Origin: a virus
Direction: 5' to 3' (one strand)
IMG/VR virus record: IMGVR_UViG_3300047471_000616
Location: 32,021-96,020 of that record
DNA length: 64,000 bases
Shown piece after piece: positions 1-64,000 of this stretch. A program made the translations under genes and the position numbers. The stretch's first letter is position 1. Every line of letters starts with the position of its first letter. The notes beneath the pieces were generated by a model, which did not search any database, had not been told where the DNA came from, and saw nothing but the letters and a program-made list of their open reading frames with translations.

Positions 1-1
1 C

Positions 2-160
2 CTTGTTAAGGAAACAGTGTATGCCGCAGCTACCCACTCCATTGCCATCGAAAAGGATTGGACCGTGAGGTGGGTGCATTCAGGCCCACTATATTTCTTC
101 AGCAATTTCTGGTTTGCCCATGCCCACGTACAGCACCGTAACGATCTGGTGCAGTCATGA
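2..160 (+). CDS. C-terminal part of small phage protein (5' truncated)
   Basis: This open frame enters from the left edge and ends at a TGA that overlaps the ATG of the next gene (ATGA). The visible 52 residues end in an aromatic stretch, YFFSNFWFAHAH, followed by a polar tail ending in VQS. The same ending is found in the next gene (FFTNYWHAYAH) and in the gene at 5233 (FVNYWHFYAY), so this is one member of a small paralogous family. No function is recognised. The N-terminus lies outside the window. Confidence 0.7.
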   Translation, partial: LVKETVYAAATHSIAIEKDWTVRWVHSGPLYFFSNFWFAHAHVQHRNDLVQS

Positions 161-411
161 AACCGCTGACCCAAGATGAACTGTGGTTGCTGGATCAAAA
201 GGTGGCTGAAGGTGAGACCGTAAAGTTGTGGCTGGTTTGGGATGGACCGGACGGTTACATAACGGCTCTTCGTTTGGTGGCACCGCAATTGGCGTATGTG
301 AATGATAACCCTAAACCGATGGCCAATGTAACCCTAGAAAGTCTTACTGGTTATTATAGTTTCTTTACCAATTACTGGCACGCCTATGCTCATAACCTGA
401 AGCAGTCATGA
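157..411 (+). CDS. Small hypothetical phage protein, paralogue of its neighbour
   Basis: The 84-residue product starts at an ATG coupled by ATGA overlap to the preceding gene. Its N-terminus (MKPLTQDELWLLDQKV) resembles that of the gene at 5233 (TPEELEALLDKHNKV). Its C-terminus, FFTNYWHAYAHNLKQS, matches both other family members. The protein is mixed polar and aromatic, with no membrane segment, cysteine motif or catalytic signature. It lies just upstream of the replicative helicase gene. Family membership is seen in the sequence; function is unknown. Confidence 0.7.
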   Translation: MKPLTQDELWLLDQKVAEGETVKLWLVWDGPDGYITALRLVAPQLAYVNDNPKPMANVTLESLTGYYSFFTNYWHAYAHNLKQS

Positions 412-420
412 GGGAGTCAG

Positions 421-1821
421 ATGCTACTAACCTCCTTGGCTGAAAATCTGCTCACAGTGCTTGCCTTTGACCCCGAAAGGGCACCCATTGTCCGTGCGGT
501 GATTGGCCCTGAACTGTTTGGTGGACCCTACAGATTATTGGCAGCCCGCATCTATGACTACCTGGACACTTTCAAGAAACCGCCTGGGGATCATCTACCT
601 GATTTGCTCAGTGACAAGCTTGAGGGCAAGGCTGCAGAAGCAGGCTATTACGCTGAGATCATTGAAAGCCTGCATGCTTCCAGGGAGCACATCAACGCTG
701 CCTATGTCATGGCGTCGCTGGAAACTTTTGTCAAAAGACAATCCATGCGCAGCATCGCCATTGACCTGCAAAAGGCTTTGCAGCGGGACACTGAAGAGGG
801 GCTTGAGGAAGCTGAGCGGCTGATAGCCGGTGCCAACCACGTCAGCCTGAGTGTCTTTGACCCCGGTACCCGTCTGTCAGACAAGAAAAAGGCACTGGAG
901 TTCCTGGACATAGGTGACGACTCATTTCCCACCGGGATCAAGGAGCTGGATGATCGTGGCTTCGGCCCGGTGCGCAAGGAGCTATGGCTGTTCATAGGCA
1001 ATGCCAAGGCCGGGAAGTCATGGGCGTTGGGGCAATTGGCCAAGTCGGCTTTAAGGCACCGCTACCGGGTAGTGCATATCACCCTGGAAATGAGTGAGAA
1101 GCGCACTTCGCAACGCTACTTCCAGTCGTTGTTTGCCATGGCCAAGCGCAAGGATGAATTTGAAATCACCAGGTTTCAGCGTGACAGCCTCAACCGGATC
1201 AACGGCTTTGACAGTAAAAAATCCAAGCCTGCGCTGTCCATGGATGACCCTCACATCCGCAAGAAACTGGAACGCAGGATTGACCGCTGGTCCGCCAGGT
1301 TGCTGGACAACATCATAGTCAAGGAATTTCCTACCGGTCACCTGACCGTGCTGCAGCTTCGCGCCTACCTGGACAATCTTGAGGCCAGTGAGAAGTTTGT
1401 ACCTGACCTGCTAATTGTGGATTACCCCGACCTGATGAAGCTGGACAAGGACAATTACAGATTGGCCCTGGATGAAGTGTTCAAGGAGCTGCGCGGGCTG
1501 GCGAAGCAGCGTAACATAGCCCTGGCAGTGGTCAGCCAATCCCATAGAAGTGCGGCCAAATCCAAGCAGGTAGGCATAGAAAATGTGGCTGAAGCCTACA
1601 GCAAAATAGCCCACGCCGACGTGGTGCTCACCTATAGCCAGACCCCGGCCGAGAACAAGCTGGGGCTGGCACGGCTGCATGTGGCAGCGGGTAGAAATGA
1701 TCGTGATAAATTTACTATCGTGATCTCACAGGCGTACAATACGGGACAGTTCGTTGTAGATTCCAGCCTCATGAGAGGCACATATTGGCAGAACCTGCCA
1801 GCTGGAGAGGAGGAACCATGA
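421..1821 (+). CDS. DnaB-like replicative DNA helicase
   Basis: The 466-residue product is a RecA-fold helicase of the DnaB type and would unwind DNA at the phage fork together with the primase at 4293. An N-terminal helical region (about residues 1-150) resembles the DnaB N-domain. Walker A, GNAKAGKS, is near residue 193. Walker B, in LLIVDYPD, is near 330. A polar strand reading VVSQSHRS lies near 370 and fits motif H3. The length is close to bacterial DnaB (about 470). The start ATG follows GGGAGTCAG, a usable ribosome-binding site. The gene ends in an ATGA overlap with the next gene. Confidence 0.88.
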   Translation: MLLTSLAENLLTVLAFDPERAPIVRAVIGPELFGGPYRLLAARIYDYLDTFKKPPGDHLPDLLSDKLEGKAAEAGYYAEIIESLHASREHINAAYVMASLETFVKRQSMRSIAIDLQKALQRDTEEGLEEAERLIAGANHVSLSVFDPGTRLSDKKKALEFLDIGDDSFPTGIKELDDRGFGPVRKELWLFIGNAKAGKSWALGQLAKSALRHRYRVVHITLEMSEKRTSQRYFQSLFAMAKRKDEFEITRFQRDSLNRINGFDSKKSKPALSMDDPHIRKKLERRIDRWSARLLDNIIVKEFPTGHLTVLQLRAYLDNLEASEKFVPDLLIVDYPDLMKLDKDNYRLALDEVFKELRGLAKQRNIALAVVSQSHRSAAKSKQVGIENVAEAYSKIAHADVVLTYSQTPAENKLGLARLHVAAGRNDRDKFTIVISQAYNTGQFVVDSSLMRGTYWQNLPAGEEEP

Positions 1822-2216
1822 GCGACATTGTGGAGCGGCTGCGTGACTCAAACATGCCGGATGTTCACGTTTGGATACGTCGGGGCTTGGAGGCCGCCGA
1901 CGAGATCGAGCGGCTACGGGCGGCAATCAGGGACTGTGCCCATAACTTGGGAAATGAGTTGTCGGCGACCTACGAGAGCACTGATGCTGTTATGAATAAG
2001 GTGGCCGCCGAGATCGTACACCTGCGGCGAAGGGTGCACTCAGCAGAGGCCGAGATCGAGCGTTGGAAAAATCTATACGACGCGGAAATCAACCGCGTGC
2101 TTGCTATGGAAATCGAGACCGAGCGGCTGAAGGAGGCGCTTAAACAGCGGGACGAAGATCACGCCATCATAACTCGCGACTTACGCTCCGAGATCGAGCG
2201 GCTGCGGGGAAAATAA
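1818..2216 (+). CDS. Coiled-coil hypothetical protein
   Basis: The start at 1818 is chosen because GGAGAGGAGG precedes it and the ATG overlaps the helicase stop as ATGA. The 132 residues contain repeated ExERLR-type heptads (DEIERLRAA, AEIERWKN, ETERLKEA, SEIERLRG), predicting one or more long coiled-coil helices. The underlying DNA repeats GAGATCGAGCG several times and uses more G/C-ending codons than its neighbours, which may indicate separate acquisition. Proteins starting MSDIVERLRD and rich in EIERLR are common, uncharacterised phage proteins. There is no enzymatic motif. Confidence 0.7.
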   Translation: MSDIVERLRDSNMPDVHVWIRRGLEAADEIERLRAAIRDCAHNLGNELSATYESTDAVMNKVAAEIVHLRRRVHSAEAEIERWKNLYDAEINRVLAMEIETERLKEALKQRDEDHAIITRDLRSEIERLRGK

Positions 2217-2217
2217 C

Positions 2218-3765
2218 ATGATCTCTAAGCAGGCAGTCAGGGAGTTTCTAGCCAGGGACTTGGGATCCCACGACTGGCTTAAAACCATACCGATTGAGAA
2301 GCTTGACGCTGAATTGAAGATGCTCAAGCCCAGGCCGAACTTCAACGGTATCAATCTTTGGGCACATCAAAAAGCAGGACTTTTATTGGCCCTGGAACTC
2401 AAGCGGTTCATGTATTTCTGGGACATGGGCGGCGGTAAGACCCTGCTATCCTTGGCCCTGCTGAAGTACCTGAAGCAGCGTGGTGAGCGACCCAGGGCCA
2501 TTGTCTTTGTACCCTACATCACCAGTGTTGACACCTGGGTTGAGGAAGTGGCCAAACACGCCCCCGACCTGCATTGTGTAGCATTGTTGGGTAGTACCGC
2601 CGAAAACCTTGACCGCTTGCAAAATAGAGACGCCGACCTGTTTGTGATCTGCTATCAATCGGCCGTGGCCATGGTCAGTTACCCGGTGAAGACCAAAAAG
2701 GGCAAAGGGAAGTGGGACATCAATGCTACCCAGATCAGGGATTACTTCAAAGGTTTCAATATCCTGATCTGTGACGAAATCCACCGCTGCAAGAACCACA
2801 CGGCGCTGACCTACCGTATGTGCAGGGCCATTTCCTCTACCAGTGAATACGTTCTGGGGCTGACCGGGACGCCGTTTGGCCGCGACATGCAGGACCTCTG
2901 GCCGCAGTTCAACCTGATTGACTTTGGTGAGACACTAGGCCCGACGCTTGGGCTGTACCGCAGTGCTTTCTTCACTGAGAAGAAAAACTATTGGGGTGGC
3001 TTTGATTACATCTTCAAGAAACAGCTAATGCCGGACCTGCAGCGCATCATCAAGCATAGGAGCATCAGGTACACCATCGATGAATTTGCCGACATGCCCA
3101 GCAAGGAGTACTGTCGGCGCTTGCTTAGCCTCCCTGCTGACAGTGCAGGCTACGTGGCCAAGGCCCTGGTTAATCTACGGGATGCCGTGAAGGGCAAACA
3201 GTACCGGCAGGTTGAGTCCAGCTACCTGCAGCTTCGCCAGCTATCATCAGGCTTTATGACACTAAAGGGGGAAGACAATGACAAGATACAGGTCCAGTTT
3301 GACGACAACCCAAAGCTTGAGGCGGTTGTCCAGCATATTGAAGATATGCCACATGGCAGCAAGGCAGTTATCTTCCATCATTTTGTTTATAGTAACGGTG
3401 TCCTTGCTGACCGCCTTTCTAGAATGGGGGTTCCGTGCGCCCGCATCTGGAGCGGTCAAAAAGACCCTATTGGTGAACTACGAAGGTTCAGGGAAGACCC
3501 TGACTGTAAGGTGATGGTGCTGAACTGGCGCAGTGGGTCCAGTTCGCTGAACCTGCAACACGCCAACTACATGATTGTCTATGAGCAGCCGGACTCACCC
3601 ATTGACCGCAAACAGGGCGAAGCCAGGCTGTGGCGGCCAGGGCAGGCCCAACGGGTGTGGATTTATGATCTACTGGTCAAGTACACGGCGGATCAGCGCA
3701 TGCACGCTGCCAACTTGGCAGGCAAAAGTTTGCTGGAAGAACTACTCAACGGAGGTGAACTATGA
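2218..3765 (+). CDS. SNF2-type superfamily 2 helicase/ATPase
   Basis: The 515-residue product carries an ordered set of SF2 motifs: a Q-like region NLWAHQKAG, motif I WDMGGGKT (about residues 68-75), motif II DEIH (about 186), motif III LTGTPFG (about 214), and a C-terminal RecA lobe with RLWRPGQ (motif VI, about 470). The RLWRPGQ form is typical of SNF2-like translocases rather than DEAD-box proteins. It probably remodels or unwinds DNA during replication or recombination. It begins two bases after the preceding stop and ends in ATGA overlap with the 52-residue gene at 3762. Confidence 0.88.
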   Translation: MISKQAVREFLARDLGSHDWLKTIPIEKLDAELKMLKPRPNFNGINLWAHQKAGLLLALELKRFMYFWDMGGGKTLLSLALLKYLKQRGERPRAIVFVPYITSVDTWVEEVAKHAPDLHCVALLGSTAENLDRLQNRDADLFVICYQSAVAMVSYPVKTKKGKGKWDINATQIRDYFKGFNILICDEIHRCKNHTALTYRMCRAISSTSEYVLGLTGTPFGRDMQDLWPQFNLIDFGETLGPTLGLYRSAFFTEKKNYWGGFDYIFKKQLMPDLQRIIKHRSIRYTIDEFADMPSKEYCRRLLSLPADSAGYVAKALVNLRDAVKGKQYRQVESSYLQLRQLSSGFMTLKGEDNDKIQVQFDDNPKLEAVVQHIEDMPHGSKAVIFHHFVYSNGVLADRLSRMGVPCARIWSGQKDPIGELRRFREDPDCKVMVLNWRSGSSSLNLQHANYMIVYEQPDSPIDRKQGEARLWRPGQAQRVWIYDLLVKYTADQRMHAANLAGKSLLEELLNGGEL

Positions 3766-3920
3766 AGATAGACATCTACATGGACCATGTGATCATCGAA
3801 GGCCAAACCATCAGGCGGCCCAGCTACATCAGCAGGGGACATTGGATGCAGTGGTGGGAAACTACCACTGCTTTCAAGCAGAAGTACTGCAAATACTGCG
3901 GGATGACGGCTAAGGCATGA
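3762..3920 (+). CDS. 52-residue protein with CxxC knuckle
   Basis: A short open frame starts in ATGA overlap with the SNF2 helicase stop and is preceded by GGAGGTGAAC, a strong ribosome-binding site. The product is basic and aromatic (HWMQWW) and ends with KYCKYCGMTAKA, a single CxxC knuckle that could contribute to a zinc site, perhaps as a dimer. The next gene also carries a C-terminal CxxC, so the two may share a theme. No family is recognised. The start context and coupling argue that it is real. Confidence 0.65.
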   Translation: MKIDIYMDHVIIEGQTIRRPSYISRGHWMQWWETTTAFKQKYCKYCGMTAKA

Positions 3921-3924
3921 GCAC

Positions 3925-4296
3925 ATGAGAAGAGATATATCAAGGGTCAGGGCACTCAACTGTCTACTTCATGATAACTTTGTCATAAAAGAAAATAAGA
4001 GCAAATTGAGTGTATTCGAAGAGAGTGGTATCAACTACGGACATGATCAGTGGTATGATTTTATCTCAGAAAATTACATTGATTGGAAAAGGGTTTCAGA
4101 GGCCACAGATGCAGAGCTGTTGTGCATACCAAACTTTGGCGGGAAAAGCCTTATGTATATACAAAAAGTGCTAAGGCAGAAGGGGTACGAGACAGCCCCT
4201 GTACCGGCAAAACGCAAACCCCACTACCAGAAACTGGGGCGCATATTCTGCCCTCACTGTGGCGAACATATCAACCTACACACCTACCACTCATGA
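3925..4296 (+). CDS. RNA polymerase alpha-CTD-like helix-hairpin-helix protein with zinc knuckle
   Basis: The 123-residue protein has two segments resembling the bacterial RNA polymerase alpha-subunit C-terminal domain. RVRALNCLL (about residues 7-15) matches the alpha helix-1 segment VRSANCL. DAELLCIPNFGGKSLMYIQ (about 68-86) matches VELLKTPNLGKKSLTEI. In E. coli numbering, residues equivalent to R265, N268, C269, L270, G296, K298 and S299 are present. E302 is replaced by Tyr. About 30 extra residues separate the two segments. The C-terminus holds CPHC followed by two His, a possible zinc site. It overlaps the primase start as ATGA. It may bind DNA or act on host transcription; this is inference. 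Confidence 0.65.
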   Translation: MRRDISRVRALNCLLHDNFVIKENKSKLSVFEESGINYGHDQWYDFISENYIDWKRVSEATDAELLCIPNFGGKSLMYIQKVLRQKGYETAPVPAKRKPHYQKLGRIFCPHCGEHINLHTYHS

Positions 4297-5246
4297 ACTG
4301 GCAAGACTTCCTCACTGACAATCAGATAGAATGGGTTTCACGCGGGCCTAATACGGCCCGTGGTGAGATCAGCATTCAGTGTCCGTGGTGCGGCGATGAA
4401 GACCCCAGCCAACACCTGGGCATCAATCTGTCCAAGGGAAGCTGGGGTTGCCTGCGCAACCCTGAGCATCGCGGCCATTCAGCCACCTACCTGATTGGCA
4501 CCCTGCTCAGGTGTTCGCAACACCAGGCCAGAATCATAGTCGATCAGTACAGTAGAAGCGATCCGGACCAGATTGACACCAGTGACATACCAGAAGTTGG
4601 TGAGGACTGGTTCAAGAAAGCTAAATTGGTTGAACCACCTGAAGTGCTACCAACTCTACGCGCGATTGAGGCTACAGGGAGCACGGCCAAGTTCTGGCAA
4701 TATTTGCTGGTCAGGGGCTTTAACCCAGATGCCGTAATCAGGCAGTACAAGCTCCAATGCTGTATGGTGGACCGCTACAAGGACCGGCTGATCATACCGC
4801 TGTATCAGCGCAAGGCACTGATTGCCTGGACCGGCCGTGCTCTTGGTACCCCAGTAACCGCACCACGCTACCTCAGCTCCAAGCGGGTCAAGGAGACCAT
4901 TTTCAATGAGGACGACCTGATGCAGGGCGGCAGGTTGTTGTTCATCACTGAGGGGCCGTTCGACGCCATGAAGCTGGACTATCACGGCCTTGAACAGGGG
5001 GTGCGGGCCACCTGCACCTTCGGCACCAGCATACCCATTGAACAGCTGGTGCTGTTGAACAGCCGAAGAGCCCGCTTCGATAAAACCGTTATACTGTTCG
5101 ACCGTGATGCGGTAGAGCCTGCTTTCATAGCCAAGGAGTGGCTGCCGTCATCTACTGTGACGGTAGGGCAGCTGCCTGAGGGGGTCAAAGACCCAGGGGA
5201 ACTATCCAGGGAGCAAATTCAGGAGTTGATCAATGGACAGACCTGA
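4293..5246 (+). CDS. DNA primase with zinc-binding and TOPRIM domains
   Basis: The 317-residue product would synthesise RNA primers. The N-terminus has a zinc-binding region: CPWCGD at about residues 30-35, then His and GC near 53, resembling CHC2 or T7 gp4 primases. The TOPRIM core shows the glutamate motif ITEGPFDAMKL near 218 and the DxD motif LFDRDA near 270. No helicase domain is fused, consistent with the separate DnaB-like gene at 421. The start at 4293 is preferred because it overlaps the previous stop (ATGA); the frame is open upstream but reads through the alpha-CTD-like gene. Confidence 0.85.
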   Translation: MNWQDFLTDNQIEWVSRGPNTARGEISIQCPWCGDEDPSQHLGINLSKGSWGCLRNPEHRGHSATYLIGTLLRCSQHQARIIVDQYSRSDPDQIDTSDIPEVGEDWFKKAKLVEPPEVLPTLRAIEATGSTAKFWQYLLVRGFNPDAVIRQYKLQCCMVDRYKDRLIIPLYQRKALIAWTGRALGTPVTAPRYLSSKRVKETIFNEDDLMQGGRLLFITEGPFDAMKLDYHGLEQGVRATCTFGTSIPIEQLVLLNSRRARFDKTVILFDRDAVEPAFIAKEWLPSSTVTVGQLPEGVKDPGELSREQIQELINGQT

Positions 5247-5517
5247 AGGTGCTGTGACGCCTGAAGAGCTTGAGGCTTTGTTGGATAAGCACAACAAGGT
5301 AAGGGTCTATATGGTGTACCCCCGTGAAATATGGGATTACTTTTGTAAGGACCCTGGTCGCCACCCCAAGTATTGGTGCATTGGGCCTGAAGGAGTAGAA
5401 TATAATTTGGATTGGAATGGCGTGTGTTATGGAATGAAGCATTGGCCCGATCACCACATATTCGTAAACTACTGGCATTTCTATGCATACGAACTCAAAC
5501 AGAGGAGAGCAAAGTGA
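5233..5517 (+). CDS. Small hypothetical protein, third member of the left-end paralogous family
   Basis: The 94-residue product overlaps the primase gene end by 14 bases. Its N-terminal VTPEELEALLDKHNKV and C-terminal FVNYWHFYAYELKQ align with the genes ending at 160 and 411. Trp, Tyr and His are frequent (YWCIGPEG, HWPDHH), but there is no recognisable catalytic motif. It ends in a GTGA overlap with the next gene. Function unknown; the repeated occurrence beside replication genes suggests a shared partner. Confidence 0.7.
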   Translation: MDRPEGAVTPEELEALLDKHNKVRVYMVYPREIWDYFCKDPGRHPKYWCIGPEGVEYNLDWNGVCYGMKHWPDHHIFVNYWHFYAYELKQRRAK

Positions 5518-6323
5518 GTGAGATTGAGGCAGAACTGGTCAAGCTTTTGAAGTTCAAGAAACACCCTGATGACTACGAGGACCGGCAGGAGTACCTGACG
5601 GCATTAGCCGAAGCCGTGGATGGGGTTAAGGACGACACTACATTTGATAAGATGACTGAGCCTACCTATGACTGGCTGCAGGACGCAGTTGAGGCCAGGA
5701 ACAAGAAACGGGAGATAGAGGATTTCCCTGACGCAGAACCGGAGGAGGTTGAGGATGCCAGCGAGGACGATGGAGCAGTTGAGGATGCTGAAGGTAGCGA
5801 ACCCACCGAAGTGGATGCGGAAACGCCTGAAGAAACGCCTGAAGAAACACCTGAGGAAGGAGTTGCAGAGGGAGAGGAGACAGAACAACAACTTGAAGAA
5901 GTTGGTGAGGAACCAACTTCAGAAGATGTTCAGCCTGGCGATGGACAACCAGTATCTGATGCGCCACCTGCAACAAAGAAGCACAAAAACCCCAGGAAAG
6001 GGTCGGGCGGCAGGTACCTCAGGAAGAAAAAGGGTAAACCGGACATCCAGCCGAAGCACAAGCCGGGCCACGAGCCGGACTACACGAAAATAACCGGCAA
6101 GAAAGACCGCTACGGCGTCACCGAGGGCACCAAGGTCAGCATGGCTCTGAAGATGCTGGAAAAGGGCTGTACCATGCGCGACGTGCAGCTTGAACTGGGC
6201 GACACCCAGTACAACATGCTGCGGAAGCTGCACAAGCAAGGGCACCGGATTGACAAGCTGGAGAACAAAGTCCTCAAACTTATTCACAAGGACGATGTGG
6301 GAAAGAAGGTGAAGGGCAAATGA
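5514..6323 (+). CDS. Acidic/basic two-part protein with C-terminal helical putative DNA-binding region
   Basis: The start is GTG at 5514, preceded by AGAGGAGAGC and overlapping the previous stop as GTGA. The 269-residue product has a helical N-terminus, a strongly acidic central segment (about residues 60-160, including a TPEE repeat) and a Lys/Gly-rich stretch. A C-terminal region (about 205-260) reads MALKMLEKGCTMRDVQLEL and looks like a helix-turn-helix followed by a coiled coil. The charge partition suggests a nucleic-acid-binding protein with an acidic tether. No family is recognised. Confidence 0.65.
   Translation: MSEIEAELVKLLKFKKHPDDYEDRQEYLTALAEAVDGVKDDTTFDKMTEPTYDWLQDAVEARNKKREIEDFPDAEPEEVEDASEDDGAVEDAEGSEPTEVDAETPEETPEETPEEGVAEGEETEQQLEEVGEEPTSEDVQPGDGQPVSDAPPATKKHKNPRKGSGGRYLRKKKGKPDIQPKHKPGHEPDYTKITGKKDRYGVTEGTKVSMALKMLEKGCTMRDVQLELGDTQYNMLRKLHKQGHRIDKLENKVLKLIHKDDVGKKVKGK
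5820..5855 (+). repeat. Three tandem 12-base repeats encoding ETPE units
   Basis: Three direct 12-base units (GAAACGCCTGAA twice, then GAAACACCTGAG) encode ETPE three times inside the acidic segment of the gene at 5514. Because 12 is a multiple of three, copy-number change would keep the frame. Confidence 0.85.
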
Positions 6324-6538
6324 CCGACCCCTTTGACTTGAAAGCACCACTGGTCACGGCCCTGTCGGCGAACGTTTACTCCGATGGGGTGAGGCTTAGC
6401 TTTGGTGAAGCCCTCCCTGCCGCTGGTAAGTCAACTTATCATACAGCAGTCTTCATACCTGCCAGGCTCTTTGTGGAGCTCAGGAAGCTGATCACCAACA
6501 TAGAGCCCAAATTGGCTGAGATGAAAGATGCTGTATAA
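6320..6538 (+). CDS. Small hypothetical protein (DUF3467-like pattern)
   Basis: The 72-residue product overlaps the previous stop as ATGA. The pattern of a polar strand (ANVYSDGVRLSFGE), a loop, a hydrophobic strand (TAVFIPARL) and a C-terminal helix (FVELRKLITNIEPKLAEM) resembles the short DUF3467 family found in phages and bacteria. I assign that only tentatively. It overlaps the methyltransferase start by 11 bases. Confidence 0.55.
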   Translation: MTDPFDLKAPLVTALSANVYSDGVRLSFGEALPAAGKSTYHTAVFIPARLFVELRKLITNIEPKLAEMKDAV

Positions 6539-7442
6539 AACCAAAGGCCCGTCAGGGAAAGTTATGCATAGAACCAGGCCCCTCCTTATCTCCGCTAAGG
6601 AGGGGTATTCACGTCCGGCACCGGGCAAAGCTTGGTTTCAGACTACCACCACTGTCTGGCGCGTGGATGAACTGATCCGCAGGCGGGTCAGGGACTGGCG
6701 CAGGTTGCTGGGGGAAACCGGCCATACCGGCACCCGCACTGAAACCATGAGAGCAGATCATGATAGTGTTTATACCGGTACTCACAGCGTATTCCCTGCT
6801 CCTTTGGTTGAGTGGGTACTGCTTCGCTACGGACCACCCGGCGGTCGCATTCTTGATGCTTTTGCTGGCGGCCCTCCTCGGGCCGTTGTGTCGGCCATTA
6901 TGGGCTACGAGTACGTCGGCTTCGAAATCAGGCAGGAGCAGATAGATGAAAACAAGTCCACGCTTGCTGATCTGCACCTTAGTGGTGGCAGCTTTATTCT
7001 CGGTGACGGCTGCGTACTCGGCAAAGATGTTGGCCTATTTGATATGGCATTGACTTGCCCACCTTACTGGAACTTGGAAACGTACAGTGATCTGCCCAAC
7101 GACCTCAGCAACCTGAAGACTTACAGTAGGTTTAATTCAGCCATGTTAGATTGCGCTCACGCACATCGTAAGCACATGAAGCCGGGTGCCTTTGTCTGCA
7201 TCGTGGTTGGACCGTTCAGGGATAAGAAAACTGGTGAGTTGATTGATTTCCCGGCGCACACAGTCCAGAACTTTCAGGCTGCCGATTTCATCTATTGGCA
7301 GCAGATTGTGCTGTCAAAGAATTTTGCTTCAGCTGCTAAACGCTCTACCAATGCCTGGCGCGGATTGAAGTTAGTACCGGCGCACGAATTCTTATTGGTG
7401 TTCAAAACTCCTGGTGAGAAATCAAATGTCAGAAGCAAATGA
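6528..7442 (+). CDS. DNA methyltransferase (amino-methylating class)
   Basis: The 304-residue product has the AdoMet-binding motif ILDAFAGG near residue 108 followed by VGFEI, and the catalytic motif TCPPYW near 174, a DPPY variant of N4-cytosine and N6-adenine methyltransferases. The segment VFPAPLVEWVLL just before motif I fits motif X. Motif I precedes the catalytic motif. No restriction endonuclease is adjacent, so it most likely protects the phage genome or alters host methylation. It ends in ATGA overlap with the next gene. Target base and site cannot be read from sequence. Confidence 0.82.
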   Translation: MLYKTKGPSGKVMHRTRPLLISAKEGYSRPAPGKAWFQTTTTVWRVDELIRRRVRDWRRLLGETGHTGTRTETMRADHDSVYTGTHSVFPAPLVEWVLLRYGPPGGRILDAFAGGPPRAVVSAIMGYEYVGFEIRQEQIDENKSTLADLHLSGGSFILGDGCVLGKDVGLFDMALTCPPYWNLETYSDLPNDLSNLKTYSRFNSAMLDCAHAHRKHMKPGAFVCIVVGPFRDKKTGELIDFPAHTVQNFQAADFIYWQQIVLSKNFASAAKRSTNAWRGLKLVPAHEFLLVFKTPGEKSNVRSK

Positions 7443-7987
7443 CGCTATCTCCTCCTCGTATTCAGGACACCCCAATGAGCCGTAAAAACAAGGAGGATTG
7501 GGGGCCAGGCCCCTGGCAGAATGAACCTGACGATAAGGATTGGGTTGACCCAGCCACCATGCTGGATTGTAAAATACTACGCGGCCCGTTTGGGGCTCTC
7601 TGCGGGTACGTTGGCGTACCGAAAGAGCACCCGGCTTATGGAATGAGCTACAGTTTTTATATAGAGGGCTATGTCGACGAAAATGTTGAGTGGTGGCGTA
7701 GGCACATCACCCATCGGGTAGAATACAAAATCATGGACATTGACGTGCACGGAGGGCTGACTTTCTCAGGCCCACACACAGACAGTGATCTTCACTGGTT
7801 CGGCTTTGATTGTTCACATGCCTTTGACTTTACCCCAGGATTACTTGACGGTGAGACTTTACAGCATATCCGCATGAAGGATGAAATTTACCGCGATATT
7901 GAATATGTCACCACGCAAGTCGAATCCTTGGCGAAGCAGCTGGCAGCAATAAAGAGGTTAGATGATGGACAGACAGGAACTAGTTAA
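7439..7987 (+). CDS. Conserved phage protein of unknown function
   Basis: The 182-residue product begins in ATGA overlap with the methyltransferase. A second in-frame ATG at 7475 is a possible alternative start. It carries GPWQNEPDD, LCGYVGVPKEHP, DVHGGLTFSGPH and HWFGFDCSHA, a motif set I recognise from many phage and prophage proteins without known function. Several Trp, His, Asp and Cys residues in these blocks could form a metal or catalytic site, but none is established. Its 3' end overlaps the sliding-clamp gene by 26 bases. Confidence 0.72.
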   Translation: MTLSPPRIQDTPMSRKNKEDWGPGPWQNEPDDKDWVDPATMLDCKILRGPFGALCGYVGVPKEHPAYGMSYSFYIEGYVDENVEWWRRHITHRVEYKIMDIDVHGGLTFSGPHTDSDLHWFGFDCSHAFDFTPGLLDGETLQHIRMKDEIYRDIEYVTTQVESLAKQLAAIKRLDDGQTGTS

Positions 7988-8990
7988 GAAGCTTGGGCTG
8001 GTCAGCTTGGCGCTGGCCGACAATGACCTGATACCGATCCTTAAATGCTTCGCCTTCACCGGCGAAGATGTCATTGCCTGCAATGACACCTTGGGGGTAA
8101 CCACCCCCTGCCCCACCGAAGAAGCATTTTGTGTGCATGGGAAAACGCTCAAGGAGCTGCTTGAGAACAGTCATGCAGAAACGGTGGTCTTCAAGATTGA
8201 GGGTGACGACCTGGTGGTCAGGACCGGCAAATCCACCTTCAAGCTACCCTGGTTCCCGATTGAGGACTTTCTCTGGCTGGTGCCGGTTGACCTTGAGCCA
8301 ATCATGGAGCTTAATGAAGACCTTCTCATTGGGCTTGGTCAATGTTTGTCGACAGTCAGCAAGGACTACACACAACTGAAAATGATGGGGGTGCGCCTGC
8401 ACCAAGGCACTCTATACTCCAGTGATGGGGATGCTTTCACAAGGTATGTTACCGACACCAAGGTGACGGCAAAGGTGGACCGCCTGCTGCCAAACGATTT
8501 CTGTGCTTCGTTGATTAAAATAACAGAGCAGTCCGAGGCCAGTTCGGGTGAGATTTCCATCAATGACGAATGGGCAGCGGTAGAGTTGGACAGCGAATTC
8601 AGCATCTACGGTAGGCTGCTGGAAATTGACAACCCGCTTGACCACGAGGCGTTGATCAAGCGTACTCTGAAGGCCAAGCCACAATTCACCAAGGTGCCGG
8701 AGGGGCTGGATCACGCCCTTAGCAGGGCCAGGGTAGTGGCCGACCCTGAGTCCGCCAAAACCGTATTCACCATCAAAGGCGGCCGGTTGGGACTGCTGAC
8801 AACTGCCTCTATGGGTATCATAAAGGATAACTTGCCATTCAACGGCCATAGTGATGTGCAAGCTAACGTCTCGGCAGCACGTATCCAACGCTGCATCAGC
8901 CTGTGTGATGAAATGTCGGTCGCTGAGAACTGCTGCACGTTCCGCTCAGGCAGCAAGTTGTTTATCCTGGCATCAAATCTGGGAGAATAA
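7962..8990 (+). CDS. DNA polymerase III beta-type sliding clamp
   Basis: The 342-residue product has the length and alternating strand/helix pattern of a three-domain beta clamp. It starts with a helix (QELVKKLGLVSLAL) followed by PILKCFAFTGEDVIACN, resembling the beta-clamp first domain. It ends with SGSKLFILASNLGE, a plausible terminal strand. A ring clamp would give processivity to the family A polymerase at 9240. A DnaX-like loader at 12652 supports this. AAAGAGG precedes the ATGATG start. Sequence similarity is modest, so the call rests partly on context. Confidence 0.75.
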   Translation: MMDRQELVKKLGLVSLALADNDLIPILKCFAFTGEDVIACNDTLGVTTPCPTEEAFCVHGKTLKELLENSHAETVVFKIEGDDLVVRTGKSTFKLPWFPIEDFLWLVPVDLEPIMELNEDLLIGLGQCLSTVSKDYTQLKMMGVRLHQGTLYSSDGDAFTRYVTDTKVTAKVDRLLPNDFCASLIKITEQSEASSGEISINDEWAAVELDSEFSIYGRLLEIDNPLDHEALIKRTLKAKPQFTKVPEGLDHALSRARVVADPESAKTVFTIKGGRLGLLTTASMGIIKDNLPFNGHSDVQANVSAARIQRCISLCDEMSVAENCCTFRSGSKLFILASNLGE

Positions 8991-8991
8991 A

Positions 8992-9237
8992 ATGCAGGAC
9001 AGATTGAGGAATGCAAGACTGCATACATTCCAACAGCCTAAGGGGGCGTGCGCTGAATGCGGCGGGCGCGTTGTCTGCGATAGAACAACTAATTTGAATG
9101 GTGGCAGGACAATAGTTTCAAAAAAGTACTGTCTTGATTGTGGCATCCATCCAATTCCCTGGTGGAAACGGCTGAGCCCAACTGAAAGGATGATGCATTT
9201 CTTGCGTGTTGGTAAGTACGACCCAAGCAGGAGGTAG
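8992..9237 (+). CDS. Small zinc-ribbon protein
   Basis: The 81-residue product starts one base after the clamp stop, preceded by GGGAGAATAA. Two knuckles, CAEC (about residue 20) and CLDC (about 48), are separated by about 25 residues and probably bind one zinc. The C-terminus is basic (RLSPTERMMHFLRVG, then SRR). It lies between clamp and polymerase and may be a small DNA- or protein-binding factor. Function is not recognised. Its last codons overlap the strong ribosome-binding site of the polymerase. Confidence 0.68.
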   Translation: MQDRLRNARLHTFQQPKGACAECGGRVVCDRTTNLNGGRTIVSKKYCLDCGIHPIPWWKRLSPTERMMHFLRVGKYDPSRR

Positions 9238-9242
9238 CCATT
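9229..9242 (+). promoter_or_regulatory. Ribosome-binding site pointing to an ATT start codon
   Basis: AGGAGG at 9229-9234 is followed by a five-base spacer (TAGCC) and ATT at 9240. No ATG, GTG or TTG lies within normal reach of this site in the polymerase frame. The next candidate, TTG at 9300, has no Shine-Dalgarno sequence. ATT is a known rare start (infC in E. coli), where IF3 discriminates against it. Confidence 0.6.
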
Positions 9243-11918
9243 TCATTTTACTTCGCTAAGCAAGCCCGCAAGGCTGCAAAGCCTGCTGGCAAAGCCCCTT
9301 TGGGCACGCCCCGCAATGCCCGCGCCAGTGTGCAGGCGTTGCGTAGGCTTGGCTGCAAAGCCTGCCCCTTGAATAAGGCTGACGTGCAAACGCCCAAAAT
9401 GTTGCCTACGCTGGCACGCCAAACTGAAGTGTATTTTCTAGCTGAAGCACCAGGGAGGGATGAAGATGAAAACACGGGGAAACCGCTCACAGGTCCCAGT
9501 GGTACTCTTTTACGGCAGTGCATTCCTAACGGCTTTGTACCTGTATGCTCTTTTGACAACGTGTGCAACTGTCGACCCACCGATGCCAAAGGGAACCGCG
9601 CACCAACTTGGCAGGAAGTAGAATGTTGCCAGCCCAGACGGGTCAAATTCATAGAACAGGCCAAGCCCAAGCTGATTGTCGGCCTGGGGGCAGTGCCGTT
9701 GCAGGCCATACTGGGATCAGGTGACCTGGCCGGGATGCGCGGCAGGCTGTTCGCAGTCAAAATAGGCAGCCACGAATGCTGGTTCATGCCTACCTATCAT
9801 CCATCCTTCATCCTGAGGACCGCCTATGACAAGAAAAAGCCCCTCCAATCCAAACTCGGCCACTGCTTCAGGATGGATGTCCGTCGTGCTTGCGAAATGG
9901 CCGCAGAACTCAAACCCTGCAAAATTGATAGCGAAAGCGAAATCAGATCAGGAGTGCAGTGCTTTGACGGATCAGATCCCTCCCATTACGGAAAATTATG
10001 TGCGCTACTTGATCATGCTGGCCAGGCTGACACCCAGGCTGACACCATCGCAGTCGATATCGAGACCAGGGGACTCAGACCCTTCAGCGACGGCGCAGCC
10101 ATCATGTCTATCGCCATATCAACTGCAACATCTAATTTCAGCTTTGCAGTTGAACATCCAGCATCAGCATTTTCAGTTGATCAACGAAAAATCATTAGTG
10201 AGTTATGTGCAAGGATACTTGGAAGCAGCGGGCCGACTAAAGCCGCACATAACGCACCATTTGAGCTCGAGTGGTTTATCTGGCTATTTGGACGCGAGAT
10301 CGTGGACCACGCGACTTGGGAATGCACTCAGATGCAAGCCCATTTTCTGGATGAAAGGCGTGGCAAGCAGGGTCATGGGGAGGATAACTTCCGGGCTCCA
10401 TACCAAAGTCTAGACTTCCTGGTGAAGCAGCACTTCGGCATAAAATATAAGTCCATGTTCAAGCTGAACAAAAAGGACATGTCAAAGTCCGACCTAGGCG
10501 AGATGCTGATTTACAACGCCCTGGATACGAAGTATACGCTCAAGCTCCACCACGCCCAGACCAAGCTGCTGAAGGAGCGCGGGCTGCATGACGCCTACCT
10601 TGAGGCACTGCCACGGCAGTCTTCAGTAGCCTTGATGCAGACCCTTGGGGTGCTGGTGGACCAGGCTGAAGTCAAACGCAATCAGGCCAAACTAGGTAAG
10701 GAAATAGCTGGTATTGAGGCTGAGATGGACGCCCTGCCGGTTGTGCGTGAGTACAAGGCAGATCACCGTGAAGTCAACTTCGCAGCTGGCCCAGACTCCC
10801 TTGACATCTTCAAGGACTACTTGAAATGCCCAGAAGTGAGGGTCAATCCTGAACATCACGAAGTGCACGACTACAACATTGCATCCAAGGCTAAGCGCAA
10901 GTTTGATGAAGCACCAGGGAAACCCAAATATTCGGTGGATAAAAATGTGCTTGATAAGATTGACCATCCCCTCGCCAAACTTATCGGTGACTTGCGTAAC
11001 AAAACCAAACTCAAATCAACATACTGTGATGGTTTGGAATTCGGAAGGGGTGCTTTGGTGTACCCTGACGGTAGATTACACTGTAACTTCAACACCACCT
11101 TCGCAGAAACCGGGCGAACGAGTAGTGATGCTCCAAACATGCAAAATTTCCCCCAACGCAAAGACTCCTGGATCAGAAAGCAAATCGTGGCCCCAAAGGG
11201 TCATGTCTTTGTTGCGTTTGATTATGGTCAGCTAGAGGGTTGTACTGCTGCCATGTGCAGCAAGGACAAAGTGTTGGTGAAAGCCCTGTGGGAGGACTAT
11301 GACATTCACATGGAGTGGGCACAGAAGCTGGCTGCCAGGTACCCTGAGATTGGCGTAGCGGACAAAGCCCTGAGGGCACGGGTCAAAAACAAGCTAGTGT
11401 TCCCGGCCATCTTTGGGGCCAAGAATAGCTCAATTGCCGACTACCTGAAGGTGCCTGAAGACGTTATTGACGACATTATGGATTCTTTCTGGGAGACATT
11501 CGATGGCTTAGCCGAATGGCAAGATCGAATTATGAAATTTTACTACGAAGAGGGATATGTTGAAAGCCCAACTGGTAGGAGGCATCATTACCCCCTAACA
11601 AGGAACCAAGCTATCAACTTCCCCATACAAAGTGTAGCCTGTGATCTGGTCTGCTGTGCCATGAACGAGTTATCACACAAAGCAGTGTCGTCCGGCAATT
11701 GGCATCTGCATCCTATACTAAACATACATGACGATTTATCGTTCTCGATACCTGACAATGACCAAATTCTTGAGAAATCAATTGAAACTATCTACAGGGC
11801 CATGCTAGACCAACCATATGATTTTATCAATGTGCCTCTTTCCGTGAAGGCGTCGATTGGTAAGAATTGGTTTGATATGCAGGATATAGGGGCATTCTGG
11901 AGTCACAAGGATCTGTAA
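9240..11918 (+). CDS. Uracil-DNA glycosylase (family 4) fused to family A DNA polymerase
   Basis: Read from ATT at 9240 the product has 892 residues. Residues about 30-215 form a family 4 UDG: Cys pair in CKACPLN, AEAPGRDEDENTGKPLTG (about 68-85), NCRP, an ECC cysteine and HPSFILR (about 187), consistent with an iron-sulfur UDG. A 3'-5' exonuclease follows, with VDIETRG (about 272). The polymerase domain has motif A FDYGQLEG (about 660), motif B RVKNKLVFPAIFG (about 714) and motif C HDD (about 837). It is the replicative polymerase, apparently with built-in uracil sensing or excision. It overlaps the next ATG by one base (TAATG). Confidence 0.88.
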   Translation: MSFYFAKQARKAAKPAGKAPLGTPRNARASVQALRRLGCKACPLNKADVQTPKMLPTLARQTEVYFLAEAPGRDEDENTGKPLTGPSGTLLRQCIPNGFVPVCSFDNVCNCRPTDAKGNRAPTWQEVECCQPRRVKFIEQAKPKLIVGLGAVPLQAILGSGDLAGMRGRLFAVKIGSHECWFMPTYHPSFILRTAYDKKKPLQSKLGHCFRMDVRRACEMAAELKPCKIDSESEIRSGVQCFDGSDPSHYGKLCALLDHAGQADTQADTIAVDIETRGLRPFSDGAAIMSIAISTATSNFSFAVEHPASAFSVDQRKIISELCARILGSSGPTKAAHNAPFELEWFIWLFGREIVDHATWECTQMQAHFLDERRGKQGHGEDNFRAPYQSLDFLVKQHFGIKYKSMFKLNKKDMSKSDLGEMLIYNALDTKYTLKLHHAQTKLLKERGLHDAYLEALPRQSSVALMQTLGVLVDQAEVKRNQAKLGKEIAGIEAEMDALPVVREYKADHREVNFAAGPDSLDIFKDYLKCPEVRVNPEHHEVHDYNIASKAKRKFDEAPGKPKYSVDKNVLDKIDHPLAKLIGDLRNKTKLKSTYCDGLEFGRGALVYPDGRLHCNFNTTFAETGRTSSDAPNMQNFPQRKDSWIRKQIVAPKGHVFVAFDYGQLEGCTAAMCSKDKVLVKALWEDYDIHMEWAQKLAARYPEIGVADKALRARVKNKLVFPAIFGAKNSSIADYLKVPEDVIDDIMDSFWETFDGLAEWQDRIMKFYYEEGYVESPTGRRHHYPLTRNQAINFPIQSVACDLVCCAMNELSHKAVSSGNWHLHPILNIHDDLSFSIPDNDQILEKSIETIYRAMLDQPYDFINVPLSVKASIGKNWFDMQDIGAFWSHKDL

Positions 11919-12415
11919 TGGATACTAAACAGCTAGTAACAAGGCTTAAACGTGACTATCTTTATAATCAGGAAACTGGAGATTTCTATCATCTCAAAAG
12001 AGGTAGTACTGCTGGTTACCGGCGCAAGGATGGGTACGTTGAATTGTATGTAGGAGGGATGCCATATCTGGCCCACCGCATGGCGTGGCTGTACACAACT
12101 GGGCAGTTGCCGCATGAGGTAGATCACAAGAATGGGGTCAGATCAGATAATAGATGGTCTAATCTTCGTGAAGCTTCAAGAAGCCAGAATAATGGCAACA
12201 GCAACGGTTGGTCCAAATCAAAAAGGAAGAATAATTTGCCAAGAGGGGTGTACATCAATAAGGCCCTACCTCACAGGTTTTTGGCAAGGATAGAAATAGG
12301 CCGTAGGTGCATAAGCCTGGGAAGTTTTGACACTGTGGCTGAGGCAGAAACAGCCTACAAAGAGGCGGCGCACAAACACTTCGGTGTGTTTGTCAGGAGT
12401 AATCGTGATGTATGA
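11918..12415 (+). CDS. HNH homing-type endonuclease with AP2-like DNA-binding domain
   Basis: The 165-residue product has an HNH core: LAHRMAWLY, EVDHKNGVRSDNRWSNL and EASRSQNN (about residues 45-95). An AP2-like domain follows (RGVYINKA, FLARIEIG, LGSFDTVAEAETAYKEAA). This is a common layout of free-standing phage homing endonucleases that cut intron- or gene-free alleles. It starts in TAATG overlap directly after the polymerase, which is not interrupted. It is A/T-richer in codon use than its neighbours, consistent with insertion. Confidence 0.88.
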   Translation: MDTKQLVTRLKRDYLYNQETGDFYHLKRGSTAGYRRKDGYVELYVGGMPYLAHRMAWLYTTGQLPHEVDHKNGVRSDNRWSNLREASRSQNNGNSNGWSKSKRKNNLPRGVYINKALPHRFLARIEIGRRCISLGSFDTVAEAETAYKEAAHKHFGVFVRSNRDV

Positions 12416-12665
12416 GGACGTAGGGGCAATTGCTTGGGTGATCTTCATCATATTGCTTGCCTGGTTGATGTTCTGCGCCTGGCGCACGTCTAGGCAACAA
12501 CGTGCTCTGATAAATGCCCTGCTTATGGTTGAAAAATCAAGGATCAGAGCCGGGTTTAAGTACAATGAAGCCTTTTTGCTTCCGTTGAGGCGTGTTGGCT
12601 TTGGTAAGCACTTCTGGCATCTGTTCACCTTCCGCAACGCAGCAGGCCTCTATGACCGCAAATAG
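12408..12665 (+). CDS. Small single-span membrane protein
   Basis: The start ATG at 12408 overlaps the HNH gene by eight bases. The 85-residue product has an acidic N-terminus, one hydrophobic span (about residues 6-27, rich in Ile, Leu, Trp and Phe) and a positively charged C-terminal half (SRQQR, PLRRVGFGK), implying a cytoplasmic C-terminus. Its place inside the replisome gene cluster could mean membrane tethering. A holin role is unlikely given the separate lysis region. No family recognised. Confidence 0.6.
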   Translation: MYEDVGAIAWVIFIILLAWLMFCAWRTSRQQRALINALLMVEKSRIRAGFKYNEAFLLPLRRVGFGKHFWHLFTFRNAAGLYDRK

Positions 12666-13614
12666 CTTGCATACCCGGTACCGTCCCTTGAGTTTTGATG
12701 AAGTTCTCGGCCAAGATAATACAGTCGCTTCACTCAAACAGGCAATCAAAGGAAACCGCGCTCACAGCTACATCTTCACCGGCCCGTCCGGGACTGGTAA
12801 AACCACCCTGGCCCGCATCCTGGCCAATGAGTTTGCCGGGGTTGAGGCAACCATAGCAAACGTGGAGGAGATCGATGCAGCAACGAACTCTGGTGCTGAC
12901 GCTATGCGGAGCGTTGTCACTCGTTCAATGTACCGGGCCATTGGAGCTGGAGACGGTATCAAAAATATCATCATCGATGAAGCACACCGTCTGTCAGCAG
13001 CAGCCTGGACCATCCTCCTCAAACCGATAGAGGAACCGCCCAAGCACGTGTATTGGATGCTGTGCACTACCGAACCTGGGAGGATACCCAAAACCATTCA
13101 GACCCGTTGTCTCAAGTATGATCTAAAACCGGTAGGGGAGGAATTGATATATGAGCTACTACAATCTGTGGTCGAGGTTGAGGGGTTTGGAACCACCGAC
13201 GAAGTCATTGCGGCCATTGCCGAAGATGCAAGTGGTAGCCCTCGTCAGGCGTTGGTATGGCTGGAGGCCTGCATCCATGCGAAAAATGCCCAAGAAGCCC
13301 GTCAAATCATACGCAGTGCAACGCAAAGCCGTGAGGCGGTTGATCTGGCTAGATGGCTCCTCGGCGGGCGTGGCCAGACATGGGCTGAGGCCGTTAAGCT
13401 TGTTAAGGCCCTGGAAGGCACCGACCCTGAGAGCGTGAGAATCATGCTGATGAACTACTTCGGCAACGTGCTGCTCAATACCACTGGCGACGACAAGGCA
13501 CGGCAAGTGCTGGCACTCATAGAACCGTTCAGGGCTTCTTACAATGCCAGTGACCGCATGACCCCACTGCTGTACAGTATTGCGATGGCCATCAACCTGG
13601 ACTATCGTCCATGA
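12652..13614 (+). CDS. DnaX-like clamp loader ATPase
   Basis: The 320-residue AAA+ protein begins TRYRPLSFDEVLGQ, the typical start of DnaX/RFC subunits. Walker A is GPSGTGKT (residues 44-51). Walker B and sensor sequences are IIIDEAHRLS (about 105) and KTIQTRC (about 148), the latter like the SRC motif of loaders. The C-terminal 150 residues form a helical collar region. It would load the clamp encoded at 7962. The start at 12652 is preferred because DnaX homology begins there; it overlaps the membrane-protein gene by 14 bases. No separate delta-like gene is evident. Confidence 0.86.
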   Translation: MTANSLHTRYRPLSFDEVLGQDNTVASLKQAIKGNRAHSYIFTGPSGTGKTTLARILANEFAGVEATIANVEEIDAATNSGADAMRSVVTRSMYRAIGAGDGIKNIIIDEAHRLSAAAWTILLKPIEEPPKHVYWMLCTTEPGRIPKTIQTRCLKYDLKPVGEELIYELLQSVVEVEGFGTTDEVIAAIAEDASGSPRQALVWLEACIHAKNAQEARQIIRSATQSREAVDLARWLLGGRGQTWAEAVKLVKALEGTDPESVRIMLMNYFGNVLLNTTGDDKARQVLALIEPFRASYNASDRMTPLLYSIAMAINLDYRP

Positions 13615-14096
13615 CCGTAGACATTGACGAATTCAGAAAGTACCTGAAAATAGACAAGCAGGCGCTGGATGATGAAGTCATGCAGCAGCCATCCCTGTTT
13701 TTCGAGGTGTCTGAGGCTTATACTCAGGCAGTAGCAGAACGCGACGCTTTGAAGGAGGAACTGGCACTAGTTGATGGCAGCCTTTTTGGTGGGTATCGTA
13801 AACAAGATCCCAAAGCTACTGATACCCTCATTAAGAGCAAGATTAGTATTGAGAAAGGCCACCGGGCAGCATTTACTGAATACCTGGAAGCCAAGGAATA
13901 TGCAGATAAGTTGGGTGCGTTGAAGGATGCGTTTAACCAGAGGAGTGAAATGCTAAAAGCACTAGGTAGACTATACGCAAGCAACTACTTCGAGCAAATG
14001 GCACTGAAGCCAACGCAAAGCACTGATGCAATGGTCTACCGTCGTCAACGTGAACGTCTGACTTTACAACGGAAAGGAAAAGGAAATGAACGATAG
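13611..14096 (+). CDS. Conserved coiled-coil phage protein next to SSB
   Basis: The 161-residue product overlaps the clamp-loader stop as ATGA. It is almost wholly helical and charged. It begins VDIDEFRKYLKIDKQALDDE and ends LKDAFNQRSEMLKALGRLY and NYFEQMA. Proteins of this pattern are often found immediately before phage ssDNA-binding protein genes. A role as an SSB-associated or recombination mediator factor is plausible but not established. It overlaps the SSB gene by 11 bases. Confidence 0.68.
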   Translation: MTVDIDEFRKYLKIDKQALDDEVMQQPSLFFEVSEAYTQAVAERDALKEELALVDGSLFGGYRKQDPKATDTLIKSKISIEKGHRAAFTEYLEAKEYADKLGALKDAFNQRSEMLKALGRLYASNYFEQMALKPTQSTDAMVYRRQRERLTLQRKGKGNER

Positions 14097-15003
14097 AAGC
14101 TTTAGATACCAGTCCCGCTCCAAAGAAGATTGGCGTGAACGTGCCAACATGAAGGGCGGGCAGTTCGACAGCTACATCAAGCCTGCCTACAAGATGTACA
14201 AAGTCAAGGATGGCAAGAACCTGTTGCGCATCCTGCCGCCTACTTGGCCCAAGGCCAAGCATTACGGCTACGACATCTACGTCAACTTCGGTATTGGCCC
14301 GGACAATCAGGCTTACTTGTCATTGTCCAAGATGCAGGGCCAAGCCGACCCTATCGCTGAGGCAAGGCAGGTGGCTGAAGCCGAAGGCGATGAGACGGTG
14401 GTCAAGGCATTGCGCCCTACCTACCGGGTTCTGATGTGGGTCATTGACCGCAATGACGAGGAAGAAGGGCCGTTGCTATGGCCTTCCCCGTTCACAGTGG
14501 ACAAAGCCTTCATCAACTTGGCACGGGACCAGGATACGGGTGCCATCGTGGAGATTGATCACCCTGAGGAGGGGTGTGATATCCGCTTCTACCGTGAAGG
14601 CACTGGCATGACCACCAAGTATGATGCCAGCAAGATGCGCCTCATGGAGGCCGGGCCAATTGCAGACAATGAGAAGCAGCAGGCGAAGTGGCTGCAATAC
14701 ATTGCCGAAAACCCGGTGCCTGACTGCCTGCAGTTCTATGACTACGACCACATCAACAAGGTGTTCAGTGGCACTGCGCCGCGCCCCAAGGATGAGGAGC
14801 CGGAGCCTGCGCCACGCAAGGCGGCCAAGCCGGTTGATCCTGATCCTGAGGAGGAGTCTGACCCGGAGCCTGCACCCCGTCGCGCTAGGCCACGGGTAGC
14901 TGAGTCTGAGGAGACTGCCGATCCAGGCCCCAAAAGCGGGAGCATCAGGGACCGTATCAGGCGACGGCACCAGACGGCTAGTCAGCCCGCAGAGGAAGAC
15001 TGA
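14086..15003 (+). CDS. Phage single-stranded DNA-binding protein (gp32-like)
   Basis: The 305-residue product has a basic aromatic N-terminus (YIKPAYKMYKVKDGKN), a core with LLRILPPTWP and LMWVIDRND, and a long Pro/Glu-rich C-terminus. That tail alternates acidic and basic runs and ends in PAEED. An acidic tail is characteristic of phage SSBs, which use it to contact other replication proteins. AAAGGAAAAGGAA precedes the ATG. It is the last gene before a hairpin terminator, suggesting high expression of an upstream unit. No zinc-finger Cys set like that in T4 gp32 is visible. Confidence 0.78.
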   Translation: MNDRSFRYQSRSKEDWRERANMKGGQFDSYIKPAYKMYKVKDGKNLLRILPPTWPKAKHYGYDIYVNFGIGPDNQAYLSLSKMQGQADPIAEARQVAEAEGDETVVKALRPTYRVLMWVIDRNDEEEGPLLWPSPFTVDKAFINLARDQDTGAIVEIDHPEEGCDIRFYREGTGMTTKYDASKMRLMEAGPIADNEKQQAKWLQYIAENPVPDCLQFYDYDHINKVFSGTAPRPKDEEPEPAPRKAAKPVDPDPEEESDPEPAPRRARPRVAESEETADPGPKSGSIRDRIRRRHQTASQPAEED

Positions 15004-15011
15004 GCTACTAA

Positions 15012-15057
15012 AAAGGGGCGGCATCGACCCGTTACGGGGGGATCGCCGCCCCCTTTC
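15012..15057 (+). terminator. Intrinsic terminator-like hairpin after the SSB gene
   Basis: GGGGCGGC (15015-15022) pairs perfectly with GCCGCCCC (15045-15052). The loop is 22 bases and itself contains CCCGTTACGGG, a smaller hairpin. AAA before and TTT after extend the stem across a bulged C. The following run is only TTTC, so termination strength is uncertain. Confidence 0.65.
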
Positions 15058-15100
15058 TCAAATCCTCAATGACCACATCCCCTATGAAAGGTGGAATAAA

Positions 15101-15316
15101 ATGAGTGCTTTCAAACAGTACCGAAGGAAGCAGATAGCTGAGTTGCGGCCCTATGTGGCAGGGGAGCCGCTTGATGGGGTCAGCATAAGCGCTCCTGACA
15201 AGGAAGCTGGTTCCCCTAAGAAAGGCGACATGATAGCCCGCAACCCAAAGAATCACGCTGACCAGTGGCTGGTGGCGGCACAGTATTTCGCTGACAATTT
15301 TGAGCCAGTATCATGA
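15101..15316 (+). CDS. Small conserved phage protein
   Basis: The 71-residue product is preceded by GAAAGGTGGAATAAA. The N-terminus is basic (SAFKQYRRKQIAEL). The C-terminus, KGDMIARNPKNHADQWLVA then FADNFE, matches a short-protein pattern common in phages and proteobacteria, of unknown function. It is the first gene after the terminator and overlaps the next gene as ATGA, so it may head a second early or middle transcription unit. Confidence 0.7.
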   Translation: MSAFKQYRRKQIAELRPYVAGEPLDGVSISAPDKEAGSPKKGDMIARNPKNHADQWLVAAQYFADNFEPVS

Positions 15317-15516
15317 AGAAAATCATCACCTTGGCAGCTCTATCCGTATGTGTCTGCTTATTGCCCCCTGCTGCTGAAGCCAAGAAAATGAAGGAGTGGT
15401 GTTATGGGAACGGCTGCCTCAGCGGCGGCGGCATGGCAGACAGGTCCGGCTGGCATGAGTGCCATAAGGGGGAACTCAACGTCTGCCGCCAAAAGGCGGC
15501 TGAGAAGCCCCAATGA
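15313..15516 (+). CDS. Small secreted cysteine-containing protein
   Basis: The 67-residue product has a clear signal peptide: MKKII, a hydrophobic core containing LAALSVCVCLLPPAA, and a likely cleavage after AEA. The mature part, about 44 residues, is polar with four Cys (WCYGNGC, HECHK, VCRQ), suggesting two disulfides in the periplasm. It starts in ATGA overlap with the previous gene and ends in overlap with the recombinase gene. A periplasmic role such as superinfection exclusion is conceivable but unproven. Confidence 0.65.
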   Translation: MKKIITLAALSVCVCLLPPAAEAKKMKEWCYGNGCLSGGGMADRSGWHECHKGELNVCRQKAAEKPQ

Positions 15517-16517
15517 TGGCAAAGCGTGAGCGCCCCAAGATAACCAAAACGTCGTACTTCGTAGGTGATAAGCCAGGGATCAACTTCGTAAGTTCCGGCT
15601 GCACGCTGCTGGATTGTGCCCTGGGCGGCGGCTATGCCATCGGCCGCATCGTCAACATTGTCGGTGACAGGTCCACTGCCAAAACCGCCCTGGCCGCTGA
15701 AGCCATGATCAACTTCTTGCTGAAGTACCCCGAGGGGGCGGTGCGCTACTGTGAGACCGAAGCTGCATTTGACTCTAGCTATGCTGCTGCCATGGGCCTG
15801 CAAATTGACAAAGTCGACTTTGGTGACAAGAACAAGCCAATCACCACAGTTGAAGAATTTGCCCGTGATTTTGACAAGTTCCTGGACGCCCAGATCAAAG
15901 CCAAGCTGCCGGGCATCTACGTAGTGGACAGCCTTGACGCCCTCAGTGACGAAGCTGAGATGGAGCGTGACGTGGGCGAAGCCAGTTACGGTATGGCCAA
16001 GGCCAAGATGTTGAGTGAATTCTTCAGGAAAACAGCCAGGAGAATTGAGCAGAGCCAGGTGTTGCTGGTAGTGGTCAGTCAGGTGCGTGAGAACATAGGG
16101 GTCACGTTTGGTGAGAAGTACCGCCGTGCAGGCGGGAAGGCCCTTGATTTCTATGCCTCGCAGATTTTCTGGCTCTCAGCTGTCAAACCGCTGAAACGCA
16201 CCATCAGTAAGATTGAGCGAACCTATGGTGTGCTGATCCTAGCTAAGGTCAAGAAGAACAAGGTCGGGCTGCAATTCAGGGAGGCATCATTTGCCTTTAT
16301 CTTTGGGTTTGGGGTTGACAATGTCGGTGCTTCGATAGGTTGGCTAAAGGATATTGGTGAATTGACTACTGAAGAGGCCAAAAATCTTATAATTGAATTT
16401 GGGGAGATGGATGATAAAGACTACAAGATTGAGCAACAAAAGCTAGATCAGCTAGTCAAGGAAAAATGGGCTACCGTAGAAACTAGCTTTTTGCCGACGC
16501 GGAGCAAGTATGCGTAA
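15513..16517 (+). CDS. RecA/UvsX-like recombinase
   Basis: The 334-residue product follows RecA order: SGCTLLDCALGGGYAIG, Walker A GDRSTAKT (residues 51-58), an acidic strand YCETEAAFD, Walker B YVVDSLDALS (about 147) and a polar loop VVVSQVREN followed by VTFGEKYRRAGGKAL. The sixth Walker A position is Ala instead of the usual Gly. It probably drives strand exchange and recombination-dependent replication together with the SSB, the nuclease at 16510 and the SbcCD pair. The start overlaps the previous stop by ATGA. A second ATG follows immediately. Confidence 0.85.
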   Translation: MMAKRERPKITKTSYFVGDKPGINFVSSGCTLLDCALGGGYAIGRIVNIVGDRSTAKTALAAEAMINFLLKYPEGAVRYCETEAAFDSSYAAAMGLQIDKVDFGDKNKPITTVEEFARDFDKFLDAQIKAKLPGIYVVDSLDALSDEAEMERDVGEASYGMAKAKMLSEFFRKTARRIEQSQVLLVVVSQVRENIGVTFGEKYRRAGGKALDFYASQIFWLSAVKPLKRTISKIERTYGVLILAKVKKNKVGLQFREASFAFIFGFGVDNVGASIGWLKDIGELTTEEAKNLIIEFGEMDDKDYKIEQQKLDQLVKEKWATVETSFLPTRSKYA

Positions 16518-17019
16518 AGGTGGGGGCAAGCAGAAAGGCGCGCAGTTTGAGAGGGACGTATGCCGTGAATTGTCGTTGTGGGTCAGTCACGGCAAACAGG
16601 AAGATGTGTACTGGCGTTCAGCTATGAGCGGAGGCAGGTCCACCGTTGCAGCCCTCAAAGGCAAGCGGCTGGCAGCCCAATCTGGTGATCTTTCCTGCGT
16701 GCACGAAGTGGGATATGTCTTTGCCAGCAAATTTATTGTCGAGTGCAAGTTCTACGCTGACCTGAATTTCCTGGGCTTGCTGACCGGCAAAGGCAAGCTA
16801 ATGGAATTTTGGGGGGAGTTACTGGTGCAGGCTGCCGCCTACAGCAAGCTTCCCATGCTTATTGCCAAGCAGAATCGCATGCTGACCATGGTCTGCCTAT
16901 GTAACATAGGGTCCAGGGAACTGAACCTTGAGAAACGGGCGCTGCTTATAGCGCCGCAACGCAGTTTGCGTATAATCCCCCTCCATGAGTTTACCCAGTA
17001 TGCCACGAGGCCGACATGA
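16510..17019 (+). CDS. PD-(D/E)XK nuclease, Holliday-junction-resolvase-like
   Basis: The 169-residue product begins with a basic KGGGKQKGAQFERDVCREL (catalytic Glu in helix 1), followed by SGDL (Asp, about residue 59) and FIVECKFYAD (E-x-K, about 76-84), the catalytic order of Hjc-like or VRR-type nucleases. An aromatic and hydrophobic second half (FWGELLVQAAAYSKLPMLI) completes the fold. Placement after the recombinase supports junction resolution or replication-intermediate processing. It overlaps both neighbours by a few bases. Confidence 0.78.
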   Translation: MRKGGGKQKGAQFERDVCRELSLWVSHGKQEDVYWRSAMSGGRSTVAALKGKRLAAQSGDLSCVHEVGYVFASKFIVECKFYADLNFLGLLTGKGKLMEFWGELLVQAAAYSKLPMLIAKQNRMLTMVCLCNIGSRELNLEKRALLIAPQRSLRIIPLHEFTQYATRPT

Positions 17020-17579
17020 GCAAAGATAGAATCACCATCAACCAGCTGATCAGGATAGCCGAAGAAAGAACCTGGGAAGATTTTGAAGCAATGCCGGATG
17101 GGCGGCTGATTCTTCAAGACCATGCCCAGACCCTGCTTCAGAGCGAGGAACCAGTAAGCCCACTATTGTGGATATTTGAAATGCGAATTGGGCTTCACTT
17201 CGAACGGCCAATGCAGGCCATCATGTCGTGCGGGCACTTCATCAGGATGCGCAGTGCCGACATATCTTGGGGGGTTGAGAGCTTGAGAAAGCTGGATCCA
17301 GCTCGGCCCAACGATTGCTTATACACTCAAATGGGCCCCCTCAACGTGGGCCCCCTCAACTGGGGCTGGCGTCCTTACATGTCCCAAGCAACGTCCAATA
17401 CGCCGTCCACTGTCTTTGTGGGGGTACCACTACAAACAACTTGTGGTGGGGCCGGGCCATATGCTACCCAGAATACAACATATCAACGCGCAGCCTTACA
17501 GGCGGCTCAACAAGCAATTAAGAGTGCCACCTCTTGGGGGCTGCAGACTCTTCAAGGCCATAGCAGCACCAAGATATGA
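17016..17579 (+). CDS. Hypothetical protein with Ser/Thr/Gln-rich C-terminus
   Basis: The 187-residue product overlaps both neighbours as ATGA. The N-terminal half is helical and charged, with MQAIMSCGHFIRMRSAD near residue 68. From about residue 105 the composition changes to Gly, Pro, Ser, Thr and Gln, starting with a duplicated MGPLN/VGPLN. I considered a frameshift because of that change, but the frame stays open and ends in a coupled stop, so it is treated as intact. No family recognised. Confidence 0.6.
   Translation: MSKDRITINQLIRIAEERTWEDFEAMPDGRLILQDHAQTLLQSEEPVSPLLWIFEMRIGLHFERPMQAIMSCGHFIRMRSADISWGVESLRKLDPARPNDCLYTQMGPLNVGPLNWGWRPYMSQATSNTPSTVFVGVPLQTTCGGAGPYATQNTTYQRAALQAAQQAIKSATSWGLQTLQGHSSTKI
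17332..17361 (+). repeat. 15-base perfect-core tandem duplication
   Basis: TGGGCCCCCTCAAC occurs at 17332-17345 and again at 17347-17360, a 15-base period that duplicates five codons (GPLN plus one). The units contain GGGCCC palindromes. Confidence 0.8.
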
Positions 17580-18586
17580 CGTGGCTTGTTTCTGCCGATT
17601 TACACCTGTCAGACCGGCCAAAAGACTCATACCGCTTTGCCATCTTTGACTGGCTGGCTAAGCAGCAGCAGAAACACAACGTCAGCGCCACCTTCATTCT
17701 AGGTGACCTGACCGACCGCAAAGACAATCATTCATCGGCCCTGGTCAACCGGGTCATAGATGAACTGCTGAAGCTGCGGCCACCGGTCTACATACTTCGC
17801 GGCAACCATGACGGTATTGACCCCAACAACCCCTTTTTCCGCTTCCTGCAAACCATTGAGGGGCTGGACTTTGTGGTTGAGCCTGTAGTGATCAACGGGG
17901 TGGCTATGATCCCCCACCAGCCCGATCAGGCCGCCCTGGACCGCGCCTGTGGCATTGTTAGGCCCTCTATGGCCGGGGTCATGATGCATCAGACCCTTGA
18001 CGGGGCTATGGCTGAAACCGGCACCCGTTTGTCGGGCCTACGGTGCCCGCTGATTGAGGCAATGCAGCCCGCTATGGTATGGCAGCGGTGGCTTAGCGGT
18101 GACGTACACAAGCCCCAACGGCTCAGTGGGGGGCTAACCTACGTAGGCGCGCCCTACCATGTGCGCTTTGGTGATGACTTTGAGCCTAGGGTGTTGCTAA
18201 TTGGCAACACTATAAACTCTCAAACGGCCCTGCACTTCCCCTGCCTCAAGAAATGGGTGCTGCACACTAGGGGCATTGGTGAACTTGAATTAGTGCTTGG
18301 GCTCCCGAGGAAAGGGGATCATGTCAAAATCATCGTTACGCTATCGCCTGAGGAGGTTGTGGAGTGGGCTGCAATTAAACGTAGGATACTTGACGCCTGC
18401 CGGGCGATGGAAGTACAGGTTTTCGGTGTCGAATTGGAAATTGCAGGCAAAAAGACAAAGGGAACTACTGACCAGCAACCTGTTGTACATGACCGAACGC
18501 CGAAGGAAATATTTGGACGATTTTGCCAAGCCGAACGGGTCCCAGTAGACATCAAACAGGTAGGGGAAGAGTTTGTTTCAAATTGA
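17576..18586 (+). CDS. sbcD: SbcD/gp47-like nuclease subunit
   Basis: The 336-residue metallophosphoesterase shows the Mre11/SbcD motif series: SADLHLSD (residues 6-13), GDLTDRKDN (about 43), LRGNHDG (about 74), MHQT (about 139) and SGDVHKPQ (about 174). These supply the two-metal ligands. With the SbcC-like ATPase encoded next it would form an exo/endonuclease acting on DNA ends and hairpins, as T4 gp46/gp47 does. It overlaps the partner gene by 14 bases, consistent with coupled synthesis. Confidence 0.86.
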   Translation: MTWLVSADLHLSDRPKDSYRFAIFDWLAKQQQKHNVSATFILGDLTDRKDNHSSALVNRVIDELLKLRPPVYILRGNHDGIDPNNPFFRFLQTIEGLDFVVEPVVINGVAMIPHQPDQAALDRACGIVRPSMAGVMMHQTLDGAMAETGTRLSGLRCPLIEAMQPAMVWQRWLSGDVHKPQRLSGGLTYVGAPYHVRFGDDFEPRVLLIGNTINSQTALHFPCLKKWVLHTRGIGELELVLGLPRKGDHVKIIVTLSPEEVVEWAAIKRRILDACRAMEVQVFGVELEIAGKKTKGTTDQQPVVHDRTPKEIFGRFCQAERVPVDIKQVGEEFVSN

Positions 18587-20174
18587 GAGCGTTGAGTTAG
18601 AGAACTTCAGGTCCTACCGTGGCAAGCATAGTATCAAGCTACCAACTGAACCCGGCCTCTACCTGCTTACCGGCCGTAATGAAGTTGAGCCACGTCTCGG
18701 AACGAATGATGTCGGCAAGAGTACTCTCCTAGATGCCATATTTTGGTGCCTGTACGGGCGTACTTCCCGTGGCCTGAAAGCTGCCGATGTGGTCAACTGG
18801 GATGAAACCAGTTGCAGCGTCACCGTAGGGATGTGGCTCAGCGACGTGCCGTTGATAGTCAAGCGCACGCAAAGCCCTAACAGTCTGCAGCGCAGCAATG
18901 GAGCGGTGCCACTCCACCCAGTCAGCCAGGATGATCTACAGAAACGCCTAGGACTAGGCCCCGACGCCTTCCAATACGCAATGATGCTGCCGCAGTTCGG
19001 TGAGAGCTTCTTTGACCTGGCACCAGCAGCCAAGCTGACCCTGTTCTCACAGATCATGGGCCTAGATTACTGGCTGGAAAAGAGCCAGGAAGCTGCAGAG
19101 ACGGCTGGTGAAATCTGGGCTGAAATAGAAGAAGCCAATCACGAAGAGGGCAGGTGTGACGCGCAGATTGAGATGATAAATGTTGATCTGCAGCTGCTTG
19201 GCGGGAAACAGAAGGAATTTGTCGAAGCACAAAAGCGCGTAATTGCGACATTGGGCAAAGACAAAAATGAATTAAAAGCCGCCCAACGTAAGACCGCTGA
19301 GGCCATTGATTTTGCAGAAAAGGCCCTGCTGAACGCAACCAACAAGCTGGCCAAGATAGAAAAAGGCACGAAGGTGTGCCCTACGTGCCAGCAGACCATA
19401 CCAAACTCCAAAATGAAGGCTGACGAAGCAGCCCTTGAGAAAAACCGCGGGGACTTTGAGAGGCAGCTGGTCAGGCTAAGAAGTGACCAGGCTGTCGACA
19501 GTAGTAAACTCAGTCAGATTGAGAAACACATTGCAGGTGAAACCAGCCGCGCTAACCCCTACGGTGAACAAATCAGACAAAAACAGGCCAGTCTGGTTGC
19601 TTGTAAGAAGCAGCAGGCTGACCTGATTTCACAGATAGAAGCAGCTGAGCAGGATCACGCTGCAGTAGACTTTTGGGTAGGTGGCTTCAAGCGTGTCAGG
19701 CTGTTCATAGTGGAAGAAACGCTGCGCCAGCTAGAGCTGGAAGTGAACAACAACCTGAGCAATTTAGGGCTGACTGATTGGAGGATAGAATTTGATGTGG
19801 AGCGGGAAAACAAATCAGGCGGCATCACCAAGGGCTTTGTGGTGCTTGTCTACCCCCCTGGGAGACCCGAGCCGGTCAGGTTTGAAGCTTACTCTGGTGG
19901 GGCTACTCAGCGGCTGCGTATGGCCGGGGACCTTGGGCTGGCCAACCTGATCATGCTTCGCGCTGGGCTGACCAGCGCGGTTGAGTTCTTTGATGAACCC
20001 AGCAGGCACTTGAGTACAGAAGGGCAGCTGGACCTGGCTGAAACCCTGATGCAGCGTGCCCTAACTGATAAGAAGGTGATCTATCTCTGCGACCACAATC
20101 TCATAGATTTTGGCTTCACCGGCACCCTTACGGTAGTAAAAACGGCTGCGGGTTCGCGGCTTTCCTACGGATAG
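18573..20174 (+). CDS. sbcC: SbcC/gp46-like SMC-type ATPase
   Basis: The 533-residue product starts at TTG 18573, preceded by AGGGGAAGAG, with VELENFRSYRG typical of SbcC/Rad50. The P-loop TNDVGKST is near residue 44. Two coiled coils flank a zinc hook CPTC (about 269). The ABC signature YSGGATQRLRMA lies near 440 and Walker B/D-loop EFFDEPSRHLS near 470. The length matches short phage gp46 (about 560) rather than bacterial SbcC (over 1000), so the arms are short. It is the last plus-strand gene of this arm and its end overlaps the convergent gcrA-like gene by 47 bases. Confidence 0.86.
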   Translation: MFQIESVELENFRSYRGKHSIKLPTEPGLYLLTGRNEVEPRLGTNDVGKSTLLDAIFWCLYGRTSRGLKAADVVNWDETSCSVTVGMWLSDVPLIVKRTQSPNSLQRSNGAVPLHPVSQDDLQKRLGLGPDAFQYAMMLPQFGESFFDLAPAAKLTLFSQIMGLDYWLEKSQEAAETAGEIWAEIEEANHEEGRCDAQIEMINVDLQLLGGKQKEFVEAQKRVIATLGKDKNELKAAQRKTAEAIDFAEKALLNATNKLAKIEKGTKVCPTCQQTIPNSKMKADEAALEKNRGDFERQLVRLRSDQAVDSSKLSQIEKHIAGETSRANPYGEQIRQKQASLVACKKQQADLISQIEAAEQDHAAVDFWVGGFKRVRLFIVEETLRQLELEVNNNLSNLGLTDWRIEFDVERENKSGGITKGFVVLVYPPGRPEPVRFEAYSGGATQRLRMAGDLGLANLIMLRAGLTSAVEFFDEPSRHLSTEGQLDLAETLMQRALTDKKVIYLCDHNLIDFGFTGTLTVVKTAAGSRLSYG

Positions 20175-20625
20175 CCATAGCCGCAGTTGCATGTTCTTTG
20201 CAGTAGACCTTACCCGCAGATGGTGCCCCGCAATACTTCTTGTCCTTGGCGTCATGGTCATTCCACAGCGGCCAATGACACGTTTGGGTGGTCAACCCCA
20301 TGAGATCGCACGGATCACTGGTTGACACTTCCTTGGGTTGGGTTGCTTCGGCACACATATCATACTCTGGCGCAAAGGCCGCGTAGGTCCTGTAAATCAT
20401 CAGCCTGGGGCGTACCCGTCTAGGATTGGTAATAGCTGGTGTATATGGCTCGCCACTCATTCGCCTGCCCAGGCGGTGAACCTTGCCAACTACGGCGTTT
20501 CTGGTTGCCCCAAGGATAAGGGCTATCTGGTTGCCTGAATGCCCGGCGTCAATAAGTCGGTTCAATTCCTTTACTTTTTCTTCGGTCCACTGGTTTATAC
20601 GTCCGTTTGCATGTGCTTCAGTCAT
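20128..20625 (-). CDS. gcrA: GcrA-like cell-cycle transcription regulator
   Basis: The 165-residue product begins with a helix-turn-helix region: QWTEEKVKELNRLIDAGHSG followed by QIALILG and TRNAVVGKVHRLGRR. This is the hallmark of GcrA, an alphaproteobacterial factor that binds sigma70-RNA polymerase at methylated promoters. The C-terminus has paired Cys/His (TCHWPLW, KKYCGAPSAG, YCKEH), as in GcrA relatives. In a phage it probably redirects host cell-cycle or replication genes. It is the last gene of the minus-strand block and converges on sbcC. AGGGTAAGAAACA precedes the ATG. Confidence 0.85.
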   Translation of the reverse strand: MTEAHANGRINQWTEEKVKELNRLIDAGHSGNQIALILGATRNAVVGKVHRLGRRMSGEPYTPAITNPRRVRPRLMIYRTYAAFAPEYDMCAEATQPKEVSTSDPCDLMGLTTQTCHWPLWNDHDAKDKKYCGAPSAGKVYCKEHATAAMAIRRKAANPQPFLLP

Positions 20626-20650
20626 TGTTTCTTACCCTGATTGGTTAAGC

Positions 20651-21304
20651 CTAATGCCCAATAAACCGCACACCAATGGATGCTACAAGCACAATGATGG
20701 ACCACACGGCTCCTATGGCCCAAATGCGCCCCTGGAAGTTGGAGCTGACATTTTCCAACGTGCTTATCCTAGTTTCCATCGAATTTCTCAGCTGATCCGT
20801 TGCTGTAATTCTATTGTGTTCAAGAGACGAGACCTTTTCGTCCAGATTGTTAACAATAGTGCCTAGCTCACGGCGAACCGAGTCAACGGCTGCCTGTCCT
20901 TCCTTAATGGTCCACATCAAACCAGAGAGATCAGATAGTGATTTTCTGAACTCGTTCTGCGCTTCGTTGCGAAGCTGTTGTGCACCTTCGGCTTTATCCA
21001 CCGCCTTTTCAGCGGCGATCAGCGCGGCATTCACCGCTTTCTCAGCTGCTGCTAGGGCAGCTGTAACGCCTGTCTGTTGGGCTTCATATCGTTCGCGAAG
21101 TTGCAGCGACAGGTCGCCGAACCGCTGGTTAATATACTTCTCAAAGGTGGTGAAATTCCAACCACCGGCCTCCGACGGCAAGGAGACCGTAGGCTCTGAC
21201 ATCCGCCAGTGCCCACCACGGTCTTTTACCAAGTCAACAGCTTGCCGAAGCTCCTTGATATTTTTTCTCAGGTCGTCAAGACCATTTTCCTTATCATCGC
21301 CCAT
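20651..21304 (-). CDS. Coiled-coil protein with C-terminal membrane anchor
   Basis: The 217-residue product has an N-terminal charged helix and a short linker (RMSEPTVSLPSEAGGWNF). A long coiled coil follows, with Ala-rich repeats (AALAAAEKAVNAALIAAEKA). It ends with one transmembrane span (IWAIGAVWSIIVLVASIGV) and RFIGH. This C-tail-anchored layout near the lysis cluster could be spanin-like or structural, but no spanin pair is recognised. A long helical rod anchored at the inner membrane is the safest description. Confidence 0.65.
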   Translation of the reverse strand: MGDDKENGLDDLRKNIKELRQAVDLVKDRGGHWRMSEPTVSLPSEAGGWNFTTFEKYINQRFGDLSLQLRERYEAQQTGVTAALAAAEKAVNAALIAAEKAVDKAEGAQQLRNEAQNEFRKSLSDLSGLMWTIKEGQAAVDSVRRELGTIVNNLDEKVSSLEHNRITATDQLRNSMETRISTLENVSSNFQGRIWAIGAVWSIIVLVASIGVRFIGH

Positions 21305-21333
21305 GGATGCTTCTCATGCTTCATTGGAGTTTC

Positions 21334-21618
21334 TCAACGCTTTAGATGATCCATAAGCTGTTGGTGCAACCAAACGTTCTGGTCGGCGGTGCCGGTGAAC
21401 TTCCCCTGGAAGCCAAGCTGTTTCGCCATGGTTGCCCTGGCTTCAAGGCTGCTGTCCCGCCCCATGAGTTTGAGCAGGTCCACCGTAGAATTGCGCCAAT
21501 TGAGATTGCCCCCGGTGGTAGCGGCCTTGTCGTCCAAGTACTTGGCTTTTTCTTCTGCGGTAGGAGTTTTCTCAAACAGCTTCTTGAAGAACGCCGCAAT
21601 TTCAGCGAGAATGTCCAT
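21334..21618 (-). CDS. DUF3597-like small protein
   Basis: Two adjacent ATGs are possible (21621, 21618). AGGAGG lies two bases from the first and five from the second, so 21618 is preferred, giving 94 residues. The C-terminal two thirds, LNWRNSTVDLLKLMGRDSSL, ARATMAKQLGF and NVWLHQQLMDHL, match the DUF3597 pattern, whose bacterial members are small, helical, LysM-associated or cytoplasmic proteins of unknown role. It sits among lysis-region genes. Confidence 0.72.
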   Translation of the reverse strand: MDILAEIAAFFKKLFEKTPTAEEKAKYLDDKAATTGGNLNWRNSTVDLLKLMGRDSSLEARATMAKQLGFQGKFTGTADQNVWLHQQLMDHLKR

Positions 21619-21627
21619 CATAGCCTC

Positions 21628-22359
21628 CTATAGGGATGCTATGGCAGCATCCAGGTCTGCTTCCTTGACGCCTTCAGGCGAAGCACCATTGGCCAGCATG
21701 TACTCTTGGCTGAAGTAAGCCACACCACCAAGGAAGTACTTCTCCCAGAACTTGTTGGTAACGGCTTGCAACCGCCCCCAGGTCACCACAATCCTGAGGC
21801 CCTTGGAATTTCTTCCCACCAGAGGCACGTAGTGCCCACCAACGGGGGTCCCGGTAGTGGCCGACCACGGCTTTTCATTCTCAAACTCGGTCATTGCCGT
21901 GTCGGGTACATTGAACCCGCAACCACAGGCCCCAAAGATATAAGCAGCCAGGTCCAGGTCGGTGTTCCTGTCGATGCTGGCAAACGCCTTGACCTTGTGG
22001 AAGCTTCCACCAGAATCCTCAAGCCCAGTGGCAACCCGCCATTTGGCTACAGCTATAGGGTCCAGCCCCTTGTCCTCACCACCGGTCAGGGTCATGTACT
22101 GACTTACAATCGTCTGGTTGTTGAAGTCTGGCATCGGCCTTTGTGTAGCCAACGCCCAGGTCATGATCTCATGAGCAGCACCAGCCAGGACACAATCCCC
22201 GTACTGGTCATTGGCCAGCATCTGCCAGGGCACGTCGTTACCTTTGACGTGCCCATAAGTAGCGGGCACTTTAGGAAGCTGTTTCCGGTTGATGAAATCA
22301 CCAAACTTCAGCTTGATGGCTTCTTCACGCCACTCCTTCATTCCCAGTCTTAGGGTCAT
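21628..22359 (-). CDS. Papain-like (C39-type pattern) cysteine peptidase or related domain
   Basis: From ATG 22359 the product has 243 residues. A TTG at 22368 overlapping the previous gene is an alternative. The motif NDQYGDCVLAGAAHEIMTWA supplies a candidate nucleophile Cys at the start of a helix. GGHYVPLVGRN supplies a candidate His and VVTWG a following strand. This is the Cys-His order of papain-fold peptidases of the C39 type. Between them lie GACGCGF and Trp-rich segments. No signal peptide is visible. A role in lysis or host-protein processing is possible; activity is not proven. Confidence 0.6.
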   Translation of the reverse strand: MTLRLGMKEWREEAIKLKFGDFINRKQLPKVPATYGHVKGNDVPWQMLANDQYGDCVLAGAAHEIMTWALATQRPMPDFNNQTIVSQYMTLTGGEDKGLDPIAVAKWRVATGLEDSGGSFHKVKAFASIDRNTDLDLAAYIFGACGCGFNVPDTAMTEFENEKPWSATTGTPVGGHYVPLVGRNSKGLRIVVTWGRLQAVTNKFWEKYFLGGVAYFSQEYMLANGASPEGVKEADLDAAIASL

Positions 22360-22364
22360 GACAC

Positions 22365-22634
22365 TCAAGTCCTTGTTTGGACTGGTGGTTGACTTGGCGG
22401 AGGTGGGGGCGGTGGTGCGGCGTTGCGCACCTTTTCCGCAGCATTAAGTGCATCATCAACAATCTTGAGCAGGACTTGCCTGCCTTCTGGGGATTCAAGC
22501 TTCTGCTGGGCTTGTTCACGGTACATGCTGGCTGGCCACGTACCCATCCACATGTCGATCATCCTAGCAACATTGTCGTGCACAGACTTAGCAGCAGCGA
22601 TCTGCTCAGCCTGAGTAGCCTGTCCCAGTCTCAT
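22365..22634 (-). CDS. Small helical protein with polyproline tail
   Basis: The 89-residue product overlaps the preceding gene as ATGA. About 70 residues are helical (AEQIAAAKSVHDNVARMIDM, LLKIVDDALNAAEKVR), then comes a run of eight prolines near the end. It has no signal peptide or membrane span. It belongs to the same tightly coupled set as the lipoprotein-like gene upstream and the peptidase-like gene downstream. Unknown function. Confidence 0.6.
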   Translation of the reverse strand: MRLGQATQAEQIAAAKSVHDNVARMIDMWMGTWPASMYREQAQQKLESPEGRQVLLKIVDDALNAAEKVRNAAPPPPPPPSQPPVQTRT

Positions 22635-22960
22635 TGGACTGTTGCCTCCACATCCACCGGCTTGCCGTTCACGTAGACAACAAAGTGCACGGTAGTACCC
22701 TTAGTGGGCTCTGCACCAAGCTTGCCCGCCGACTTGGCGGTTTGGTAACCAGAGCAAATCAGGCTGACGATGGCGCTGATGCTCATGGTTGGGTCAAGCC
22801 CAACGATTGCAGCAATTGTTGCTGCGGTCACGGCAATGCCACAGGCAGTCTTGATGGCGTCCTGGACCTTTACCGGGTCAATGGCACAGCCACCACCCAT
22901 CCCCAGAACTGGAAGGGTAGCACCAGCTAAAAGCAATGCGCGTCTGTTGATGGGGGTCAT
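22631..22960 (-). CDS. Exported, possibly lipoprotein
   Basis: The 109-residue product starts after AAAAGGAGACTGAA. Its N-terminus has a double arginine (NRRALLLAGATLPVLGMGG) followed by Cys, which reads as a signal peptide ending in a weak lipobox (GGGC). The mature part is hydrophobic and Ala/Ile-rich, then a strand-like tail TVHFVVYVNGKPVDVEA. An outer-membrane lipoprotein could be an o-spanin, but no i-spanin overlaps it, so this is only a suggestion. Confidence 0.6.
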   Translation of the reverse strand: MTPINRRALLLAGATLPVLGMGGGCAIDPVKVQDAIKTACGIAVTAATIAAIVGLDPTMSISAIVSLICSGYQTAKSAGKLGAEPTKGTTVHFVVYVNGKPVDVEATVQ

Positions 22961-22961
22961 T

Positions 22962-23144
22962 TCAGTCTCCTTTTAAGCGTCGTTCGACGCTATAAGTGGT
23001 CCACCATTGTGGGTGTTCACGCAGATGTTCTGCTGCATTAGTGGCATCTTCCTGGGTAGCGTAAGTCCCGAGTACCTTTGCGTAAGGCCAAGGCACCCTT
23101 TGGTAGGACACCACTACCCAGATCGTATTGTCTGGATCAGTCAT
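22962..23144 (-). CDS. 60-residue hypothetical protein
   Basis: A short protein (IWVVVSYQRVPWPY, then TYATQEDATNAAEHLREH and WWTTYSVERRL) with an alternating strand-helix-strand pattern, possibly a small alpha/beta domain. It overlaps the preceding gene by eight bases. No signal or metal motif. Aromatic content is high. Function unknown. Confidence 0.6.
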   Translation of the reverse strand: MTDPDNTIWVVVSYQRVPWPYAKVLGTYATQEDATNAAEHLREHPQWWTTYSVERRLKGD

Positions 23145-23649
23145 TTAGAAACTCCTGTATGTTCTCGTGTGTCAGAAATGGGTTTAGAAGTAGCAGAGTA
23201 TCAGCTGGGGTAATACGGTTCTTCGCTACAACCAACGAGTAAGGAAAGAAATTTGCTTGCTCAAGACAGTATACAATCAATTCACTGCAAAACCAAGAAT
23301 CTGTCTGACGCCAATCCCGGTCATGGGGTTGGTCACTTAGGAAGTCCCACAAAGCACCATTGTCAAACGGCTTGCCAATTTGCTTGTGCGCCACTTCCAT
23401 GAAAGAAGTATAAATACTATCTGATACCTTGAGGCTGGCTATTTTTGGCGTCCCCTTGTACGGCCACGGTGGATTTGGCCGTATTCTTACCCCTCCTGGG
23501 TCATTTGATTTGTGATCCTCGCCGCTAACACCCAAAAGCCCCGTATCCAAGAAAATATCAACGTGGGAAAATGGTGAATGGCACAGTCTGCGGATGATGC
23601 TGCTGGCAAAAGCAGTGCTCGTAGAGTACTGAATAAGGATCTCAGCCAT
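23137..23649 (-). CDS. NlpC/P60-like (YiiX-type) papain-fold protein
   Basis: The 170-residue product has FSHVDIFLD near residue 27 (candidate catalytic His) and WFCSELIVYCLEQANF near 121 (candidate catalytic Cys). That His-before-Cys order is typical of circularly permuted NlpC/P60 enzymes of the YiiX/YebB group, which often act on amide bonds in cell wall or lipids. It lies directly downstream of the holin gene, so a role in envelope lysis is plausible. Start ATG is preceded by TAGGTAA. Confidence 0.7.
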   Translation of the reverse strand: MAEILIQYSTSTAFASSIIRRLCHSPFSHVDIFLDTGLLGVSGEDHKSNDPGGVRIRPNPPWPYKGTPKIASLKVSDSIYTSFMEVAHKQIGKPFDNGALWDFLSDQPHDRDWRQTDSWFCSELIVYCLEQANFFPYSLVVAKNRITPADTLLLLNPFLTHENIQEFLND

Positions 23650-24003
23650 TTACCTACTATTGGCATATGGCTTGTATGGCTTAGGCCCTTCGTCCAGCTT
23701 AGTGACGTTTGGCACGTCGTCACTGTGCACCAAACTGGCAACAGCCTTGTTATACACCATCAGTTCCCTAGGAACCTGGATCTGAATTTGCGGGTCAACA
23801 TTCGCTGCTGATCTAAGCTTCGCTGCGTCGGTATGAGCTAGGAATGACCACACCACAGCAACGAGCCCAATAGCCACTGTTGTTACATCTGCAACCACCC
23901 CGGCGTCGCTGAATGCTGAAAAGCCTTTTGCTACCAGCCACGTACAGGCCATCGGGATGATTATGCGGAGAATGCCAATTACCTGCTCTTGGTTTGGGTT
24001 CAT
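23650..24003 (-). CDS. Putative holin (Pam3-gp28-like)
   Basis: The 117-residue product has two hydrophobic helices: about residues 9-31 (GILRIIIPMACTWLVAKGF) and about 38-55 (VATVAIGL-like, ending VVWSFLAHTDAAK). A polar C-terminal tail follows. The spacing and the WSFLAHTD motif resemble the Pam3-gp28 family of phage holins. Placement two genes downstream of the endolysin supports a role in forming inner-membrane lesions at lysis. It overlaps the hydrolase gene as ATGA. Confidence 0.76.
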   Translation of the reverse strand: MNPNQEQVIGILRIIIPMACTWLVAKGFSAFSDAGVVADVTTVAIGLVAVVWSFLAHTDAAKLRSAANVDPQIQIQVPRELMVYNKAVASLVHSDDVPNVTKLDEGPKPYKPYANSR

Positions 24004-24518
24004 GTGGTGTGCTCCATGATCCGCTTCATCTCGGCGAGGAACATATTTTGATCGTTCACGTCATAGTCGCCGGGGTGGGGAATGTGGTGTGGGGTTTTGT
24101 GGTAGCTGAGCGGGTTCATGGTCCCCAACGGCCATTTGTAAGCACCCAAGCCGGGAAACGGGAACGGGTTGTAGCTGTAGATCAGGTGGGCAAATTTTAT
24201 GTTCTTGTTTAGTGGGTAGCCCTTCGCACCGTAGATGCTTGCTTGGAAACCAAATGCCCCATCAATGGCCCGGTCGCCAACATACTGACAGACAACTGCA
24301 ACGTCACAACACCCCAAACTAGTACCACATACGAAAACACGACCAGCAGGAGGGAGCTTCTTGATAAGTACAGCAATGTTTGCGGCGTCGTAATCCTCGT
24401 AAGGGGAATCGTGCATGTTAATGCCGAGTTGTGCCATGCGCTGAGACATGACTCCTGCAGCTGGGTCGCTTCCCCATCTCCCCCACATGCCGCGCATATA
24501 GTAACCGTGCCAGTTCAT
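24000..24518 (-). CDS. Alpha/beta-hydrolase-like protein in lysis cassette
   Basis: The 172-residue product contains FVCGTSLGCCDVAVV near residue 62, a GxSxG nucleophile elbow (GTSLG) preceded by a strand and followed by a helix. The N-terminus, WHGYYMRGMWGRWGSDPAAG, is aromatic. A His-rich C-terminal part (HKTPHHIPHPGDYDVNDQ) may hold the catalytic His. The length is short for an esterase or lipase. It lies between endolysin and holin, overlapping both as ATGA, so it may attack an envelope ester, but substrate is unknown. Confidence 0.62.
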   Translation of the reverse strand: MNWHGYYMRGMWGRWGSDPAAGVMSQRMAQLGINMHDSPYEDYDAANIAVLIKKLPPAGRVFVCGTSLGCCDVAVVCQYVGDRAIDGAFGFQASIYGAKGYPLNKNIKFAHLIYSYNPFPFPGLGAYKWPLGTMNPLSYHKTPHHIPHPGDYDVNDQNMFLAEMKRIMEHTT

Positions 24519-25135
24519 GGCTCAACCTCACTCCAGCCTTTGGCAAAGGCCAGGGGGATCAAAGGCTCTTTGCGCTCATGTCTACCCAGCTTGGCCACAC
24601 TCGGCGGGGTCAGCAGGGTAATTGAATACTTCCTCAAATCCTGCACCCTGGCGGTCCAGCCCCTGCCAAACGTACCCCAAGTGCCCAAACCACGTAGGAA
24701 GGTCAATCGTGCATTGCACAATTGGTTGACGAATTGGGTCGGGTCCATACTGTTGATGGCTTTAAGGGACGTTGGGCCAAGTACACCATCAACTATGACA
24801 TCTGCTATCTTTTGGGCGTATTTTACTGATCGTGACGGGCCTGAATTGACGCCAAAGTCAAATACCACGCAGTCACAGCCAGCATTCAGGGCGTCGAATT
24901 GGCAGGCAGTAGCGTACTTCTTCTTGTATATTTCGTCAGCCGTGGCCAGTGTCATGGCTTTAACTCTAGGTGCCCAGGCAGACATTGAACTCATTTTCTC
25001 ACCAAGAAACTCGGCAAGATCGTAGCAAGTAATTCCGAAACGAGTTGGCCCTCCAGGATCGTTACGGATCCATCCGTAGTCTCCCTCGTAACGCATAATC
25101 ATTCGTTGAACGAATGGCTGATAGTCTTGTTGCAC
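24515..25135 (-). CDS. Endolysin: GH108 N-acetylmuramidase with peptidoglycan-binding region
   Basis: The start chosen is GTG at 25135, which follows GGAGGTTAGT at ideal spacing; longer readings run through the upstream gene. The 206-residue product has the catalytic region RYEGDYGWIRNDPGGPTRFG (Glu near residue 17), the signature of GH108 muramidases. A C-terminal part, VDGVLGPTSLKAIN with LTFLRGLGTW, resembles PG_binding_3. There is no signal peptide, so it depends on the holin at 23650 for access to the wall. Confidence 0.86.
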   Translation of the reverse strand: MQQDYQPFVQRMIMRYEGDYGWIRNDPGGPTRFGITCYDLAEFLGEKMSSMSAWAPRVKAMTLATADEIYKKKYATACQFDALNAGCDCVVFDFGVNSGPSRSVKYAQKIADVIVDGVLGPTSLKAINSMDPTQFVNQLCNARLTFLRGLGTWGTFGRGWTARVQDLRKYSITLLTPPSVAKLGRHERKEPLIPLAFAKGWSEVEP

Positions 25136-25136
25136 A

Positions 25137-25604
25137 CTAACCTCCAGCTCCGGGCATGAAACAACGGATAAAGACAGAGATGACTTCTTCACCCTGATTG
25201 CGTGTCGGGGCAGCCCAAACCAACGCAGTGCCGGAAAGGTTCGGCCCTTGCACCACGGCACCGTCGTCTACGTTCCACCATTTATTGTACAAGAACACCC
25301 GGTAGTGACATTTGCCATCAGTGCAGGTTGAGTCCCAATCCACGTCTGGGATGTGGTGCGCTTCTTCTCCGTCACAACAGGGACCCTTCGTGCTATACTG
25401 TTGCCTGAACCAACGGTCCAGGTCGGGCTGCTTGTGGTCATGAGCAGATGCAAACGCCACCATGCCAAGCAGGGCAAGCACAACCAAAAACCCCAGGATC
25501 ACATACCACCACCACTCACTATTGTCAGGTGGCCGTATGTTCCAGTGATCGTCTAGGTCATCAAGAGGTGCTTCTGGGTTTGTCATACCGTAGTTGCGTG
25601 ACAT
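25137..25604 (-). CDS. Membrane-anchored periplasmic-domain protein with conserved cysteines
   Basis: From ATG 25604 the product has 155 residues. A short N-terminal cytoplasmic part is followed by a span (YVILGFLVVLALLGMVAFAS). A periplasmic domain follows with LDRWFRQQ, GPCCDGEEAHH, a DGKCHYRVF strand, WWNVDD and IRCFMPG. This set recurs in alphaproteobacterial phage and prophage proteins of unknown function. Cys pairs imply disulfides. It directly precedes the endolysin gene. A spanin or exclusion role has not been shown. Confidence 0.68.
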   Translation of the reverse strand: MSRNYGMTNPEAPLDDLDDHWNIRPPDNSEWWWYVILGFLVVLALLGMVAFASAHDHKQPDLDRWFRQQYSTKGPCCDGEEAHHIPDVDWDSTCTDGKCHYRVFLYNKWWNVDDGAVVQGPNLSGTALVWAAPTRNQGEEVISVFIRCFMPGAGG

Positions 25605-25608
25605 TTGA

Positions 25609-25992
25609 TCACCAGGTCGTTGTGGCAGCTGCCATGTAATAAGTGGTCGTACCAACTACCAATGGAACAATCCTGGTGGCACTGAAATTGGACGCCGTAA
25701 GTGCCACAGTTACGCCGCTAGTCACTGCGACAACAACGCTGGTTACAGATACGACGATGCCGGTTGGGGCCACCGGTATTGAAGAAGCAAAATTCCCGCA
25801 CCAATAATCCGGCTGCACCAGGGGCCAGGGATAGTTAACCGTCTGCGTACTGGCAGCGACCCCAGGTGATGCTGACCGGTATGGTTGCTCTGGTGCTGGC
25901 GCATTGAAGGAACAGCCCAAGGCACCAACAGCTACCCCAGCACTGACAGGAACCGACCTCCCATAGACACAATTGGAACACTGATCAACCAT
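25609..25992 (-). CDS. Virion-region protein with N-terminal four-cysteine cluster
   Basis: The 127-residue product has CSNCVYG (residues 5-11), a third Cys in GALGCSFNAP (about 27) and a fourth in DYWCGNF (about 65). The layout is reminiscent of small Fe-S or zinc domains, with CxxC followed by two spaced Cys and a final WC. The second half is Val/Thr/Ser-rich beta sequence like neighbouring fibre proteins. Start is supported by GGGGACTTAGT. It is the first gene after the two fibre genes. Function unknown. Confidence 0.62.
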   Translation of the reverse strand: MVDQCSNCVYGRSVPVSAGVAVGALGCSFNAPAPEQPYRSASPGVAASTQTVNYPWPLVQPDYWCGNFASSIPVAPTGIVVSVTSVVVAVTSGVTVALTASNFSATRIVPLVVGTTTYYMAAATTTW

Positions 25993-25993
25993 A

Positions 25994-27088
25994 CTAAGTC
26001 CCCATCATAATAACCCAGTTGGTCCCATCCGACTGCAGAGCCGCCCAATTCCCTGCCGTACCTGCCAAGATGGCAGTGCCCGCACCGCCACCAGCCTTCG
26101 GCACCACATTGCTGGCATTGCTAACGACGGTTTGTGCCTGGATTGTCTTAACATATAGCCATTGCCCTGGGTAGGAAGCAGCAGCCAACAATGTGATGGT
26201 GACCGTCCCAGCCCGGTTGGCGATCAGCGAACTGTCGGTGGCGCTCTGTGTCTCGCTGGCATTGGTCAGCGTCCTTGGTGCCTGAGAAGCTATCGCCCCC
26301 CGGACCGTGAGCGTTGAAGTAGGTGCGGTGTTGCTGCCAATGGCAAACGTCTGGTCGACCACACCATAGGTAAAGAACTCAAATGACTGATCGCGGTAGA
26401 GCGCAAGTGAGTTGGCAACATCGTTTTCACTGAAAGTACCAACCGGCTGCGTCTTGAATACCAACCGGCCTGGAAGTGATGTTGCACTTGGCACACCATC
26501 AACGAAGCTCTCGATCATGGTGCCAACGCCCCAGGTACCGTTCCCCATGTCGCCGCCAGCACGAATCGAATTCAGTGGATCACTGTTGTGGACTATCGCG
26601 GTACCGCTGGGTGACGTAGCCCGCGACTTGCCCATGCGCAGGTCGGGCGCGACAATATCATTGGACCACTGGGCCATGCCTAGGCTGAAGTTGACGAACA
26701 GATTTGGCACTTGGCCAGTGATAAAAGTGGTACCAGATGGAATCCCTTTGAGATTAGTGCACTGGTTTGTATCTATTTGCAAAGCGGTGACTTGAGATCC
26801 GGTCTTGAGGGCAATAGAATCGGTAGTACCAGCAATACTGGTACTCTCAAGCGTAAGTGTAGAACTGGCAAGCGAACCGCCTGCGACCAATGGAGTAGTA
26901 ATTTTTGGGGTTACAACATTGGTAGGGGTAGTCGGTGCGGTTCCTATGACTTGGCCGACCGACGTGAGTGCAGTAGAAATGTCCGTAAAAATGGCGTTCC
27001 AGACCAGGGACTGAATAAGGTCCCCCGGTGCCGCAGTTTCGGCACCGGCAGCTGGTGTGTAAACACCGGTTGTCGCATTGTAAGGCAT
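25994..27088 (-). CDS. Tail fibre-like structural protein
   Basis: The 364-residue product begins MPYNATTGVYTPAAGAE, matching the opening of the adjacent collar protein (SGVYTLPQAAFTPNT). It is rich in Thr, Ser, Gly and Ala, with beta-strand repeats and few charges. The C-terminus, AGNWAALQSDGTNWVIMMGT, resembles phage fibre ends. It follows the collar protein within two bases, so the pair probably forms one tail appendage. AGGGGTTTAAG precedes the ATG. No receptor can be inferred. Confidence 0.68.
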   Translation of the reverse strand: MPYNATTGVYTPAAGAETAAPGDLIQSLVWNAIFTDISTALTSVGQVIGTAPTTPTNVVTPKITTPLVAGGSLASSTLTLESTSIAGTTDSIALKTGSQVTALQIDTNQCTNLKGIPSGTTFITGQVPNLFVNFSLGMAQWSNDIVAPDLRMGKSRATSPSGTAIVHNSDPLNSIRAGGDMGNGTWGVGTMIESFVDGVPSATSLPGRLVFKTQPVGTFSENDVANSLALYRDQSFEFFTYGVVDQTFAIGSNTAPTSTLTVRGAIASQAPRTLTNASETQSATDSSLIANRAGTVTITLLAAASYPGQWLYVKTIQAQTVVSNASNVVPKAGGGAGTAILAGTAGNWAALQSDGTNWVIMMGT

Positions 27089-27089
27089 C

Positions 27090-27977
27090 TTAAACCCCTG
27101 CGAAGATTATCTTATTGAAGATGATGGCGTTGGAGAGCGTGGGCAGAGCAGTGCCAGAACCACCTGTTGGCGTGGTCCCAGTCATTGCAGGTAGAGTATT
27201 ATTTTGAAGTGTGACGGTGTTAACTGGACTTGGGGCAGCTGCCCCAGCACCCAAAACGAAACTTGCCGAGCTGGTGCCACCAATGGTGGCTCCTGCACCT
27301 CCCGCAGCATGAGTATGGGACCCCTGTCCTGATCCTATTGATGTAGACAAAGTTACAGCAGGAAAATGGGCTTGCAGTATTGTCTTGTTCTGCTGGCCGC
27401 CAGTACCACCCAGGACCGTACCGTCGAAGTTGCCCCCAGCTACCGTAATGAGACCGGCAGCAACACCACCCATATCATCCTTGCCAAAATCGGCCTTGCC
27501 ACGGCAATCGGGCAGACTGAAATTGGGTCCAGAACCACCGTAAGTGTAAGCTATTGCAGTGAATAGAGCAGGATAGGTAGCAGTCGCCAACGACTGGCCA
27601 AAACACAGCAGCCAGCCAGAGGGGGCAGAAGTACCGGCAAAACTCGCTACAACCCCGATTGGAACACCATTGACAATGCCATTGGATGTAATTTGTCCAA
27701 CGGCAACCCCACCCACGGCAATGCCAATGATATCTGCCCCAGCACTATAGAAGCCGGTATTGGTGTCAGAACCAAAGGTGTAGCTGGGCGCGGCAGCAGT
27801 CCCGGATGCGGCCTTTACCGGCCCAGTCATAGTAGTCTGGCCGTCAGCTGCCAACGAATTGGTCATCTGCGCGGCAATGTCGCTGAAGTCCGAGTTGACT
27901 GCAGACGATGATATGGTGGTGTTGGGCGTAAACGCTGCCTGTGGAAGCGTGTACACTCCACTGCCATTCCTGGGCAT
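27090..27977 (-). CDS. Tail collar-domain protein
   Basis: The 295-residue product contains a phage tail collar domain near residues 110-165: PSGWLLCFGQSLATATYPAL and NFSLPDCRGKADFGKDD are the two typical blocks. The N-terminal region is fibre-like, and the C-terminal part, TLPAMTGTTPTGGSG, is typical of short-tail-fibre receptor regions. It should form part of the adsorption apparatus. The ATG is preceded by AAGGAAAG. The region upstream, 27978-28158, has no minus-strand gene but holds a plus-strand one. Confidence 0.82.
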   Translation of the reverse strand: MPRNGSGVYTLPQAAFTPNTTISSSAVNSDFSDIAAQMTNSLAADGQTTMTGPVKAASGTAAAPSYTFGSDTNTGFYSAGADIIGIAVGGVAVGQITSNGIVNGVPIGVVASFAGTSAPSGWLLCFGQSLATATYPALFTAIAYTYGGSGPNFSLPDCRGKADFGKDDMGGVAAGLITVAGGNFDGTVLGGTGGQQNKTILQAHFPAVTLSTSIGSGQGSHTHAAGGAGATIGGTSSASFVLGAGAAAPSPVNTVTLQNNTLPAMTGTTPTGGSGTALPTLSNAIIFNKIIFAGV

Positions 27978-28005
27978 CGTTTATCTTTCCTTAGAGGAGG
28001 TAAAA

Positions 28006-28191
28006 ATGTGGTATGTGCTACAGATAATTGTGTTCTTTACCGTTGTTATTTACTACCTTGCCAATGACATGCTGGATGGCATTCCACTTGGGCACCTGGC
28101 GCTTTTTGCCGTGATAATTACTTTCTTAGTGACCGTAATCCTGTCCAAATTCCTGGATCTACTCCGTTGGCTCATTAGTTGGTGCGGGTAA
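28006..28191 (+). CDS. Lone plus-strand small membrane protein inside the late block
   Basis: AGAGGAGG at 27993-28000 with a five-base spacer precedes ATG 28006, the best ribosome-binding site in this part of the window on the plus strand. The 61-residue product has two hydrophobic spans (about residues 3-20 and 28-46) separated by NDMLDGIPLGH, and ends KFLDLLRWLISWCG. All surrounding genes are on the minus strand, and the only gap in their coverage matches this gene; its 3' end overlaps the end of the gene at 28159 by 33 bases. Function unknown; antiholin-like or exclusion roles are possibilities. Confidence 0.65.
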   Translation: MWYVLQIIVFFTVVIYYLANDMLDGIPLGHLALFAVIITFLVTVILSKFLDLLRWLISWCG

Positions 28192-29601
28192 CCGTTTCGC
28201 ACCTTCTAAGCCAGCAACCCATGATGCCGTTTCAGGGTCCATCTCAAGCCCTGGTGTTAATCTAGGGGTAGTGTTTTCTAGCCAAGGGCTTAATGCTCTG
28301 ACTATGGGCCTTTGTGCGCCCCTTATTGCGCCAGTCGTAGCGCCCCCCAGGCCAGTAGCCCCGGCTAATTCCAGCGCAATCGCCGATTCTGGGCCAAACC
28401 AGCCCAGATGATGCCCTGCATACGCCCCGGCAAGTTGGGCAAGCCCCGCAGCACCAGGGATCAACCATCCCCCACCTGTCATAGCTGGCACATCCCTTGT
28501 TACTGGGATTGCATCCCTGGCAAACCCCTTGAGAGGGGTAGTCATGGTTGGACTGTAGCCCCTTAGAACATCCTCTGGGACAATATGCTGTGCGCCGGTC
28601 GTAGCTGCGTGGCCTGTCGCTGCCTGCAAAGCATTTGCATCAGCTTCGGCTTGGTGCTGTGCCTGTGACGGGAATCTTGGTGCTAGATTCATCCTTTGAA
28701 GAGCAAGTCTGTTGGCAAGCTGGGCTGCTGCATCCTGAGGATGCACCCCCGGTGGGACGGTCAAGCCACCCTGCCTAAACATAGCTTCCTGAAGTGCTTC
28801 TGCCTGACGCGCAGGGGGGCCACCGGTAATGGACCTGAGCCAGGGGCTTTGTGTAGCCTGCTCAACCCCTACCGGGACCCCGGCAGCACGGACATTAGCT
28901 ACTTGCTGTTCGTGTAATGGGCTTACTGAACTTGGTGCTATTGCTTTTCTAGCCATATTGGGCAACCCCCACCCAAAAGCACCCCCCAACATTTCCGCTA
29001 CCTGAGGCCCCCAACTCTGCATATAACTGGGCAGCAAACTCTCACCAGCGTGTCTGCCTGCTACCGATCCACCTGCAGCAGTCAAGGCCCTGACCATGTT
29101 GGGGATCAAGGAACCAGCCCCGGTAACTGTTGCTGCTGCGGCCGATGGAATTATGTTTTCAGCAGCCTGCGCTACTTCCCCACCAACGGAAGTGGGCTGG
29201 TAACCCAAATCAGCCCCTGGGAATTTTTCCTGGAGCTTTTCCATCCTAGCAGGAGACGTATAAGGCCGGTTTTGCTCCTGCATGAATTTTGCAGCACCAG
29301 CCAAATTCTCTGAACCGGTAGCCTCACCTAGTTTCTGTACACCTTTCAGTGCCAGATCACCAAGGTTCCCAAATGTTGAACGTAGACCAGTAGCCGACTG
29401 GGCCGCCCACGGAATTAGCCCATGGCTGATGTCCTCAGCCGTGCTCTTCGGGGCTGGGGTGACCCCCTGCTGTTCATCATATACACGACGCTCTTCAGGC
29501 GTCATGTGCGCCAATAATTCAGGCGGGTACAGCTGTTCATTATAAGCACGACGCTCTTCTGGCGTCATGTACTTCAGCAATTCGGGGTCGTATTTATCCA
29601 T
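28159..29601 (-). CDS. Virion internal/ejection protein
   Basis: The 480-residue product is Ala/Gly-rich and helical with amphipathic and hydrophobic stretches (IIPSAAAATVTGAG, GWLIPGAAGLAQLAGAYAGHH), as seen in podoviral ejection proteins that enter the host envelope. The N-terminus carries a repeat: PELLKYMTPEERRAYNEQ followed by PELLAHMTPEERRVYDEQ. It lies next to the transglycosylase-bearing virion protein. No enzymatic motif is visible. The ejection role is inferred from position and composition. Confidence 0.65.
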   Translation of the reverse strand: MDKYDPELLKYMTPEERRAYNEQLYPPELLAHMTPEERRVYDEQQGVTPAPKSTAEDISHGLIPWAAQSATGLRSTFGNLGDLALKGVQKLGEATGSENLAGAAKFMQEQNRPYTSPARMEKLQEKFPGADLGYQPTSVGGEVAQAAENIIPSAAAATVTGAGSLIPNMVRALTAAGGSVAGRHAGESLLPSYMQSWGPQVAEMLGGAFGWGLPNMARKAIAPSSVSPLHEQQVANVRAAGVPVGVEQATQSPWLRSITGGPPARQAEALQEAMFRQGGLTVPPGVHPQDAAAQLANRLALQRMNLAPRFPSQAQHQAEADANALQAATGHAATTGAQHIVPEDVLRGYSPTMTTPLKGFARDAIPVTRDVPAMTGGGWLIPGAAGLAQLAGAYAGHHLGWFGPESAIALELAGATGLGGATTGAIRGAQRPIVRALSPWLENTTPRLTPGLEMDPETASWVAGLEGAKRLPAPTNEPTE

Positions 29602-29615
29602 GAACGTCGTGCCGA

Positions 29616-31901
29616 TTATGGTGTGGGTGTCAATGCAGGCATCTTCTTTTCACTTTCAGTCTTGCGGCGCATCAACTCCTCAGGAGGTGGGAGGGCAACA
29701 GCTGGCTTGCCAGCTGTTCCTTTAGGTTTTGCAGCTGCCTCTTTTTCCAGCTCGATGTCTTTCTCAAACTTCTTAGCCGTTGCTTCGTCCATCAACGGCT
29801 TTTCCTTGTAAAGCTTCACTATCTTAGCCCTAATATTAGGGTCAACGGCACCAGTGATCGGATCCCTGTTCCTGTCAATCTCTTCGCCTGCTTCAATCAA
29901 TCGATTATTCACAGCTTTCGCCATGGTTATCAACGCCTTGTTGGCAGCGACCGTGTTATTTCTGTTGGCGGATGCTGCGTTAATCATTTGGATTTCAGCT
30001 ACACGGATCTGACCCAAACCACCCAACTTGGTCTTCAGTGCACTCAAATTAATATCACTGATCAGTTTATCGGCAGTATCAGCCTTTGACGCAGCGGCGT
30101 TTGCGTCTTTATTACCTGTAAGCCAAGCATAGCCTTTGGCCAATGCAGTCCGGGGTCCGGCGGCAAAACCACTGATAATGTCTGGTGCGTTGAAAATACG
30201 TTCCAGTTCGTCCAACGGCTGCAGCTGTTCGGCAGCGGACTTTGCATTTCCCTGAACTTCATCACCGTACTTGGCAGCAGCTTCTGCGGCCTTAGAAGCA
30301 CCTTCTATTCTCCCTTTTACTTGGGCACCAAGTTCGCCCATATGATGTATAGCTTCGTCAGCTTGACGGGGGATCAGCGAACTGCCGCCACCAGTTGGAG
30401 GCGGGCCAGCAAGTTTTGTACCTTCTGGTGTCCCCGCCGTACCTTCGGGGGGTGGTGTGCCCAACATACCGGGCGACGGTGCATCAGCTGCCGTGCCTGT
30501 CTCAAGCGCCGCTGTCTTTACCCCACCGGCTGTTGGGGCGGCTTCGCTACTCTTACCGGGGGCGGGCGCAGCAACCGGAGGTGTGGCACTGGGAATTGCT
30601 GGGGTAGGAGGTGTAGGCGAGGTTGATGCAGTCGCGCTACCAGGCGTGCCAGGTGTCCCACCAACAGTGGAAGGTACCGGTTCGCCCTCACCTCTTTTAT
30701 CCGTCGGCTCAACAGGCCCCAGGATACGGTAGGTGCCATCAGCGTTGTACATCGCCTTGACCGGTATCTTGATGCCTTCAGGCCCGGCGTATTCCATTTG
30801 AAAGACGTCACCCTGGAAGACCTGGTGACCATTGGCAGTTTGGGTGATTGTCCCAAACGGCGTCTTGAATTGGACCGGTTGGCCCTGACTGTAAAAGGAT
30901 TGATCAAGGTATTGCCTCAAACTCGGATCCATGTACGGATTGGCACCCCCCATGAATTGATGCGGGGTAACGTGCTGACGCTGGGTAAAGAGCCCAGGAT
31001 CCATCCTGACACTCTCAGCAGTAGCAGGGCCTGGGACTGTAGCTGGGGCACCCAAACTGGGGGATGCTGGCGCTGCCGGGTGCAGACCCCCACCACCACC
31101 TGCCAAAGCCGTAGACATAGCCGCTGGTGCGTCAGCGGGACCGGGGGCTGCCGCAGTAGGCTCTTCAGCGTAAGCCGACGCTGAGCCGTCCCCAGGGCCT
31201 GTAGCTGGCAACCCAGGAGCATTGGAGGCCAGTTTCATGAAATTCTGGCCGTACTGCCCAACTGACGTCCCCAACTGATCCTTGCGCTCAGGATGATTGA
31301 CCCCACCAGGACCGCCAAGCCAAGCCCGTGCAGCCCCTTCTGGGCCGTACTTCTGTTCATACTGGGCAAATTTACCTTTGCGGACTATTTCCTGTGCTTC
31401 TGGGCTGTTCAGGAACTCCCCTGGGGTCATACGGTGACCAAGAAACTCCTGAGTCCACACAGGGATGTTGGACCCCATTACCTGATACTTGCCGTAGGCA
31501 CGGTCACCAGCCATCGATCCCTTTTTGATGATCGGACCAAGCGCAGTGTACTTGCCGCCGCTCTCAAGTGAAGAAAGTGCTTTACCTTCCGGGTCAGTTG
31601 CATCACTAACAGGTACTAGTCCTCCTCCCCCTGAACTGGGGCCGCCAGGGTAACCACTCTCAAGGCCGGTGGCTCGGGCCTTGAGCATGGATGCTTTCTC
31701 ACCGGCAGCAGCTTGATCCAACCCCATCCTGCCCATAAGGGCCTGGGTCATTTGTGTCCCTATGGCAAACGGGGAAACAGCCTCATGCTCCTTGCCAACA
31801 GGCGTGGTCATGCTCTGCTTCAGCAATGCTTCTGCCATTGCACGTTGGGCCAGTACTTGCCCAGGCGTGACAAAGTCCGACATTGAATAGTCATCGGCCA
31901 T
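29616..31901 (-). CDS. Virion protein with lytic transglycosylase domain
   Basis: The 761-residue product has, at about residues 105-225, a lysozyme-like domain: LSSLESGGKYTAL (catalytic Glu), DRAYGKYQVMGSNIPVWTQE, GHRMTPGEFLNSPEAQE and GAARAWLGG. A long Pro/Ala/Gly/Thr-rich linker follows (about 240-520). A helical C-terminal half has AASANRNNTVAANKALITM. This is the layout of a virion-associated enzyme that opens peptidoglycan for DNA entry, distinct from the GH108 endolysin used for exit. It ends close to the ejection protein at 28159. Confidence 0.82.
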   Translation of the reverse strand: MADDYSMSDFVTPGQVLAQRAMAEALLKQSMTTPVGKEHEAVSPFAIGTQMTQALMGRMGLDQAAAGEKASMLKARATGLESGYPGGPSSGGGGLVPVSDATDPEGKALSSLESGGKYTALGPIIKKGSMAGDRAYGKYQVMGSNIPVWTQEFLGHRMTPGEFLNSPEAQEIVRKGKFAQYEQKYGPEGAARAWLGGPGGVNHPERKDQLGTSVGQYGQNFMKLASNAPGLPATGPGDGSASAYAEEPTAAAPGPADAPAAMSTALAGGGGGLHPAAPASPSLGAPATVPGPATAESVRMDPGLFTQRQHVTPHQFMGGANPYMDPSLRQYLDQSFYSQGQPVQFKTPFGTITQTANGHQVFQGDVFQMEYAGPEGIKIPVKAMYNADGTYRILGPVEPTDKRGEGEPVPSTVGGTPGTPGSATASTSPTPPTPAIPSATPPVAAPAPGKSSEAAPTAGGVKTAALETGTAADAPSPGMLGTPPPEGTAGTPEGTKLAGPPPTGGGSSLIPRQADEAIHHMGELGAQVKGRIEGASKAAEAAAKYGDEVQGNAKSAAEQLQPLDELERIFNAPDIISGFAAGPRTALAKGYAWLTGNKDANAAASKADTADKLISDINLSALKTKLGGLGQIRVAEIQMINAASANRNNTVAANKALITMAKAVNNRLIEAGEEIDRNRDPITGAVDPNIRAKIVKLYKEKPLMDEATAKKFEKDIELEKEAAAKPKGTAGKPAVALPPPEELMRRKTESEKKMPALTPTP

Positions 31902-31911
31902 CGAAGTAGCC

Positions 31912-32379
31912 CTATAGCTGCATTTGGCTTAGCGGGTCTGGTCTTTGCGCAACTGCACTGGGTGGCAAGCCGCCCATGGGCGGACGGCCGAACAACGCAC
32001 TGCCATTGAGGGATGGGGTAGGGGATGCACCCTGAGTGAACGGGTTCATAGGCGGACGTGGTGGGGGCATAGGAACGCCACCAGTCTGCGGCGGTGGCAT
32101 TCCTGGTGATGCCGCTGGGGGCATTGCAGGTGGCGTGACCGAACCAAGCGGGTTCGCTGGGGTCTGAATATTGCCCTCATACGTGCCAGCATTTGGGGCT
32201 AGGGTATTGGCGTTCTGAGTATTGTTGTAGCCCTGCATCAGGGCTGAGATCATGTTGTTGATCCCCCCGCCAACGCCGCCAGGGCTGGCAGGGCTGGCAG
32301 AACTTGGGGTTACCCCTTGCTGCCCGCCAAACATCTGGGCGAAGGGCTGAAGGGGTGAGATTGCAGCTGGGTTATCCAT
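31912..32379 (-). CDS. Proline-rich virion-region protein
   Basis: The 155-residue product is low-complexity: Pro, Gly, Asn, Met and Ala dominate (MPPAASPGMPPPQTGGVPMP). Only its first 60 residues (ISPLQPFAQMFGGQQGV, NNMISALMQGYNN) look foldable. AAAGGATAAAATCAA precedes the ATG. It lies between two putative ejection proteins and may be a flexible virion component or chaperone. No family recognised. Confidence 0.58.
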   Translation of the reverse strand: MDNPAAISPLQPFAQMFGGQQGVTPSSASPASPGGVGGGINNMISALMQGYNNTQNANTLAPNAGTYEGNIQTPANPLGSVTPPAMPPAASPGMPPPQTGGVPMPPPRPPMNPFTQGASPTPSLNGSALFGRPPMGGLPPSAVAQRPDPLSQMQL

Positions 32380-32392
32380 TTGATTTTATCCT

Positions 32393-33250
32393 TTAATAGA
32401 GTCCGCCAGTACCACCACCAGCAAAAGCAGTGCCTAGATTTTTCCCAATGGCAGAACCAACAGGCCCACCCATTATACCTCCACCAATACCGCCAAGAGC
32501 AGAGATCATCGCATTGTACTGAGCCTGCTGCGCCTGATACTGCTGGTTCTGTGCTTGGGTCATTGTGGCCAGGTCGGCGGCCGTATTCGGGGCCGTGAAG
32601 CCAGGAAGGGCACTGGTAAAACCGGTGGTTGGCGAACCCGGTGCACCAAAGCTGGCCAAAGACTCACTCATTGTCAGCGGCATCTGATACTGCTGTGCCG
32701 CAATAGCCTCAGTCTGTGGGAAGGCAGACGCAAGGAACTGGTTGACCTGCAGCCCCTGATTGGTCTGGGTTTGCCGCATGGCATTGTCGTAGGCTGGATC
32801 ACCAGGCTTGAAACCCTGGTTCTTCAGTTGTGCATCCAGTTGCGACGTTTGGGTATCAAAGAAAGGCTGCAGGAACTTTAGCTGCGTATCCATCATCTGA
32901 CCGGTCATGCCGGTCGCCATGTCACCAATGACTTTAGAGGGTTGATCAGCACCGTAACCGGCACCAGCCAGCAGTTCGCCAGCTTGCCCACCAGCCGCTG
33001 TCTGTGTGCCGGTCAACTGGTTAAGTAGGGTTTGCTGTTGCGGGGTTAGCTGGGTTTTCGCCGTGTAAATAGGCGTACCCTGCGGGGTAGTCCCGGTCTG
33101 CACATAATTCAATGATCCCAGCGGCCCCTGCTGGTTGACCATAGAAGATTGCTGGGCAGTTGCACTGAAAGGCAGTTGGCTCTGCGCAGCCGTAGTTGCC
33201 GATCCTACAGCAGCGCCAGGGGATGGGGGTGTAGGTTGGCCGAGGCTCAT
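32393..33250 (-). CDS. Putative virion/DNA-ejection protein
   Basis: The 285-residue product is Gln/Ala/Thr-rich. Characteristic blocks are GPLGSLNYVQTGT with TPQGTPIYTAKTQLTPQQQTL, then QLDAQLKNQGFKPGDPAYDNAM. This pattern is common in podoviral structural proteins near the tail hub. The C-terminus is Gly-rich and hydrophobic (ALGGIGGGIMGGPVGSAIG), compatible with membrane insertion. It overlaps the previous gene as ATGA. Role inferred from pattern and position. Confidence 0.65.
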   Translation of the reverse strand: MSLGQPTPPSPGAAVGSATTAAQSQLPFSATAQQSSMVNQQGPLGSLNYVQTGTTPQGTPIYTAKTQLTPQQQTLLNQLTGTQTAAGGQAGELLAGAGYGADQPSKVIGDMATGMTGQMMDTQLKFLQPFFDTQTSQLDAQLKNQGFKPGDPAYDNAMRQTQTNQGLQVNQFLASAFPQTEAIAAQQYQMPLTMSESLASFGAPGSPTTGFTSALPGFTAPNTAADLATMTQAQNQQYQAQQAQYNAMISALGGIGGGIMGGPVGSAIGKNLGTAFAGGGTGGLY

Positions 33251-33492
33251 GCTGTTAACCCCCGCCCCAGCAGCTGGGCCATCTGCAGGGCCTGTTGCTG
33301 TTGCTTATCTAGAGGATTGACGGATGCCTGGGGCATGCCAGGTATCATGGGGTGCCCCATCCCAGTTGTATTCTGTCCTATCGTTGGTTTCCGCTGCACA
33401 CCGGGCATGGCCAACGAAGAGGATTGACCTGTTGCCTGCCGGTTCTGTGCGTGGGTGGTGTAGGAGTCACCGGGTGGTGGGTTCATTAGCAT
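33247..33492 (-). CDS. Small low-complexity protein
   Basis: The 81-residue product is polar and Pro/Gln/Met-rich (PGMPQASVNPLDKQQQQALQ), ending MAQLLGRGLTA. It overlaps the acetyltransferase gene upstream by 26 bases and the next gene as ATGA. A second ATG two codons in is an equally good start. It resembles the N-terminal regions of neighbouring virion proteins in composition. Unknown function. Confidence 0.55.
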   Translation of the reverse strand: MLMNPPPGDSYTTHAQNRQATGQSSSLAMPGVQRKPTIGQNTTGMGHPMIPGMPQASVNPLDKQQQQALQMAQLLGRGLTA

Positions 33493-33937
33493 GTTTGTCT
33501 ACCTTAGGTGAAATTTTACCCACACGCTCAAGCACATCTCTGAACATGACCAGCCTGACGCCGGTATTTCTGTTGCAATCACGCTTGCCGTAGTAACAAC
33601 GGGAGACGCCCTCAAACTTGAAACCGGTCTTCATCAGCCCCTTGATCAGCTGCTTGTTTTTCTTGCTTGTGATCGCACTCAACCGGGAAGCGTCAAACTG
33701 AAGAATAGCATACCTGGCCAAACTTCTATAGACCCCAAGGGTCATAGTTTCTTCGCCATAATAGGCTATTTCTACGTTGCTGCCGTTCCAGCTGTGATAG
33801 AAAACCGCTCCCACCAGCATGCCGCTGGCGTCAACCAGCCCCAGGGCCTTGTCGTACTTGTAGGGCGGCCATTTGTACTTCGAGAAATGCCATTTCGCCA
33901 CTTCTTCATCACAGTCAAAGAGCAGCCCAGTAGCCAT
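33467..33937 (-). CDS. GNAT-like acetyltransferase
   Basis: The 156-residue product shows a GNAT-style order: an N-terminal helix, strands ALGLVDASGMLVGAVFYHS and VEIAYYG, a helix RSLARYAILQF, a strand SRLSAITSKKNKQ and a terminal unit LIKGLMKTGFKFEGVSRCYYG. The last unit is frequent in phage GNAT enzymes. It starts in TAATG overlap with the gp10-like gene, so it is made together with tail proteins. It may modify a virion or host protein; the substrate is unknown. Confidence 0.72.
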   Translation of the reverse strand: MATGLLFDCDEEVAKWHFSKYKWPPYKYDKALGLVDASGMLVGAVFYHSWNGSNVEIAYYGEETMTLGVYRSLARYAILQFDASRLSAITSKKNKQLIKGLMKTGFKFEGVSRCYYGKRDCNRNTGVRLVMFRDVLERVGKISPKVDKHANEPTTR

Positions 33938-35577
33938 TATACCGGCCCCCCGTATTCGATGACGCTGTTGAAGGCATTAACTTGCACAACTGGCAGCGTT
34001 GGGTCGATGCTACCTGCGAATCTGCCGGTATCAAACACGGCACTGTCGAAGGCAGCCGAACCCGTGCCAACGCCAATGGCATTGACCTGCATCCTGAGTG
34101 CCAGGGCGTGTCCTTCGGCATTTACCGTGAGCCAGCTGCTGAAGTTCACGGTAGTCGACGGCCACAGGCTTTGATCCCAAAGGGCCTGATCCCACAATAC
34201 CGTCGATGTAAAGGTAGTGACCGGGGCCTGTAGGCCAGAAGTTTGAAAATCGGTATCTACCCCCAAAGTTGGGGTAATGCCGCCGCCCAAAGTCAACAGC
34301 GGCTGGACCATGGTTATCCGTTTGTTGCGTCCAGGTTCGTCGAACCAGTTGAAAGCACATTGCATATCTGCAAAGATAGCTTCAGCATTATCAGTCGACC
34401 CAACATAGCCTTGATTAACCAATCCATTGTTGCTCCCCCAGTACAGGTTGTTGTTATAAATAGCGAAAGTGTTAGCATTCCAGCCAATGAACTGACACCA
34501 GGCACCAGTCAGGGTATTCATGACGAACTGGACCTGCTGCTGATTTTCCACCATAGGAACATTAAGCAGCAGCAATTGCTGAATTGGGAAACTGGTTACT
34601 TCCCAGCCAAACAGGGACTGCCCGGTTATGGACGCCTGGGCCATCGCATTTTGAATACGGGCGGTGATGGCAATGGAACGGTCGGCACTGGGGTCAAACG
34701 GCAGGGCCTGAGAAATGGGGATAACACCCTGTTGGGTGATTATTGCAACATCCGACCCCAACCGGGTGAGGCAGCGGCGTCCTATAGGCGGGGAAATATC
34801 AAACGTGCCCACCAAATGAAAGTCACTGGCATTGGTTGGGTCAACGCCAGAATACAGACTTACCTGCCCCCGGCTGGAAATGAACATTGCGTAGTCGTTG
34901 GGGCCACTACCACCATCAACGGTCCAGCTGGACATAGAAACCAGGTAACCACCTTTGTTCCACAGCGAACCAAAGTCCAGCGTCCCAGCTATTGGCCCCT
35001 GGATGGCACCTACCGGCATGAAGGCAACAACGGTGGACTGGTTCATGACATACCACAGCCGCTGCTTCTGGGCGTGGATATTGATGATGTTGGCAGTATT
35101 ACCGCCAGGCAACCCGGTTATGGACGGGTTGGTCCAAGCACTTCCATCGTATTGGATCAGGGCGTCAATACCGTTGACAGCCTGAAGATATGATGTGGTG
35201 CTGCCGCCTGGAGTGAAATTGGTGTATTGCCAGCGGGCGCTGCCAAGTCCAGTCAGAACCGTACTTCCAGTGCTGGTTGATACGTTGATGATGTGGGCGT
35301 CTGCCGCAGCAAACATTTGTTCGCTGGACGGTGACCGGTAGACCATCAGGGACTCAACCGCTGCCATTACGCCCGTGTAGGCATAAGCAAAATACCCACC
35401 ACGCATTTCTACAAAACCGGGGCGCGGCACCCAATTATTGAGGATGGGGGCGCGCTTGGGGTCCATCTCAGCCAGCGGTGAAATGGCGTCCCAGCCGTCT
35501 ACCGGTGCCGGTATCGTCTTGGCCACCACATCGGGGGCTAGGTACGGTACCTTTTGGACGCTGGCTGATTTTCTCAT
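33937..35577 (-). CDS. gp10-like tail hub/packaged-DNA stabilisation protein
   Basis: The 546-residue product is beta-rich, with repeated strand blocks such as SARWQYTNFTPGG, YLQAVNGIDALIQYDGSAW and ITQQGVIPISQAL, consistent with a beta-propeller. It begins with DGWDAISPLAEMDPKRAPIL, a motif typical of P22 gp10-type or similar podoviral tail proteins. It would close the portal channel after packaging and carry fibres. Position between gp4-like adaptor and ejection proteins fits. The start overlaps the upstream stop (ATGA). Confidence 0.75.
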   Translation of the reverse strand: MRKSASVQKVPYLAPDVVAKTIPAPVDGWDAISPLAEMDPKRAPILNNWVPRPGFVEMRGGYFAYAYTGVMAAVESLMVYRSPSSEQMFAAADAHIINVSTSTGSTVLTGLGSARWQYTNFTPGGSTTSYLQAVNGIDALIQYDGSAWTNPSITGLPGGNTANIINIHAQKQRLWYVMNQSTVVAFMPVGAIQGPIAGTLDFGSLWNKGGYLVSMSSWTVDGGSGPNDYAMFISSRGQVSLYSGVDPTNASDFHLVGTFDISPPIGRRCLTRLGSDVAIITQQGVIPISQALPFDPSADRSIAITARIQNAMAQASITGQSLFGWEVTSFPIQQLLLLNVPMVENQQQVQFVMNTLTGAWCQFIGWNANTFAIYNNNLYWGSNNGLVNQGYVGSTDNAEAIFADMQCAFNWFDEPGRNKRITMVQPLLTLGGGITPTLGVDTDFQTSGLQAPVTTFTSTVLWDQALWDQSLWPSTTVNFSSWLTVNAEGHALALRMQVNAIGVGTGSAAFDSAVFDTGRFAGSIDPTLPVVQVNAFNSVIEYGGPV

Positions 35578-36989
35578 TTATTGAGTGCCCTGACGTAATC
35601 CTGAACCCCAGAGGCCACAGCGGGGGCTGCGACTGCACCACCTGCCAGACCTGCAAGCAGGTTCCTGCTTTCCAGGTCTTTGAATGCCGCCCAGGGTGAT
35701 CTTAGTTGATTGGGATCAAGAGCAATGTACGAAGTATGCCCTGGATCTTCTATTTTGTTTATGTACTTTATGGAGTCGTAGCCTTTCCTGCGAATAAGGT
35801 CTCGAAGACCTTGTATTTGTTTATCCGAATCTGGTTCATACAATCCACGCGCTGGTTTACCACCCAAAGCGTAGGATACTTCCTCTTTACCAAATTGTGG
35901 GTGACTTTCCAGAAACTCACTTATTTGCTGAGGCCCCCAATTCCCCATGTCGGGGGTCTCAAGTGGATTCTGTGCACGCATCACCAATGGGTAAACTCTA
36001 GACGGTCTATCTTTTGCTAATTCAACACCACCAACGTAATTTGCTGCTTTAGGGGAACCAGCATGTACACCAATCTCTGACCTGTTACGAATCCCTTCTT
36101 CAGGCAGCTGAAATTCACCAAATGGTTCCTTTGCTCTGGTGCCGTGCGCCAAAGGAACGTTAAATCCTGCGGCAGCGGCACGTTCAGGTACTGGAGTTGG
36201 TAAATGCTCAGGTACTCCTTCATACCCTATACTTTCAGGAAAATACTCAGTGCCAGTAGTGTATGATCCCAATGGTTTCCAAGGGGAGCTCGGGCCAACA
36301 TTGCTTGATTTTGGGATCGCTGCATTTTCGTACGCCTTGTTTGTATATTCACTAAGAGTAGTACCCTTAAAGGGCCAATTTTGGTCGGTACCAATCTTTC
36401 CAATTTCCGCTAATTTTCTAGGGGGTACAGGCTTGGTACCTGGTTTGCTAGATAAAGGGGTATTTTCCTTGAAAAGGACAGGTTGGCCTGTGGCCCTATC
36501 AAAATAAGCCCCCACCTTGTGCCCAGCTTTTTCATAAGCTTCAAAGTTGCTCGGACTTAGAATTTCCATAGAGCCGGGGGTTTCAGTAAATGGATGATAT
36601 ACATCTGGGTTCCACGCAGCACCCTCTTTACCGGTTTTGGCCACCATCCGTATTCCAACTGATCCTGGATCCCATTCCTTTGCAGGGGCCAATTTCCCAC
36701 CAAGTGCCCCCAATGCACCTCTTTCAGCTGCTGGTGCACCACCACCGGCCAATGACAAGGCAGTTTCGACGTATGGAGCTGGATTATAGTCACCGGTCTG
36801 CCTAAGGTTCTCAGACTCCTCAAACATTCTCTTGGGCAGTTCAGCCATATGCCCAGCACCAAGGGCTGCAAATGCGCCAGCTCCTGGTGTCTCAAGCAAC
36901 GGTCTTGCAGGATCTATTTGCAAGGGCGGCGGCAGCCCCCCAGGATTTGGCCGCATAAGTGCGGCTATCATCTCGTCCTGGTCAGGCAT
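35574..36989 (-). CDS. Virion protein with ADP-ribosyltransferase-like domain
   Basis: The 471-residue product has an Ala/Gly/Pro-rich N-terminus, then at about residues 280-440 a block order typical of phage-encoded ADP-ribosyltransferase (PolyVal ART) domains. The blocks are VPLAHGTRAKEPFGEF (HGT), IGVHAGSPKAANYV, VYPLVMRAQNPLETPD, GYDSIKYINKIEDPGHTSYI and ALDPNQLRSPWA. The candidate catalytic Glu is in NKIEDPG. A C-terminal hydrophobic helix (LLAGLAGGAVAAPAVASG) follows. Such proteins may be injected and modify host targets. Activity is inferred, not shown. Confidence 0.66.
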   Translation of the reverse strand: MPDQDEMIAALMRPNPGGLPPPLQIDPARPLLETPGAGAFAALGAGHMAELPKRMFEESENLRQTGDYNPAPYVETALSLAGGGAPAAERGALGALGGKLAPAKEWDPGSVGIRMVAKTGKEGAAWNPDVYHPFTETPGSMEILSPSNFEAYEKAGHKVGAYFDRATGQPVLFKENTPLSSKPGTKPVPPRKLAEIGKIGTDQNWPFKGTTLSEYTNKAYENAAIPKSSNVGPSSPWKPLGSYTTGTEYFPESIGYEGVPEHLPTPVPERAAAAGFNVPLAHGTRAKEPFGEFQLPEEGIRNRSEIGVHAGSPKAANYVGGVELAKDRPSRVYPLVMRAQNPLETPDMGNWGPQQISEFLESHPQFGKEEVSYALGGKPARGLYEPDSDKQIQGLRDLIRRKGYDSIKYINKIEDPGHTSYIALDPNQLRSPWAAFKDLESRNLLAGLAGGAVAAPAVASGVQDYVRALNK

Positions 36990-37460
36990 TTATTGATTTT
37001 CTGGGCGTAGAGGGACTACTGGTGCCGACGGCCACATACGTCTGAACTGGTCAACCCCAGGCTGGCCAAACCTGGATTGCACATCTGCCATAAAGTCTTC
37101 GTTTCTCATGCGGCGCTGATCGGCCACTTGTGGGGATACTGGAAATGGCACAACTTCCCCAGCCATATGCTGCAGATGCGGCTGCTGAACCATGGTACCC
37201 CATCCTCGTGGGTTTAGAATACCCTGGAAAGGTGACCCCTGCTCACCAGGTATGATTGGCCTATCTACGTTGTTGGGGTTATAGGCAGGAATATTTGGGT
37301 CCTTCAGCCGCTCCCTGCCGTGCGCCATCAAGTCTGCAGGACTTAAAATTTGGTCCAAAGGCCTCGAGAAGGTAACCCCAGCTGAGGGCTGCTGGAATAA
37401 AGCATTCATCATAGGGTCTTGTGGCCCTTGCAGGGCTGAAACCATAGGATCTTGGGTCAT
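36990..37460 (-). CDS. Virion-region hypothetical protein
   Basis: From ATG 37460, preceded by GGAAGCTAAA, the product has 156 residues. It is Pro/Met/Gln-rich and includes DPMVSALQGPQDPMMNAL, RERLKDPNIPAYNPNN and a C-terminal region FMADVQSRFGQPGVDQFRRM. Its stop codon overlaps the ART-protein start (TAATG), so the two are probably co-translated. A chaperone or virion partner of the ART protein is possible. No family recognised. Confidence 0.58.
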   Translation of the reverse strand: MTQDPMVSALQGPQDPMMNALFQQPSAGVTFSRPLDQILSPADLMAHGRERLKDPNIPAYNPNNVDRPIIPGEQGSPFQGILNPRGWGTMVQQPHLQHMAGEVVPFPVSPQVADQRRMRNEDFMADVQSRFGQPGVDQFRRMWPSAPVVPLRPENQ

Positions 37461-37461
37461 T

Positions 37462-37683
37462 TTAGCTTCCGTGAAAAGCGTTGACCGTGATCTGGCAAGA
37501 AGCACGCACCGCAACAGCGCCCTTGACGGCTATCCCCGAAGTCAGTCCACGCACATCCCATTCCCGTGCTTGCACAAAGCATTCTTCTACAGTGGGCATG
37601 CTTAGCGCCTTGTTCACATCCGGCAGGTTGCCGGGCATGACAATGGTCAGGATCAGGATGATGGGGGCAGTGATTTCTGTCAT
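37462..37683 (-). CDS. Small exported or membrane-associated protein
   Basis: The 73-residue product begins MTEITAPIILILTIVMPG, a hydrophobic segment that may be a signal or single span. A region with two Cys follows (EECFVQAREW, VRASCQITVN), a pattern I recognise in other small phage proteins. It starts in ATGA overlap with the HNH gene. Function unknown. Confidence 0.6.
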   Translation of the reverse strand: MTEITAPIILILTIVMPGNLPDVNKALSMPTVEECFVQAREWDVRGLTSGIAVKGAVAVRASCQITVNAFHGS

Positions 37684-38387
37684 TTCAGCCTCTTGTCTAT
37701 GTTCATATCACGCACCCGATTATAAACAGACGTGTGTGAGAAGCCTGTAGCATCAACAATCTGTTGTATCGTATTTCCTGAAGTACGTAACTTCCTAATT
37801 TCCTCAGTTCTGGCTTTGAGGGCCATTGAATCCCACCTTGTATTCTTTGGTGGTGAGACTGGCCTATAATCAAGCCCATTGGCTTCAATCTCAATTATCA
37901 ATTCCTTGATACGTGCCTCAGCATCTTCCATTGTGTTGCAACCACCTAGTGAAAGTTTCACACTTTTTAGATCACCAGCACCATGCCCTCGCGACATGTC
38001 GCGGGTAATGTAAAAGCGATTATCCCTCTTATCGTTGTAGATACCGAGGCCGTAACCGTACTTGCCAGTGCCGTAGCTCCGGTAGACCTTACGACCACGG
38101 CGCTTTGCGTGATTGGCCTCAACTGTTATTTCCTGAAGGTTTGATGGCCGATTATCCAATGGATTGTCATTGATATGATCGATATGGTAGCCCTCTTTTG
38201 GCCATCTGCCATAAGTTAGAAACCAGACTAGGTTGGCGTATGTCATTGAAACTGGGCCACCATCCCACATGATGTTAAAGCCCAGATAAGCATATACATC
38301 CTTTACCTTAGCAACCCCAGTAACTGGATCTAAGGTCACCTGGTCCCGCAGAAATGCTTCAAATTCAGGGTCGTGACGCTTTGGCAT
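37680..38387 (-). CDS. HNH homing-type endonuclease with C-terminal helix-turn-helix
   Basis: From ATG 38387 the product has 235 residues. The HNH core is YHIDHINDNPLDNRPSNLQE with EANHAKR (about residues 85-115). An AP2-like section follows (YGYGLGIYNDKRDNRFY and LGGCNTMEDAEARIKEL). A C-terminal helix-turn-helix (TIQQIVDATGFSHTSVYNRV) is of the type found in homing nucleases. It is inserted between the gp4-like gene and a small gene and does not interrupt either. Its ribosome-binding site is in a hairpin (38395-38413). A TTG at 38444 is an alternative start. Confidence 0.85.
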   Translation of the reverse strand: MPKRHDPEFEAFLRDQVTLDPVTGVAKVKDVYAYLGFNIMWDGGPVSMTYANLVWFLTYGRWPKEGYHIDHINDNPLDNRPSNLQEITVEANHAKRRGRKVYRSYGTGKYGYGLGIYNDKRDNRFYITRDMSRGHGAGDLKSVKLSLGGCNTMEDAEARIKELIIEIEANGLDYRPVSPPKNTRWDSMALKARTEEIRKLRTSGNTIQQIVDATGFSHTSVYNRVRDMNIDKRLK

Positions 38388-38394
38388 TGATAAA

Positions 38395-38413
38395 CCCTCC
38401 ATGTTGAGGAGGG
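38395..38413 (-). promoter_or_regulatory. Hairpin that sequesters the ribosome-binding site of the HNH gene
   Basis: On the minus strand CCCTCC (38413-38408), a seven-base loop and GGAGGG (38400-38395) form a perfect six-pair GC-rich stem. GGAGGG is the Shine-Dalgarno sequence seven bases before ATG 38387, so the folded RNA would hide it. RNA structures that repress late read-through translation are known for T4 homing endonuclease genes. Confidence 0.6.
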
Positions 38414-38440
38414 CACTATGCGCACATTCACGTTCCCTTG

Positions 38441-39436
38441 TCAACTCATATTTGGGCCGACTGGCCCGGGAAAAAACCCATCTTGCACGTTGGCCGGTGA
38501 AATGAAGATCGGGTTGATCCGCTTCACCACGTTGAGCGTTGGCGAATCACCATCGCGGGCAATCAGCCGTTGAGTATAGTCCACCCACCGCTGTTGCAGG
38601 GTCACGTAACTGCCAAACCCCTTGATTTCCCAGAACATCCACTTGATGCCCAGGATGATGGCTTGATCGTCCAGCAGCGGCACGTCAGTGTCGTTGGCAA
38701 AATTCTGGGCAAAAGTGGTGTTAGTACCGCCGACGTTGACGGCAGCGCTGCTCAGGTACTCAAAGACCAACTGCAGTGGCTCGACGATCTCAGCCGGTGG
38801 CGGCCAGATCCTGAACTCATTGGAGCTGATGCCGGGGGTGCCACCTTGCCCCAACTGGCGGAAGTGTCTTCTTGGCCCCGTAACCACAATGCCTGACCGG
38901 TGCCACTGGTCCATCTGCGGGCTGTCAGGGCCTAACAGTTCCCAGCGGTTGGTGCGGTCCCACATTGTTCGGTTCTGGAACCAGTCAAAACCCACCGGCA
39001 TGGGGTAAGTATCTTTCATGAACAACAGACTGGCACCAGTAACGGCACTGGTATTGGCGTTCTCCATGGTCATGGTCACCTGGGTGGAAGAATCTACGGT
39101 CAGCACCCTGGCAGCGGCCGGGATGCCGGGGCCTGAGACCATGAAGGTATAAGCGGAGATGCCAGTGGTGTTGGGACTGATATTAGTGATGACGGCGCTG
39201 TTCGCCGCCATGTTCCCGATCACCGTCGTAGGTACACTAACCAGCAAGTTATATTCGAACTGCAGCGTAGTCCAGTCATTCATGCGCCGCAGTTCGTCCA
39301 GCACCCGGTTGGCTAGTGCCCCCATCTGCGTGCCGGTATTGTCGGTGACCCCACCATTAGTGCCATAGACCGACGTTGAAACTGGCAGGCCCAGTTCCCT
39401 CTCGGCGTTTTGCACTATTTGCAGGATAGTCTGCAT
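38441..39436 (-). CDS. gp4-like head-tail adaptor protein
   Basis: The 331-residue product begins ILQIVQNAERELGLPVS and contains LANRVLDELRRMNDWTTLQFEY. This is a helical N-terminal pattern of podoviral adaptors such as P22 gp4. A beta insertion follows (SAYTFMVSGPGIPAAARVLT) and then FEYLSSAAV, IILGIKWMFWEIKG and LQQRWVDYTQRLIARD. It would bind the portal and receive the gp10-like hub. The order portal, scaffold, capsid, adaptor, hub fits head-to-tail assembly. Confidence 0.72.
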   Translation of the reverse strand: MQTILQIVQNAERELGLPVSTSVYGTNGGVTDNTGTQMGALANRVLDELRRMNDWTTLQFEYNLLVSVPTTVIGNMAANSAVITNISPNTTGISAYTFMVSGPGIPAAARVLTVDSSTQVTMTMENANTSAVTGASLLFMKDTYPMPVGFDWFQNRTMWDRTNRWELLGPDSPQMDQWHRSGIVVTGPRRHFRQLGQGGTPGISSNEFRIWPPPAEIVEPLQLVFEYLSSAAVNVGGTNTTFAQNFANDTDVPLLDDQAIILGIKWMFWEIKGFGSYVTLQQRWVDYTQRLIARDGDSPTLNVVKRINPIFISPANVQDGFFPGPVGPNMS

Positions 39437-39442
39437 CTAGGT

Positions 39443-40195
39443 TTACCTTGCAATACGGGGCCGCTGCCGACGCGGCTTCTCAGCTGGCCTGAGTGACTCG
39501 CCAGTGGCATTGATCATCGCAGTCTGCGAGTCAAAGCTGGGCAGCTGCTGTGGGCGTTGCATCGCCCCGGCAATCAGGTTCTGCAGCTGCTGCAGGTTTG
39601 GTGCGGCCAGGGCGTTGTTCTTGGCCTGCTCAACCACAGCCTTGAGTTCTTCAACGGTACGGGTGAGCGTAGCAATCTCACGGTCCCGCTTCTCAAGTTC
39701 GTGACGCATCTGGCTGGCGTTTCTGCCTTTGGCAGCCATTTCCAGCCACTTCTTGGCTTCGTTTACGTACTTCTGCGCACCCATACCAATGGAGTCGATA
39801 GCAATGCCCGACAGGTCGGCGCATTGCTCAATAGTCGCAACGTTGTTGGCCCGCAGCATTGCCGCGATAGACGGGTAGTCCGGGTATAGCAACTCAATAG
39901 GCGCACCGTCCGGCTGCTGCTGCTTGTTCTGCTGGAACTGCTGCCACTGGGTTGGGAACCGGCGGATGTCATTTTCATTGGCCCGACGCTCAACAATATT
40001 CAGCCGTTCGCCAGGCGGGTGAATCCTGACAAATACCTGATCTTCAAAGTAGGGATGCCCAGTCTCAACTGATTTGGCCGGGATGTGCACCGGCTTGTTG
40101 TAGAAAATGCACACCAAATTGCGGTCGGTACCGTATTCAACAGTACCAATATCACCGCGCCAGTTGATGCCGGTGGCGGGAGAAAAGTCACTCAT
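39443..40195 (-). CDS. Conserved virion-associated coiled-coil protein
   Basis: The 250-residue product starts after GAGGAGTGTGCA. The N-terminal half is compact (GTVEYGTDRNLVCIFYNKPV, FVRIHPPGERLNIVERRA, RRFPTQWQQF). A segment IEQCADLSGIAIDSIGMGAQ and a coiled coil (MRHELEKRDREIATLTRTVE) follow. The C-terminus is basic (KPRRQRPRIAR). It is probably a structural or assembly factor of the podoviral tail, but no specific function is established. Confidence 0.62.
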   Translation of the reverse strand: MSDFSPATGINWRGDIGTVEYGTDRNLVCIFYNKPVHIPAKSVETGHPYFEDQVFVRIHPPGERLNIVERRANENDIRRFPTQWQQFQQNKQQQPDGAPIELLYPDYPSIAAMLRANNVATIEQCADLSGIAIDSIGMGAQKYVNEAKKWLEMAAKGRNASQMRHELEKRDREIATLTRTVEELKAVVEQAKNNALAAPNLQQLQNLIAGAMQRPQQLPSFDSQTAMINATGESLRPAEKPRRQRPRIAR

Positions 40196-40206
40196 TGCAC
40201 ACTCCT

Positions 40207-41316
40207 CTAGTTTAGGTCATGCAAGATCTGCTGGGCACGGTGCTTCCACAAGTGCTTATCAGCAATGATCTTGCGGCTTTCGGTTATGGCCTTGTTGCGG
40301 GCTGCATCGTCCTGCAGCCAGTACTTGGCCCGTTCTACGAAGTTGTCAGGTGTGTATTCGCCAAAGTGCACATCAGGTTCGAAGCTGGTGGTGAGCCTGC
40401 CCGCTGCCTGCGGGGCAGCACAAGAATGTGCCATGACGAAGCCACCAACTGCCATTGCTTCCAGTACCCGGCTATGCAAACCAAACCCATTCCAATTATT
40501 GTGCAGGTTGATTTTTGAATTGCGGTAAACTTGGTACAGTATCCTCTCATCCTTGATCGGCGCATAGGTGCAATTGCCAAACTGGTAGTATTTCTTCCAA
40601 TTAACACCATAAAATCCACACTTTGGTGACGCCAGGTAAGCCAATTGCGCCAATCGCAACCGATCAATATAACGTGGAAACTCAATAGCCATCCAGTTAC
40701 AAGACTTCCTCAACGTCTCATGTTCACTTTCACTGATCTTTTCGGTTGAGATTATCTTATCAACAAATTTCTGCAGATGTTCAGCCATCAGGAAGGCGTT
40801 GGAGCTACCGGTCAGAGGCCGGTACAGAAGTTCAGCCTCCTTGAAGCAGCGCCTTTCCAGCGGGTGCATATCCATCTTGCTGAAAGGCAACGTAATGTAC
40901 CCACAAATGGAAAAATCAAGTTCCCAAGAACCGTTTGCCTCATTCAGCAGTTCAGGACCAACCCCAGTCAACAGTGAGCCACGAAAATTAGGCCCTGCAT
41001 TGTTCATGCCGATCCAGGTTTCGCTGCCCAAGGTGTAGATTATGTCATTGCCCCTGGATTGCCCGGCGTAGTCCGGTGCTTCTAAAGGGCGGTAGTCCTG
41101 AACCCAGGCAATGTAAACACAATGGAAAGGCAATGCTTCTGGCCGTGGCCGGTTGACCCCCAGGACTATGTCGTAGCAACCAGCATCCCTAATGTTGTAG
41201 CTGTCAGTTGGCATGAGAACGTAAGAATGCCCGGCAGCTTCCAGGGCGCGGCCCAGTTCATGGGCTATCCTGAAGTCAAACGCCCTCTCGTATTCAGGAA
41301 TGAACAGAAATTTCAT
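40207..41316 (-). CDS. Glycosyltransferase, CgeB/GT1-like
   Basis: The 369-residue product is a GT-B-type enzyme. The N-terminal lobe (MKFLFIPEYERAFDFRIAHE, LGRALEAAGHSYVLM) and the C-terminal lobe (KINLHNNWNGFGLHSRVLEA then MAVGGFVMAHS, and FGEYTPDNFVERAKYWLQD) match the CgeB or Glyco_trans_1_2 pattern. The Glu in RVLEAMAVG is the usual sugar-nucleotide contact region. It overlaps the DUF5672 gene by 23 bases and is the last of three adjacent glycosyltransferases. It probably modifies a virion protein or host surface; donor and acceptor unknown. Confidence 0.78.
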   Translation of the reverse strand: MKFLFIPEYERAFDFRIAHELGRALEAAGHSYVLMPTDSYNIRDAGCYDIVLGVNRPRPEALPFHCVYIAWVQDYRPLEAPDYAGQSRGNDIIYTLGSETWIGMNNAGPNFRGSLLTGVGPELLNEANGSWELDFSICGYITLPFSKMDMHPLERRCFKEAELLYRPLTGSSNAFLMAEHLQKFVDKIISTEKISESEHETLRKSCNWMAIEFPRYIDRLRLAQLAYLASPKCGFYGVNWKKYYQFGNCTYAPIKDERILYQVYRNSKINLHNNWNGFGLHSRVLEAMAVGGFVMAHSCAAPQAAGRLTTSFEPDVHFGEYTPDNFVERAKYWLQDDAARNKAITESRKIIADKHLWKHRAQQILHDLN

Positions 41317-42055
41317 TGGTACCAGGATGCGCTAACCAGGGCATGATCAACGGCTGACGGCCCTTCCTGTACAACTCCAGCTTCTCACCCTTTTGCAGAT
41401 AGGGGTTTTCATTCATCAACCGCACTCGTATTTCAAGCCTATCCCCTTGTAAAACTAGGGGGAAGTTTAGACTGTCGTGAAACATGAAGTGTTGCGAATC
41501 CGGGGCTGGCCTGGTGCATTCAAAGGCGAACTGAGTTGCCAGGTGATTGGGTGCCCACTTGAAGCCGTGGGACTCAAGTTGTGCCCGGTACATGCGGCAG
41601 ATCAGGTGGTCCTCTTCCTTCAGGAAGAGCGGGAAGGTACCCCTGCGCTTTTCCAGGAACTGCATCAGCCGGGTTGAGCGTAGCCCACAGCCGTTGCCCA
41701 CGTTCCAGTTGTCTTCATACCACCATGGGGCACCAACGTAGTCATACTTCAGGAATTCATTGGTCCAGCACAGCGTGTTGATGATCCACGAATCCCATTG
41801 AATGAAGATGGCAAAATCAGTGGTCAGGTACTTTGGCACCCGGTACCAGAAAAACTTGTTGTAGTCTTCGTGCTCCAGCCACGGAGCAACTTCTACCCAC
41901 CGTGCCCCGCCTACCTTCAGATCAGTGTCTGAGAAAATGATGACGTCGCCAAACTCAATGCCACGAAGTGAGTCCTCAACGGCGAGCTTGGCTAGTTCTG
42001 GGCATGTAGTATCCATCATTACTAAAGAAACGCTAGGCAACTCAAGCTTTTTCAT
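41294..42055 (-). CDS. DUF5672-type glycosyltransferase
   Basis: The start at 42055 overlaps the previous stop (ATGA), giving 253 residues. Blocks VSLVMMDTTCPELA, DVIIFSDTDLKV, FAIFIQWDSWIIN, YDYVGAPWWYEDNWNVGNG, GLRSTRLMQFLEK and HLICRMYRAQLESHG match DUF5672, a GT-A-like family often found in capsule and LPS clusters. The Asp residues in FSDTD and WDSW are candidate metal ligands. It is co-transcribed with two other glycosyltransferases inside the head gene cluster. Confidence 0.8.
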   Translation of the reverse strand: MKKLELPSVSLVMMDTTCPELAKLAVEDSLRGIEFGDVIIFSDTDLKVGGARWVEVAPWLEHEDYNKFFWYRVPKYLTTDFAIFIQWDSWIINTLCWTNEFLKYDYVGAPWWYEDNWNVGNGCGLRSTRLMQFLEKRRGTFPLFLKEEDHLICRMYRAQLESHGFKWAPNHLATQFAFECTRPAPDSQHFMFHDSLNFPLVLQGDRLEIRVRLMNENPYLQKGEKLELYRKGRQPLIMPWLAHPGTNEISVHS

Positions 42056-43455
42056 GCTGCTTTCTGCTGCTTCCACGACCTGGCAAGAAGCTGCATCTCC
42101 CTGGCCACACGCTCCATAACTTCGTCCCAGTCACCCATTTGCTTCTGGCCGAAGATGCGCATGGTTGGGTACCAGGCCGTGTCTTCACGATTGTCCAGCC
42201 AACGCCAACAATTGTCAAACCGGCTGAGCATCCACACCGGTTTGCCAAGTGCCCCAGCAAGGTGCGCGACTGACGTGTCCACGGTGATCACAAGATCCAG
42301 GTTTTCAATCATCGCAGCAGTATCAAAGAAGTCATAGAAGTCGGCCGTGAAGTCGCCAATGGCCATGTTCTTTGGGGGCTTTCGGCACTGTGGGCCAGGA
42401 AGCCCCATTTGTAGTGAGATCCAGGCAAGGTCCGGCACTGCATCAGCTACGGGGGCAAATGAATTAAGGGTCAGTGACCGCCTGCGGTCAATAGAACTGG
42501 CCAACGGGTTGTTGTCCCTATTCATGCCTGCCCAGCAGATACCCACCAGCATGCCAGGCGGCATGGCTTTGAGTTGTTCCCGGAAAATACCAACGCGGTG
42601 CTTGTCCGCGTAGACGTAGGGGCACTTCGCCGGAATTTCATCGTAAACAGACCACAAGATACGTGGCAGGGACATGAGTGGGGCAACGGCAACAATACCA
42701 TCAGGCAGCATCTCACCAAAGGAAACTACACGATCCACCCCCTCCAAAGTTTCAGCAAGACGCAACACCGGGTGACGTACTTCCAGGAAGAGTTTGCCGT
42801 GCCAAATTTCCCTGACTATGGTGACGTAGCGCATGAACTGCAGGATATCTCCCATACCCTGCTCGCCGTAAAGCAATAAAATATCATCCTTGGATTTAGT
42901 ATCCTCGCCCTGCCATTCAGGGTAGGGCAGGTTGCGCGCCGGGGATTGAGAACTTTTCCAGCGCCATTCGTACTCTTTCCAGCCCTCTTCAAACCGGCCC
43001 AGTTGCAACAAGCAGAAGCTATAACCCAGGTGGCCGTCAACGTAGTCTGGCCCTACTTCGGTGGCCGTTTTGTATTCTTTGAGTGATTCCTCAATCTTGC
43101 CCAGCCGCCTGTAGCAAGCACCCCGGTTACTGAATATTTCCGGTATTCTTCCGCCCTTGAGCATGGCCGTGGATAGATCTTCCAGCGCCCGCTCAAACAT
43201 GTCCAGGTCCATGTAGGCGGCAGCCCGATTGTTGTAGAACTCAAATGCTTCGGGGTCTACGGCAATAGCCCGGTCATAATTGACAATGGCGTCGAACGGC
43301 TGGCCAAGTTGACCGATCATGGAAGCCCGGTTGTTCCAGGCCGGGGTAAAATCGGGCTTCACCAGCAGAATCTTGTTCAGGTACTCAATCGCCGTAAACA
43401 GATCACCTTTGGCCTGGAACCGTAGGGACTCAACGAACATATCTTGCCACAGCAT
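42052..43455 (-). CDS. TPR protein with GT9-like glycosyltransferase domain
   Basis: ATG 43455 follows AGGGAGCCTGTA, giving 467 residues. The first 180 residues are TPR units (YLNKILLVKPDFTPAWNNRA, NYDRAIAVDPEAFEFYNNRA, RGACYRRLGKIEESLKEYKT). The C-terminal GT-B domain has ILLLYGEQGMGDILQFMRYV near 200, VGICWAGM near 305 and DLVITVDTSVAHLAGALG near 390, as in GT9 heptosyltransferase-like proteins of alphaproteobacteria. TPRs may hold a protein acceptor. It is the first of three clustered glycosyltransferase genes. Confidence 0.82.
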   Translation of the reverse strand: MLWQDMFVESLRFQAKGDLFTAIEYLNKILLVKPDFTPAWNNRASMIGQLGQPFDAIVNYDRAIAVDPEAFEFYNNRAAAYMDLDMFERALEDLSTAMLKGGRIPEIFSNRGACYRRLGKIEESLKEYKTATEVGPDYVDGHLGYSFCLLQLGRFEEGWKEYEWRWKSSQSPARNLPYPEWQGEDTKSKDDILLLYGEQGMGDILQFMRYVTIVREIWHGKLFLEVRHPVLRLAETLEGVDRVVSFGEMLPDGIVAVAPLMSLPRILWSVYDEIPAKCPYVYADKHRVGIFREQLKAMPPGMLVGICWAGMNRDNNPLASSIDRRRSLTLNSFAPVADAVPDLAWISLQMGLPGPQCRKPPKNMAIGDFTADFYDFFDTAAMIENLDLVITVDTSVAHLAGALGKPVWMLSRFDNCWRWLDNREDTAWYPTMRIFGQKQMGDWDEVMERVAREMQLLARSWKQQKAA

Positions 43456-43585
43456 TACAGGCTCCCTCTGTTGGTGGCCACACTTTGTCGCTAGCATAAG
43501 TAAAAGCTAGAGCCAGGACTGCGGCTATGAATAGAGCCGCAGCAGGTTCCAGGATCAGTCTTTTCAGGGTTTTAACTCTGGTCAT
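43430..43585 (-). CDS. 51-residue single-span membrane protein
   Basis: ATG 43585 overlaps the previous stop (ATGA). The product has a basic N-terminus (TRVKTLKRLI), one span (EPAAALFIAAVLALAFTYAS) and a short tail with one Cys (GACNAVARYVR). The topology is likely cytoplasmic N-terminus. It follows another membrane-protein gene and overlaps the GT9-like gene by 26 bases. It may anchor the glycosylation enzymes or affect the envelope; this is speculation. Confidence 0.6.
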   Translation of the reverse strand: MTRVKTLKRLILEPAAALFIAAVLALAFTYASDKVWPPTEGACNAVARYVR

Positions 43586-43809
43586 CGCAGCGAGTGCATA
43601 CTCATGCCGCCGATTGAACCGCCCGCCAGAATGGTCAGGATGGCGATGACGACGAGGATAAGCACAACCAGCCATATGGCCTGCACGACACGTTCGGGAA
43701 TGGCTATCCCAAGAATTTGCTGAACGACGTAGAGAACAAACCAGATGATGGCGCACAAGACCACGAGGCCAAGCAGCATCCACAGCAGGCTTATTGCCAT
43801 TGCTATCAT
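43582..43809 (-). CDS. Small two-span membrane protein
   Basis: ATG 43809 follows GGAGGAAACGCT, giving 75 residues. Two spans (about residues 4-32 and 45-63: MIAMAISLLWMLLGLVVL and VVQAIWLVVLILVVIAIL) flank a short polar loop (GIAIPERV). It resembles the Thivi_2564-type small membrane proteins common beside phage capsid genes. A holin-like function cannot be excluded, though the lysis cassette is elsewhere. Confidence 0.65.
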   Translation of the reverse strand: MIAMAISLLWMLLGLVVLCAIIWFVLYVVQQILGIAIPERVVQAIWLVVLILVVIAILTILAGGSIGGMSMHSLR

Positions 43810-43870
43810 AGCGTTTCCTCCTTGGGGAAAAAGCCCCCAGCCATTGGCGGCTGGGGTAGGTTGGGAGAAG

Positions 43871-44449
43871 TTACCCAGAAGAACCAACTACCGGGTAGTT
43901 GAGTACAGCGGTATTTGGCCCGGCTGTCGAGCCGGTTGCCTGACTGACCACGATGCCCAGAAGGCTGTACGTGGTGCCAGAACCACCACCGGTCGAGCTG
44001 ACACGCCCGCCAATCGTGGCGGACGAGAACAGCTGCGCTTCCTTGGTGGTGGAAGCAGCGCAGTTCAGCCCAGGAGCGTTACCAGCACGCTGGACCCAGA
44101 AGAAGCTGCCCGTTTGCGTGCCCGAAGGCGCACCGACGAACATCGTCCCCAAACTGCCACCGACCACACCAAGCAGCTGCCCGGTGGGGGCGGTGCCGAC
44201 GGTAGCGCCACCAATGAGTGCTACCGACCAGGAACCTGGCACGTCAGAGATGATGACTACGCTGCCAAGACCAATGGTGATGCTGGCAGTGCAGTACACC
44301 CAATCGGAACCATCAGTCCCAAAGCACCTGGTCCCTTTACCAAACGGTGGTGCCGGGTATTCAGGGAAGCTTTTCGTGTCGAGATAGAAGACGTTGTTTA
44401 TGTCAACACCTTCCATGTTGAGAGTAGAATAGATTGCAGCAGCGGCCAT
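43871..44449 (-). CDS. Capsid decoration-like structural protein
   Basis: The 192-residue product starts after AAGGAGGCCTATC, a strong site implying high expression. It is beta-rich with few charges: IYSTLNMEGVDINNVFYLDT, KGTRCFGTDGSDWVYCTA, GQLLGVVGGSLGTMFVG and FFWVQRAGNAPGLNCAAS. Similar two-gene sets downstream of phage capsid genes encode head decoration or minor capsid proteins. Three Cys are present. The intergenic region before it contains two hairpins. Confidence 0.62.
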   Translation of the reverse strand: MAAAAIYSTLNMEGVDINNVFYLDTKSFPEYPAPPFGKGTRCFGTDGSDWVYCTASITIGLGSVVIISDVPGSWSVALIGGATVGTAPTGQLLGVVGGSLGTMFVGAPSGTQTGSFFWVQRAGNAPGLNCAASTTKEAQLFSSATIGGRVSSTGGGSGTTYSLLGIVVSQATGSTAGPNTAVLNYPVVGSSG

Positions 44450-44464
44450 GATAGGCCTCCTTAC

Positions 44465-44517
44465 TTAGGGGTTGAAGCTTTTACGCTAACGGGGAAGATT
44501 GGTTTCTTCACCCCTAA
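44465..44517 (-). other. Imperfect inverted repeat upstream of the decoration-like gene
   Basis: TTAGGGGTTGAAG (44465-44477) pairs with CTTCACCCCTAA (44506-44517) with a single bulged base and a 28-base loop. It lies between two capsid accessory genes and just before a ribosome-binding site. It may protect or process the mRNA. No U-run follows, so a simple terminator is unlikely. Confidence 0.5.
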
Positions 44518-44527
44518 CATGCTTATG

Positions 44528-44555
44528 GTGCAGGGGAATTGGTTTCCCCCTGCAC
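44528..44555 (-). other. Strong intergenic hairpin between capsid accessory genes
   Basis: GTGCAGGGG (44528-44536) is followed by a 10-base loop and CCCCTGCAC (44547-44555), a perfect nine-pair stem eight bases beyond the stop of the upstream gene (44563). No U-run follows on the minus strand. It could be an mRNA 3'-end stabiliser or attenuator. Confidence 0.6.
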
Positions 44556-44562
44556 TTGAGCA

Positions 44563-44964
44563 TTACGCGAGCAGGCCGCACCACAGGGTAGTGGTAGGGC
44601 CGGTCCAGATGATTGCAGTCTTCAGTGTCGTGATTGAGAACGGGTTGGCACCCGCATACGCCGCGCCACCGATGTTGATAGTGACACCGGCAGGCGCATA
44701 GACAGTAAGTACCGGACCCGTGGCATTGTGGATGATGAAATCGTCCACAAGACCTGGCGGGTTGGCACTTGATGGCGAAGGCAGGATGTAAGCGCCGGTT
44801 CCTGAAGTTGCGGCAACAAAGCCCTGTTGGCCATAGACTTGCGCAGCAGTTGCAGGGCTATTCCCGGTTGGGACGAGAGTGACAGGCCCAACTCCAGCTT
44901 CGGCCAATTGCGCGGCCAGTCTTGGGGGCACCCCAAGACCCATGAGATCTACAGCAGTTGTCAT
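44563..44964 (-). CDS. Small capsid-region structural protein
   Basis: The 133-residue product starts after GGAGAACAGTC. The N-terminus, VDLMGLGVPPRLAAQLAEAG, is a short helical motif found in several phage head accessory proteins. The remainder is beta-rich and uncharged (GAYILPSPSSANPPG, FIIHNATGPVLTVYAPAGVT, NPFSITTLKTAIIWTG). Position just after the major capsid gene suggests a decoration or stabilisation protein. Assignment rests on context. Confidence 0.6.
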   Translation of the reverse strand: MTTAVDLMGLGVPPRLAAQLAEAGVGPVTLVPTGNSPATAAQVYGQQGFVAATSGTGAYILPSPSSANPPGLVDDFIIHNATGPVLTVYAPAGVTINIGGAAYAGANPFSITTLKTAIIWTGPTTTLWCGLLA

Positions 44965-44981
44965 GACTGTTCTCCTTCTGG

Positions 44982-46013
44982 TTATGCGACCAGCACGCCC
45001 TGAAGGAAAGCGTTGCTCAGCGTCATGTTGCCCGCCCAGCCAATCAGCCGGATCATGGCATCCTGGTTGACCGAGAAACGATCCGGGTCAAGCGGTACCA
45101 TGTTCCTGCGTGAGTGGGGCCGCCAGTGAAGGTACTTCGTGTTGAGGAAGTACATTGTCGTGGACGGCGCACCACCAACCGCAGAGCTAGACGAGCTAAC
45201 CTGCGGCGGCAGCGGGTCGGAGCTGAAGCCCTGGAAGCCACCATCCAGCACAACGTCGCTGTTCAGGTATTTCAGCGAGTTGAAGCCGTACTCGGCCATA
45301 TCCGGCGCGGCGTTCTCAGTTTGCACGCGCTGGATGGCCTGCAGTGACTGCAGGTAGTAACGATAGGTGACGTTGTCGGCGATGATCAGGTCCGGGTAAT
45401 CACGCCCGCGAACCAGCAGCGTCCACAACGAGTCCATCTGGCTGAGGATGGTAGCGGCAGTAAGCGTCGTGCTGCCGTTGGTGACAGCCGACCATGCCTG
45501 GTTCTGCCAGAAGGTCCACTGCGAACGGTCAATGCCGCCCACCGTACCGGTTGTCGGCGAAGAAGCCACCAGAAGCTGGAGGCCGCCCACCGAGTTGCTC
45601 ACCGTGCCGTCACCGTAGATACCCTGGCTGAGGCCGTTCATGAACGTATCTTCGGCGTTCATAATGCGGGACTCGAGCAGGTCGATGATGGCTTCCTCGC
45701 CGGAGTTTTGCAGTTCCTCCAACCCGCTGATGCTGACCGCAACTGCGGCCTGGCGGATCGGGTATTCAGCCGCCGTGAACACCTGCGACGGGGCAATATT
45801 CAGGGTTTGATAGCCCGAATACCACTGGAACGTCTGGTTGTCGGCGTAGTTGAGCTCTTGCACGATAGTACGGCCACCTGAGAAGGTTTTCAGGTTACCG
45901 CGCCGCGTAAGCCGCAGAAGTGCGGCGTTGTTGCGGCTCATGTTGTCGGCAAGTTCGCCAGTACGATTACGAAGCGTCGTAGTGACAACTTCCGACAGGT
46001 TCGGGAAAGCCAT
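44982..46013 (-). CDS. Major capsid protein
   Basis: The 343-residue product starts after AAGAAAGGAGCC. Its N-terminus FPNLSEVVTTTLRNRTGELA, the block FQWYSGYQTLNIAPSQVFTA and the central blocks LEELQNSGEEAIIDLLESRI, NAEDTFMNGLSQGIYG and DLIIADNVTYRYYLQSLQA are of a type seen in HK97-fold capsid proteins of P22-like or related podoviruses. It follows the scaffold gene at a wide spacing that probably allows separate control. No internal protease or cleavage site is visible. Confidence 0.82.
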   Translation of the reverse strand: MAFPNLSEVVTTTLRNRTGELADNMSRNNAALLRLTRRGNLKTFSGGRTIVQELNYADNQTFQWYSGYQTLNIAPSQVFTAAEYPIRQAAVAVSISGLEELQNSGEEAIIDLLESRIMNAEDTFMNGLSQGIYGDGTVSNSVGGLQLLVASSPTTGTVGGIDRSQWTFWQNQAWSAVTNGSTTLTAATILSQMDSLWTLLVRGRDYPDLIIADNVTYRYYLQSLQAIQRVQTENAAPDMAEYGFNSLKYLNSDVVLDGGFQGFSSDPLPPQVSSSSSAVGGAPSTTMYFLNTKYLHWRPHSRRNMVPLDPDRFSVNQDAMIRLIGWAGNMTLSNAFLQGVLVA

Positions 46014-46199
46014 GACATGGCTCCTTTCTTCCCATAACCGGTTGAAGTTTGCAGCACCACTTCGCTGCGGGGTTCGCTTGGATTGTGGCCCAGGCTACTA
46101 ACGTCAGCCTACGTGCAGAATGCTACGGCTGGCAGCGGCGTTTACGCTTGTGGGCGCCCCGTGATCGCCGCGACGGGTTTTACCCTTGGTAGGGTGAAA
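46014..46199 (-). other. Longest intergenic region, between scaffold and major capsid genes
   Basis: This 186-base gap has no plausible reading frame on the minus strand. Next to the scaffold stop, TTTCACCCT and AGGGTAAAA (near 46177-46198) can form a nine-base stem with one mismatch, a possible attenuator. The rest is GC-rich with small palindromes (GCGGCGATC, CTTCGCTGCGG). It ends in the capsid ribosome-binding site. A capsid-specific promoter may lie here but I see no convincing -35/-10 pair. Confidence 0.5.
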
Positions 46200-47402
46200 T
46201 TACTCGCTCAGTTCCGCTATTGACTCGCGGAGGCTCTCAGCGACAGTCTTACCCTTCTTCCCCTTGACTGGCAAGGTGGGTGCACCGGGGGCATTACCGG
46301 TAAGCGAACCGGCCTGTGCCCTGCGCGCCTTGTTGGCTTGATCCTGCTGCGCTTTCTGCTCAGCCACTTGCTTTGCCTTTAGCTCAGCATCGGCCTTTTG
46401 GCGTTGATCGGCCAGGATTTTCTCACGGATCTCAGGCAGCGCCCACAGGGCCATGTCGTAGGCCCGGTCCAGGTCGGCCGCACCGTTGGGCAGCGGCGGC
46501 ACTTCCTGAGAAGCAATCAGGCGGGCCATGGTACGCCGTACTTCTTCAAAGTAGGGCTTACCCTTGGACCAGCTGGCCAGGATTTCCTCAGTCTTGGCCT
46601 GGGATTGCTGCTGGAAGCTGCTGCTCAGCTGACCAAGCTGGTCGGTGAAACCCTGCTTCAGACCCTGCAGTTCCTGACGCATTTCATCGATGTACTTCTG
46701 CACCCCAAGCGGGATTTCACCCGCTGGCTGTGCTTCGGTCCCTGGTTGCTGCACAGGCTGTTTCCCAGCCGCCTGCTTTTCCTGCCAGAGCTGGATCAGT
46801 TCTTGCGGGATCAACCCTGGGATGGAACGCAGGTCATACTTGAAGGACTGCGCCAGGGCCGGGAAAGCTACCTGCGGGTTGGCGCTGAGGGATTCAAACC
46901 AGGCGAACAGTTGATTGACGGCCTGTCCCGGTGTATGGCCGTGGCGGCGGATGACTTCCATCCTGGGCTGCAGAACCTGGTCAATTTCACTGTACTTTTT
47001 CTTCAGGTCCTCAACGCCCTTGGCCATGTCCACTTCGCGTTTGCTGACGGCAGCCTGGATCACGGGCGGCAGGTTTTCCCACTCAGCCTTGGCTTCCTTG
47101 GTCCAGCCTTCAGGGGCAGCAACTGCCGGTTCAGCAGCTGCTTCCTCAGCGGGGGCGGCTTCTTCACCTTCAACCGGGGCAGTCTCAGCGCCCTGCACTT
47201 CTTCACGGCGGGCGGTGCTGACGTACTTGCCTTTGGTCTTGGGTGGCGGTTCCTGCGCCTTGCGGGCCGTATCAACGCTTTTCTCAAGCTGCTTGCGCAG
47301 TTCACCACGGCCACTGCCAGGTCCATCCGCTGCCCGCTCATTCATGGGCGGCGGCGCTGCAGGTTCCGGTGCACCAGTTTCTACGTTCTGTTCTTCAGCC
47401 AC
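46200..47402 (-). CDS. Scaffolding protein
   Basis: The 400-residue product starts at GTG 47402 after GAGGAGTTGGTACA. It is highly charged and helical: an acidic, Pro/Ala/Glu-rich N-terminus (EGEEAAPAEEAAAEP), a central core (GWTKEAKAEWENLPPVIQAA, MEVIRRHGHTPGQAVNQLF) and a basic C-terminus (PTLPVKGKKGKTVAESL). This is the typical profile of podoviral scaffolds encoded between portal and capsid. It would guide procapsid assembly and then leave. Confidence 0.8.
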   Translation of the reverse strand: MAEEQNVETGAPEPAAPPPMNERAADGPGSGRGELRKQLEKSVDTARKAQEPPPKTKGKYVSTARREEVQGAETAPVEGEEAAPAEEAAAEPAVAAPEGWTKEAKAEWENLPPVIQAAVSKREVDMAKGVEDLKKKYSEIDQVLQPRMEVIRRHGHTPGQAVNQLFAWFESLSANPQVAFPALAQSFKYDLRSIPGLIPQELIQLWQEKQAAGKQPVQQPGTEAQPAGEIPLGVQKYIDEMRQELQGLKQGFTDQLGQLSSSFQQQSQAKTEEILASWSKGKPYFEEVRRTMARLIASQEVPPLPNGAADLDRAYDMALWALPEIREKILADQRQKADAELKAKQVAEQKAQQDQANKARRAQAGSLTGNAPGAPTLPVKGKKGKTVAESLRESIAELSE

Positions 47403-47440
47403 TGTACCAACTCCTCATTTGGGCGTGTTGTCAGGCCCGG

Positions 47441-47608
47441 TTAGTAACCACTACGAATCTTTCTCAACCAACCGAAAAAATCCAGAATAGATTTTTTGGC
47501 TGGCTTACCACTTTGCCTGATACTTCCATCCGGAAGTACCTCGACTGACGTATCATCTTCGCTGTGCAACAAAGCCTCAAGTTCTTCCACTGTTGTCCGT
47601 TTACGCAT
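47441..47608 (-). CDS. Small conserved phage protein
   Basis: ATG 47608 follows GAGGAATGGCC and overlaps the previous gene by eight bases; the product has 55 residues. The N-terminus, MRKRTTVEELEALLHSEDDT, followed by VEVLPDGSIR, is a sequence type I recognise from many phages, where it is adjacent to the MSVYV-type gene next door. Basic C-terminal half (FFGWLRKIRSGY). Function unknown. Confidence 0.7.
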   Translation of the reverse strand: MRKRTTVEELEALLHSEDDTSVEVLPDGSIRQSGKPAKKSILDFFGWLRKIRSGY

Positions 47609-47903
47609 GGCCATTCCTCAGTTGGTAAATAGTTCTTTTGATGTCTTCGACCCGTTTCTCACGACTCAGCGGTACTGGTTTACGCGGGCGGGTGATGGCG
47701 GGGTCGTTGCCTACTTCTACGCAGCCCGCCGCTTTGGTTTCTGCCCTGAATGCCGCCTTTGAAGTGTGGTAGCGACCGGTGACCATATGTCGCGTCGGTT
47801 CCATTATATCGCTGATGACGTTCGGCGCGGCGCTACCACCCGCCAAAGGCGGGGCTAAGTGCTTTTCCACCAACTTCCCATTTCTGTACACGTACACTGA
47901 CAT
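47601..47903 (-). CDS. Conserved phage protein beginning MSVYVYRNGKLVEK
   Basis: From ATG 47903 the product has 100 residues; an ATG at 47939 would add 12. It includes SAAPNVISDIMEPTRHMVTG, YHTSKAAFRAETKAAGCVEVG and RPRKPVPLSREKRVEDIKR. This set is common beside portal or scaffold genes in phages and is uncharacterised. A single Cys and several basic residues are present. Close coupling to the scaffold and portal genes suggests an assembly role, which is inference. Confidence 0.72.
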   Translation of the reverse strand: MSVYVYRNGKLVEKHLAPPLAGGSAAPNVISDIMEPTRHMVTGRYHTSKAAFRAETKAAGCVEVGNDPAITRPRKPVPLSREKRVEDIKRTIYQLRNGHA

Positions 47904-48009
47904 TGGCCTTGCCCTTTTTCTTCTTGAAAAACAACTCAATCATTCCAGGCCGATGATCACGATGTGGCGGAGGTCTGCGGCGTTTTCGGCCGCGTCTTAC
48001 CCTTTTCAT
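47833..48009 (-). CDS. Possible 58-residue basic peptide overlapping the MSVYV gene
   Basis: An ATG at 48009 overlaps the portal stop (ATGA) and opens a 58-codon frame with a very basic N-terminus (MKRVRRGRKRRRPPPHRDHR), then MIELFFKKKKGKANVSV. It fills the otherwise empty 105-base gap after the portal gene, but its second half overlaps the next gene in another frame. Coupling favours it; overlap and composition do not. Confidence 0.3.
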   Translation of the reverse strand: MKRVRRGRKRRRPPPHRDHRPGMIELFFKKKKGKANVSVRVQKWEVGGKALSPAFGGW

Positions 48010-50603
48010 CATGCTGACTTTCCAGGTACCTGGTGTGCTGGTGCTGCCGCAGATGGCGGCGGCGGGGGCATCATTGCCATTTGCATCTCATGGTGTGCCT
48101 TGAATTTCTCAACCTGCCCTTTCAGCTCCTGAATTTGCATTTCCATTTCTTTCATCTTCAGGTCCATCTGCTTACTGGCCATGTCAGCCTGGTTCTCTTG
48201 CTGAGTATTCTGGTTTTCCATCTGCTGATTTTCTAGTTCAGCCTTGGCGGCAATGCCTTCACCCTGGGTTTTCATTTGGATAGCTTGGATCTGGGCGTCA
48301 GCCTTCTTACCCTCAATCTGCATCTTGGCTTGAATTGGGTCAGGCTGTGATGCTGCTTTCTGGGCAGCCTCCTGAGCAAACGCCTCGGCCTTTTCGGCAA
48401 ATTCCTCAATGGCCATTTCCAGGTCACGGCCAACACGATAGCCGCGCACGCCAAAAGTCAGAAGTTTGCCCAGCAAGGGAACCAGCGGCGGCAGCTGTGC
48501 ACCCAGCGGCAGCGCCTGCACCAAGAAACCGGTGACGCTGGTCATGAACTCAGTGCGGTCCTGCTTTTCTTGGGCGGCGTCAGCGAAGATTGTACTGTCG
48601 ACTTCAATGTCCACCCTGAAGCCGCGCAGCCGTTCATCACGTATCAGGTCCAGCGCCTTGGCAATGGCCTGTAGGGCGCAGAGCTTGCGCTGAAGCTCTG
48701 GGTCCATGGGTGGCAGCATGCCCGCACCAGGAGCCATTTGTGGCCCGCCTGGAGGCATCCCAGGCATACCCTGCCCTCCAGGCGGTGGGGCACCGGGCAT
48801 TTGTGGCCGCAATGGTACGACATTTGAGCCGGGGGGTGGCCCAGGAATGACACCAGGGGGCGCAGCGGATGAGGGGGAGCGCGCGCCCCCTGGCGCTGAC
48901 TGCCCCATGGATGTGGCAGGTGCCTGACTGGGAGGAGTCAGAGGCCCTTGGCCGGGGGCAGCAGGTGGTTGGTTCAGGGCCGACAAAGACGGCATATCGT
49001 CCTTGCACAACCCCTCTTCGTACAGCGCACCGCTGGCCTCAATCAGCGACTGCGGGGAAAAATGCTGGGCCATGATGTCGGCCATGATCCGCACAGTGTC
49101 ACGGGCAAACCGGGCTACTTCGTTCTGCCGGTGGGTAAGCCGGGTGCCAGTATTGTTGGATTTCAGCCTGACCCCACCCAGGGTTTCCCTGGCATCGCTG
49201 GTGCCACGCAAAATGTCGTTGATCCCGGTCAACCGGTCCATTTCTTCAATTTGCTTTTGCTTGACCATCATCAGTTCGTTGATGACGTCCTTGATCACCT
49301 GCACCGGCATCAGCGACCAGTTGCCTTCCACGCCGCCCTTTTCGGCGAAAGCCGCCCAATCGTCCACCGGTATCAGTTCGTTCTCAATGCTTTCATTGAA
49401 AAGGCGCTGAATATCCTTGGCTGCCGCATTGTAGACACCACACATCTTGCAGGCTTTGGTGAGCATGGCGATGCGCTGGGTCAGTTCGTCAACCTGAATG
49501 GCCTGATCCTGGTACTGAATGAAATCAGGAACCGGGATCAGGGTGTTGTTGCTGGGGTTGGCGTACAGCGGGCGTGGCGTGGGGTAGAAGAACTCAAGCT
49601 GGAGCGGGTCCTCCTTGCGGTCACACAGGTGATCGTAGCCCATAGCTACCCAGTACAGGCATTTGTCGGTCTTGGACCAGATTTCGTACACTTGCCCTTT
49701 ATCTTCGTCGGCCGACTGCAGCATGGTGTTCTGCACGCGGTCACCCCTGGTGTCCTTTTCCAGCGGGATGCCCTTGCCAACAACCGAACCGAACCGGCGC
49801 TTCATTTGGTCCCGCGACATGTACACGCGCTTGCCAATACCCGTAACTTCGGTCCAGTTCCTGGCGCGCACCGGGAAGGTGAAGAAGTCACACCATTCAA
49901 CGAAGTCAACCGGAGTGCTCTCTCGAATAACCCTATCCCCGGTGGCTTCCAGCTTTTCCTCTTCCGGAGTCTGTTCCGCGGACTGGTCGTCATCAATTTC
50001 CTGCTTGACTTCTTCATGGTTGATCAGCCGGGGGCGAGTACGCCCGCCAGGGGTGGTGGTCTGTGTCTCTTGTTCGGTTGGCGGGGTGTGGCGGCCCGGC
50101 AGCTCCCCCTGCGTATCCCGCATGTCGGTCTGTGACTCGGGCGGCAGGGAAACGCCTTCCTCAATCTCAGGCTCATAGCGCACCCAAACCGTACCCCGGC
50201 CAGGGAGCAAGTAGTCGGTAACCGCTGCGTTGAGGGCGTCATGGAACCCGCAAATCTCAATTTCATTGCGTAGCGCCCGCTCCAGGATCTGCGCGGCAGT
50301 GCGGCCAGCCGGGTCAGGGTCCTTGAACCTTCTTTCGGCAATGGGAAGCGGGGTTTTGCCGTACAGTGCCGGTTTCAAGATTTCAATATTGGACCACAAG
50401 GCGTTGTAGCGGCGCTGGCCTTCCTCGTCAGTACGGTTGCGTTCGTCACGGTAGCGTTTGACAATGGTTTCGCCACGCTTGACCCAATGCTTGTGCTGGC
50501 TGTTGTCCTTGACGTAGTTGATCTGATCCAGCCAAAACTTGGCCAGGCGTCGGCTTTCATCGCCGCCATCAGGTCCAGCTAGTTCGTCAAGTTGGACAGC
50601 CAT
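48009..50603 (-). CDS. Portal protein (P22-class)
   Basis: ATG 50603 overlaps the terminase stop (TGATG), giving 864 residues. The N-terminal portion, AKFWLDQINYVKDN, VKRGETIVKRYRDERN, NALWSNIEILKPALYGKTP, with DYLLPGRGTVWVRYEP, is typical of large podoviral portals. A Pro/Gly-rich loop lies at about residues 565-630. The last 130 residues are a Gln/Met/Glu-rich helix (QMDLKMKEMEMQIQELKG), like the long barrel of P22 portal. It forms the DNA channel and terminase docking ring. Confidence 0.84.
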   Translation of the reverse strand: MAVQLDELAGPDGGDESRRLAKFWLDQINYVKDNSQHKHWVKRGETIVKRYRDERNRTDEEGQRRYNALWSNIEILKPALYGKTPLPIAERRFKDPDPAGRTAAQILERALRNEIEICGFHDALNAAVTDYLLPGRGTVWVRYEPEIEEGVSLPPESQTDMRDTQGELPGRHTPPTEQETQTTTPGGRTRPRLINHEEVKQEIDDDQSAEQTPEEEKLEATGDRVIRESTPVDFVEWCDFFTFPVRARNWTEVTGIGKRVYMSRDQMKRRFGSVVGKGIPLEKDTRGDRVQNTMLQSADEDKGQVYEIWSKTDKCLYWVAMGYDHLCDRKEDPLQLEFFYPTPRPLYANPSNNTLIPVPDFIQYQDQAIQVDELTQRIAMLTKACKMCGVYNAAAKDIQRLFNESIENELIPVDDWAAFAEKGGVEGNWSLMPVQVIKDVINELMMVKQKQIEEMDRLTGINDILRGTSDARETLGGVRLKSNNTGTRLTHRQNEVARFARDTVRIMADIMAQHFSPQSLIEASGALYEEGLCKDDMPSLSALNQPPAAPGQGPLTPPSQAPATSMGQSAPGGARSPSSAAPPGVIPGPPPGSNVVPLRPQMPGAPPPGGQGMPGMPPGGPQMAPGAGMLPPMDPELQRKLCALQAIAKALDLIRDERLRGFRVDIEVDSTIFADAAQEKQDRTEFMTSVTGFLVQALPLGAQLPPLVPLLGKLLTFGVRGYRVGRDLEMAIEEFAEKAEAFAQEAAQKAASQPDPIQAKMQIEGKKADAQIQAIQMKTQGEGIAAKAELENQQMENQNTQQENQADMASKQMDLKMKEMEMQIQELKGQVEKFKAHHEMQMAMMPPPPPSAAAPAHQVPGKSA

Positions 50604-52276
50604 CAATGGATCCTAGAAACGTGGTATTTCCCACGGTGTTCGTTGGCTTCAAACAGGTCGTTCAAAGTCACGGTGCAGGTCAACGGATCAGTTGAAAGTA
50701 CCTTTGGCTTCTCAGGCTCTTTAGGTGCTGCCCGGCCTGAAACCATCTTATCCAAGACCTGGCCAATCAAGCCAATGGCATCAACCTGGTCGTCGTGCTT
50801 ACCCGCAGGAAACGTCATCAATTCACGCCTGAATTCCGGGTACCAGGGGGCGTGAATGGGCACATACAGGCCGTCCATAGCCATTCTGCCCCTGATGGAC
50901 TGTGCCCGCACCGCCTTGTCACCACGGGTAGGAAACTGGGCACGGGCTATGTAAAGGTGCCGTTCCCTCAGGCGCTTGGTCAGGAACGGCCCGACACCCG
51001 ACTTGACCTGCCCAGTTTCTTCCGCCCACCCCAGTGGCCGCCACTGCGCGACCATGTTGCACAGGGCCTCAACCCACTTGTCGGAAGTTGCTTGTTTGCG
51101 CCACAGGTCAAGAAGAAACACGCGGTTATTTGGGTCAATCCCCACCACCACATGCACAGTGTAGTCGCCGCCTTCGCTGGTTACGGCATAGTCACTGGCA
51201 CCGTAGACGTGCATTTCGTCCCGTTTGGGGACGGTCACTGCACCTGGAGGGTCGGAAAGCCTTGAATATGGCCGTAGCCATTCGGCGTCAAAGTAGTCAC
51301 CTGTATCGGGTGCGGGTCGCTGCTGAAATAGAGCGGACCAAGAACGCGCGTTTCGACGAAAAGGTGCAAAATGTTGTTCGGTAAACCACTCTGGCCATAG
51401 TATCTCACCGGGTTTCCGGCGTAGGGGGTCGTCGTCACGTTCAGCGACTGCGGGTAGGCAAACCACATACCAATCATTGCCATCTTGTCCTTTGATCATG
51501 CCGGATTCGCCATTGTAGTCAGCAGGCAAAATACGTCCAGCAGGGTCGTCCTCATGCCAGCGGGTGATGATCCCAACTTCCCAGGTAGTAGGCTTGCGGC
51601 GGGTTTGCAGGTCGTCCATATAGGCGTCCCAAACCTTATCCCGCTGCACCTTGCTGTCTGCAGCCTCACGGCCCTTGATCAGATCGTCCCAAATAATGCC
51701 GTCAACACGGTTGCCGGTGATACCGGTCAGGATACCAGCTGCCATCCATTCACTGCCGTTGGTGAGCGCCCATTCGTCAACGGCTGAAGAAGTTTCACTC
51801 AGTGTCGCGTCAAAGATTCGTCGGTATATTGGCTGAGTGACGATTGAACGTGCACGGCGTCCAAATTTCTTCGGGAGATCAGAGGCGTAACTCGCAATAA
51901 TGACTGATCGCTTGGGGAAACGTCCCAGAAAATGGGTTGGAAATACCACACTGGAGTAAATGCTTTTGCCGCTTCCAGGTGGCATAAGGCCCATAAGACG
52001 TGTAATTTCCCCATCCTCAATCTTCTGGAGGCACTCAAGCCACAGCAAATGGTGAGCGCCAAACGCCTTTGTGTTCGGGACGAACTTCTGTTTTTCATCA
52101 TCTTGGTCAATTGAGTGGGGTGCCGTCGGGATCTCGATCGAGCTTGCGTAAGTCAATAAGTGGTTCCTGGCGCGCAGGCGCTTTTGGCGCTCCTCGCGTA
52201 AGGCTCTCAATTCGGTCGAGAGCCTTGTCAATTCTGGTGTCAAGCTCTTTCTGTGAGATGTCGGTTGCTTTGCCAT
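50603..52276 (-). CDS. terL: Terminase large subunit
   Basis: From ATG 52276 the product has 557 residues. The ATPase domain has LMGLMPPGSGKS (Walker A), VIIASYASDLPKKFGRRA and GIIWDDLIKG (Walker B), then IITRWHEDDPAGR (coupling motif). The nuclease domain has YGASDYAVTSEGGDYTV (first Asp), FLLDLW and PAGKHDDQVDAIGL (final Asp pair). It packages DNA through the portal encoded next. The start lies 170 bases inside terS, which is unusual; a later non-ATG start is possible. Confidence 0.88.
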   Translation of the reverse strand: MAKQPTSHRKSLTPELTRLSTELRALREERQKRLRARNHLLTYASSIEIPTAPHSIDQDDEKQKFVPNTKAFGAHHLLWLECLQKIEDGEITRLMGLMPPGSGKSIYSSVVFPTHFLGRFPKRSVIIASYASDLPKKFGRRARSIVTQPIYRRIFDATLSETSSAVDEWALTNGSEWMAAGILTGITGNRVDGIIWDDLIKGREAADSKVQRDKVWDAYMDDLQTRRKPTTWEVGIITRWHEDDPAGRILPADYNGESGMIKGQDGNDWYVVCLPAVAERDDDPLRRKPGEILWPEWFTEQHFAPFRRNARSWSALFQQRPAPDTGDYFDAEWLRPYSRLSDPPGAVTVPKRDEMHVYGASDYAVTSEGGDYTVHVVVGIDPNNRVFLLDLWRKQATSDKWVEALCNMVAQWRPLGWAEETGQVKSGVGPFLTKRLRERHLYIARAQFPTRGDKAVRAQSIRGRMAMDGLYVPIHAPWYPEFRRELMTFPAGKHDDQVDAIGLIGQVLDKMVSGRAAPKEPEKPKVLSTDPLTCTVTLNDLFEANEHRGKYHVSRIH

Positions 52277-52706
52277 TGGCGTCCAGGTGTGCGTTGATGT
52301 TGGTCTGATTGGCCTTGCCGTAGGCGCGATCAAAGAGCAGCGCGGCAGCAGCAAGCGCAGCGGTTTCGTTGGGTGAAGTCTTTGCAATTTCGGCTACCCG
52401 CCGCATGGCCGCATCAGCGTTCTTGCGGGCAAGTTCCTGGATCTCCCGCGATTCTTTGGCCACGGTTTCCTGCAGCCTGAGCCGCTTGCGTTTGACTTTC
52501 GTATGGCTTGGTTTCATCACGACCTTTACCCCTTGACGTTTAAGGGACTGCAGATGCCAGAATTTGTACATGCCCCGCATGCGCTTCACGTGCGCCTCGG
52601 GCGACATTTGCCCAGGTGTTGGGGGGCCAGCAGGGGTTGGTATAGTAGTAACTGGTACTCTGCCGGGCAAAGATACCTTTAGTCTTGGACGTACAATCGG
52701 CACCAT
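52107..52706 (-). CDS. terS: Terminase small subunit (putative)
   Basis: The 199-residue product precedes terL. A basic region (KRMRGMYKFWHLQSLKRQGV, KVKRKRLRLQETVAKESREI) may bind DNA. The central helices MRRVAEIAKTSPNETAALAA and ALLFDRAYGKANQTN resemble small terminase oligomerisation helices. The C-terminal ALDRIESLTRGAPKAPARQ would contact TerL. It overlaps terL by 170 bases and its upstream neighbour by 28. No strong ribosome-binding site precedes the ATG, so coupling is likely. Confidence 0.7.
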   Translation of the reverse strand: MVPIVRPRLKVSLPGRVPVTTIPTPAGPPTPGQMSPEAHVKRMRGMYKFWHLQSLKRQGVKVVMKPSHTKVKRKRLRLQETVAKESREIQELARKNADAAMRRVAEIAKTSPNETAALAAAALLFDRAYGKANQTNINAHLDANGKATDISQKELDTRIDKALDRIESLTRGAPKAPARQEPLIDLRKLDRDPDGTPLN

Positions 52707-53380
52707 TTCTTTGGCTCTATGTAACCTTTGACTTTTTCGCAGCTGTGCGGGTCAATGAAATGTTTACAGGCACATCTTGGCCACCGTGGTGTCCAGCCGC
52801 AGTGCGAACCTGAGTGGCCGTCGCTGTAATCAACGTCCTTTTTGTCCTGTTTTTCCTTGCCATTCCCCATAGCCTTTTCCATCCTGGCAATCAATCCTCT
52901 ATTGACCGGCGGGGCGTAGTAAGGCTGCATGTCCAGGTTGGCAGGCACTTTCTTCAGGGCCTCGTGTTCATCAGCTTTGATGAATGGCTTGAGGGCGTCG
53001 TTATAGGGGTTCCAGAACAAACCGGCTGAGATGACACCCCGCCGCTCATAACCAGTAGCGGCTTGGTGTGCGTCGGCATAGGACCAACCGCAAGCGTCCA
53101 TTACTGCCTTCTCAAACCGTTCGTGCATGGTGAGGAACCTGGATGCGTCAAAAGTCTTCTTGTGTCCGTCTTCTTCAATGGTCAGTTCCTCAGGAAAGTG
53201 ACGGTCTATGTAAATAGTTTCCCCATTCTCTGAGTAGCCACTGAGGTAAGGCAGGTCGTAGTCGCAGTTAATGTCCTGAACCCGATAAAGTAATTTGGTC
53301 ACCTCAGGGTTCTTCAGCAGCCGGTCAATGACCTGGCTGGCCTGGCCACTCCCTTCATTATGGTCGTGTCCACAGGACAT
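52679..53380 (-). CDS. Phage protein with HExxE-like and C-terminal four-Cys motif
   Basis: The 233-residue product overlaps the previous gene as TAATG. Near residue 84, FLTMHERFEKAVMDACGWS with ADAHQAATGYERRGV resembles zincin-like phage proteins (HERFE plus distal His/Glu). The C-terminus has RCACKHFIDPHSCEKVKGYI followed by EPKKWC, with a Cys order and terminal WC reminiscent of high-potential iron-sulfur proteins. It sits directly before terS. Both motif readings are tentative and the function is unknown. Confidence 0.58.
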   Translation of the reverse strand: MSCGHDHNEGSGQASQVIDRLLKNPEVTKLLYRVQDINCDYDLPYLSGYSENGETIYIDRHFPEELTIEEDGHKKTFDASRFLTMHERFEKAVMDACGWSYADAHQAATGYERRGVISAGLFWNPYNDALKPFIKADEHEALKKVPANLDMQPYYAPPVNRGLIARMEKAMGNGKEKQDKKDVDYSDGHSGSHCGWTPRWPRCACKHFIDPHSCEKVKGYIEPKKWCRLYVQD

Positions 53381-53664
53381 TACAGTTTCTTACCTGTTTT
53401 CGGCACGCCCACCTTGTGCGCATGGGGTACGCCAGACAGCCTGAGTGCCCCCTCTATCTGATGGGCTTTGTGACCGAAGCCATGAGCCTTGGGGTGTGGC
53501 TGCCTTAGAACCGGCCCCAGGGCGTGAGTACGGCCTGGGTGCAGGGGCACCGAAGTAGGCTTGAACACGCCAGGGGTCTGTACCTTACCCACGGGGTTTT
53601 CCCCGGCCACTTTCTTGGCCGGGACTGCAGGCTCAGAAGCGTAAAACGGCTTCTTACTTGCCAC
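53380..53664 (-). CDS. His/Lys/Pro-rich small protein
   Basis: The start taken is GTG 53664, giving 94 residues; a longer reading from 53745 lies inside the upstream gene. The sequence is basic and His/Pro-rich (RQPHPKAHGFGHKAHQ). It ends GALRLSGVPHAHKVGV, closely like the end of the upstream gene (GVLRMSGHSGAHRVGH). The two may be related by duplication. It may bind nucleic acid or capsid. No enzyme motif. Confidence 0.55.
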   Translation of the reverse strand: MASKKPFYASEPAVPAKKVAGENPVGKVQTPGVFKPTSVPLHPGRTHALGPVLRQPHPKAHGFGHKAHQIEGALRLSGVPHAHKVGVPKTGKKL

Positions 53665-54478
53665 GATGGCCCACCCGGTGGGCACCTGAATGGCCAGACA
53701 TGCGCAGGACACCTTTACGCTGACCACCTGCATGTCCGTAGCCATGTGCCATGTTTGCAGCCGGTGGTCGGAAGCTGTGGGCTACCCCACCAAAATTCTG
53801 TCCTACGTGGTGTTCGGCAATGTCGGTGCGGCCAGCACCCAGGCTCTTGCCCTGAGGCTGGCTGTGGTTCCCAGGAGCTGGCCCCTTTTCCTGCAGTTCG
53901 CTGCCGCCCCGGTCAGCCGGGCCGTTATTCGCAACTTCGCCATGGTGCTTGCCCATACCTGAGCCTCCTTTTCCATGATGTTCAGTCAGTTCTGCGTCGT
54001 AGCTTTGGTTTGGCCTGTGGCCAGTAAATGTAGGAGCGTTGCCAATGGATTTGCCACGCGGCTGCTTGGCATGCGCCCCGGCGTTGTACTCACCATACGG
54101 CGGCTTCCCTTCACGCTTGAAGCCAGGGTTCCCTGGGAAGTGGCCGCTGCGGTCATAGCTGCCACCACCGCCATGTTTCACCGAATCCTCCTTCTTCAGG
54201 AATTTGGTATTTCTGGACTCAGTGCTTGCTCCGCCAAGAGCTGCCTTACCCATGGCATTGTCACGCTTTGCCCTGGACGCACCATATTTCTTGCCTTTGT
54301 CGGCGGCATGAAACTCTTTGGCCACCTTCTTAGGGATACCGGCTGCTTCACCAGTTGGTTGCCAGCCATGAGCAATGGCAGACATAGTCTTGGCTTGCTT
54401 GACACTGTGTGACGGCATTTTCGCTCTCCTGTTTCTGAGCGTGGTCGTGGCTAGTTCAGTCAGTCCGGGGCTGGGCAT
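53654..54478 (-). CDS. Gly/His/Lys-rich protein with capsid-like N-terminus
   Basis: The 274-residue product begins PGLTELATTTLRNR, 10 of 14 residues identical to residues 4-17 of the major capsid protein (PNLSEVVTTTLRNR). The remainder is low-complexity, rich in Gly, His, Lys and Ser (HHGKGGSGMGKHHGEVANNG, GHAGGQRKGVLRMSG) and strongly basic, suggesting nucleic-acid binding or a disordered virion component. The C-terminal motif recurs in the next gene. It is placed between spike genes and terminase. Confidence 0.6.
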   Translation of the reverse strand: MPSPGLTELATTTLRNRRAKMPSHSVKQAKTMSAIAHGWQPTGEAAGIPKKVAKEFHAADKGKKYGASRAKRDNAMGKAALGGASTESRNTKFLKKEDSVKHGGGGSYDRSGHFPGNPGFKREGKPPYGEYNAGAHAKQPRGKSIGNAPTFTGHRPNQSYDAELTEHHGKGGSGMGKHHGEVANNGPADRGGSELQEKGPAPGNHSQPQGKSLGAGRTDIAEHHVGQNFGGVAHSFRPPAANMAHGYGHAGGQRKGVLRMSGHSGAHRVGHRGK

Positions 54479-54480
54479 GA

Positions 54481-54606
54481 CTAGGAATTCTTCAATTGGC
54501 CCAGCGTAACGAAGAAGGGCAGGTTGTGCGGCTGTTCAGTGCCGCCGCCAGGTGGAGTGACACCGCCAGGATGGAAAAGCGTGCCCACCATGAGAAGTAT
54601 CGTCAT
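54481..54606 (-). CDS. 41-residue hydrophobic small protein
   Basis: ATG 54606 overlaps the glycosyltransferase stop (ATGA). The peptide has an aliphatic start (TILLMVGTLFHPGGVT) and a Pro/Gly-rich middle (PPGGGTEQPHN), ending FFVTLGQLKNS. No clear membrane span. It occupies a coupled position and uses the only frame in this gap, so it is probably real. Function unknown. Confidence 0.55.
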   Translation of the reverse strand: MTILLMVGTLFHPGGVTPPGGGTEQPHNLPFFVTLGQLKNS

Positions 54607-56327
54607 TGATTTGCTACCTTCAGTTCGTCTTGTTTCGTTTCGTGGCCGCAGTAGCGCCACCACATGGATCTGTAAGCATCTTCAACTTCCCCAACATAAT
54701 CACCGCACAGCGGGGATTTAAGGAACTGATCGCGCAATTCACTGCGGGCCTTGCTCAGTTCTGTACGTTCGGCTGCCAATTTGACCGCCTTGTTCACGTA
54801 ATCGTCTATTGACTTGGCAACCCAATTATCCCGTCCCATGATGTGCAGTGCCGTGGCAGTGGTCCTGCCACCTACCTGGCCATTGTAAAGGGTGATCACC
54901 GGGACACCCATGTAGAGGATTTCCAGGGCGGTGACACCGCCAGTATGCGGGAAGGTATCAAGCACCAGGTCGACGTTCTGGTAGATCAGAAACTGCTCGG
55001 GGTGAGAGCAATCCTGCATGAACAGGATGCGCTTAGGGTCAACATCGTGCATTACTTCGCGGATGCGCTTGATAGCGTAAGGCCGACGCATCCCCAGATC
55101 TTTGACTATCAACCGGCTGTTTGGCGTGCGCAGGAGTATCTTGTGCCACGCTTCTAGCGACTGTGGGCTGTATTTCTCAAACCGGCCAAAGACCCCAAAG
55201 GTGAAAATGCCATCCCGGCCTACTGGCGGGTGGCTGGCGCTGGGCTGATTGTAGTTCGGCGGTTCGTAGGCCACCACACAGGAAATATCCCATATTTTCT
55301 CAGCGAAGAACTTGCGCTCTTCTTCAGGAATTGAATAGGGATCAGCAAAGAAGTAATCAATCTCAGGGCAGCCGCTGCCATGAGCAAAGCCCCAAGCATG
55401 GATCTGAACCGGTGCCGGTTTACGGGTGAAAAGTGGCAGACGATTGCCCCCAGTATGACCAGATAAATCAACCAGAATATCAATGCCGTCAGCCCTGATC
55501 ATGGCCTCAGCTTCTTCATCATTCTTAGCTGAAATATCACGCCAGTTGGTCTTTTCCATAAACCGCTTGGTCTGAGAATCATCAGTACTTGCTGGCATCG
55601 TCATGTAGCAGTAAGGATCATAAGCATTGCGCTCATGGTACAGGATCACCTTGCCAAAGATGAAGGCTGCCGAATGCATCTTGAAGTCACCGCCGACGTA
55701 GCCTATGCGCAGCTTGCGGTCCGGTACGCGGTCATTGGCGTGCGGTTTCTTCTCACCTTTATAGGCAAACCGCTCATACCACACCTGCCGCGCCTTGTAG
55801 TTTTCTTCCGGCGTGGTATTCTTCAGCGTGCGGACAAAAACGCTGTTGAATCCCACCATTTCCCTTGTTGAATAAGGTGGCTCGAACGGCTTGGCTATGG
55901 CCGCCTCATAAGCCTCACAAGCCTCTGCTGCCTTCGCGCAGGCAGTAAGGATCATGCCCTTGGCGCAAAATGCATCGGCACTCTCAACAAGATTGATGGA
56001 CCGGTTGATGGCTTTCAGCGCCTCGTCAGGCCGTTCTACCTCAAGCAAGGCCAATGAATAATTGTACCAAGTTGTTGAATTCTTATCGTCGAACAGTAGC
56101 GACCGCTCAAGCCGCTGAATGGCCGCCAGAAACTGACCTTGCTGCGCCGCCATGACCCCGTGGTTGGCAGTAATCGGCCCATTGTTTGGGTCGATACGCA
56201 AGCCTTTGAAGTAGGCTTGTTCGGCCTCAGCAAAGCGGCCTGCTACATGATGCTGCAGGCCAATATCTAGCCACTCCTCAGCCATTGAGGAGCCAATACG
56301 CGGAAGCAAGTGGAACGGCTGTGGCAT
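54603..56327 (-). CDS. TPR O-GlcNAc-transferase-like (SPINDLY family, GT41) enzyme
   Basis: The 574-residue product starts after GAGGTAGAGT. TPRs occupy about residues 14-150 (HHVAGRFAEAEQAYFKGLRI, NYSLALLEVERPDEALKAI). The GT41 catalytic region follows: RIGYVGGDFKMHSAAFI near 205, DILVDLSGHTGGNRLPLF near 285, FGVFGRFEKYSPQSLEAW near 365, DLVLDTFPHTGGVTALEILY near 450 and GGRTTATALHIMG near 490. Bacterial and eukaryotic relatives glycosylate Ser/Thr of proteins. The neighbouring Ser/Thr-rich fibre proteins are plausible acceptors. Confidence 0.86.
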   Translation of the reverse strand: MPQPFHLLPRIGSSMAEEWLDIGLQHHVAGRFAEAEQAYFKGLRIDPNNGPITANHGVMAAQQGQFLAAIQRLERSLLFDDKNSTTWYNYSLALLEVERPDEALKAINRSINLVESADAFCAKGMILTACAKAAEACEAYEAAIAKPFEPPYSTREMVGFNSVFVRTLKNTTPEENYKARQVWYERFAYKGEKKPHANDRVPDRKLRIGYVGGDFKMHSAAFIFGKVILYHERNAYDPYCYMTMPASTDDSQTKRFMEKTNWRDISAKNDEEAEAMIRADGIDILVDLSGHTGGNRLPLFTRKPAPVQIHAWGFAHGSGCPEIDYFFADPYSIPEEERKFFAEKIWDISCVVAYEPPNYNQPSASHPPVGRDGIFTFGVFGRFEKYSPQSLEAWHKILLRTPNSRLIVKDLGMRRPYAIKRIREVMHDVDPKRILFMQDCSHPEQFLIYQNVDLVLDTFPHTGGVTALEILYMGVPVITLYNGQVGGRTTATALHIMGRDNWVAKSIDDYVNKAVKLAAERTELSKARSELRDQFLKSPLCGDYVGEVEDAYRSMWWRYCGHETKQDELKVANQ

Positions 56328-56335
56328 ACTCTACC

Positions 56336-57196
56336 TCACTGAGCTGGTATTATCAGTTTTAGATTGCCAGTTGTTTTTAGCGGGATACTGAGCGTTTGTG
56401 CGGCGAAGGACATAGTTGCACTTGCACCTGTAGGGCCAAATGCCAAGTAGGTATTCAACCGAGTGTAGAAGCTAGTGATTTGGCCAGTCGTAAGCGAGGC
56501 CCCCATGCTGGCTACAGAAATAGTATTCGGAGTGCCAAATGCTTGGGTATTGGATAGGACGGTAAAATTTCCAGAAGGAACTGCGGCAGAGGTTCCGTTA
56601 GGATTAGAAAACAAAGAGCCGCTCTGATACAGTGCAGACGCAGCCGCCCCCGTTCTATTTGCTACCCAATGCCCTATTCTCGTACCCGGTACACCTTGAC
56701 CACCCGACTCAGGGCTGTCATTGATGCGGCAATAAGCATTCCCGTCGCCAAAAAACGTCATGAACAGATTGCTGTCACTTCCAGTCTTCGACCCGATACA
56801 ACATCCACCGTTTACTGTTGCAAGATTTGTCATCATCCAGACAGAGTAATGTGCATCGTTTTGCGTATATAGACTGCTGCCGGAACCAGAATAGCCGGTG
56901 TCAATGTAAGGACCTGTACCAACACTATCCAGTCCCGCATAGCCTGTGTCGACCGTAAATGATGGACTACCCGATACAGTCGTTTGCGCTGTCGCCAGAG
57001 TGTCGCCGACAAGATCAGTCAGGGCGCTTTGCGTGTTCTCGGCGGCAAAAAGCCATAGCCGTTCGAGTTTAGCCCAGACCCCATCTGCCTTCAGGCCAAC
57101 GATCAGGTTGTCGACCAGCGTCTGACGGCCAGCGCTGACGGTGCCGCCGTTGGCAATAACCGCATTCACCCAAGCAGTAGTCGCTGGATCGGGCAT
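56336..57196 (-). CDS. Tail spike-region protein with lectin-like (LamG-type) pattern
   Basis: The 286-residue product begins TTAWVNAVIANGGTVSAGRQ and has a helix KADGVWAKLERLWLFAAEN, then a beta-sandwich-like series (YIDTGYSGSGSSLYTQNDAH, FMTFFGDGNAYCRINDS, TRIGHWVANRTGAAASALYQ). This is the pattern of phage tail proteins with a concanavalin/LamG-type domain. It may bind a surface glycan. It starts directly after the stop of the pectate-lyase-like spike (TAGATG). Confidence 0.65.
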   Translation of the reverse strand: MPDPATTAWVNAVIANGGTVSAGRQTLVDNLIVGLKADGVWAKLERLWLFAAENTQSALTDLVGDTLATAQTTVSGSPSFTVDTGYAGLDSVGTGPYIDTGYSGSGSSLYTQNDAHYSVWMMTNLATVNGGCCIGSKTGSDSNLFMTFFGDGNAYCRINDSPESGGQGVPGTRIGHWVANRTGAAASALYQSGSLFSNPNGTSAAVPSGNFTVLSNTQAFGTPNTISVASMGASLTTGQITSFYTRLNTYLAFGPTGASATMSFAAQTLSIPLKTTGNLKLIIPAQ

Positions 57197-58696
57197 CTAG
57201 CCTATCCGCCAGTTAGTGCCGTCGCACCACACTGGCACTGTGCTACCAGCACCACCAGTTCCGGCAACAATTGCTCCAATGTTGGTATTGTTCGTTACTG
57301 CAACCGTGCTATCGGTCACAAACATCCTAACGCCCTTGAAGCAGGAAGCGGGCGTCGGCAAGGCCGCGACAGTGTACGCCTGCGACGTGTTTATAATGTC
57401 GTACCCCAACAGCGTGCCAATGAACCCAGTCAGCAGGGCTGTCGCATTCGACATGAAGTTGTTTCGCACAGTCAAATACGAATTGCCGTCGCTGCGGAAC
57501 ACGCCGTCAACGGATACCCCCGGCCCATCCAGGAGCGTAGCCCCTGCACCGATGCTGTTGAGAAACAGCGGGTAGGCAGTAATGCTCGCGCCAAGAGCAC
57601 CCGCCGCCGTTCTGCTCAGCGTATAGGTGCCAGTCCCCCCGCTGCTTCCTGTCAACTGAACAACTACCGTTGCCCCCGGTGCCGTGCCGCCGCCCGATGG
57701 AAACGCAGTATTATCGTAAATGACCATTCCATTCCTGAGAGCCCCAGACCCAACGGCAGAAACCGTCAATGTAGTTCCAGAAATGGTCGCGGTGCCCGTA
57801 AACTTGGACGCAGCCTGGCCGCAGTTGATGGCATAAACCGAGCCATTGTTCTTGATGAACTGAAAACTTTCCGTTCTGGAACCCTGAATTATCATTGTGC
57901 TGCCAGAGACAACATCAACATCGCAATCATTACCATCGAACGCGGTATTGATGACGACCGGCGCGGTGGCGTTGTTGTTGGTCTTGATCCCTACGGCACA
58001 TGAGCCAATCGCGCCGCCGATCACCCGCATATTCAGTGAATTAGCCCCGGAGACAAACAGGCCGTATTGCTCATGCGGCCCCATGTTGCAATTCAAATAG
58101 GTGTTTTCCGAATTTGCGGCGCTAGCGGTCGACCCGTGTACCACCCCGTTGCTGGTGGTGCTGGTAGAGCAATTGACGATCAGATTGCTATGGGCGCTGG
58201 AGCCGCCATTGACGCCATCGGGGCCAAACCACAGGCAAGCCGTGTAGTGGTTGGTCGGGTCGGTCTTCCCCTCAAAGCTGATCCCGGAAATCTCACAGAA
58301 ATTGCAACCGTCGAGCCACAGAGCAGCTATGATGTTATCCGCAGTCGGTGGCGTGGTAATCTGGCCCTGGTAGTTTATGACCGACGAAAATTGCCCGTCG
58401 CCAAATATCCTGCCGCCCCACACCGCCGTCACCCGCAGTGACGAGTTGATCAGGTACGTCCCATGCGGGAAATAGACTGGGGTATTATTAGGGCCGCCAC
58501 CGTTGCCGTGAGGAGAGGCATTGGTGCCGAATGCAGCATCGAATGCCGCTTGAATCGCAGCGGCATCGTCCGCCACTCCGTTGCCGACAGCACCGTAGTC
58601 CTTGACGTTGATGACTTGTGCGGCGCGGTCGCCAAGGCTACGCGAAGTGGTCGAGCCGGTCGATTTATACAATGCCGTGGCAATATTTACGGTCAT
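57197..58696 (-). CDS. Tail spike with pectate-lyase-like beta-helix
   Basis: The 499-residue product has, after a 30-residue head-binding part, the signature VINVKDYGAVGNGVADDAAA followed by AAFDAAFG and VYFPHGTYLINSSLRV, the start of Pectate_lyase_3 right-handed beta-helices. Repeating short strands continue to about residue 400 (FDGNDCDVDVVSGSTMIIQG). The C-terminus ends GGAGSTVPVWCDGTNWRIG. It probably binds or degrades a host polysaccharide. Catalytic residues cannot be assigned. Confidence 0.8.
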   Translation of the reverse strand: MTVNIATALYKSTGSTTSRSLGDRAAQVINVKDYGAVGNGVADDAAAIQAAFDAAFGTNASPHGNGGGPNNTPVYFPHGTYLINSSLRVTAVWGGRIFGDGQFSSVINYQGQITTPPTADNIIAALWLDGCNFCEISGISFEGKTDPTNHYTACLWFGPDGVNGGSSAHSNLIVNCSTSTTSNGVVHGSTASAANSENTYLNCNMGPHEQYGLFVSGANSLNMRVIGGAIGSCAVGIKTNNNATAPVVINTAFDGNDCDVDVVSGSTMIIQGSRTESFQFIKNNGSVYAINCGQAASKFTGTATISGTTLTVSAVGSGALRNGMVIYDNTAFPSGGGTAPGATVVVQLTGSSGGTGTYTLSRTAAGALGASITAYPLFLNSIGAGATLLDGPGVSVDGVFRSDGNSYLTVRNNFMSNATALLTGFIGTLLGYDIINTSQAYTVAALPTPASCFKGVRMFVTDSTVAVTNNTNIGAIVAGTGGAGSTVPVWCDGTNWRIG

Positions 58697-58827
58697 AGCC
58701 CAAGTACCCTTCCAGCATCGTCGACGAAGGAAGTGACGCCAGCGTTGTCAACGAAAACAGAGATATTTGCATCATCAACGAGATGCACCACTACCACTAC
58801 CGGCGGCGGTTTCGGCTTCTTACCCAT
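58693..58827 (-). CDS. 44-residue acidic-repeat protein, paralogue of its upstream neighbour
   Basis: The start overlaps the preceding stop as TGATG and the end overlaps the spike gene as ATGA. The product begins MGKKPKPPPVVVVV. Then HLVDDANISVFVDNAGVTSF and VDDAGRVLG match the neighbour's LIDDSNVLVFVDDGGFNFF and LDDIGDWLG. Each pattern is three strand-like VDD units. It may be a tiny structural or assembly factor for the spike. No known family. Confidence 0.6.
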   Translation of the reverse strand: MGKKPKPPPVVVVVHLVDDANISVFVDNAGVTSFVDDAGRVLGL

Positions 58828-58991
58828 CACGGACCCAATCTCACGGTAACATTAACGATCACATTGCCGGTTATGGGCAAGATCATGCCAATGTTCCCCA
58901 GCCAATCCCCTATGTCGTCCAGGAAAAAGTTAAATCCACCGTCGTCAACAAAGACCAGCACGTTGCTATCATCTATAAGCTGTGCAGCCAT
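58827..58991 (-). CDS. 54-residue acidic-repeat protein
   Basis: ATG 58991 follows AGGGGCTGGCG. The product has LIDDSNVLVFVDDGGFNFFL and DDIGDWLG, then a hydrophobic C-terminus MILPITGNVIVNVTVRLGP. It shares the DD-containing triple unit with the gene at 58693. Both lie between two fibre or spike genes and are fully coupled to them, which supports expression. Function unknown. Confidence 0.6.
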   Translation of the reverse strand: MAAQLIDDSNVLVFVDDGGFNFFLDDIGDWLGNIGMILPITGNVIVNVTVRLGP

Positions 58992-59000
58992 CGCCAGCCC

Positions 59001-59255
59001 CTACGGTGCGAACATCATGAACGGCAGTATGATAGGCTGCAACGCACCTGGGAAAAGAAACTGAGTAACTGTAGTTTTACCGCTACCGTGCTGTGAAAAT
59101 GCAGGGAAGGAATTGGTATAGCGCACCGTCGGTGTTGCACCTGTTCGCGGTTGTGGGGCACCAGGGTACCGGTAGTTCTGCACCGCAGTCTGGCCGCTGC
59201 CATGCTGCGGTAACGGCCCGCCGGGGAAGGCATTGGTGTAAGATAGCTGGGTCAT
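59001..59255 (-). CDS. Small repeat-containing spike-region protein
   Basis: The 84-residue product has two related units: YTNAFPGGPLPQHGSGQTAV with YRYPGAPQP, and YTNSFPAFSQHGSGKTTVT with FLFPGALQP. Each is about 40 residues of aromatic, Pro and Gly-rich beta-like sequence. It starts in ATGA overlap with the beta-helix gene. It could be a short trimer-forming adaptor or fibre segment. No family is recognised. Confidence 0.6.
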   Translation of the reverse strand: MTQLSYTNAFPGGPLPQHGSGQTAVQNYRYPGAPQPRTGATPTVRYTNSFPAFSQHGSGKTTVTQFLFPGALQPIILPFMMFAP

Positions 59256-60574
59256 TTCAACCTGTAATCTTCTGTGGATTGAGCAACGTATGGATCACTG
59301 GCCAAAACGGTGTCATTTGGCCCGGCACTGAGGTTGAGGTAGTTTGTCGTGTTGTTATAGAAGACATTCCAGTCAATATATTTCCTCAACCTTTCATTGG
59401 TTGTTGCCGTGCCAGTTTGCAGCTCTACCCCGTAGGTTGACGCTGTAGTATGATTGCTGATAATGTTATTGGCTACGACGAGGCCAGAACCCCCACCAGT
59501 CTCGTCAACAATGGCACTCCCGCCATTGCCATCAAAAATATTGTTGACAACAGAGACAAACCCAGTAAGGACATCAAGGCCCCGTTTCCCATTTTTGGCA
59601 ATAATGTTGTCGTGAATTTCATAATCGCCAGACGCAGCATTAACTATTACGGCAGAGCTGACGCAATCGTGAATGTTACACCACTGAACTGCCCCTGGCC
59701 CTGAACCTATGTAGACAACAGAATTTGCAACATTAGGTGTCCCTGCAGCTGATGAAAAAAACTCACAGCCAAGACATTGAACTGCACCATCACCGTTAAA
59801 ATAGATATCATCTCCAAGTTGGTCTATTACACATCCAATATAAACATTCGGGGCGGCATTTATGGTGTTCTGAAACATAACCTGACCAGCAGTCAAGGTA
59901 CCAGACACAACCCAAATACCCCGAAACTGTATACTGGCCATGGCCTTCATGAAGGCTGAAGTATTAATCTGAACAGTTGGCATACCACCAGTCGTATCTG
60001 GCGGGGCCTTGTATCCAGGCGTGGCCGGGTCATTGAGGAAATAGATGAAACCGTTAGTACTAAGGTTCCCGTTCACAATGCTGTTGCTTGAGGCTGCTGT
60101 GTAATCGTAGACATAAGACGCTGGATTTGGCACGGCCGTCCCAAGTATGTAAATTATGTTCCCAGGTACCAATGCAGCTGCCGTAGTCGTAGCGTTGGTC
60201 CAAAAATCACGCCAGGCACCACCCATCGCACCAGTCATTGCTGCACCTGCACCCGTGGTACAGGTACGGTCCAACGTCCAGGTGCTGGCAGCGGCGGCAG
60301 TGATGAAATACCATCCGGTGATAAAGTTCGTGCCGCCGGTAATGTTCACAACATTGGCAATATCAGCAGAGCTGCCGGTGACCCCCACCAAGGTGATGAT
60401 ATTGGTTATTCCTGCCGTCGTAGCGCGGACGGTAGTGCCATTGAAGGTGACAAATGCAGCATCCTGCTGTGAACGATCAGTCCCCGGCGTAGACAGACCA
60501 GCATCGTAGCCGCCACCATTGGTGTTGCTGCCGCCAGGACGGACGCGCCAAATAGCGGTTGGTTGGATAGTCAT
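59252..60574 (-). CDS. Right-handed beta-helix tail protein
   Basis: The 440-residue product has an N-terminal domain (IWRVRPGGSNTNGGGYDAGL) followed by parallel beta-helix rungs, including VQWCNIHDCVSSAVIVNAAS, YEIHDNIIAKNGKRGLDVLT, VVNNIFDGNGGSAIVDETGG and LVVANNIISN. The NNI/DNI turns are typical of pectin-lyase-fold proteins. It ends with a short tail, DTVLASDPYVAQSTEDYRLK. It is probably a tail spike or receptor-binding appendage; enzymatic activity is not evident. Confidence 0.75.
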   Translation of the reverse strand: MTIQPTAIWRVRPGGSNTNGGGYDAGLSTPGTDRSQQDAAFVTFNGTTVRATTAGITNIITLVGVTGSSADIANVVNITGGTNFITGWYFITAAAASTWTLDRTCTTGAGAAMTGAMGGAWRDFWTNATTTAAALVPGNIIYILGTAVPNPASYVYDYTAASSNSIVNGNLSTNGFIYFLNDPATPGYKAPPDTTGGMPTVQINTSAFMKAMASIQFRGIWVVSGTLTAGQVMFQNTINAAPNVYIGCVIDQLGDDIYFNGDGAVQCLGCEFFSSAAGTPNVANSVVYIGSGPGAVQWCNIHDCVSSAVIVNAASGDYEIHDNIIAKNGKRGLDVLTGFVSVVNNIFDGNGGSAIVDETGGGSGLVVANNIISNHTTASTYGVELQTGTATTNERLRKYIDWNVFYNNTTNYLNLSAGPNDTVLASDPYVAQSTEDYRLK

Positions 60575-60583
60575 TAAATCAAC

Positions 60584-60661
60584 TCAGAGCATGTTATTGG
60601 GGCCAGTGGCCAAGACAACTAGCTGCTTGAGTTGGGCTGGGGTTGCCCCGGCAACGCTCAT
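60584..60661 (-). CDS. 25-residue peptide gene
   Basis: ATG 60661 follows AAGGAGAACACACA, a good ribosome-binding site, and the frame ends at TGA 60584. The peptide reads MSVAGATPAQLKQLVVLATG plus PNNML, one amphipathic helix. It lies alone in a 99-base gap between two fibre genes, so both start signal and spacing support it. Function unknown; it may only couple translation. Confidence 0.5.
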   Translation of the reverse strand: MSVAGATPAQLKQLVVLATGPNNML

Positions 60662-60673
60662 TGTGTGTTCTCC

Positions 60674-63600
60674 TTACGGGAAGAGATAGCCAACAATGGA
60701 AGCTGCGTTAAGGATAGACTTGGTAGTGGCACTGACCCCAAAGGCAATGGTTATGCCAGCAGCAATATCCTGAGCCAGGCCAATGATACCGCCAGAAACG
60801 ACGGCAGCATTGACGTTGATGAAAGCGTTGGCTGCAATCGGGGCCGCAGCCACGTTCGTTGGCTGAGCCGTAGAAACAAGCACGGCTATGGTATTGAACG
60901 TGGCCACTGCCGACGTACCGACAACAGCCTGAACAGAGTTGATGCGAAGAGTTTTACCCGCTGGGATGACCCAGGCAGTTGTCGCTGCCGCTGCCTGTGT
61001 TACGCCAGTATAGACCGTGAACAGAAGGGTTGTCAGTGCCGCAGGCGGGATAGTTGTCGTGACAACTATCACCACTTGAGTTCTGGCTACATCAAAGACA
61101 CTTATGTCTCCGGTACCGACCATCACCACCAAGCCTGTGGCATTGACGGAAGGCACCCCGGTCGTCATCACCACACTGCTGATAGCAACAGTTACTGTCT
61201 GTGTGGGTGCAAGCCAAACTAACTGTCCGGTAACAGCAGCCTGAGTAGTTGTCAGCACTATGCCAGAAGCACTGATGGTGCCACTGACCAGTACCGATCC
61301 TGAGATGCCAACCGAACCTGAGACACCCACCGATCCAGTGTTAGTTACCGTTACCGTACCGGTTATGGTCGTAGTGACTGTGGCGGTAACAGTGGCCGTC
61401 AGACTGATGGTTTGAGTTGGGGCCAGCCAGACTACTGCACCTGTCACAGCGGCCTGGGTAGTCGTGGCAACAGCGGTAGAAGCAGCAAGTGCTACAGAAA
61501 GCGTCTGAGTTGGAGCCAGCCAAACGATCTGGCCAGTAACTGCGGCTTGGGTAGTTGTGTTTACTACCCCAGACATAGTGATGGTGCCGCTGACTACTGC
61601 AGAAACTGATGCACCTTGCTGGATGGTTACGGAAACACCGCTACTGACGGTGACTGTACCACTGATAGCAGCAGATACTGTCTGCGTAGGTGCCAGCCAA
61701 ACCAGTTGTCCGGTTACCGCTGCCTGGGTGGTAGTATTTCCTATTCCTGATACAGATATTGTACCAGACACTACAGCAGAAACAGAAGCACCCTGCTGAA
61801 TAGTGACTGAAACACCACTACTGACAGTGACCGTACCACTGACAACTGCAGATACGGAAGCACCCTGCTGGATAGTGACGCTTACACCGCTAGATACTGT
61901 AACCGTACCACTGACAGCAGCAGTAATCGTCTGTGTCGGTGCCAGCCAAACTAGCTGTCCAGTAGCTGCTACCTGGGTGGTAGTATTTCCTATTCCTGAT
62001 ACAGATATTGTACCAGATACTACTGCAGATACTGAAGCTCCCTGCTGAATAGTAACTGAAACGCCACTGCTGACGGTAACGGTCCCGCTGACAACTGCAG
62101 AAACTGAGGCTCCCTGTTGAATTGTTACGCTGACACCACTGCTGACAGTAACGGTCCCGCTGATAGCTGCAGATACAGTTTGTGTTGGCGCAAACCAGAC
62201 TACCGCGCCTGTGACAGCAGCCTGAGTAGTCGTAGCTACTGCGGTAGTACCAATGTTGACTGACAGTGTCTGCGTAGGTGCCAGCCAGACTACCGCACCA
62301 GTAACCGCAGCCTGAGTTGTCGTCGCTACTGCTGTAGAAGCACCTATTGCTACAGTTAGAGTTTGAGTGGGGGCCAGCCAGACAAGGACGCCAGTGGCGT
62401 TCGCTTGAGTAGTGGTCATCACCGGTCCAGACAGGGAAACTGTACCGGTGCCTACTGTGACGGTCCCACTGACAACCGCAGAAACAGATGCACCCTGTTG
62501 AATAGTGACCGAGACGCCACTGCTAACAGTGACTGTCCCAGACACAACCGCAGAAACCGAAGCTCCTTGTTGAATTGTTACCGAAACACCGCTGCTGACG
62601 GTAACCGTACCGCTCACTGCAGCCGAAATAGTTTGCGTCGGGGCCAGCCAAACCAGCTGTCCAGTTACTGCAGCCTGAGTAGTGGTGTTTACTATCCCAG
62701 ATGCAGTTATGGTCCCAGATACTACAGCAGAAACTGAGGCCCCTTGTTGAATGGTTACAGAAACACCAGAACTGACGGTTACAGTACCAGACACTACAGC
62801 AGAGACAGAAGCACCCTGCTGGATGGTAACTGATACACCAGAACTGACGGTAACTGTTCCGCTAATAGCTGCAGATACTGTCTGTGTCGGTGCAAACCAG
62901 ACTACTGCACCAGTAACCGCAGCCTGAGTAGTTGTAGCTACTGCTGTAGAAGCACCAACCGCAACATTGAGGGTTTGTGTGGGGGCAAGCCAAACTAGAA
63001 TACCAGTGGCATTGACCTGTGTTGTGGTCATCACTGGGCCAGACAGAGATACCGTACCGGTACCTACCGTAACTGTCCCGGAAACTACAGCAGAAACAGA
63101 AGCTCCCTGTTGGATGGTGACTGAAACACCAGAACTGACGGTAACTGTCCCACTGACAACCGCAGAAACAGATGCGCCCTGTTGGATAGTGACTGAAACA
63201 CCACTACTGACGGTAACCGTACCACTGATAGCAGCAGATACTGTCTGCGTAGGAGCCAGCCAAACCAGCTGTCCAGTTCCAGCTGTCTGAGTGGTGGTAT
63301 TTACTATCCCAGATGCAGTTACAGTACCAGAAACTACAGCAGAAACAGAAGCACCCTGCTGGATGGTAACCGAAACACCAGAACTGACGGTAACGGTTCC
63401 ACTGACAGCTGCCGTCAGGGTCTGTGTTGGTGCCAGCCAAACTAGTGCACCAGTCGCAGCAGCCTGAGTGGTTGTGGCTACTGCCGTAGTAGAGGCCGCA
63501 CCACTGACAGAAACAGTACCTGAGATTACAATTGTGTTAGAAACACTGACGGTACCACTGATAGCAGCAGATACTGTCTGCGTAGGAGCCAGCCAGACTA

Positions 63601-64000
63601 CAGCACCAGTGACTGCTGCTTGCGTCGTAGTAGCAAGAGCTGTCGTAGCGAAACTGGCACCACTGATCGAGACTGTGCCACTGACAGCAGCAGAAATCGT
63701 CTGCGTTGGACCCAGCCAAACTACCGCACCGGTAACCGCAGCCTGGGTAGTCGTAGCTACAGCAGTGGTGGCGAAACTGGCACCACTGATTGAGACTGTA
63801 CCACTAACAGCCGCACTAATTGTCTGCGTGGGTGCGATCCAGACTACCGCACCTGTAACAGCAGCCTGAGTGGTCGTGGCAACTGCTGTAGAAGCCCCAA
63901 TCACCACAGACAGTGTCTGGGTTGGAGCCAGCCAAACTACTGCACCGGTAACTGCCGCCTGGGTAGTCGTAGCTACTGCTGTAGTTGCGAAACTGGCTGT
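60674..64000 (-). CDS. Giant uncharged repeat protein, fibre-like (5' end outside the window)
   Basis: The frame is open from the right edge to TAA at 60674, at least 1108 codons, and the start lies beyond the window. Seventeen VWLAPTQT-type modules (usually preceded by TTTQAAVTG) are visible, separated by spacers built largely from 12 copies of a unit with SSGVSVTIQQGASVSAVVSG. Composition is Thr, Val, Ser, Ala, Gly and Gln. No Asp, Glu, Lys, Arg or His occurs from the edge to about base 61109. The last 147 or so residues form a distinct domain (PPAALTTLLFTVYTGV, WVIPAGKTLRINSVQAVVG). It is probably an elongated surface fibre; no known family is recognised. Confidence 0.7.
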   Translation of the reverse strand, partial: TASFATTAVATTTQAAVTGAVVWLAPTQTLSVVIGASTAVATTTQAAVTGAVVWIAPTQTISAAVSGTVSISGASFATTAVATTTQAAVTGAVVWLGPTQTISAAVSGTVSISGASFATTALATTTQAAVTGAVVWLAPTQTVSAAISGTVSVSNTIVISGTVSVSGAASTTAVATTTQAAATGALVWLAPTQTLTAAVSGTVTVSSGVSVTIQQGASVSAVVSGTVTASGIVNTTTQTAGTGQLVWLAPTQTVSAAISGTVTVSSGVSVTIQQGASVSAVVSGTVTVSSGVSVTIQQGASVSAVVSGTVTVGTGTVSLSGPVMTTTQVNATGILVWLAPTQTLNVAVGASTAVATTTQAAVTGAVVWFAPTQTVSAAISGTVTVSSGVSVTIQQGASVSAVVSGTVTVSSGVSVTIQQGASVSAVVSGTITASGIVNTTTQAAVTGQLVWLAPTQTISAAVSGTVTVSSGVSVTIQQGASVSAVVSGTVTVSSGVSVTIQQGASVSAVVSGTVTVGTGTVSLSGPVMTTTQANATGVLVWLAPTQTLTVAIGASTAVATTTQAAVTGAVVWLAPTQTLSVNIGTTAVATTTQAAVTGAVVWFAPTQTVSAAISGTVTVSSGVSVTIQQGASVSAVVSGTVTVSSGVSVTIQQGASVSAVVSGTISVSGIGNTTTQVAATGQLVWLAPTQTITAAVSGTVTVSSGVSVTIQQGASVSAVVSGTVTVSSGVSVTIQQGASVSAVVSGTISVSGIGNTTTQAAVTGQLVWLAPTQTVSAAISGTVTVSSGVSVTIQQGASVSAVVSGTITMSGVVNTTTQAAVTGQIVWLAPTQTLSVALAASTAVATTTQAAVTGAVVWLAPTQTISLTATVTATVTTTITGTVTVTNTGSVGVSGSVGISGSVLVSGTISASGIVLTTTQAAVTGQLVWLAPTQTVTVAISSVVMTTGVPSVNATGLVVMVGTGDISVFDVARTQVVIVVTTTIPPAALTTLLFTVYTGVTQAAAATTAWVIPAGKTLRINSVQAVVGTSAVATFNTIAVLVSTAQPTNVAAAPIAANAFINVNAAVVSGGIIGLAQDIAAGITIAFGVSATTKSILNAASIVGYLFP
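61109..64000 (-). repeat. Protein-level repeat array within the giant fibre-like gene
   Basis: Two unit types alternate: a 20-25 residue module ending VWLAPTQT (17 visible) and a unit of about 23 residues with GVSVTIQQGASVSAVVSGTV (12 visible), plus short linkers such as GTGTVSLSGPVM. Copies are nearly identical as protein but differ at many synonymous positions as DNA. The array continues past the window edge. Confidence 0.85.

Follow-up and report, generated by a model that had tools for sequence, protein, structure and literature searches.

The window analysed here is a stretch of 64,000 nucleotides (record positions 32021-96020) whose right edge coincides with the end of the 96,020-bp virus record IMGVR_UViG_3300047471_000616. 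Against that edge, on the minus strand, lies the 3' part of a fibre gene (60674..64000), comprising 1,108 of its 1,706 codons and the stop, of which the first 42 or so codons repeat the other end of the contig. The gene encodes an uncharged repeat shaft, whose in-window part (61109..64000, minus strand) is made of 24-residue VSGTVTVSSGVSVTIQQGASVSAV units and TTTQ..VWLAPTQT modules, followed by a C-terminal knob (60677..61090, minus strand) that AlphaFold2, Foldseek and the family alignment together predict to be a jelly roll of the C1q/TNF-like type. Also on the minus strand, at 54603..56327, is a gene for a TPR and GT41 (SPINDLY/OGT-type) glycosyltransferase, recognised from Pfam PF13844, a PDB profile match and its co-occurrence with the fibre, while a sugar cassette identified by enzyme-family matches lies beyond the window on the upstream side of the fibre, at record 1975-9307 (minus strand). 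Elsewhere in the window (9300-11918, plus strand), a single reading frame encodes a DNA polymerase A that also has an exonuclease domain and, at its N-terminus, a uracil-DNA glycosylase domain.

The 96-kb phage contig closes circularly, since an exact repeat of 127 bp is common to both record ends, and the fibre gene crosses the junction; its frame goes on as a 5' part at record 1921-1 (minus strand, outside the window), with an ATG at 1921. A preliminary description of this DNA had reported at least 964 consecutive codons without a charged residue or histidine, and reading the frame bears this out: the stretch lacking D, E, K, R and H runs on the minus strand from window position 64000 down to 61109, and the first charged codon past it is the Asp at 61108-61106. 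The figure is a lower bound because the window stops at the contig end and the gene crosses it. When the frame is followed to its true start, as that description had proposed, and the overlap is removed, the whole fibre has 1,706 residues, with four charged residues among positions 1-41, none in a single run from 42 to 1562 (1,521 residues), and seven in the remainder. The long neutral repeat fibre first described is supported and is longer than it appeared. A relative on an unbroken contig (L013) has a 71-residue stretch that is identical to the window fibre and spans the junction. Read in its other five frames, this DNA gives longest uncharged runs of 17-34 residues, and among 300 base shuffles the longest run averages 28 with a maximum of 44. 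A frameshift hiding charged sequence, which had been raised as a reason for caution, appears unlikely given that relatives show the same kind of open frame; repeat copy number could be affected by assembly, but collapse is less likely because the copies differ at synonymous sites.

The shaft is 35% Ser and Thr and 20% Val, with no Cys and no Tyr. Sixteen copies of the 24-residue unit differ solely by V or I at the first position (pS 0.59, pN 0.06), and 25 copies of the TTTQ..VWLAPTQT module are similarly constrained (pS 0.65, pN 0.08). With pN low while pS is near saturation, the shaft repeats are under strong purifying selection at the protein level and are not recent DNA copies, which rules out a recent expansion of the DNA repeat as the source of the shaft. 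Of the possible non-stop single base changes in the shaft, 15.8% would introduce a charged residue. Collagen-type G-X-Y repeats were sought and are not present, the repeats being of the form VSGTVTV... and TTTQ..VWLAPTQT. AlphaFold2 gives the shaft no confident fold, and a short full-length relative (L114) is folded at the knob only; from composition alone, the shaft may be a beta-structured trimeric stalk.

With 15 relatives in the alignment, the sole well-folded part of the fibre in the AlphaFold2 prediction is the C-terminal domain of about 137 residues. Foldseek places the predicted knob with APRIL, 4-1BBL, C1q heads and the Bacillus protein BxpB/ExsF, at target TM-scores of about 0.5-0.63, and in a viral library its top matches are collagen-stalk proteins, some of them annotated with C1q domains. 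The predicted knob, which is a model and not a solved structure, thus has the jelly roll that characterises C1q/TNF-like proteins, while Pfam models of the C1q/TNF family find no sequence match in the fibre C-terminus. Proteins of the C1q/TNF fold are usually trimers, and the modelled fibre is probably a trimer also. The fibre probably sits on the virion, and may be on either head or tail: its gene adjoins beta-helix and tail-spike-like genes in the window phage, whereas in L101 it has a head-protein gene on one side and later genes for virion structure on the other.

Scans of IMG/VR recovered a family of such fibres. L013 encodes one of 1,457 aa whose C-terminal domain is 77% identical to that of the window fibre, and more distant members range from 365 to about 1,860 aa. 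Taken together, the shafts of 15 fibres lack Cys altogether and have 48 charged residues among about 14,500, over a G+C range of 52-73%. The preliminary description held the neutral run to be exceptional even for fibre proteins; this is so beside the other genes of the window, in which the next longest uncharged run is 74, and not within the family, where the run of L017 reaches 1,556. The C-terminal domain is similar in all family fibres and closes with G-Y-L-F or a near-equivalent, and many of them begin with a motif like VA.D..GG...Q.VKLV.G; the alignment of the C-terminal domain is too diverse to serve as a scan pattern. The fibre had no match in Pfam, in PHROGs, among PDB sequences or in 50,697 phage records, the last by a BLAST search run with the low-complexity filter on, and neither full-length L013 nor the window C-terminal domain matched the PHROGs fibre families. 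Of the fibre records, that of L013 alone shares a portal family with the window phage, none of the others has the major head family of that phage, and different portal or head families are present in the L101 and L116 records. Judged by these sequences, several of which come from fragments, the fibre occurs in differing phage backgrounds. The nearest named phages by portal, at about 34% identity, infect Bradyrhizobium, Rhizobium and Myxococcus.

The window enzyme scores 146.9 bits against PF13844 (Glyco_transf_41), for which the curated cut-off is 25. A profile of eight phage GT41 sequences searched against the PDB finds Arabidopsis SPINDLY as its best match (E 3e-120), across both the TPRs and the catalytic domain, with human OGT lower. 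Four residues that are invariant in the eight sequences (D214, H218, S219 and K385) correspond to D491, H495, S496 and K665 of SPINDLY, in which H495 and K665 mutants are inactive (PMC9715652). Y744 of the SPINDLY sugar pocket is replaced by an invariant histidine (His461) in the phage enzymes, and T748, which contacts phosphate, by valine in most of them. By sequence, then, the window enzyme belongs to the GT41 family but is set apart from SPINDLY proper, because Y744 and T748 are not kept; the same two changes leave its activity and donor uncertain and suggest that the donor is probably not GDP-fucose. Protein O-glycosylation of the OGT/SPINDLY type is known chiefly from eukaryotes; GT41 enzymes of bacteria that are homologous to OGT act little, if at all, on bacterial proteins in the work published (PMC9715652). 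At E 1e-8, no GT41 relatives were found among 50,697 named phage records, a search of limited sensitivity that is nevertheless free of the bias towards fibre-associated enzymes present in our reverse scan (see below), and a search of open-licence papers turned up nothing relevant on SPINDLY or OGT in phages. When genome contigs were scanned with GT41, distant bacterial enzymes alone were found, at most 39% identical; no prophage was seen and no long uncharged frame lay near these bacterial matches. Three distant GT41 relatives with a WGFAHG-type motif (L122, L123 and L124) are on contigs of Alphaproteobacteria MAGs, two of them sharing one contig.

The association between fibre and glycosyltransferase holds in both directions. 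Looking from the fibre, GT41 is present in eight of nine records, the ninth being a 15-kb fragment. Among 24 controls chosen by portal similarity, which are mostly smaller genomes and in which fibre absence was judged by the knob profile only, 23 have neither GT41 nor the fibre end, and the single one with both has 100% portal identity, which makes it this phage again or one almost identical to it. Fisher's test gives p 2.6e-7 for 9/10 against 0/23, with related phages counted as independent. Looking from the enzyme, with a scan that was built from fibre-associated sequences and shares the limited reach of pattern scans, 13 of 18 viral GT41 loci have a neutral fibre upstream on the same strand, and a further four are cut by a contig end before or within the place of the fibre. 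In L099, L101, L104, L110 and L116 the GT41 gene is the immediate next gene after the fibre, within about 30 bases, and in L108 one small frame separates them. At the one locus truly without a fibre, L117 (GT41 at 10001-11713), no neutral fibre lies within 10 kb in either direction, and the record has genes for the SPASM enzyme and the nucleotidyltransferase; what this GT41 modifies must be another protein or lie farther away. L104 has two GT41 genes (5399-7126 and 12359-14125), one on either side of the fibre, and these could have different targets or different sugars. Close to GT41 in two phages is a His/Gly/Lys-rich protein with pieces such as GKHHGEVA (window 53654-54478, minus strand; L013 15432-16208), which is as strongly charged as the fibre is neutral.

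The cassette of the window phage contains an acetolactate-synthase-like TPP enzyme, a SPASM radical-SAM enzyme, a glycosyltransferase, a putative sugar O-methyltransferase, a GmhA-like isomerase and an HldE-like kinase/nucleotidyltransferase. In other phages the TPP enzymes are of a split E1 type. The SPASM enzyme is present in all 16 fibre/GT41 records, which are related to varying degrees, and in none of 15 controls. The HldE-like nucleotidyltransferase is present in 13 of the 16 and again in none of the 15, and the three records without it are pieces of 15-31 kb. The GmhA- and HldE-like enzymes suggest, as a guess from their families, an activated sugar of the heptose type. The window also has a small glycosyltransferase group between head and tail genes (40207-43497, minus strand), with three members, one GT1-like, one a DUF5672 protein and one a TPR protein; by profile match, the glycosyltransferase-like protein (PF13524; 40207..41316, minus strand) and the TPR protein with its weak GT9/heptosyltransferase match (42052..43497, minus strand) are possible members of the sugar machinery.

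The reading that we favour, and regard as reasonably probable, is that the fibre is a trimeric virion filament whose uncharged, Ser/Thr-rich shaft is O-glycosylated by the linked GT41 with a sugar made by the phage. The fibre would be synthesised as a neutral chain rich in Ser and Thr, to which GT41 would add an O-linked sugar in the host cytoplasm, before assembly. The activated sugar would come at least partly from the phage, through the TPP, SPASM radical-SAM, GmhA-like, HldE-like and sugar O-methyltransferase enzymes. The knob would trimerise the fibre and a short N-terminal anchor of about 40 residues would fix it to the virion, while the uncharged residue set may give the shaft a uniform surface of acceptors and make it bind charged matter poorly. 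The fibre might serve in receptor binding at a distance, in low adhesion to charged matter or in masking. O-glycosylation of the fibre is proposed because three things point there: the family of the enzyme, its linkage to the fibre, and a sequence rich in acceptor residues. The preliminary description had guessed at a glycan-coated filament, and that guess gains a footing now that the fibre proves to be linked to sugar genes and to a protein O-glycosyltransferase of the GT41 family; the antifouling role suggested there as well is a conjecture. Sequence, selection, family, predicted knob fold, linkage and enzyme families are computed results, from which we infer the trimer, the place on the virion, the glycosylation, the kind of sugar and the benefit. 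A more specific version, which we put forward tentatively and as having somewhat less than an even chance, is that these genes are a mobile phage cassette, shared by phages with unrelated heads, through which a SPINDLY-type enzyme with an altered pocket puts an undescribed sugar on hundreds of shaft Ser and Thr residues. The radical-SAM/SPASM and TPP enzymes would then feed the HldE-like nucleotidyltransferase, and the whole would be a dedicated phage system of protein O-glycosylation.

It is possible, though we think it unlikely, that the fibre is long but otherwise ordinary and binds a receptor with its C1q-like knob end, in which case the shaft is neutral merely as a beta-type spacer and GT41 and the sugar genes alter sugars or proteins of the host, for example in excluding other phages. 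The tail-spike-like genes beside the fibre, the further glycosyltransferases that the phage carries and the presence in L117 of a GT41 without a fibre are all compatible with such a host target. However, TPR-type GT41 enzymes as a family glycosylate proteins, this one is a tight neighbour of the fibre in many phages, and other long spacers need not be free of charge. Rather less probable still is a modification of the fibre peptide itself by the SPASM radical-SAM enzyme, such as epimerisation or crosslinking, with GT41 taking a second step or acting on another protein. The constancy of the SPASM enzyme in the fibre/GT41 records would be expected if this were so, and its sole PDB sequence match is a peptide maturase, SkfB. 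The shaft may also resemble the polytheonamide peptides, which are neutral and modified by radical-SAM enzymes. Yet the SkfB match is weak (9e-6), the NCBIfam matches of the enzyme all fall far below cut-off, radical-SAM/SPASM enzymes work on small molecules also, and this one keeps company with sugar enzymes. Thioether crosslinks of the sactipeptide type are excluded, there being no Cys in any shaft. An artefact of assembly or of repeats, or a repeat expansion without function, might be suspected of a repetitive gene that is split over contig ends, but we give it hardly any credence: the same architecture is found on unbroken contigs from many samples, purifying selection between the copies is strong, and the L013 sequence spans the junction.

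That fibre, sugar-attaching enzyme and sugar-making genes travel together suggests that these phages coat their own fibres with a sugar of their own making. If this is true, it would represent a new class of glycosylated virion filament, and would mean that selection can strictly keep charge out of more than 1,500 residues. The recurrence of a compact enzyme and candidate acceptor pair beside a probable sugar pathway means that substrate, sugar and function can be tested with few genes.

The features of this system have partial analogues elsewhere. Its enzyme shares the combination of TPRs and a GT41 catalytic domain with human OGT and with SPINDLY, the GT41 protein O-fucosyltransferase of Arabidopsis, but has few TPRs, lies beside a fibre gene and is accompanied by sugar genes of its own. 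In mycobacteriophages Che8, Corndog and Myrna, phage glycosyltransferases modify virion proteins of the capsid and tail tube (Freeman et al. 2023, cited in PMC12363180); in that account, as cited, neither a neutral fibre nor a SPINDLY-type GT41 is described, and we set these systems apart by description only. Viral proteins with a collagen stalk and C1q-like head, from giant viruses and uncultured phages, share a stalk and a C1q-type knob with our fibre according to the fold comparison, but their stalk is collagen and the similarity is limited to the fold of the knob. In outline the fibre would also resemble BclA of the Bacillus exosporium nap, which has a glycosylated repeat shaft and a C-terminal trimer-forming domain of the BxpB fold class (PMC10470788); Foldseek matches the phage knob to BxpB, in the same fold class. 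BclA combines an N-terminal anchor, a long repeat shaft and a C-terminal trimer-forming domain, an arrangement that is predicted for the phage fibre as well. BclA has collagen G-X-Y repeats, whereas the phage shaft consists of V/T/S/A repeats without a collagen motif; the two are not sequence relatives, and the likeness is one of overall design.
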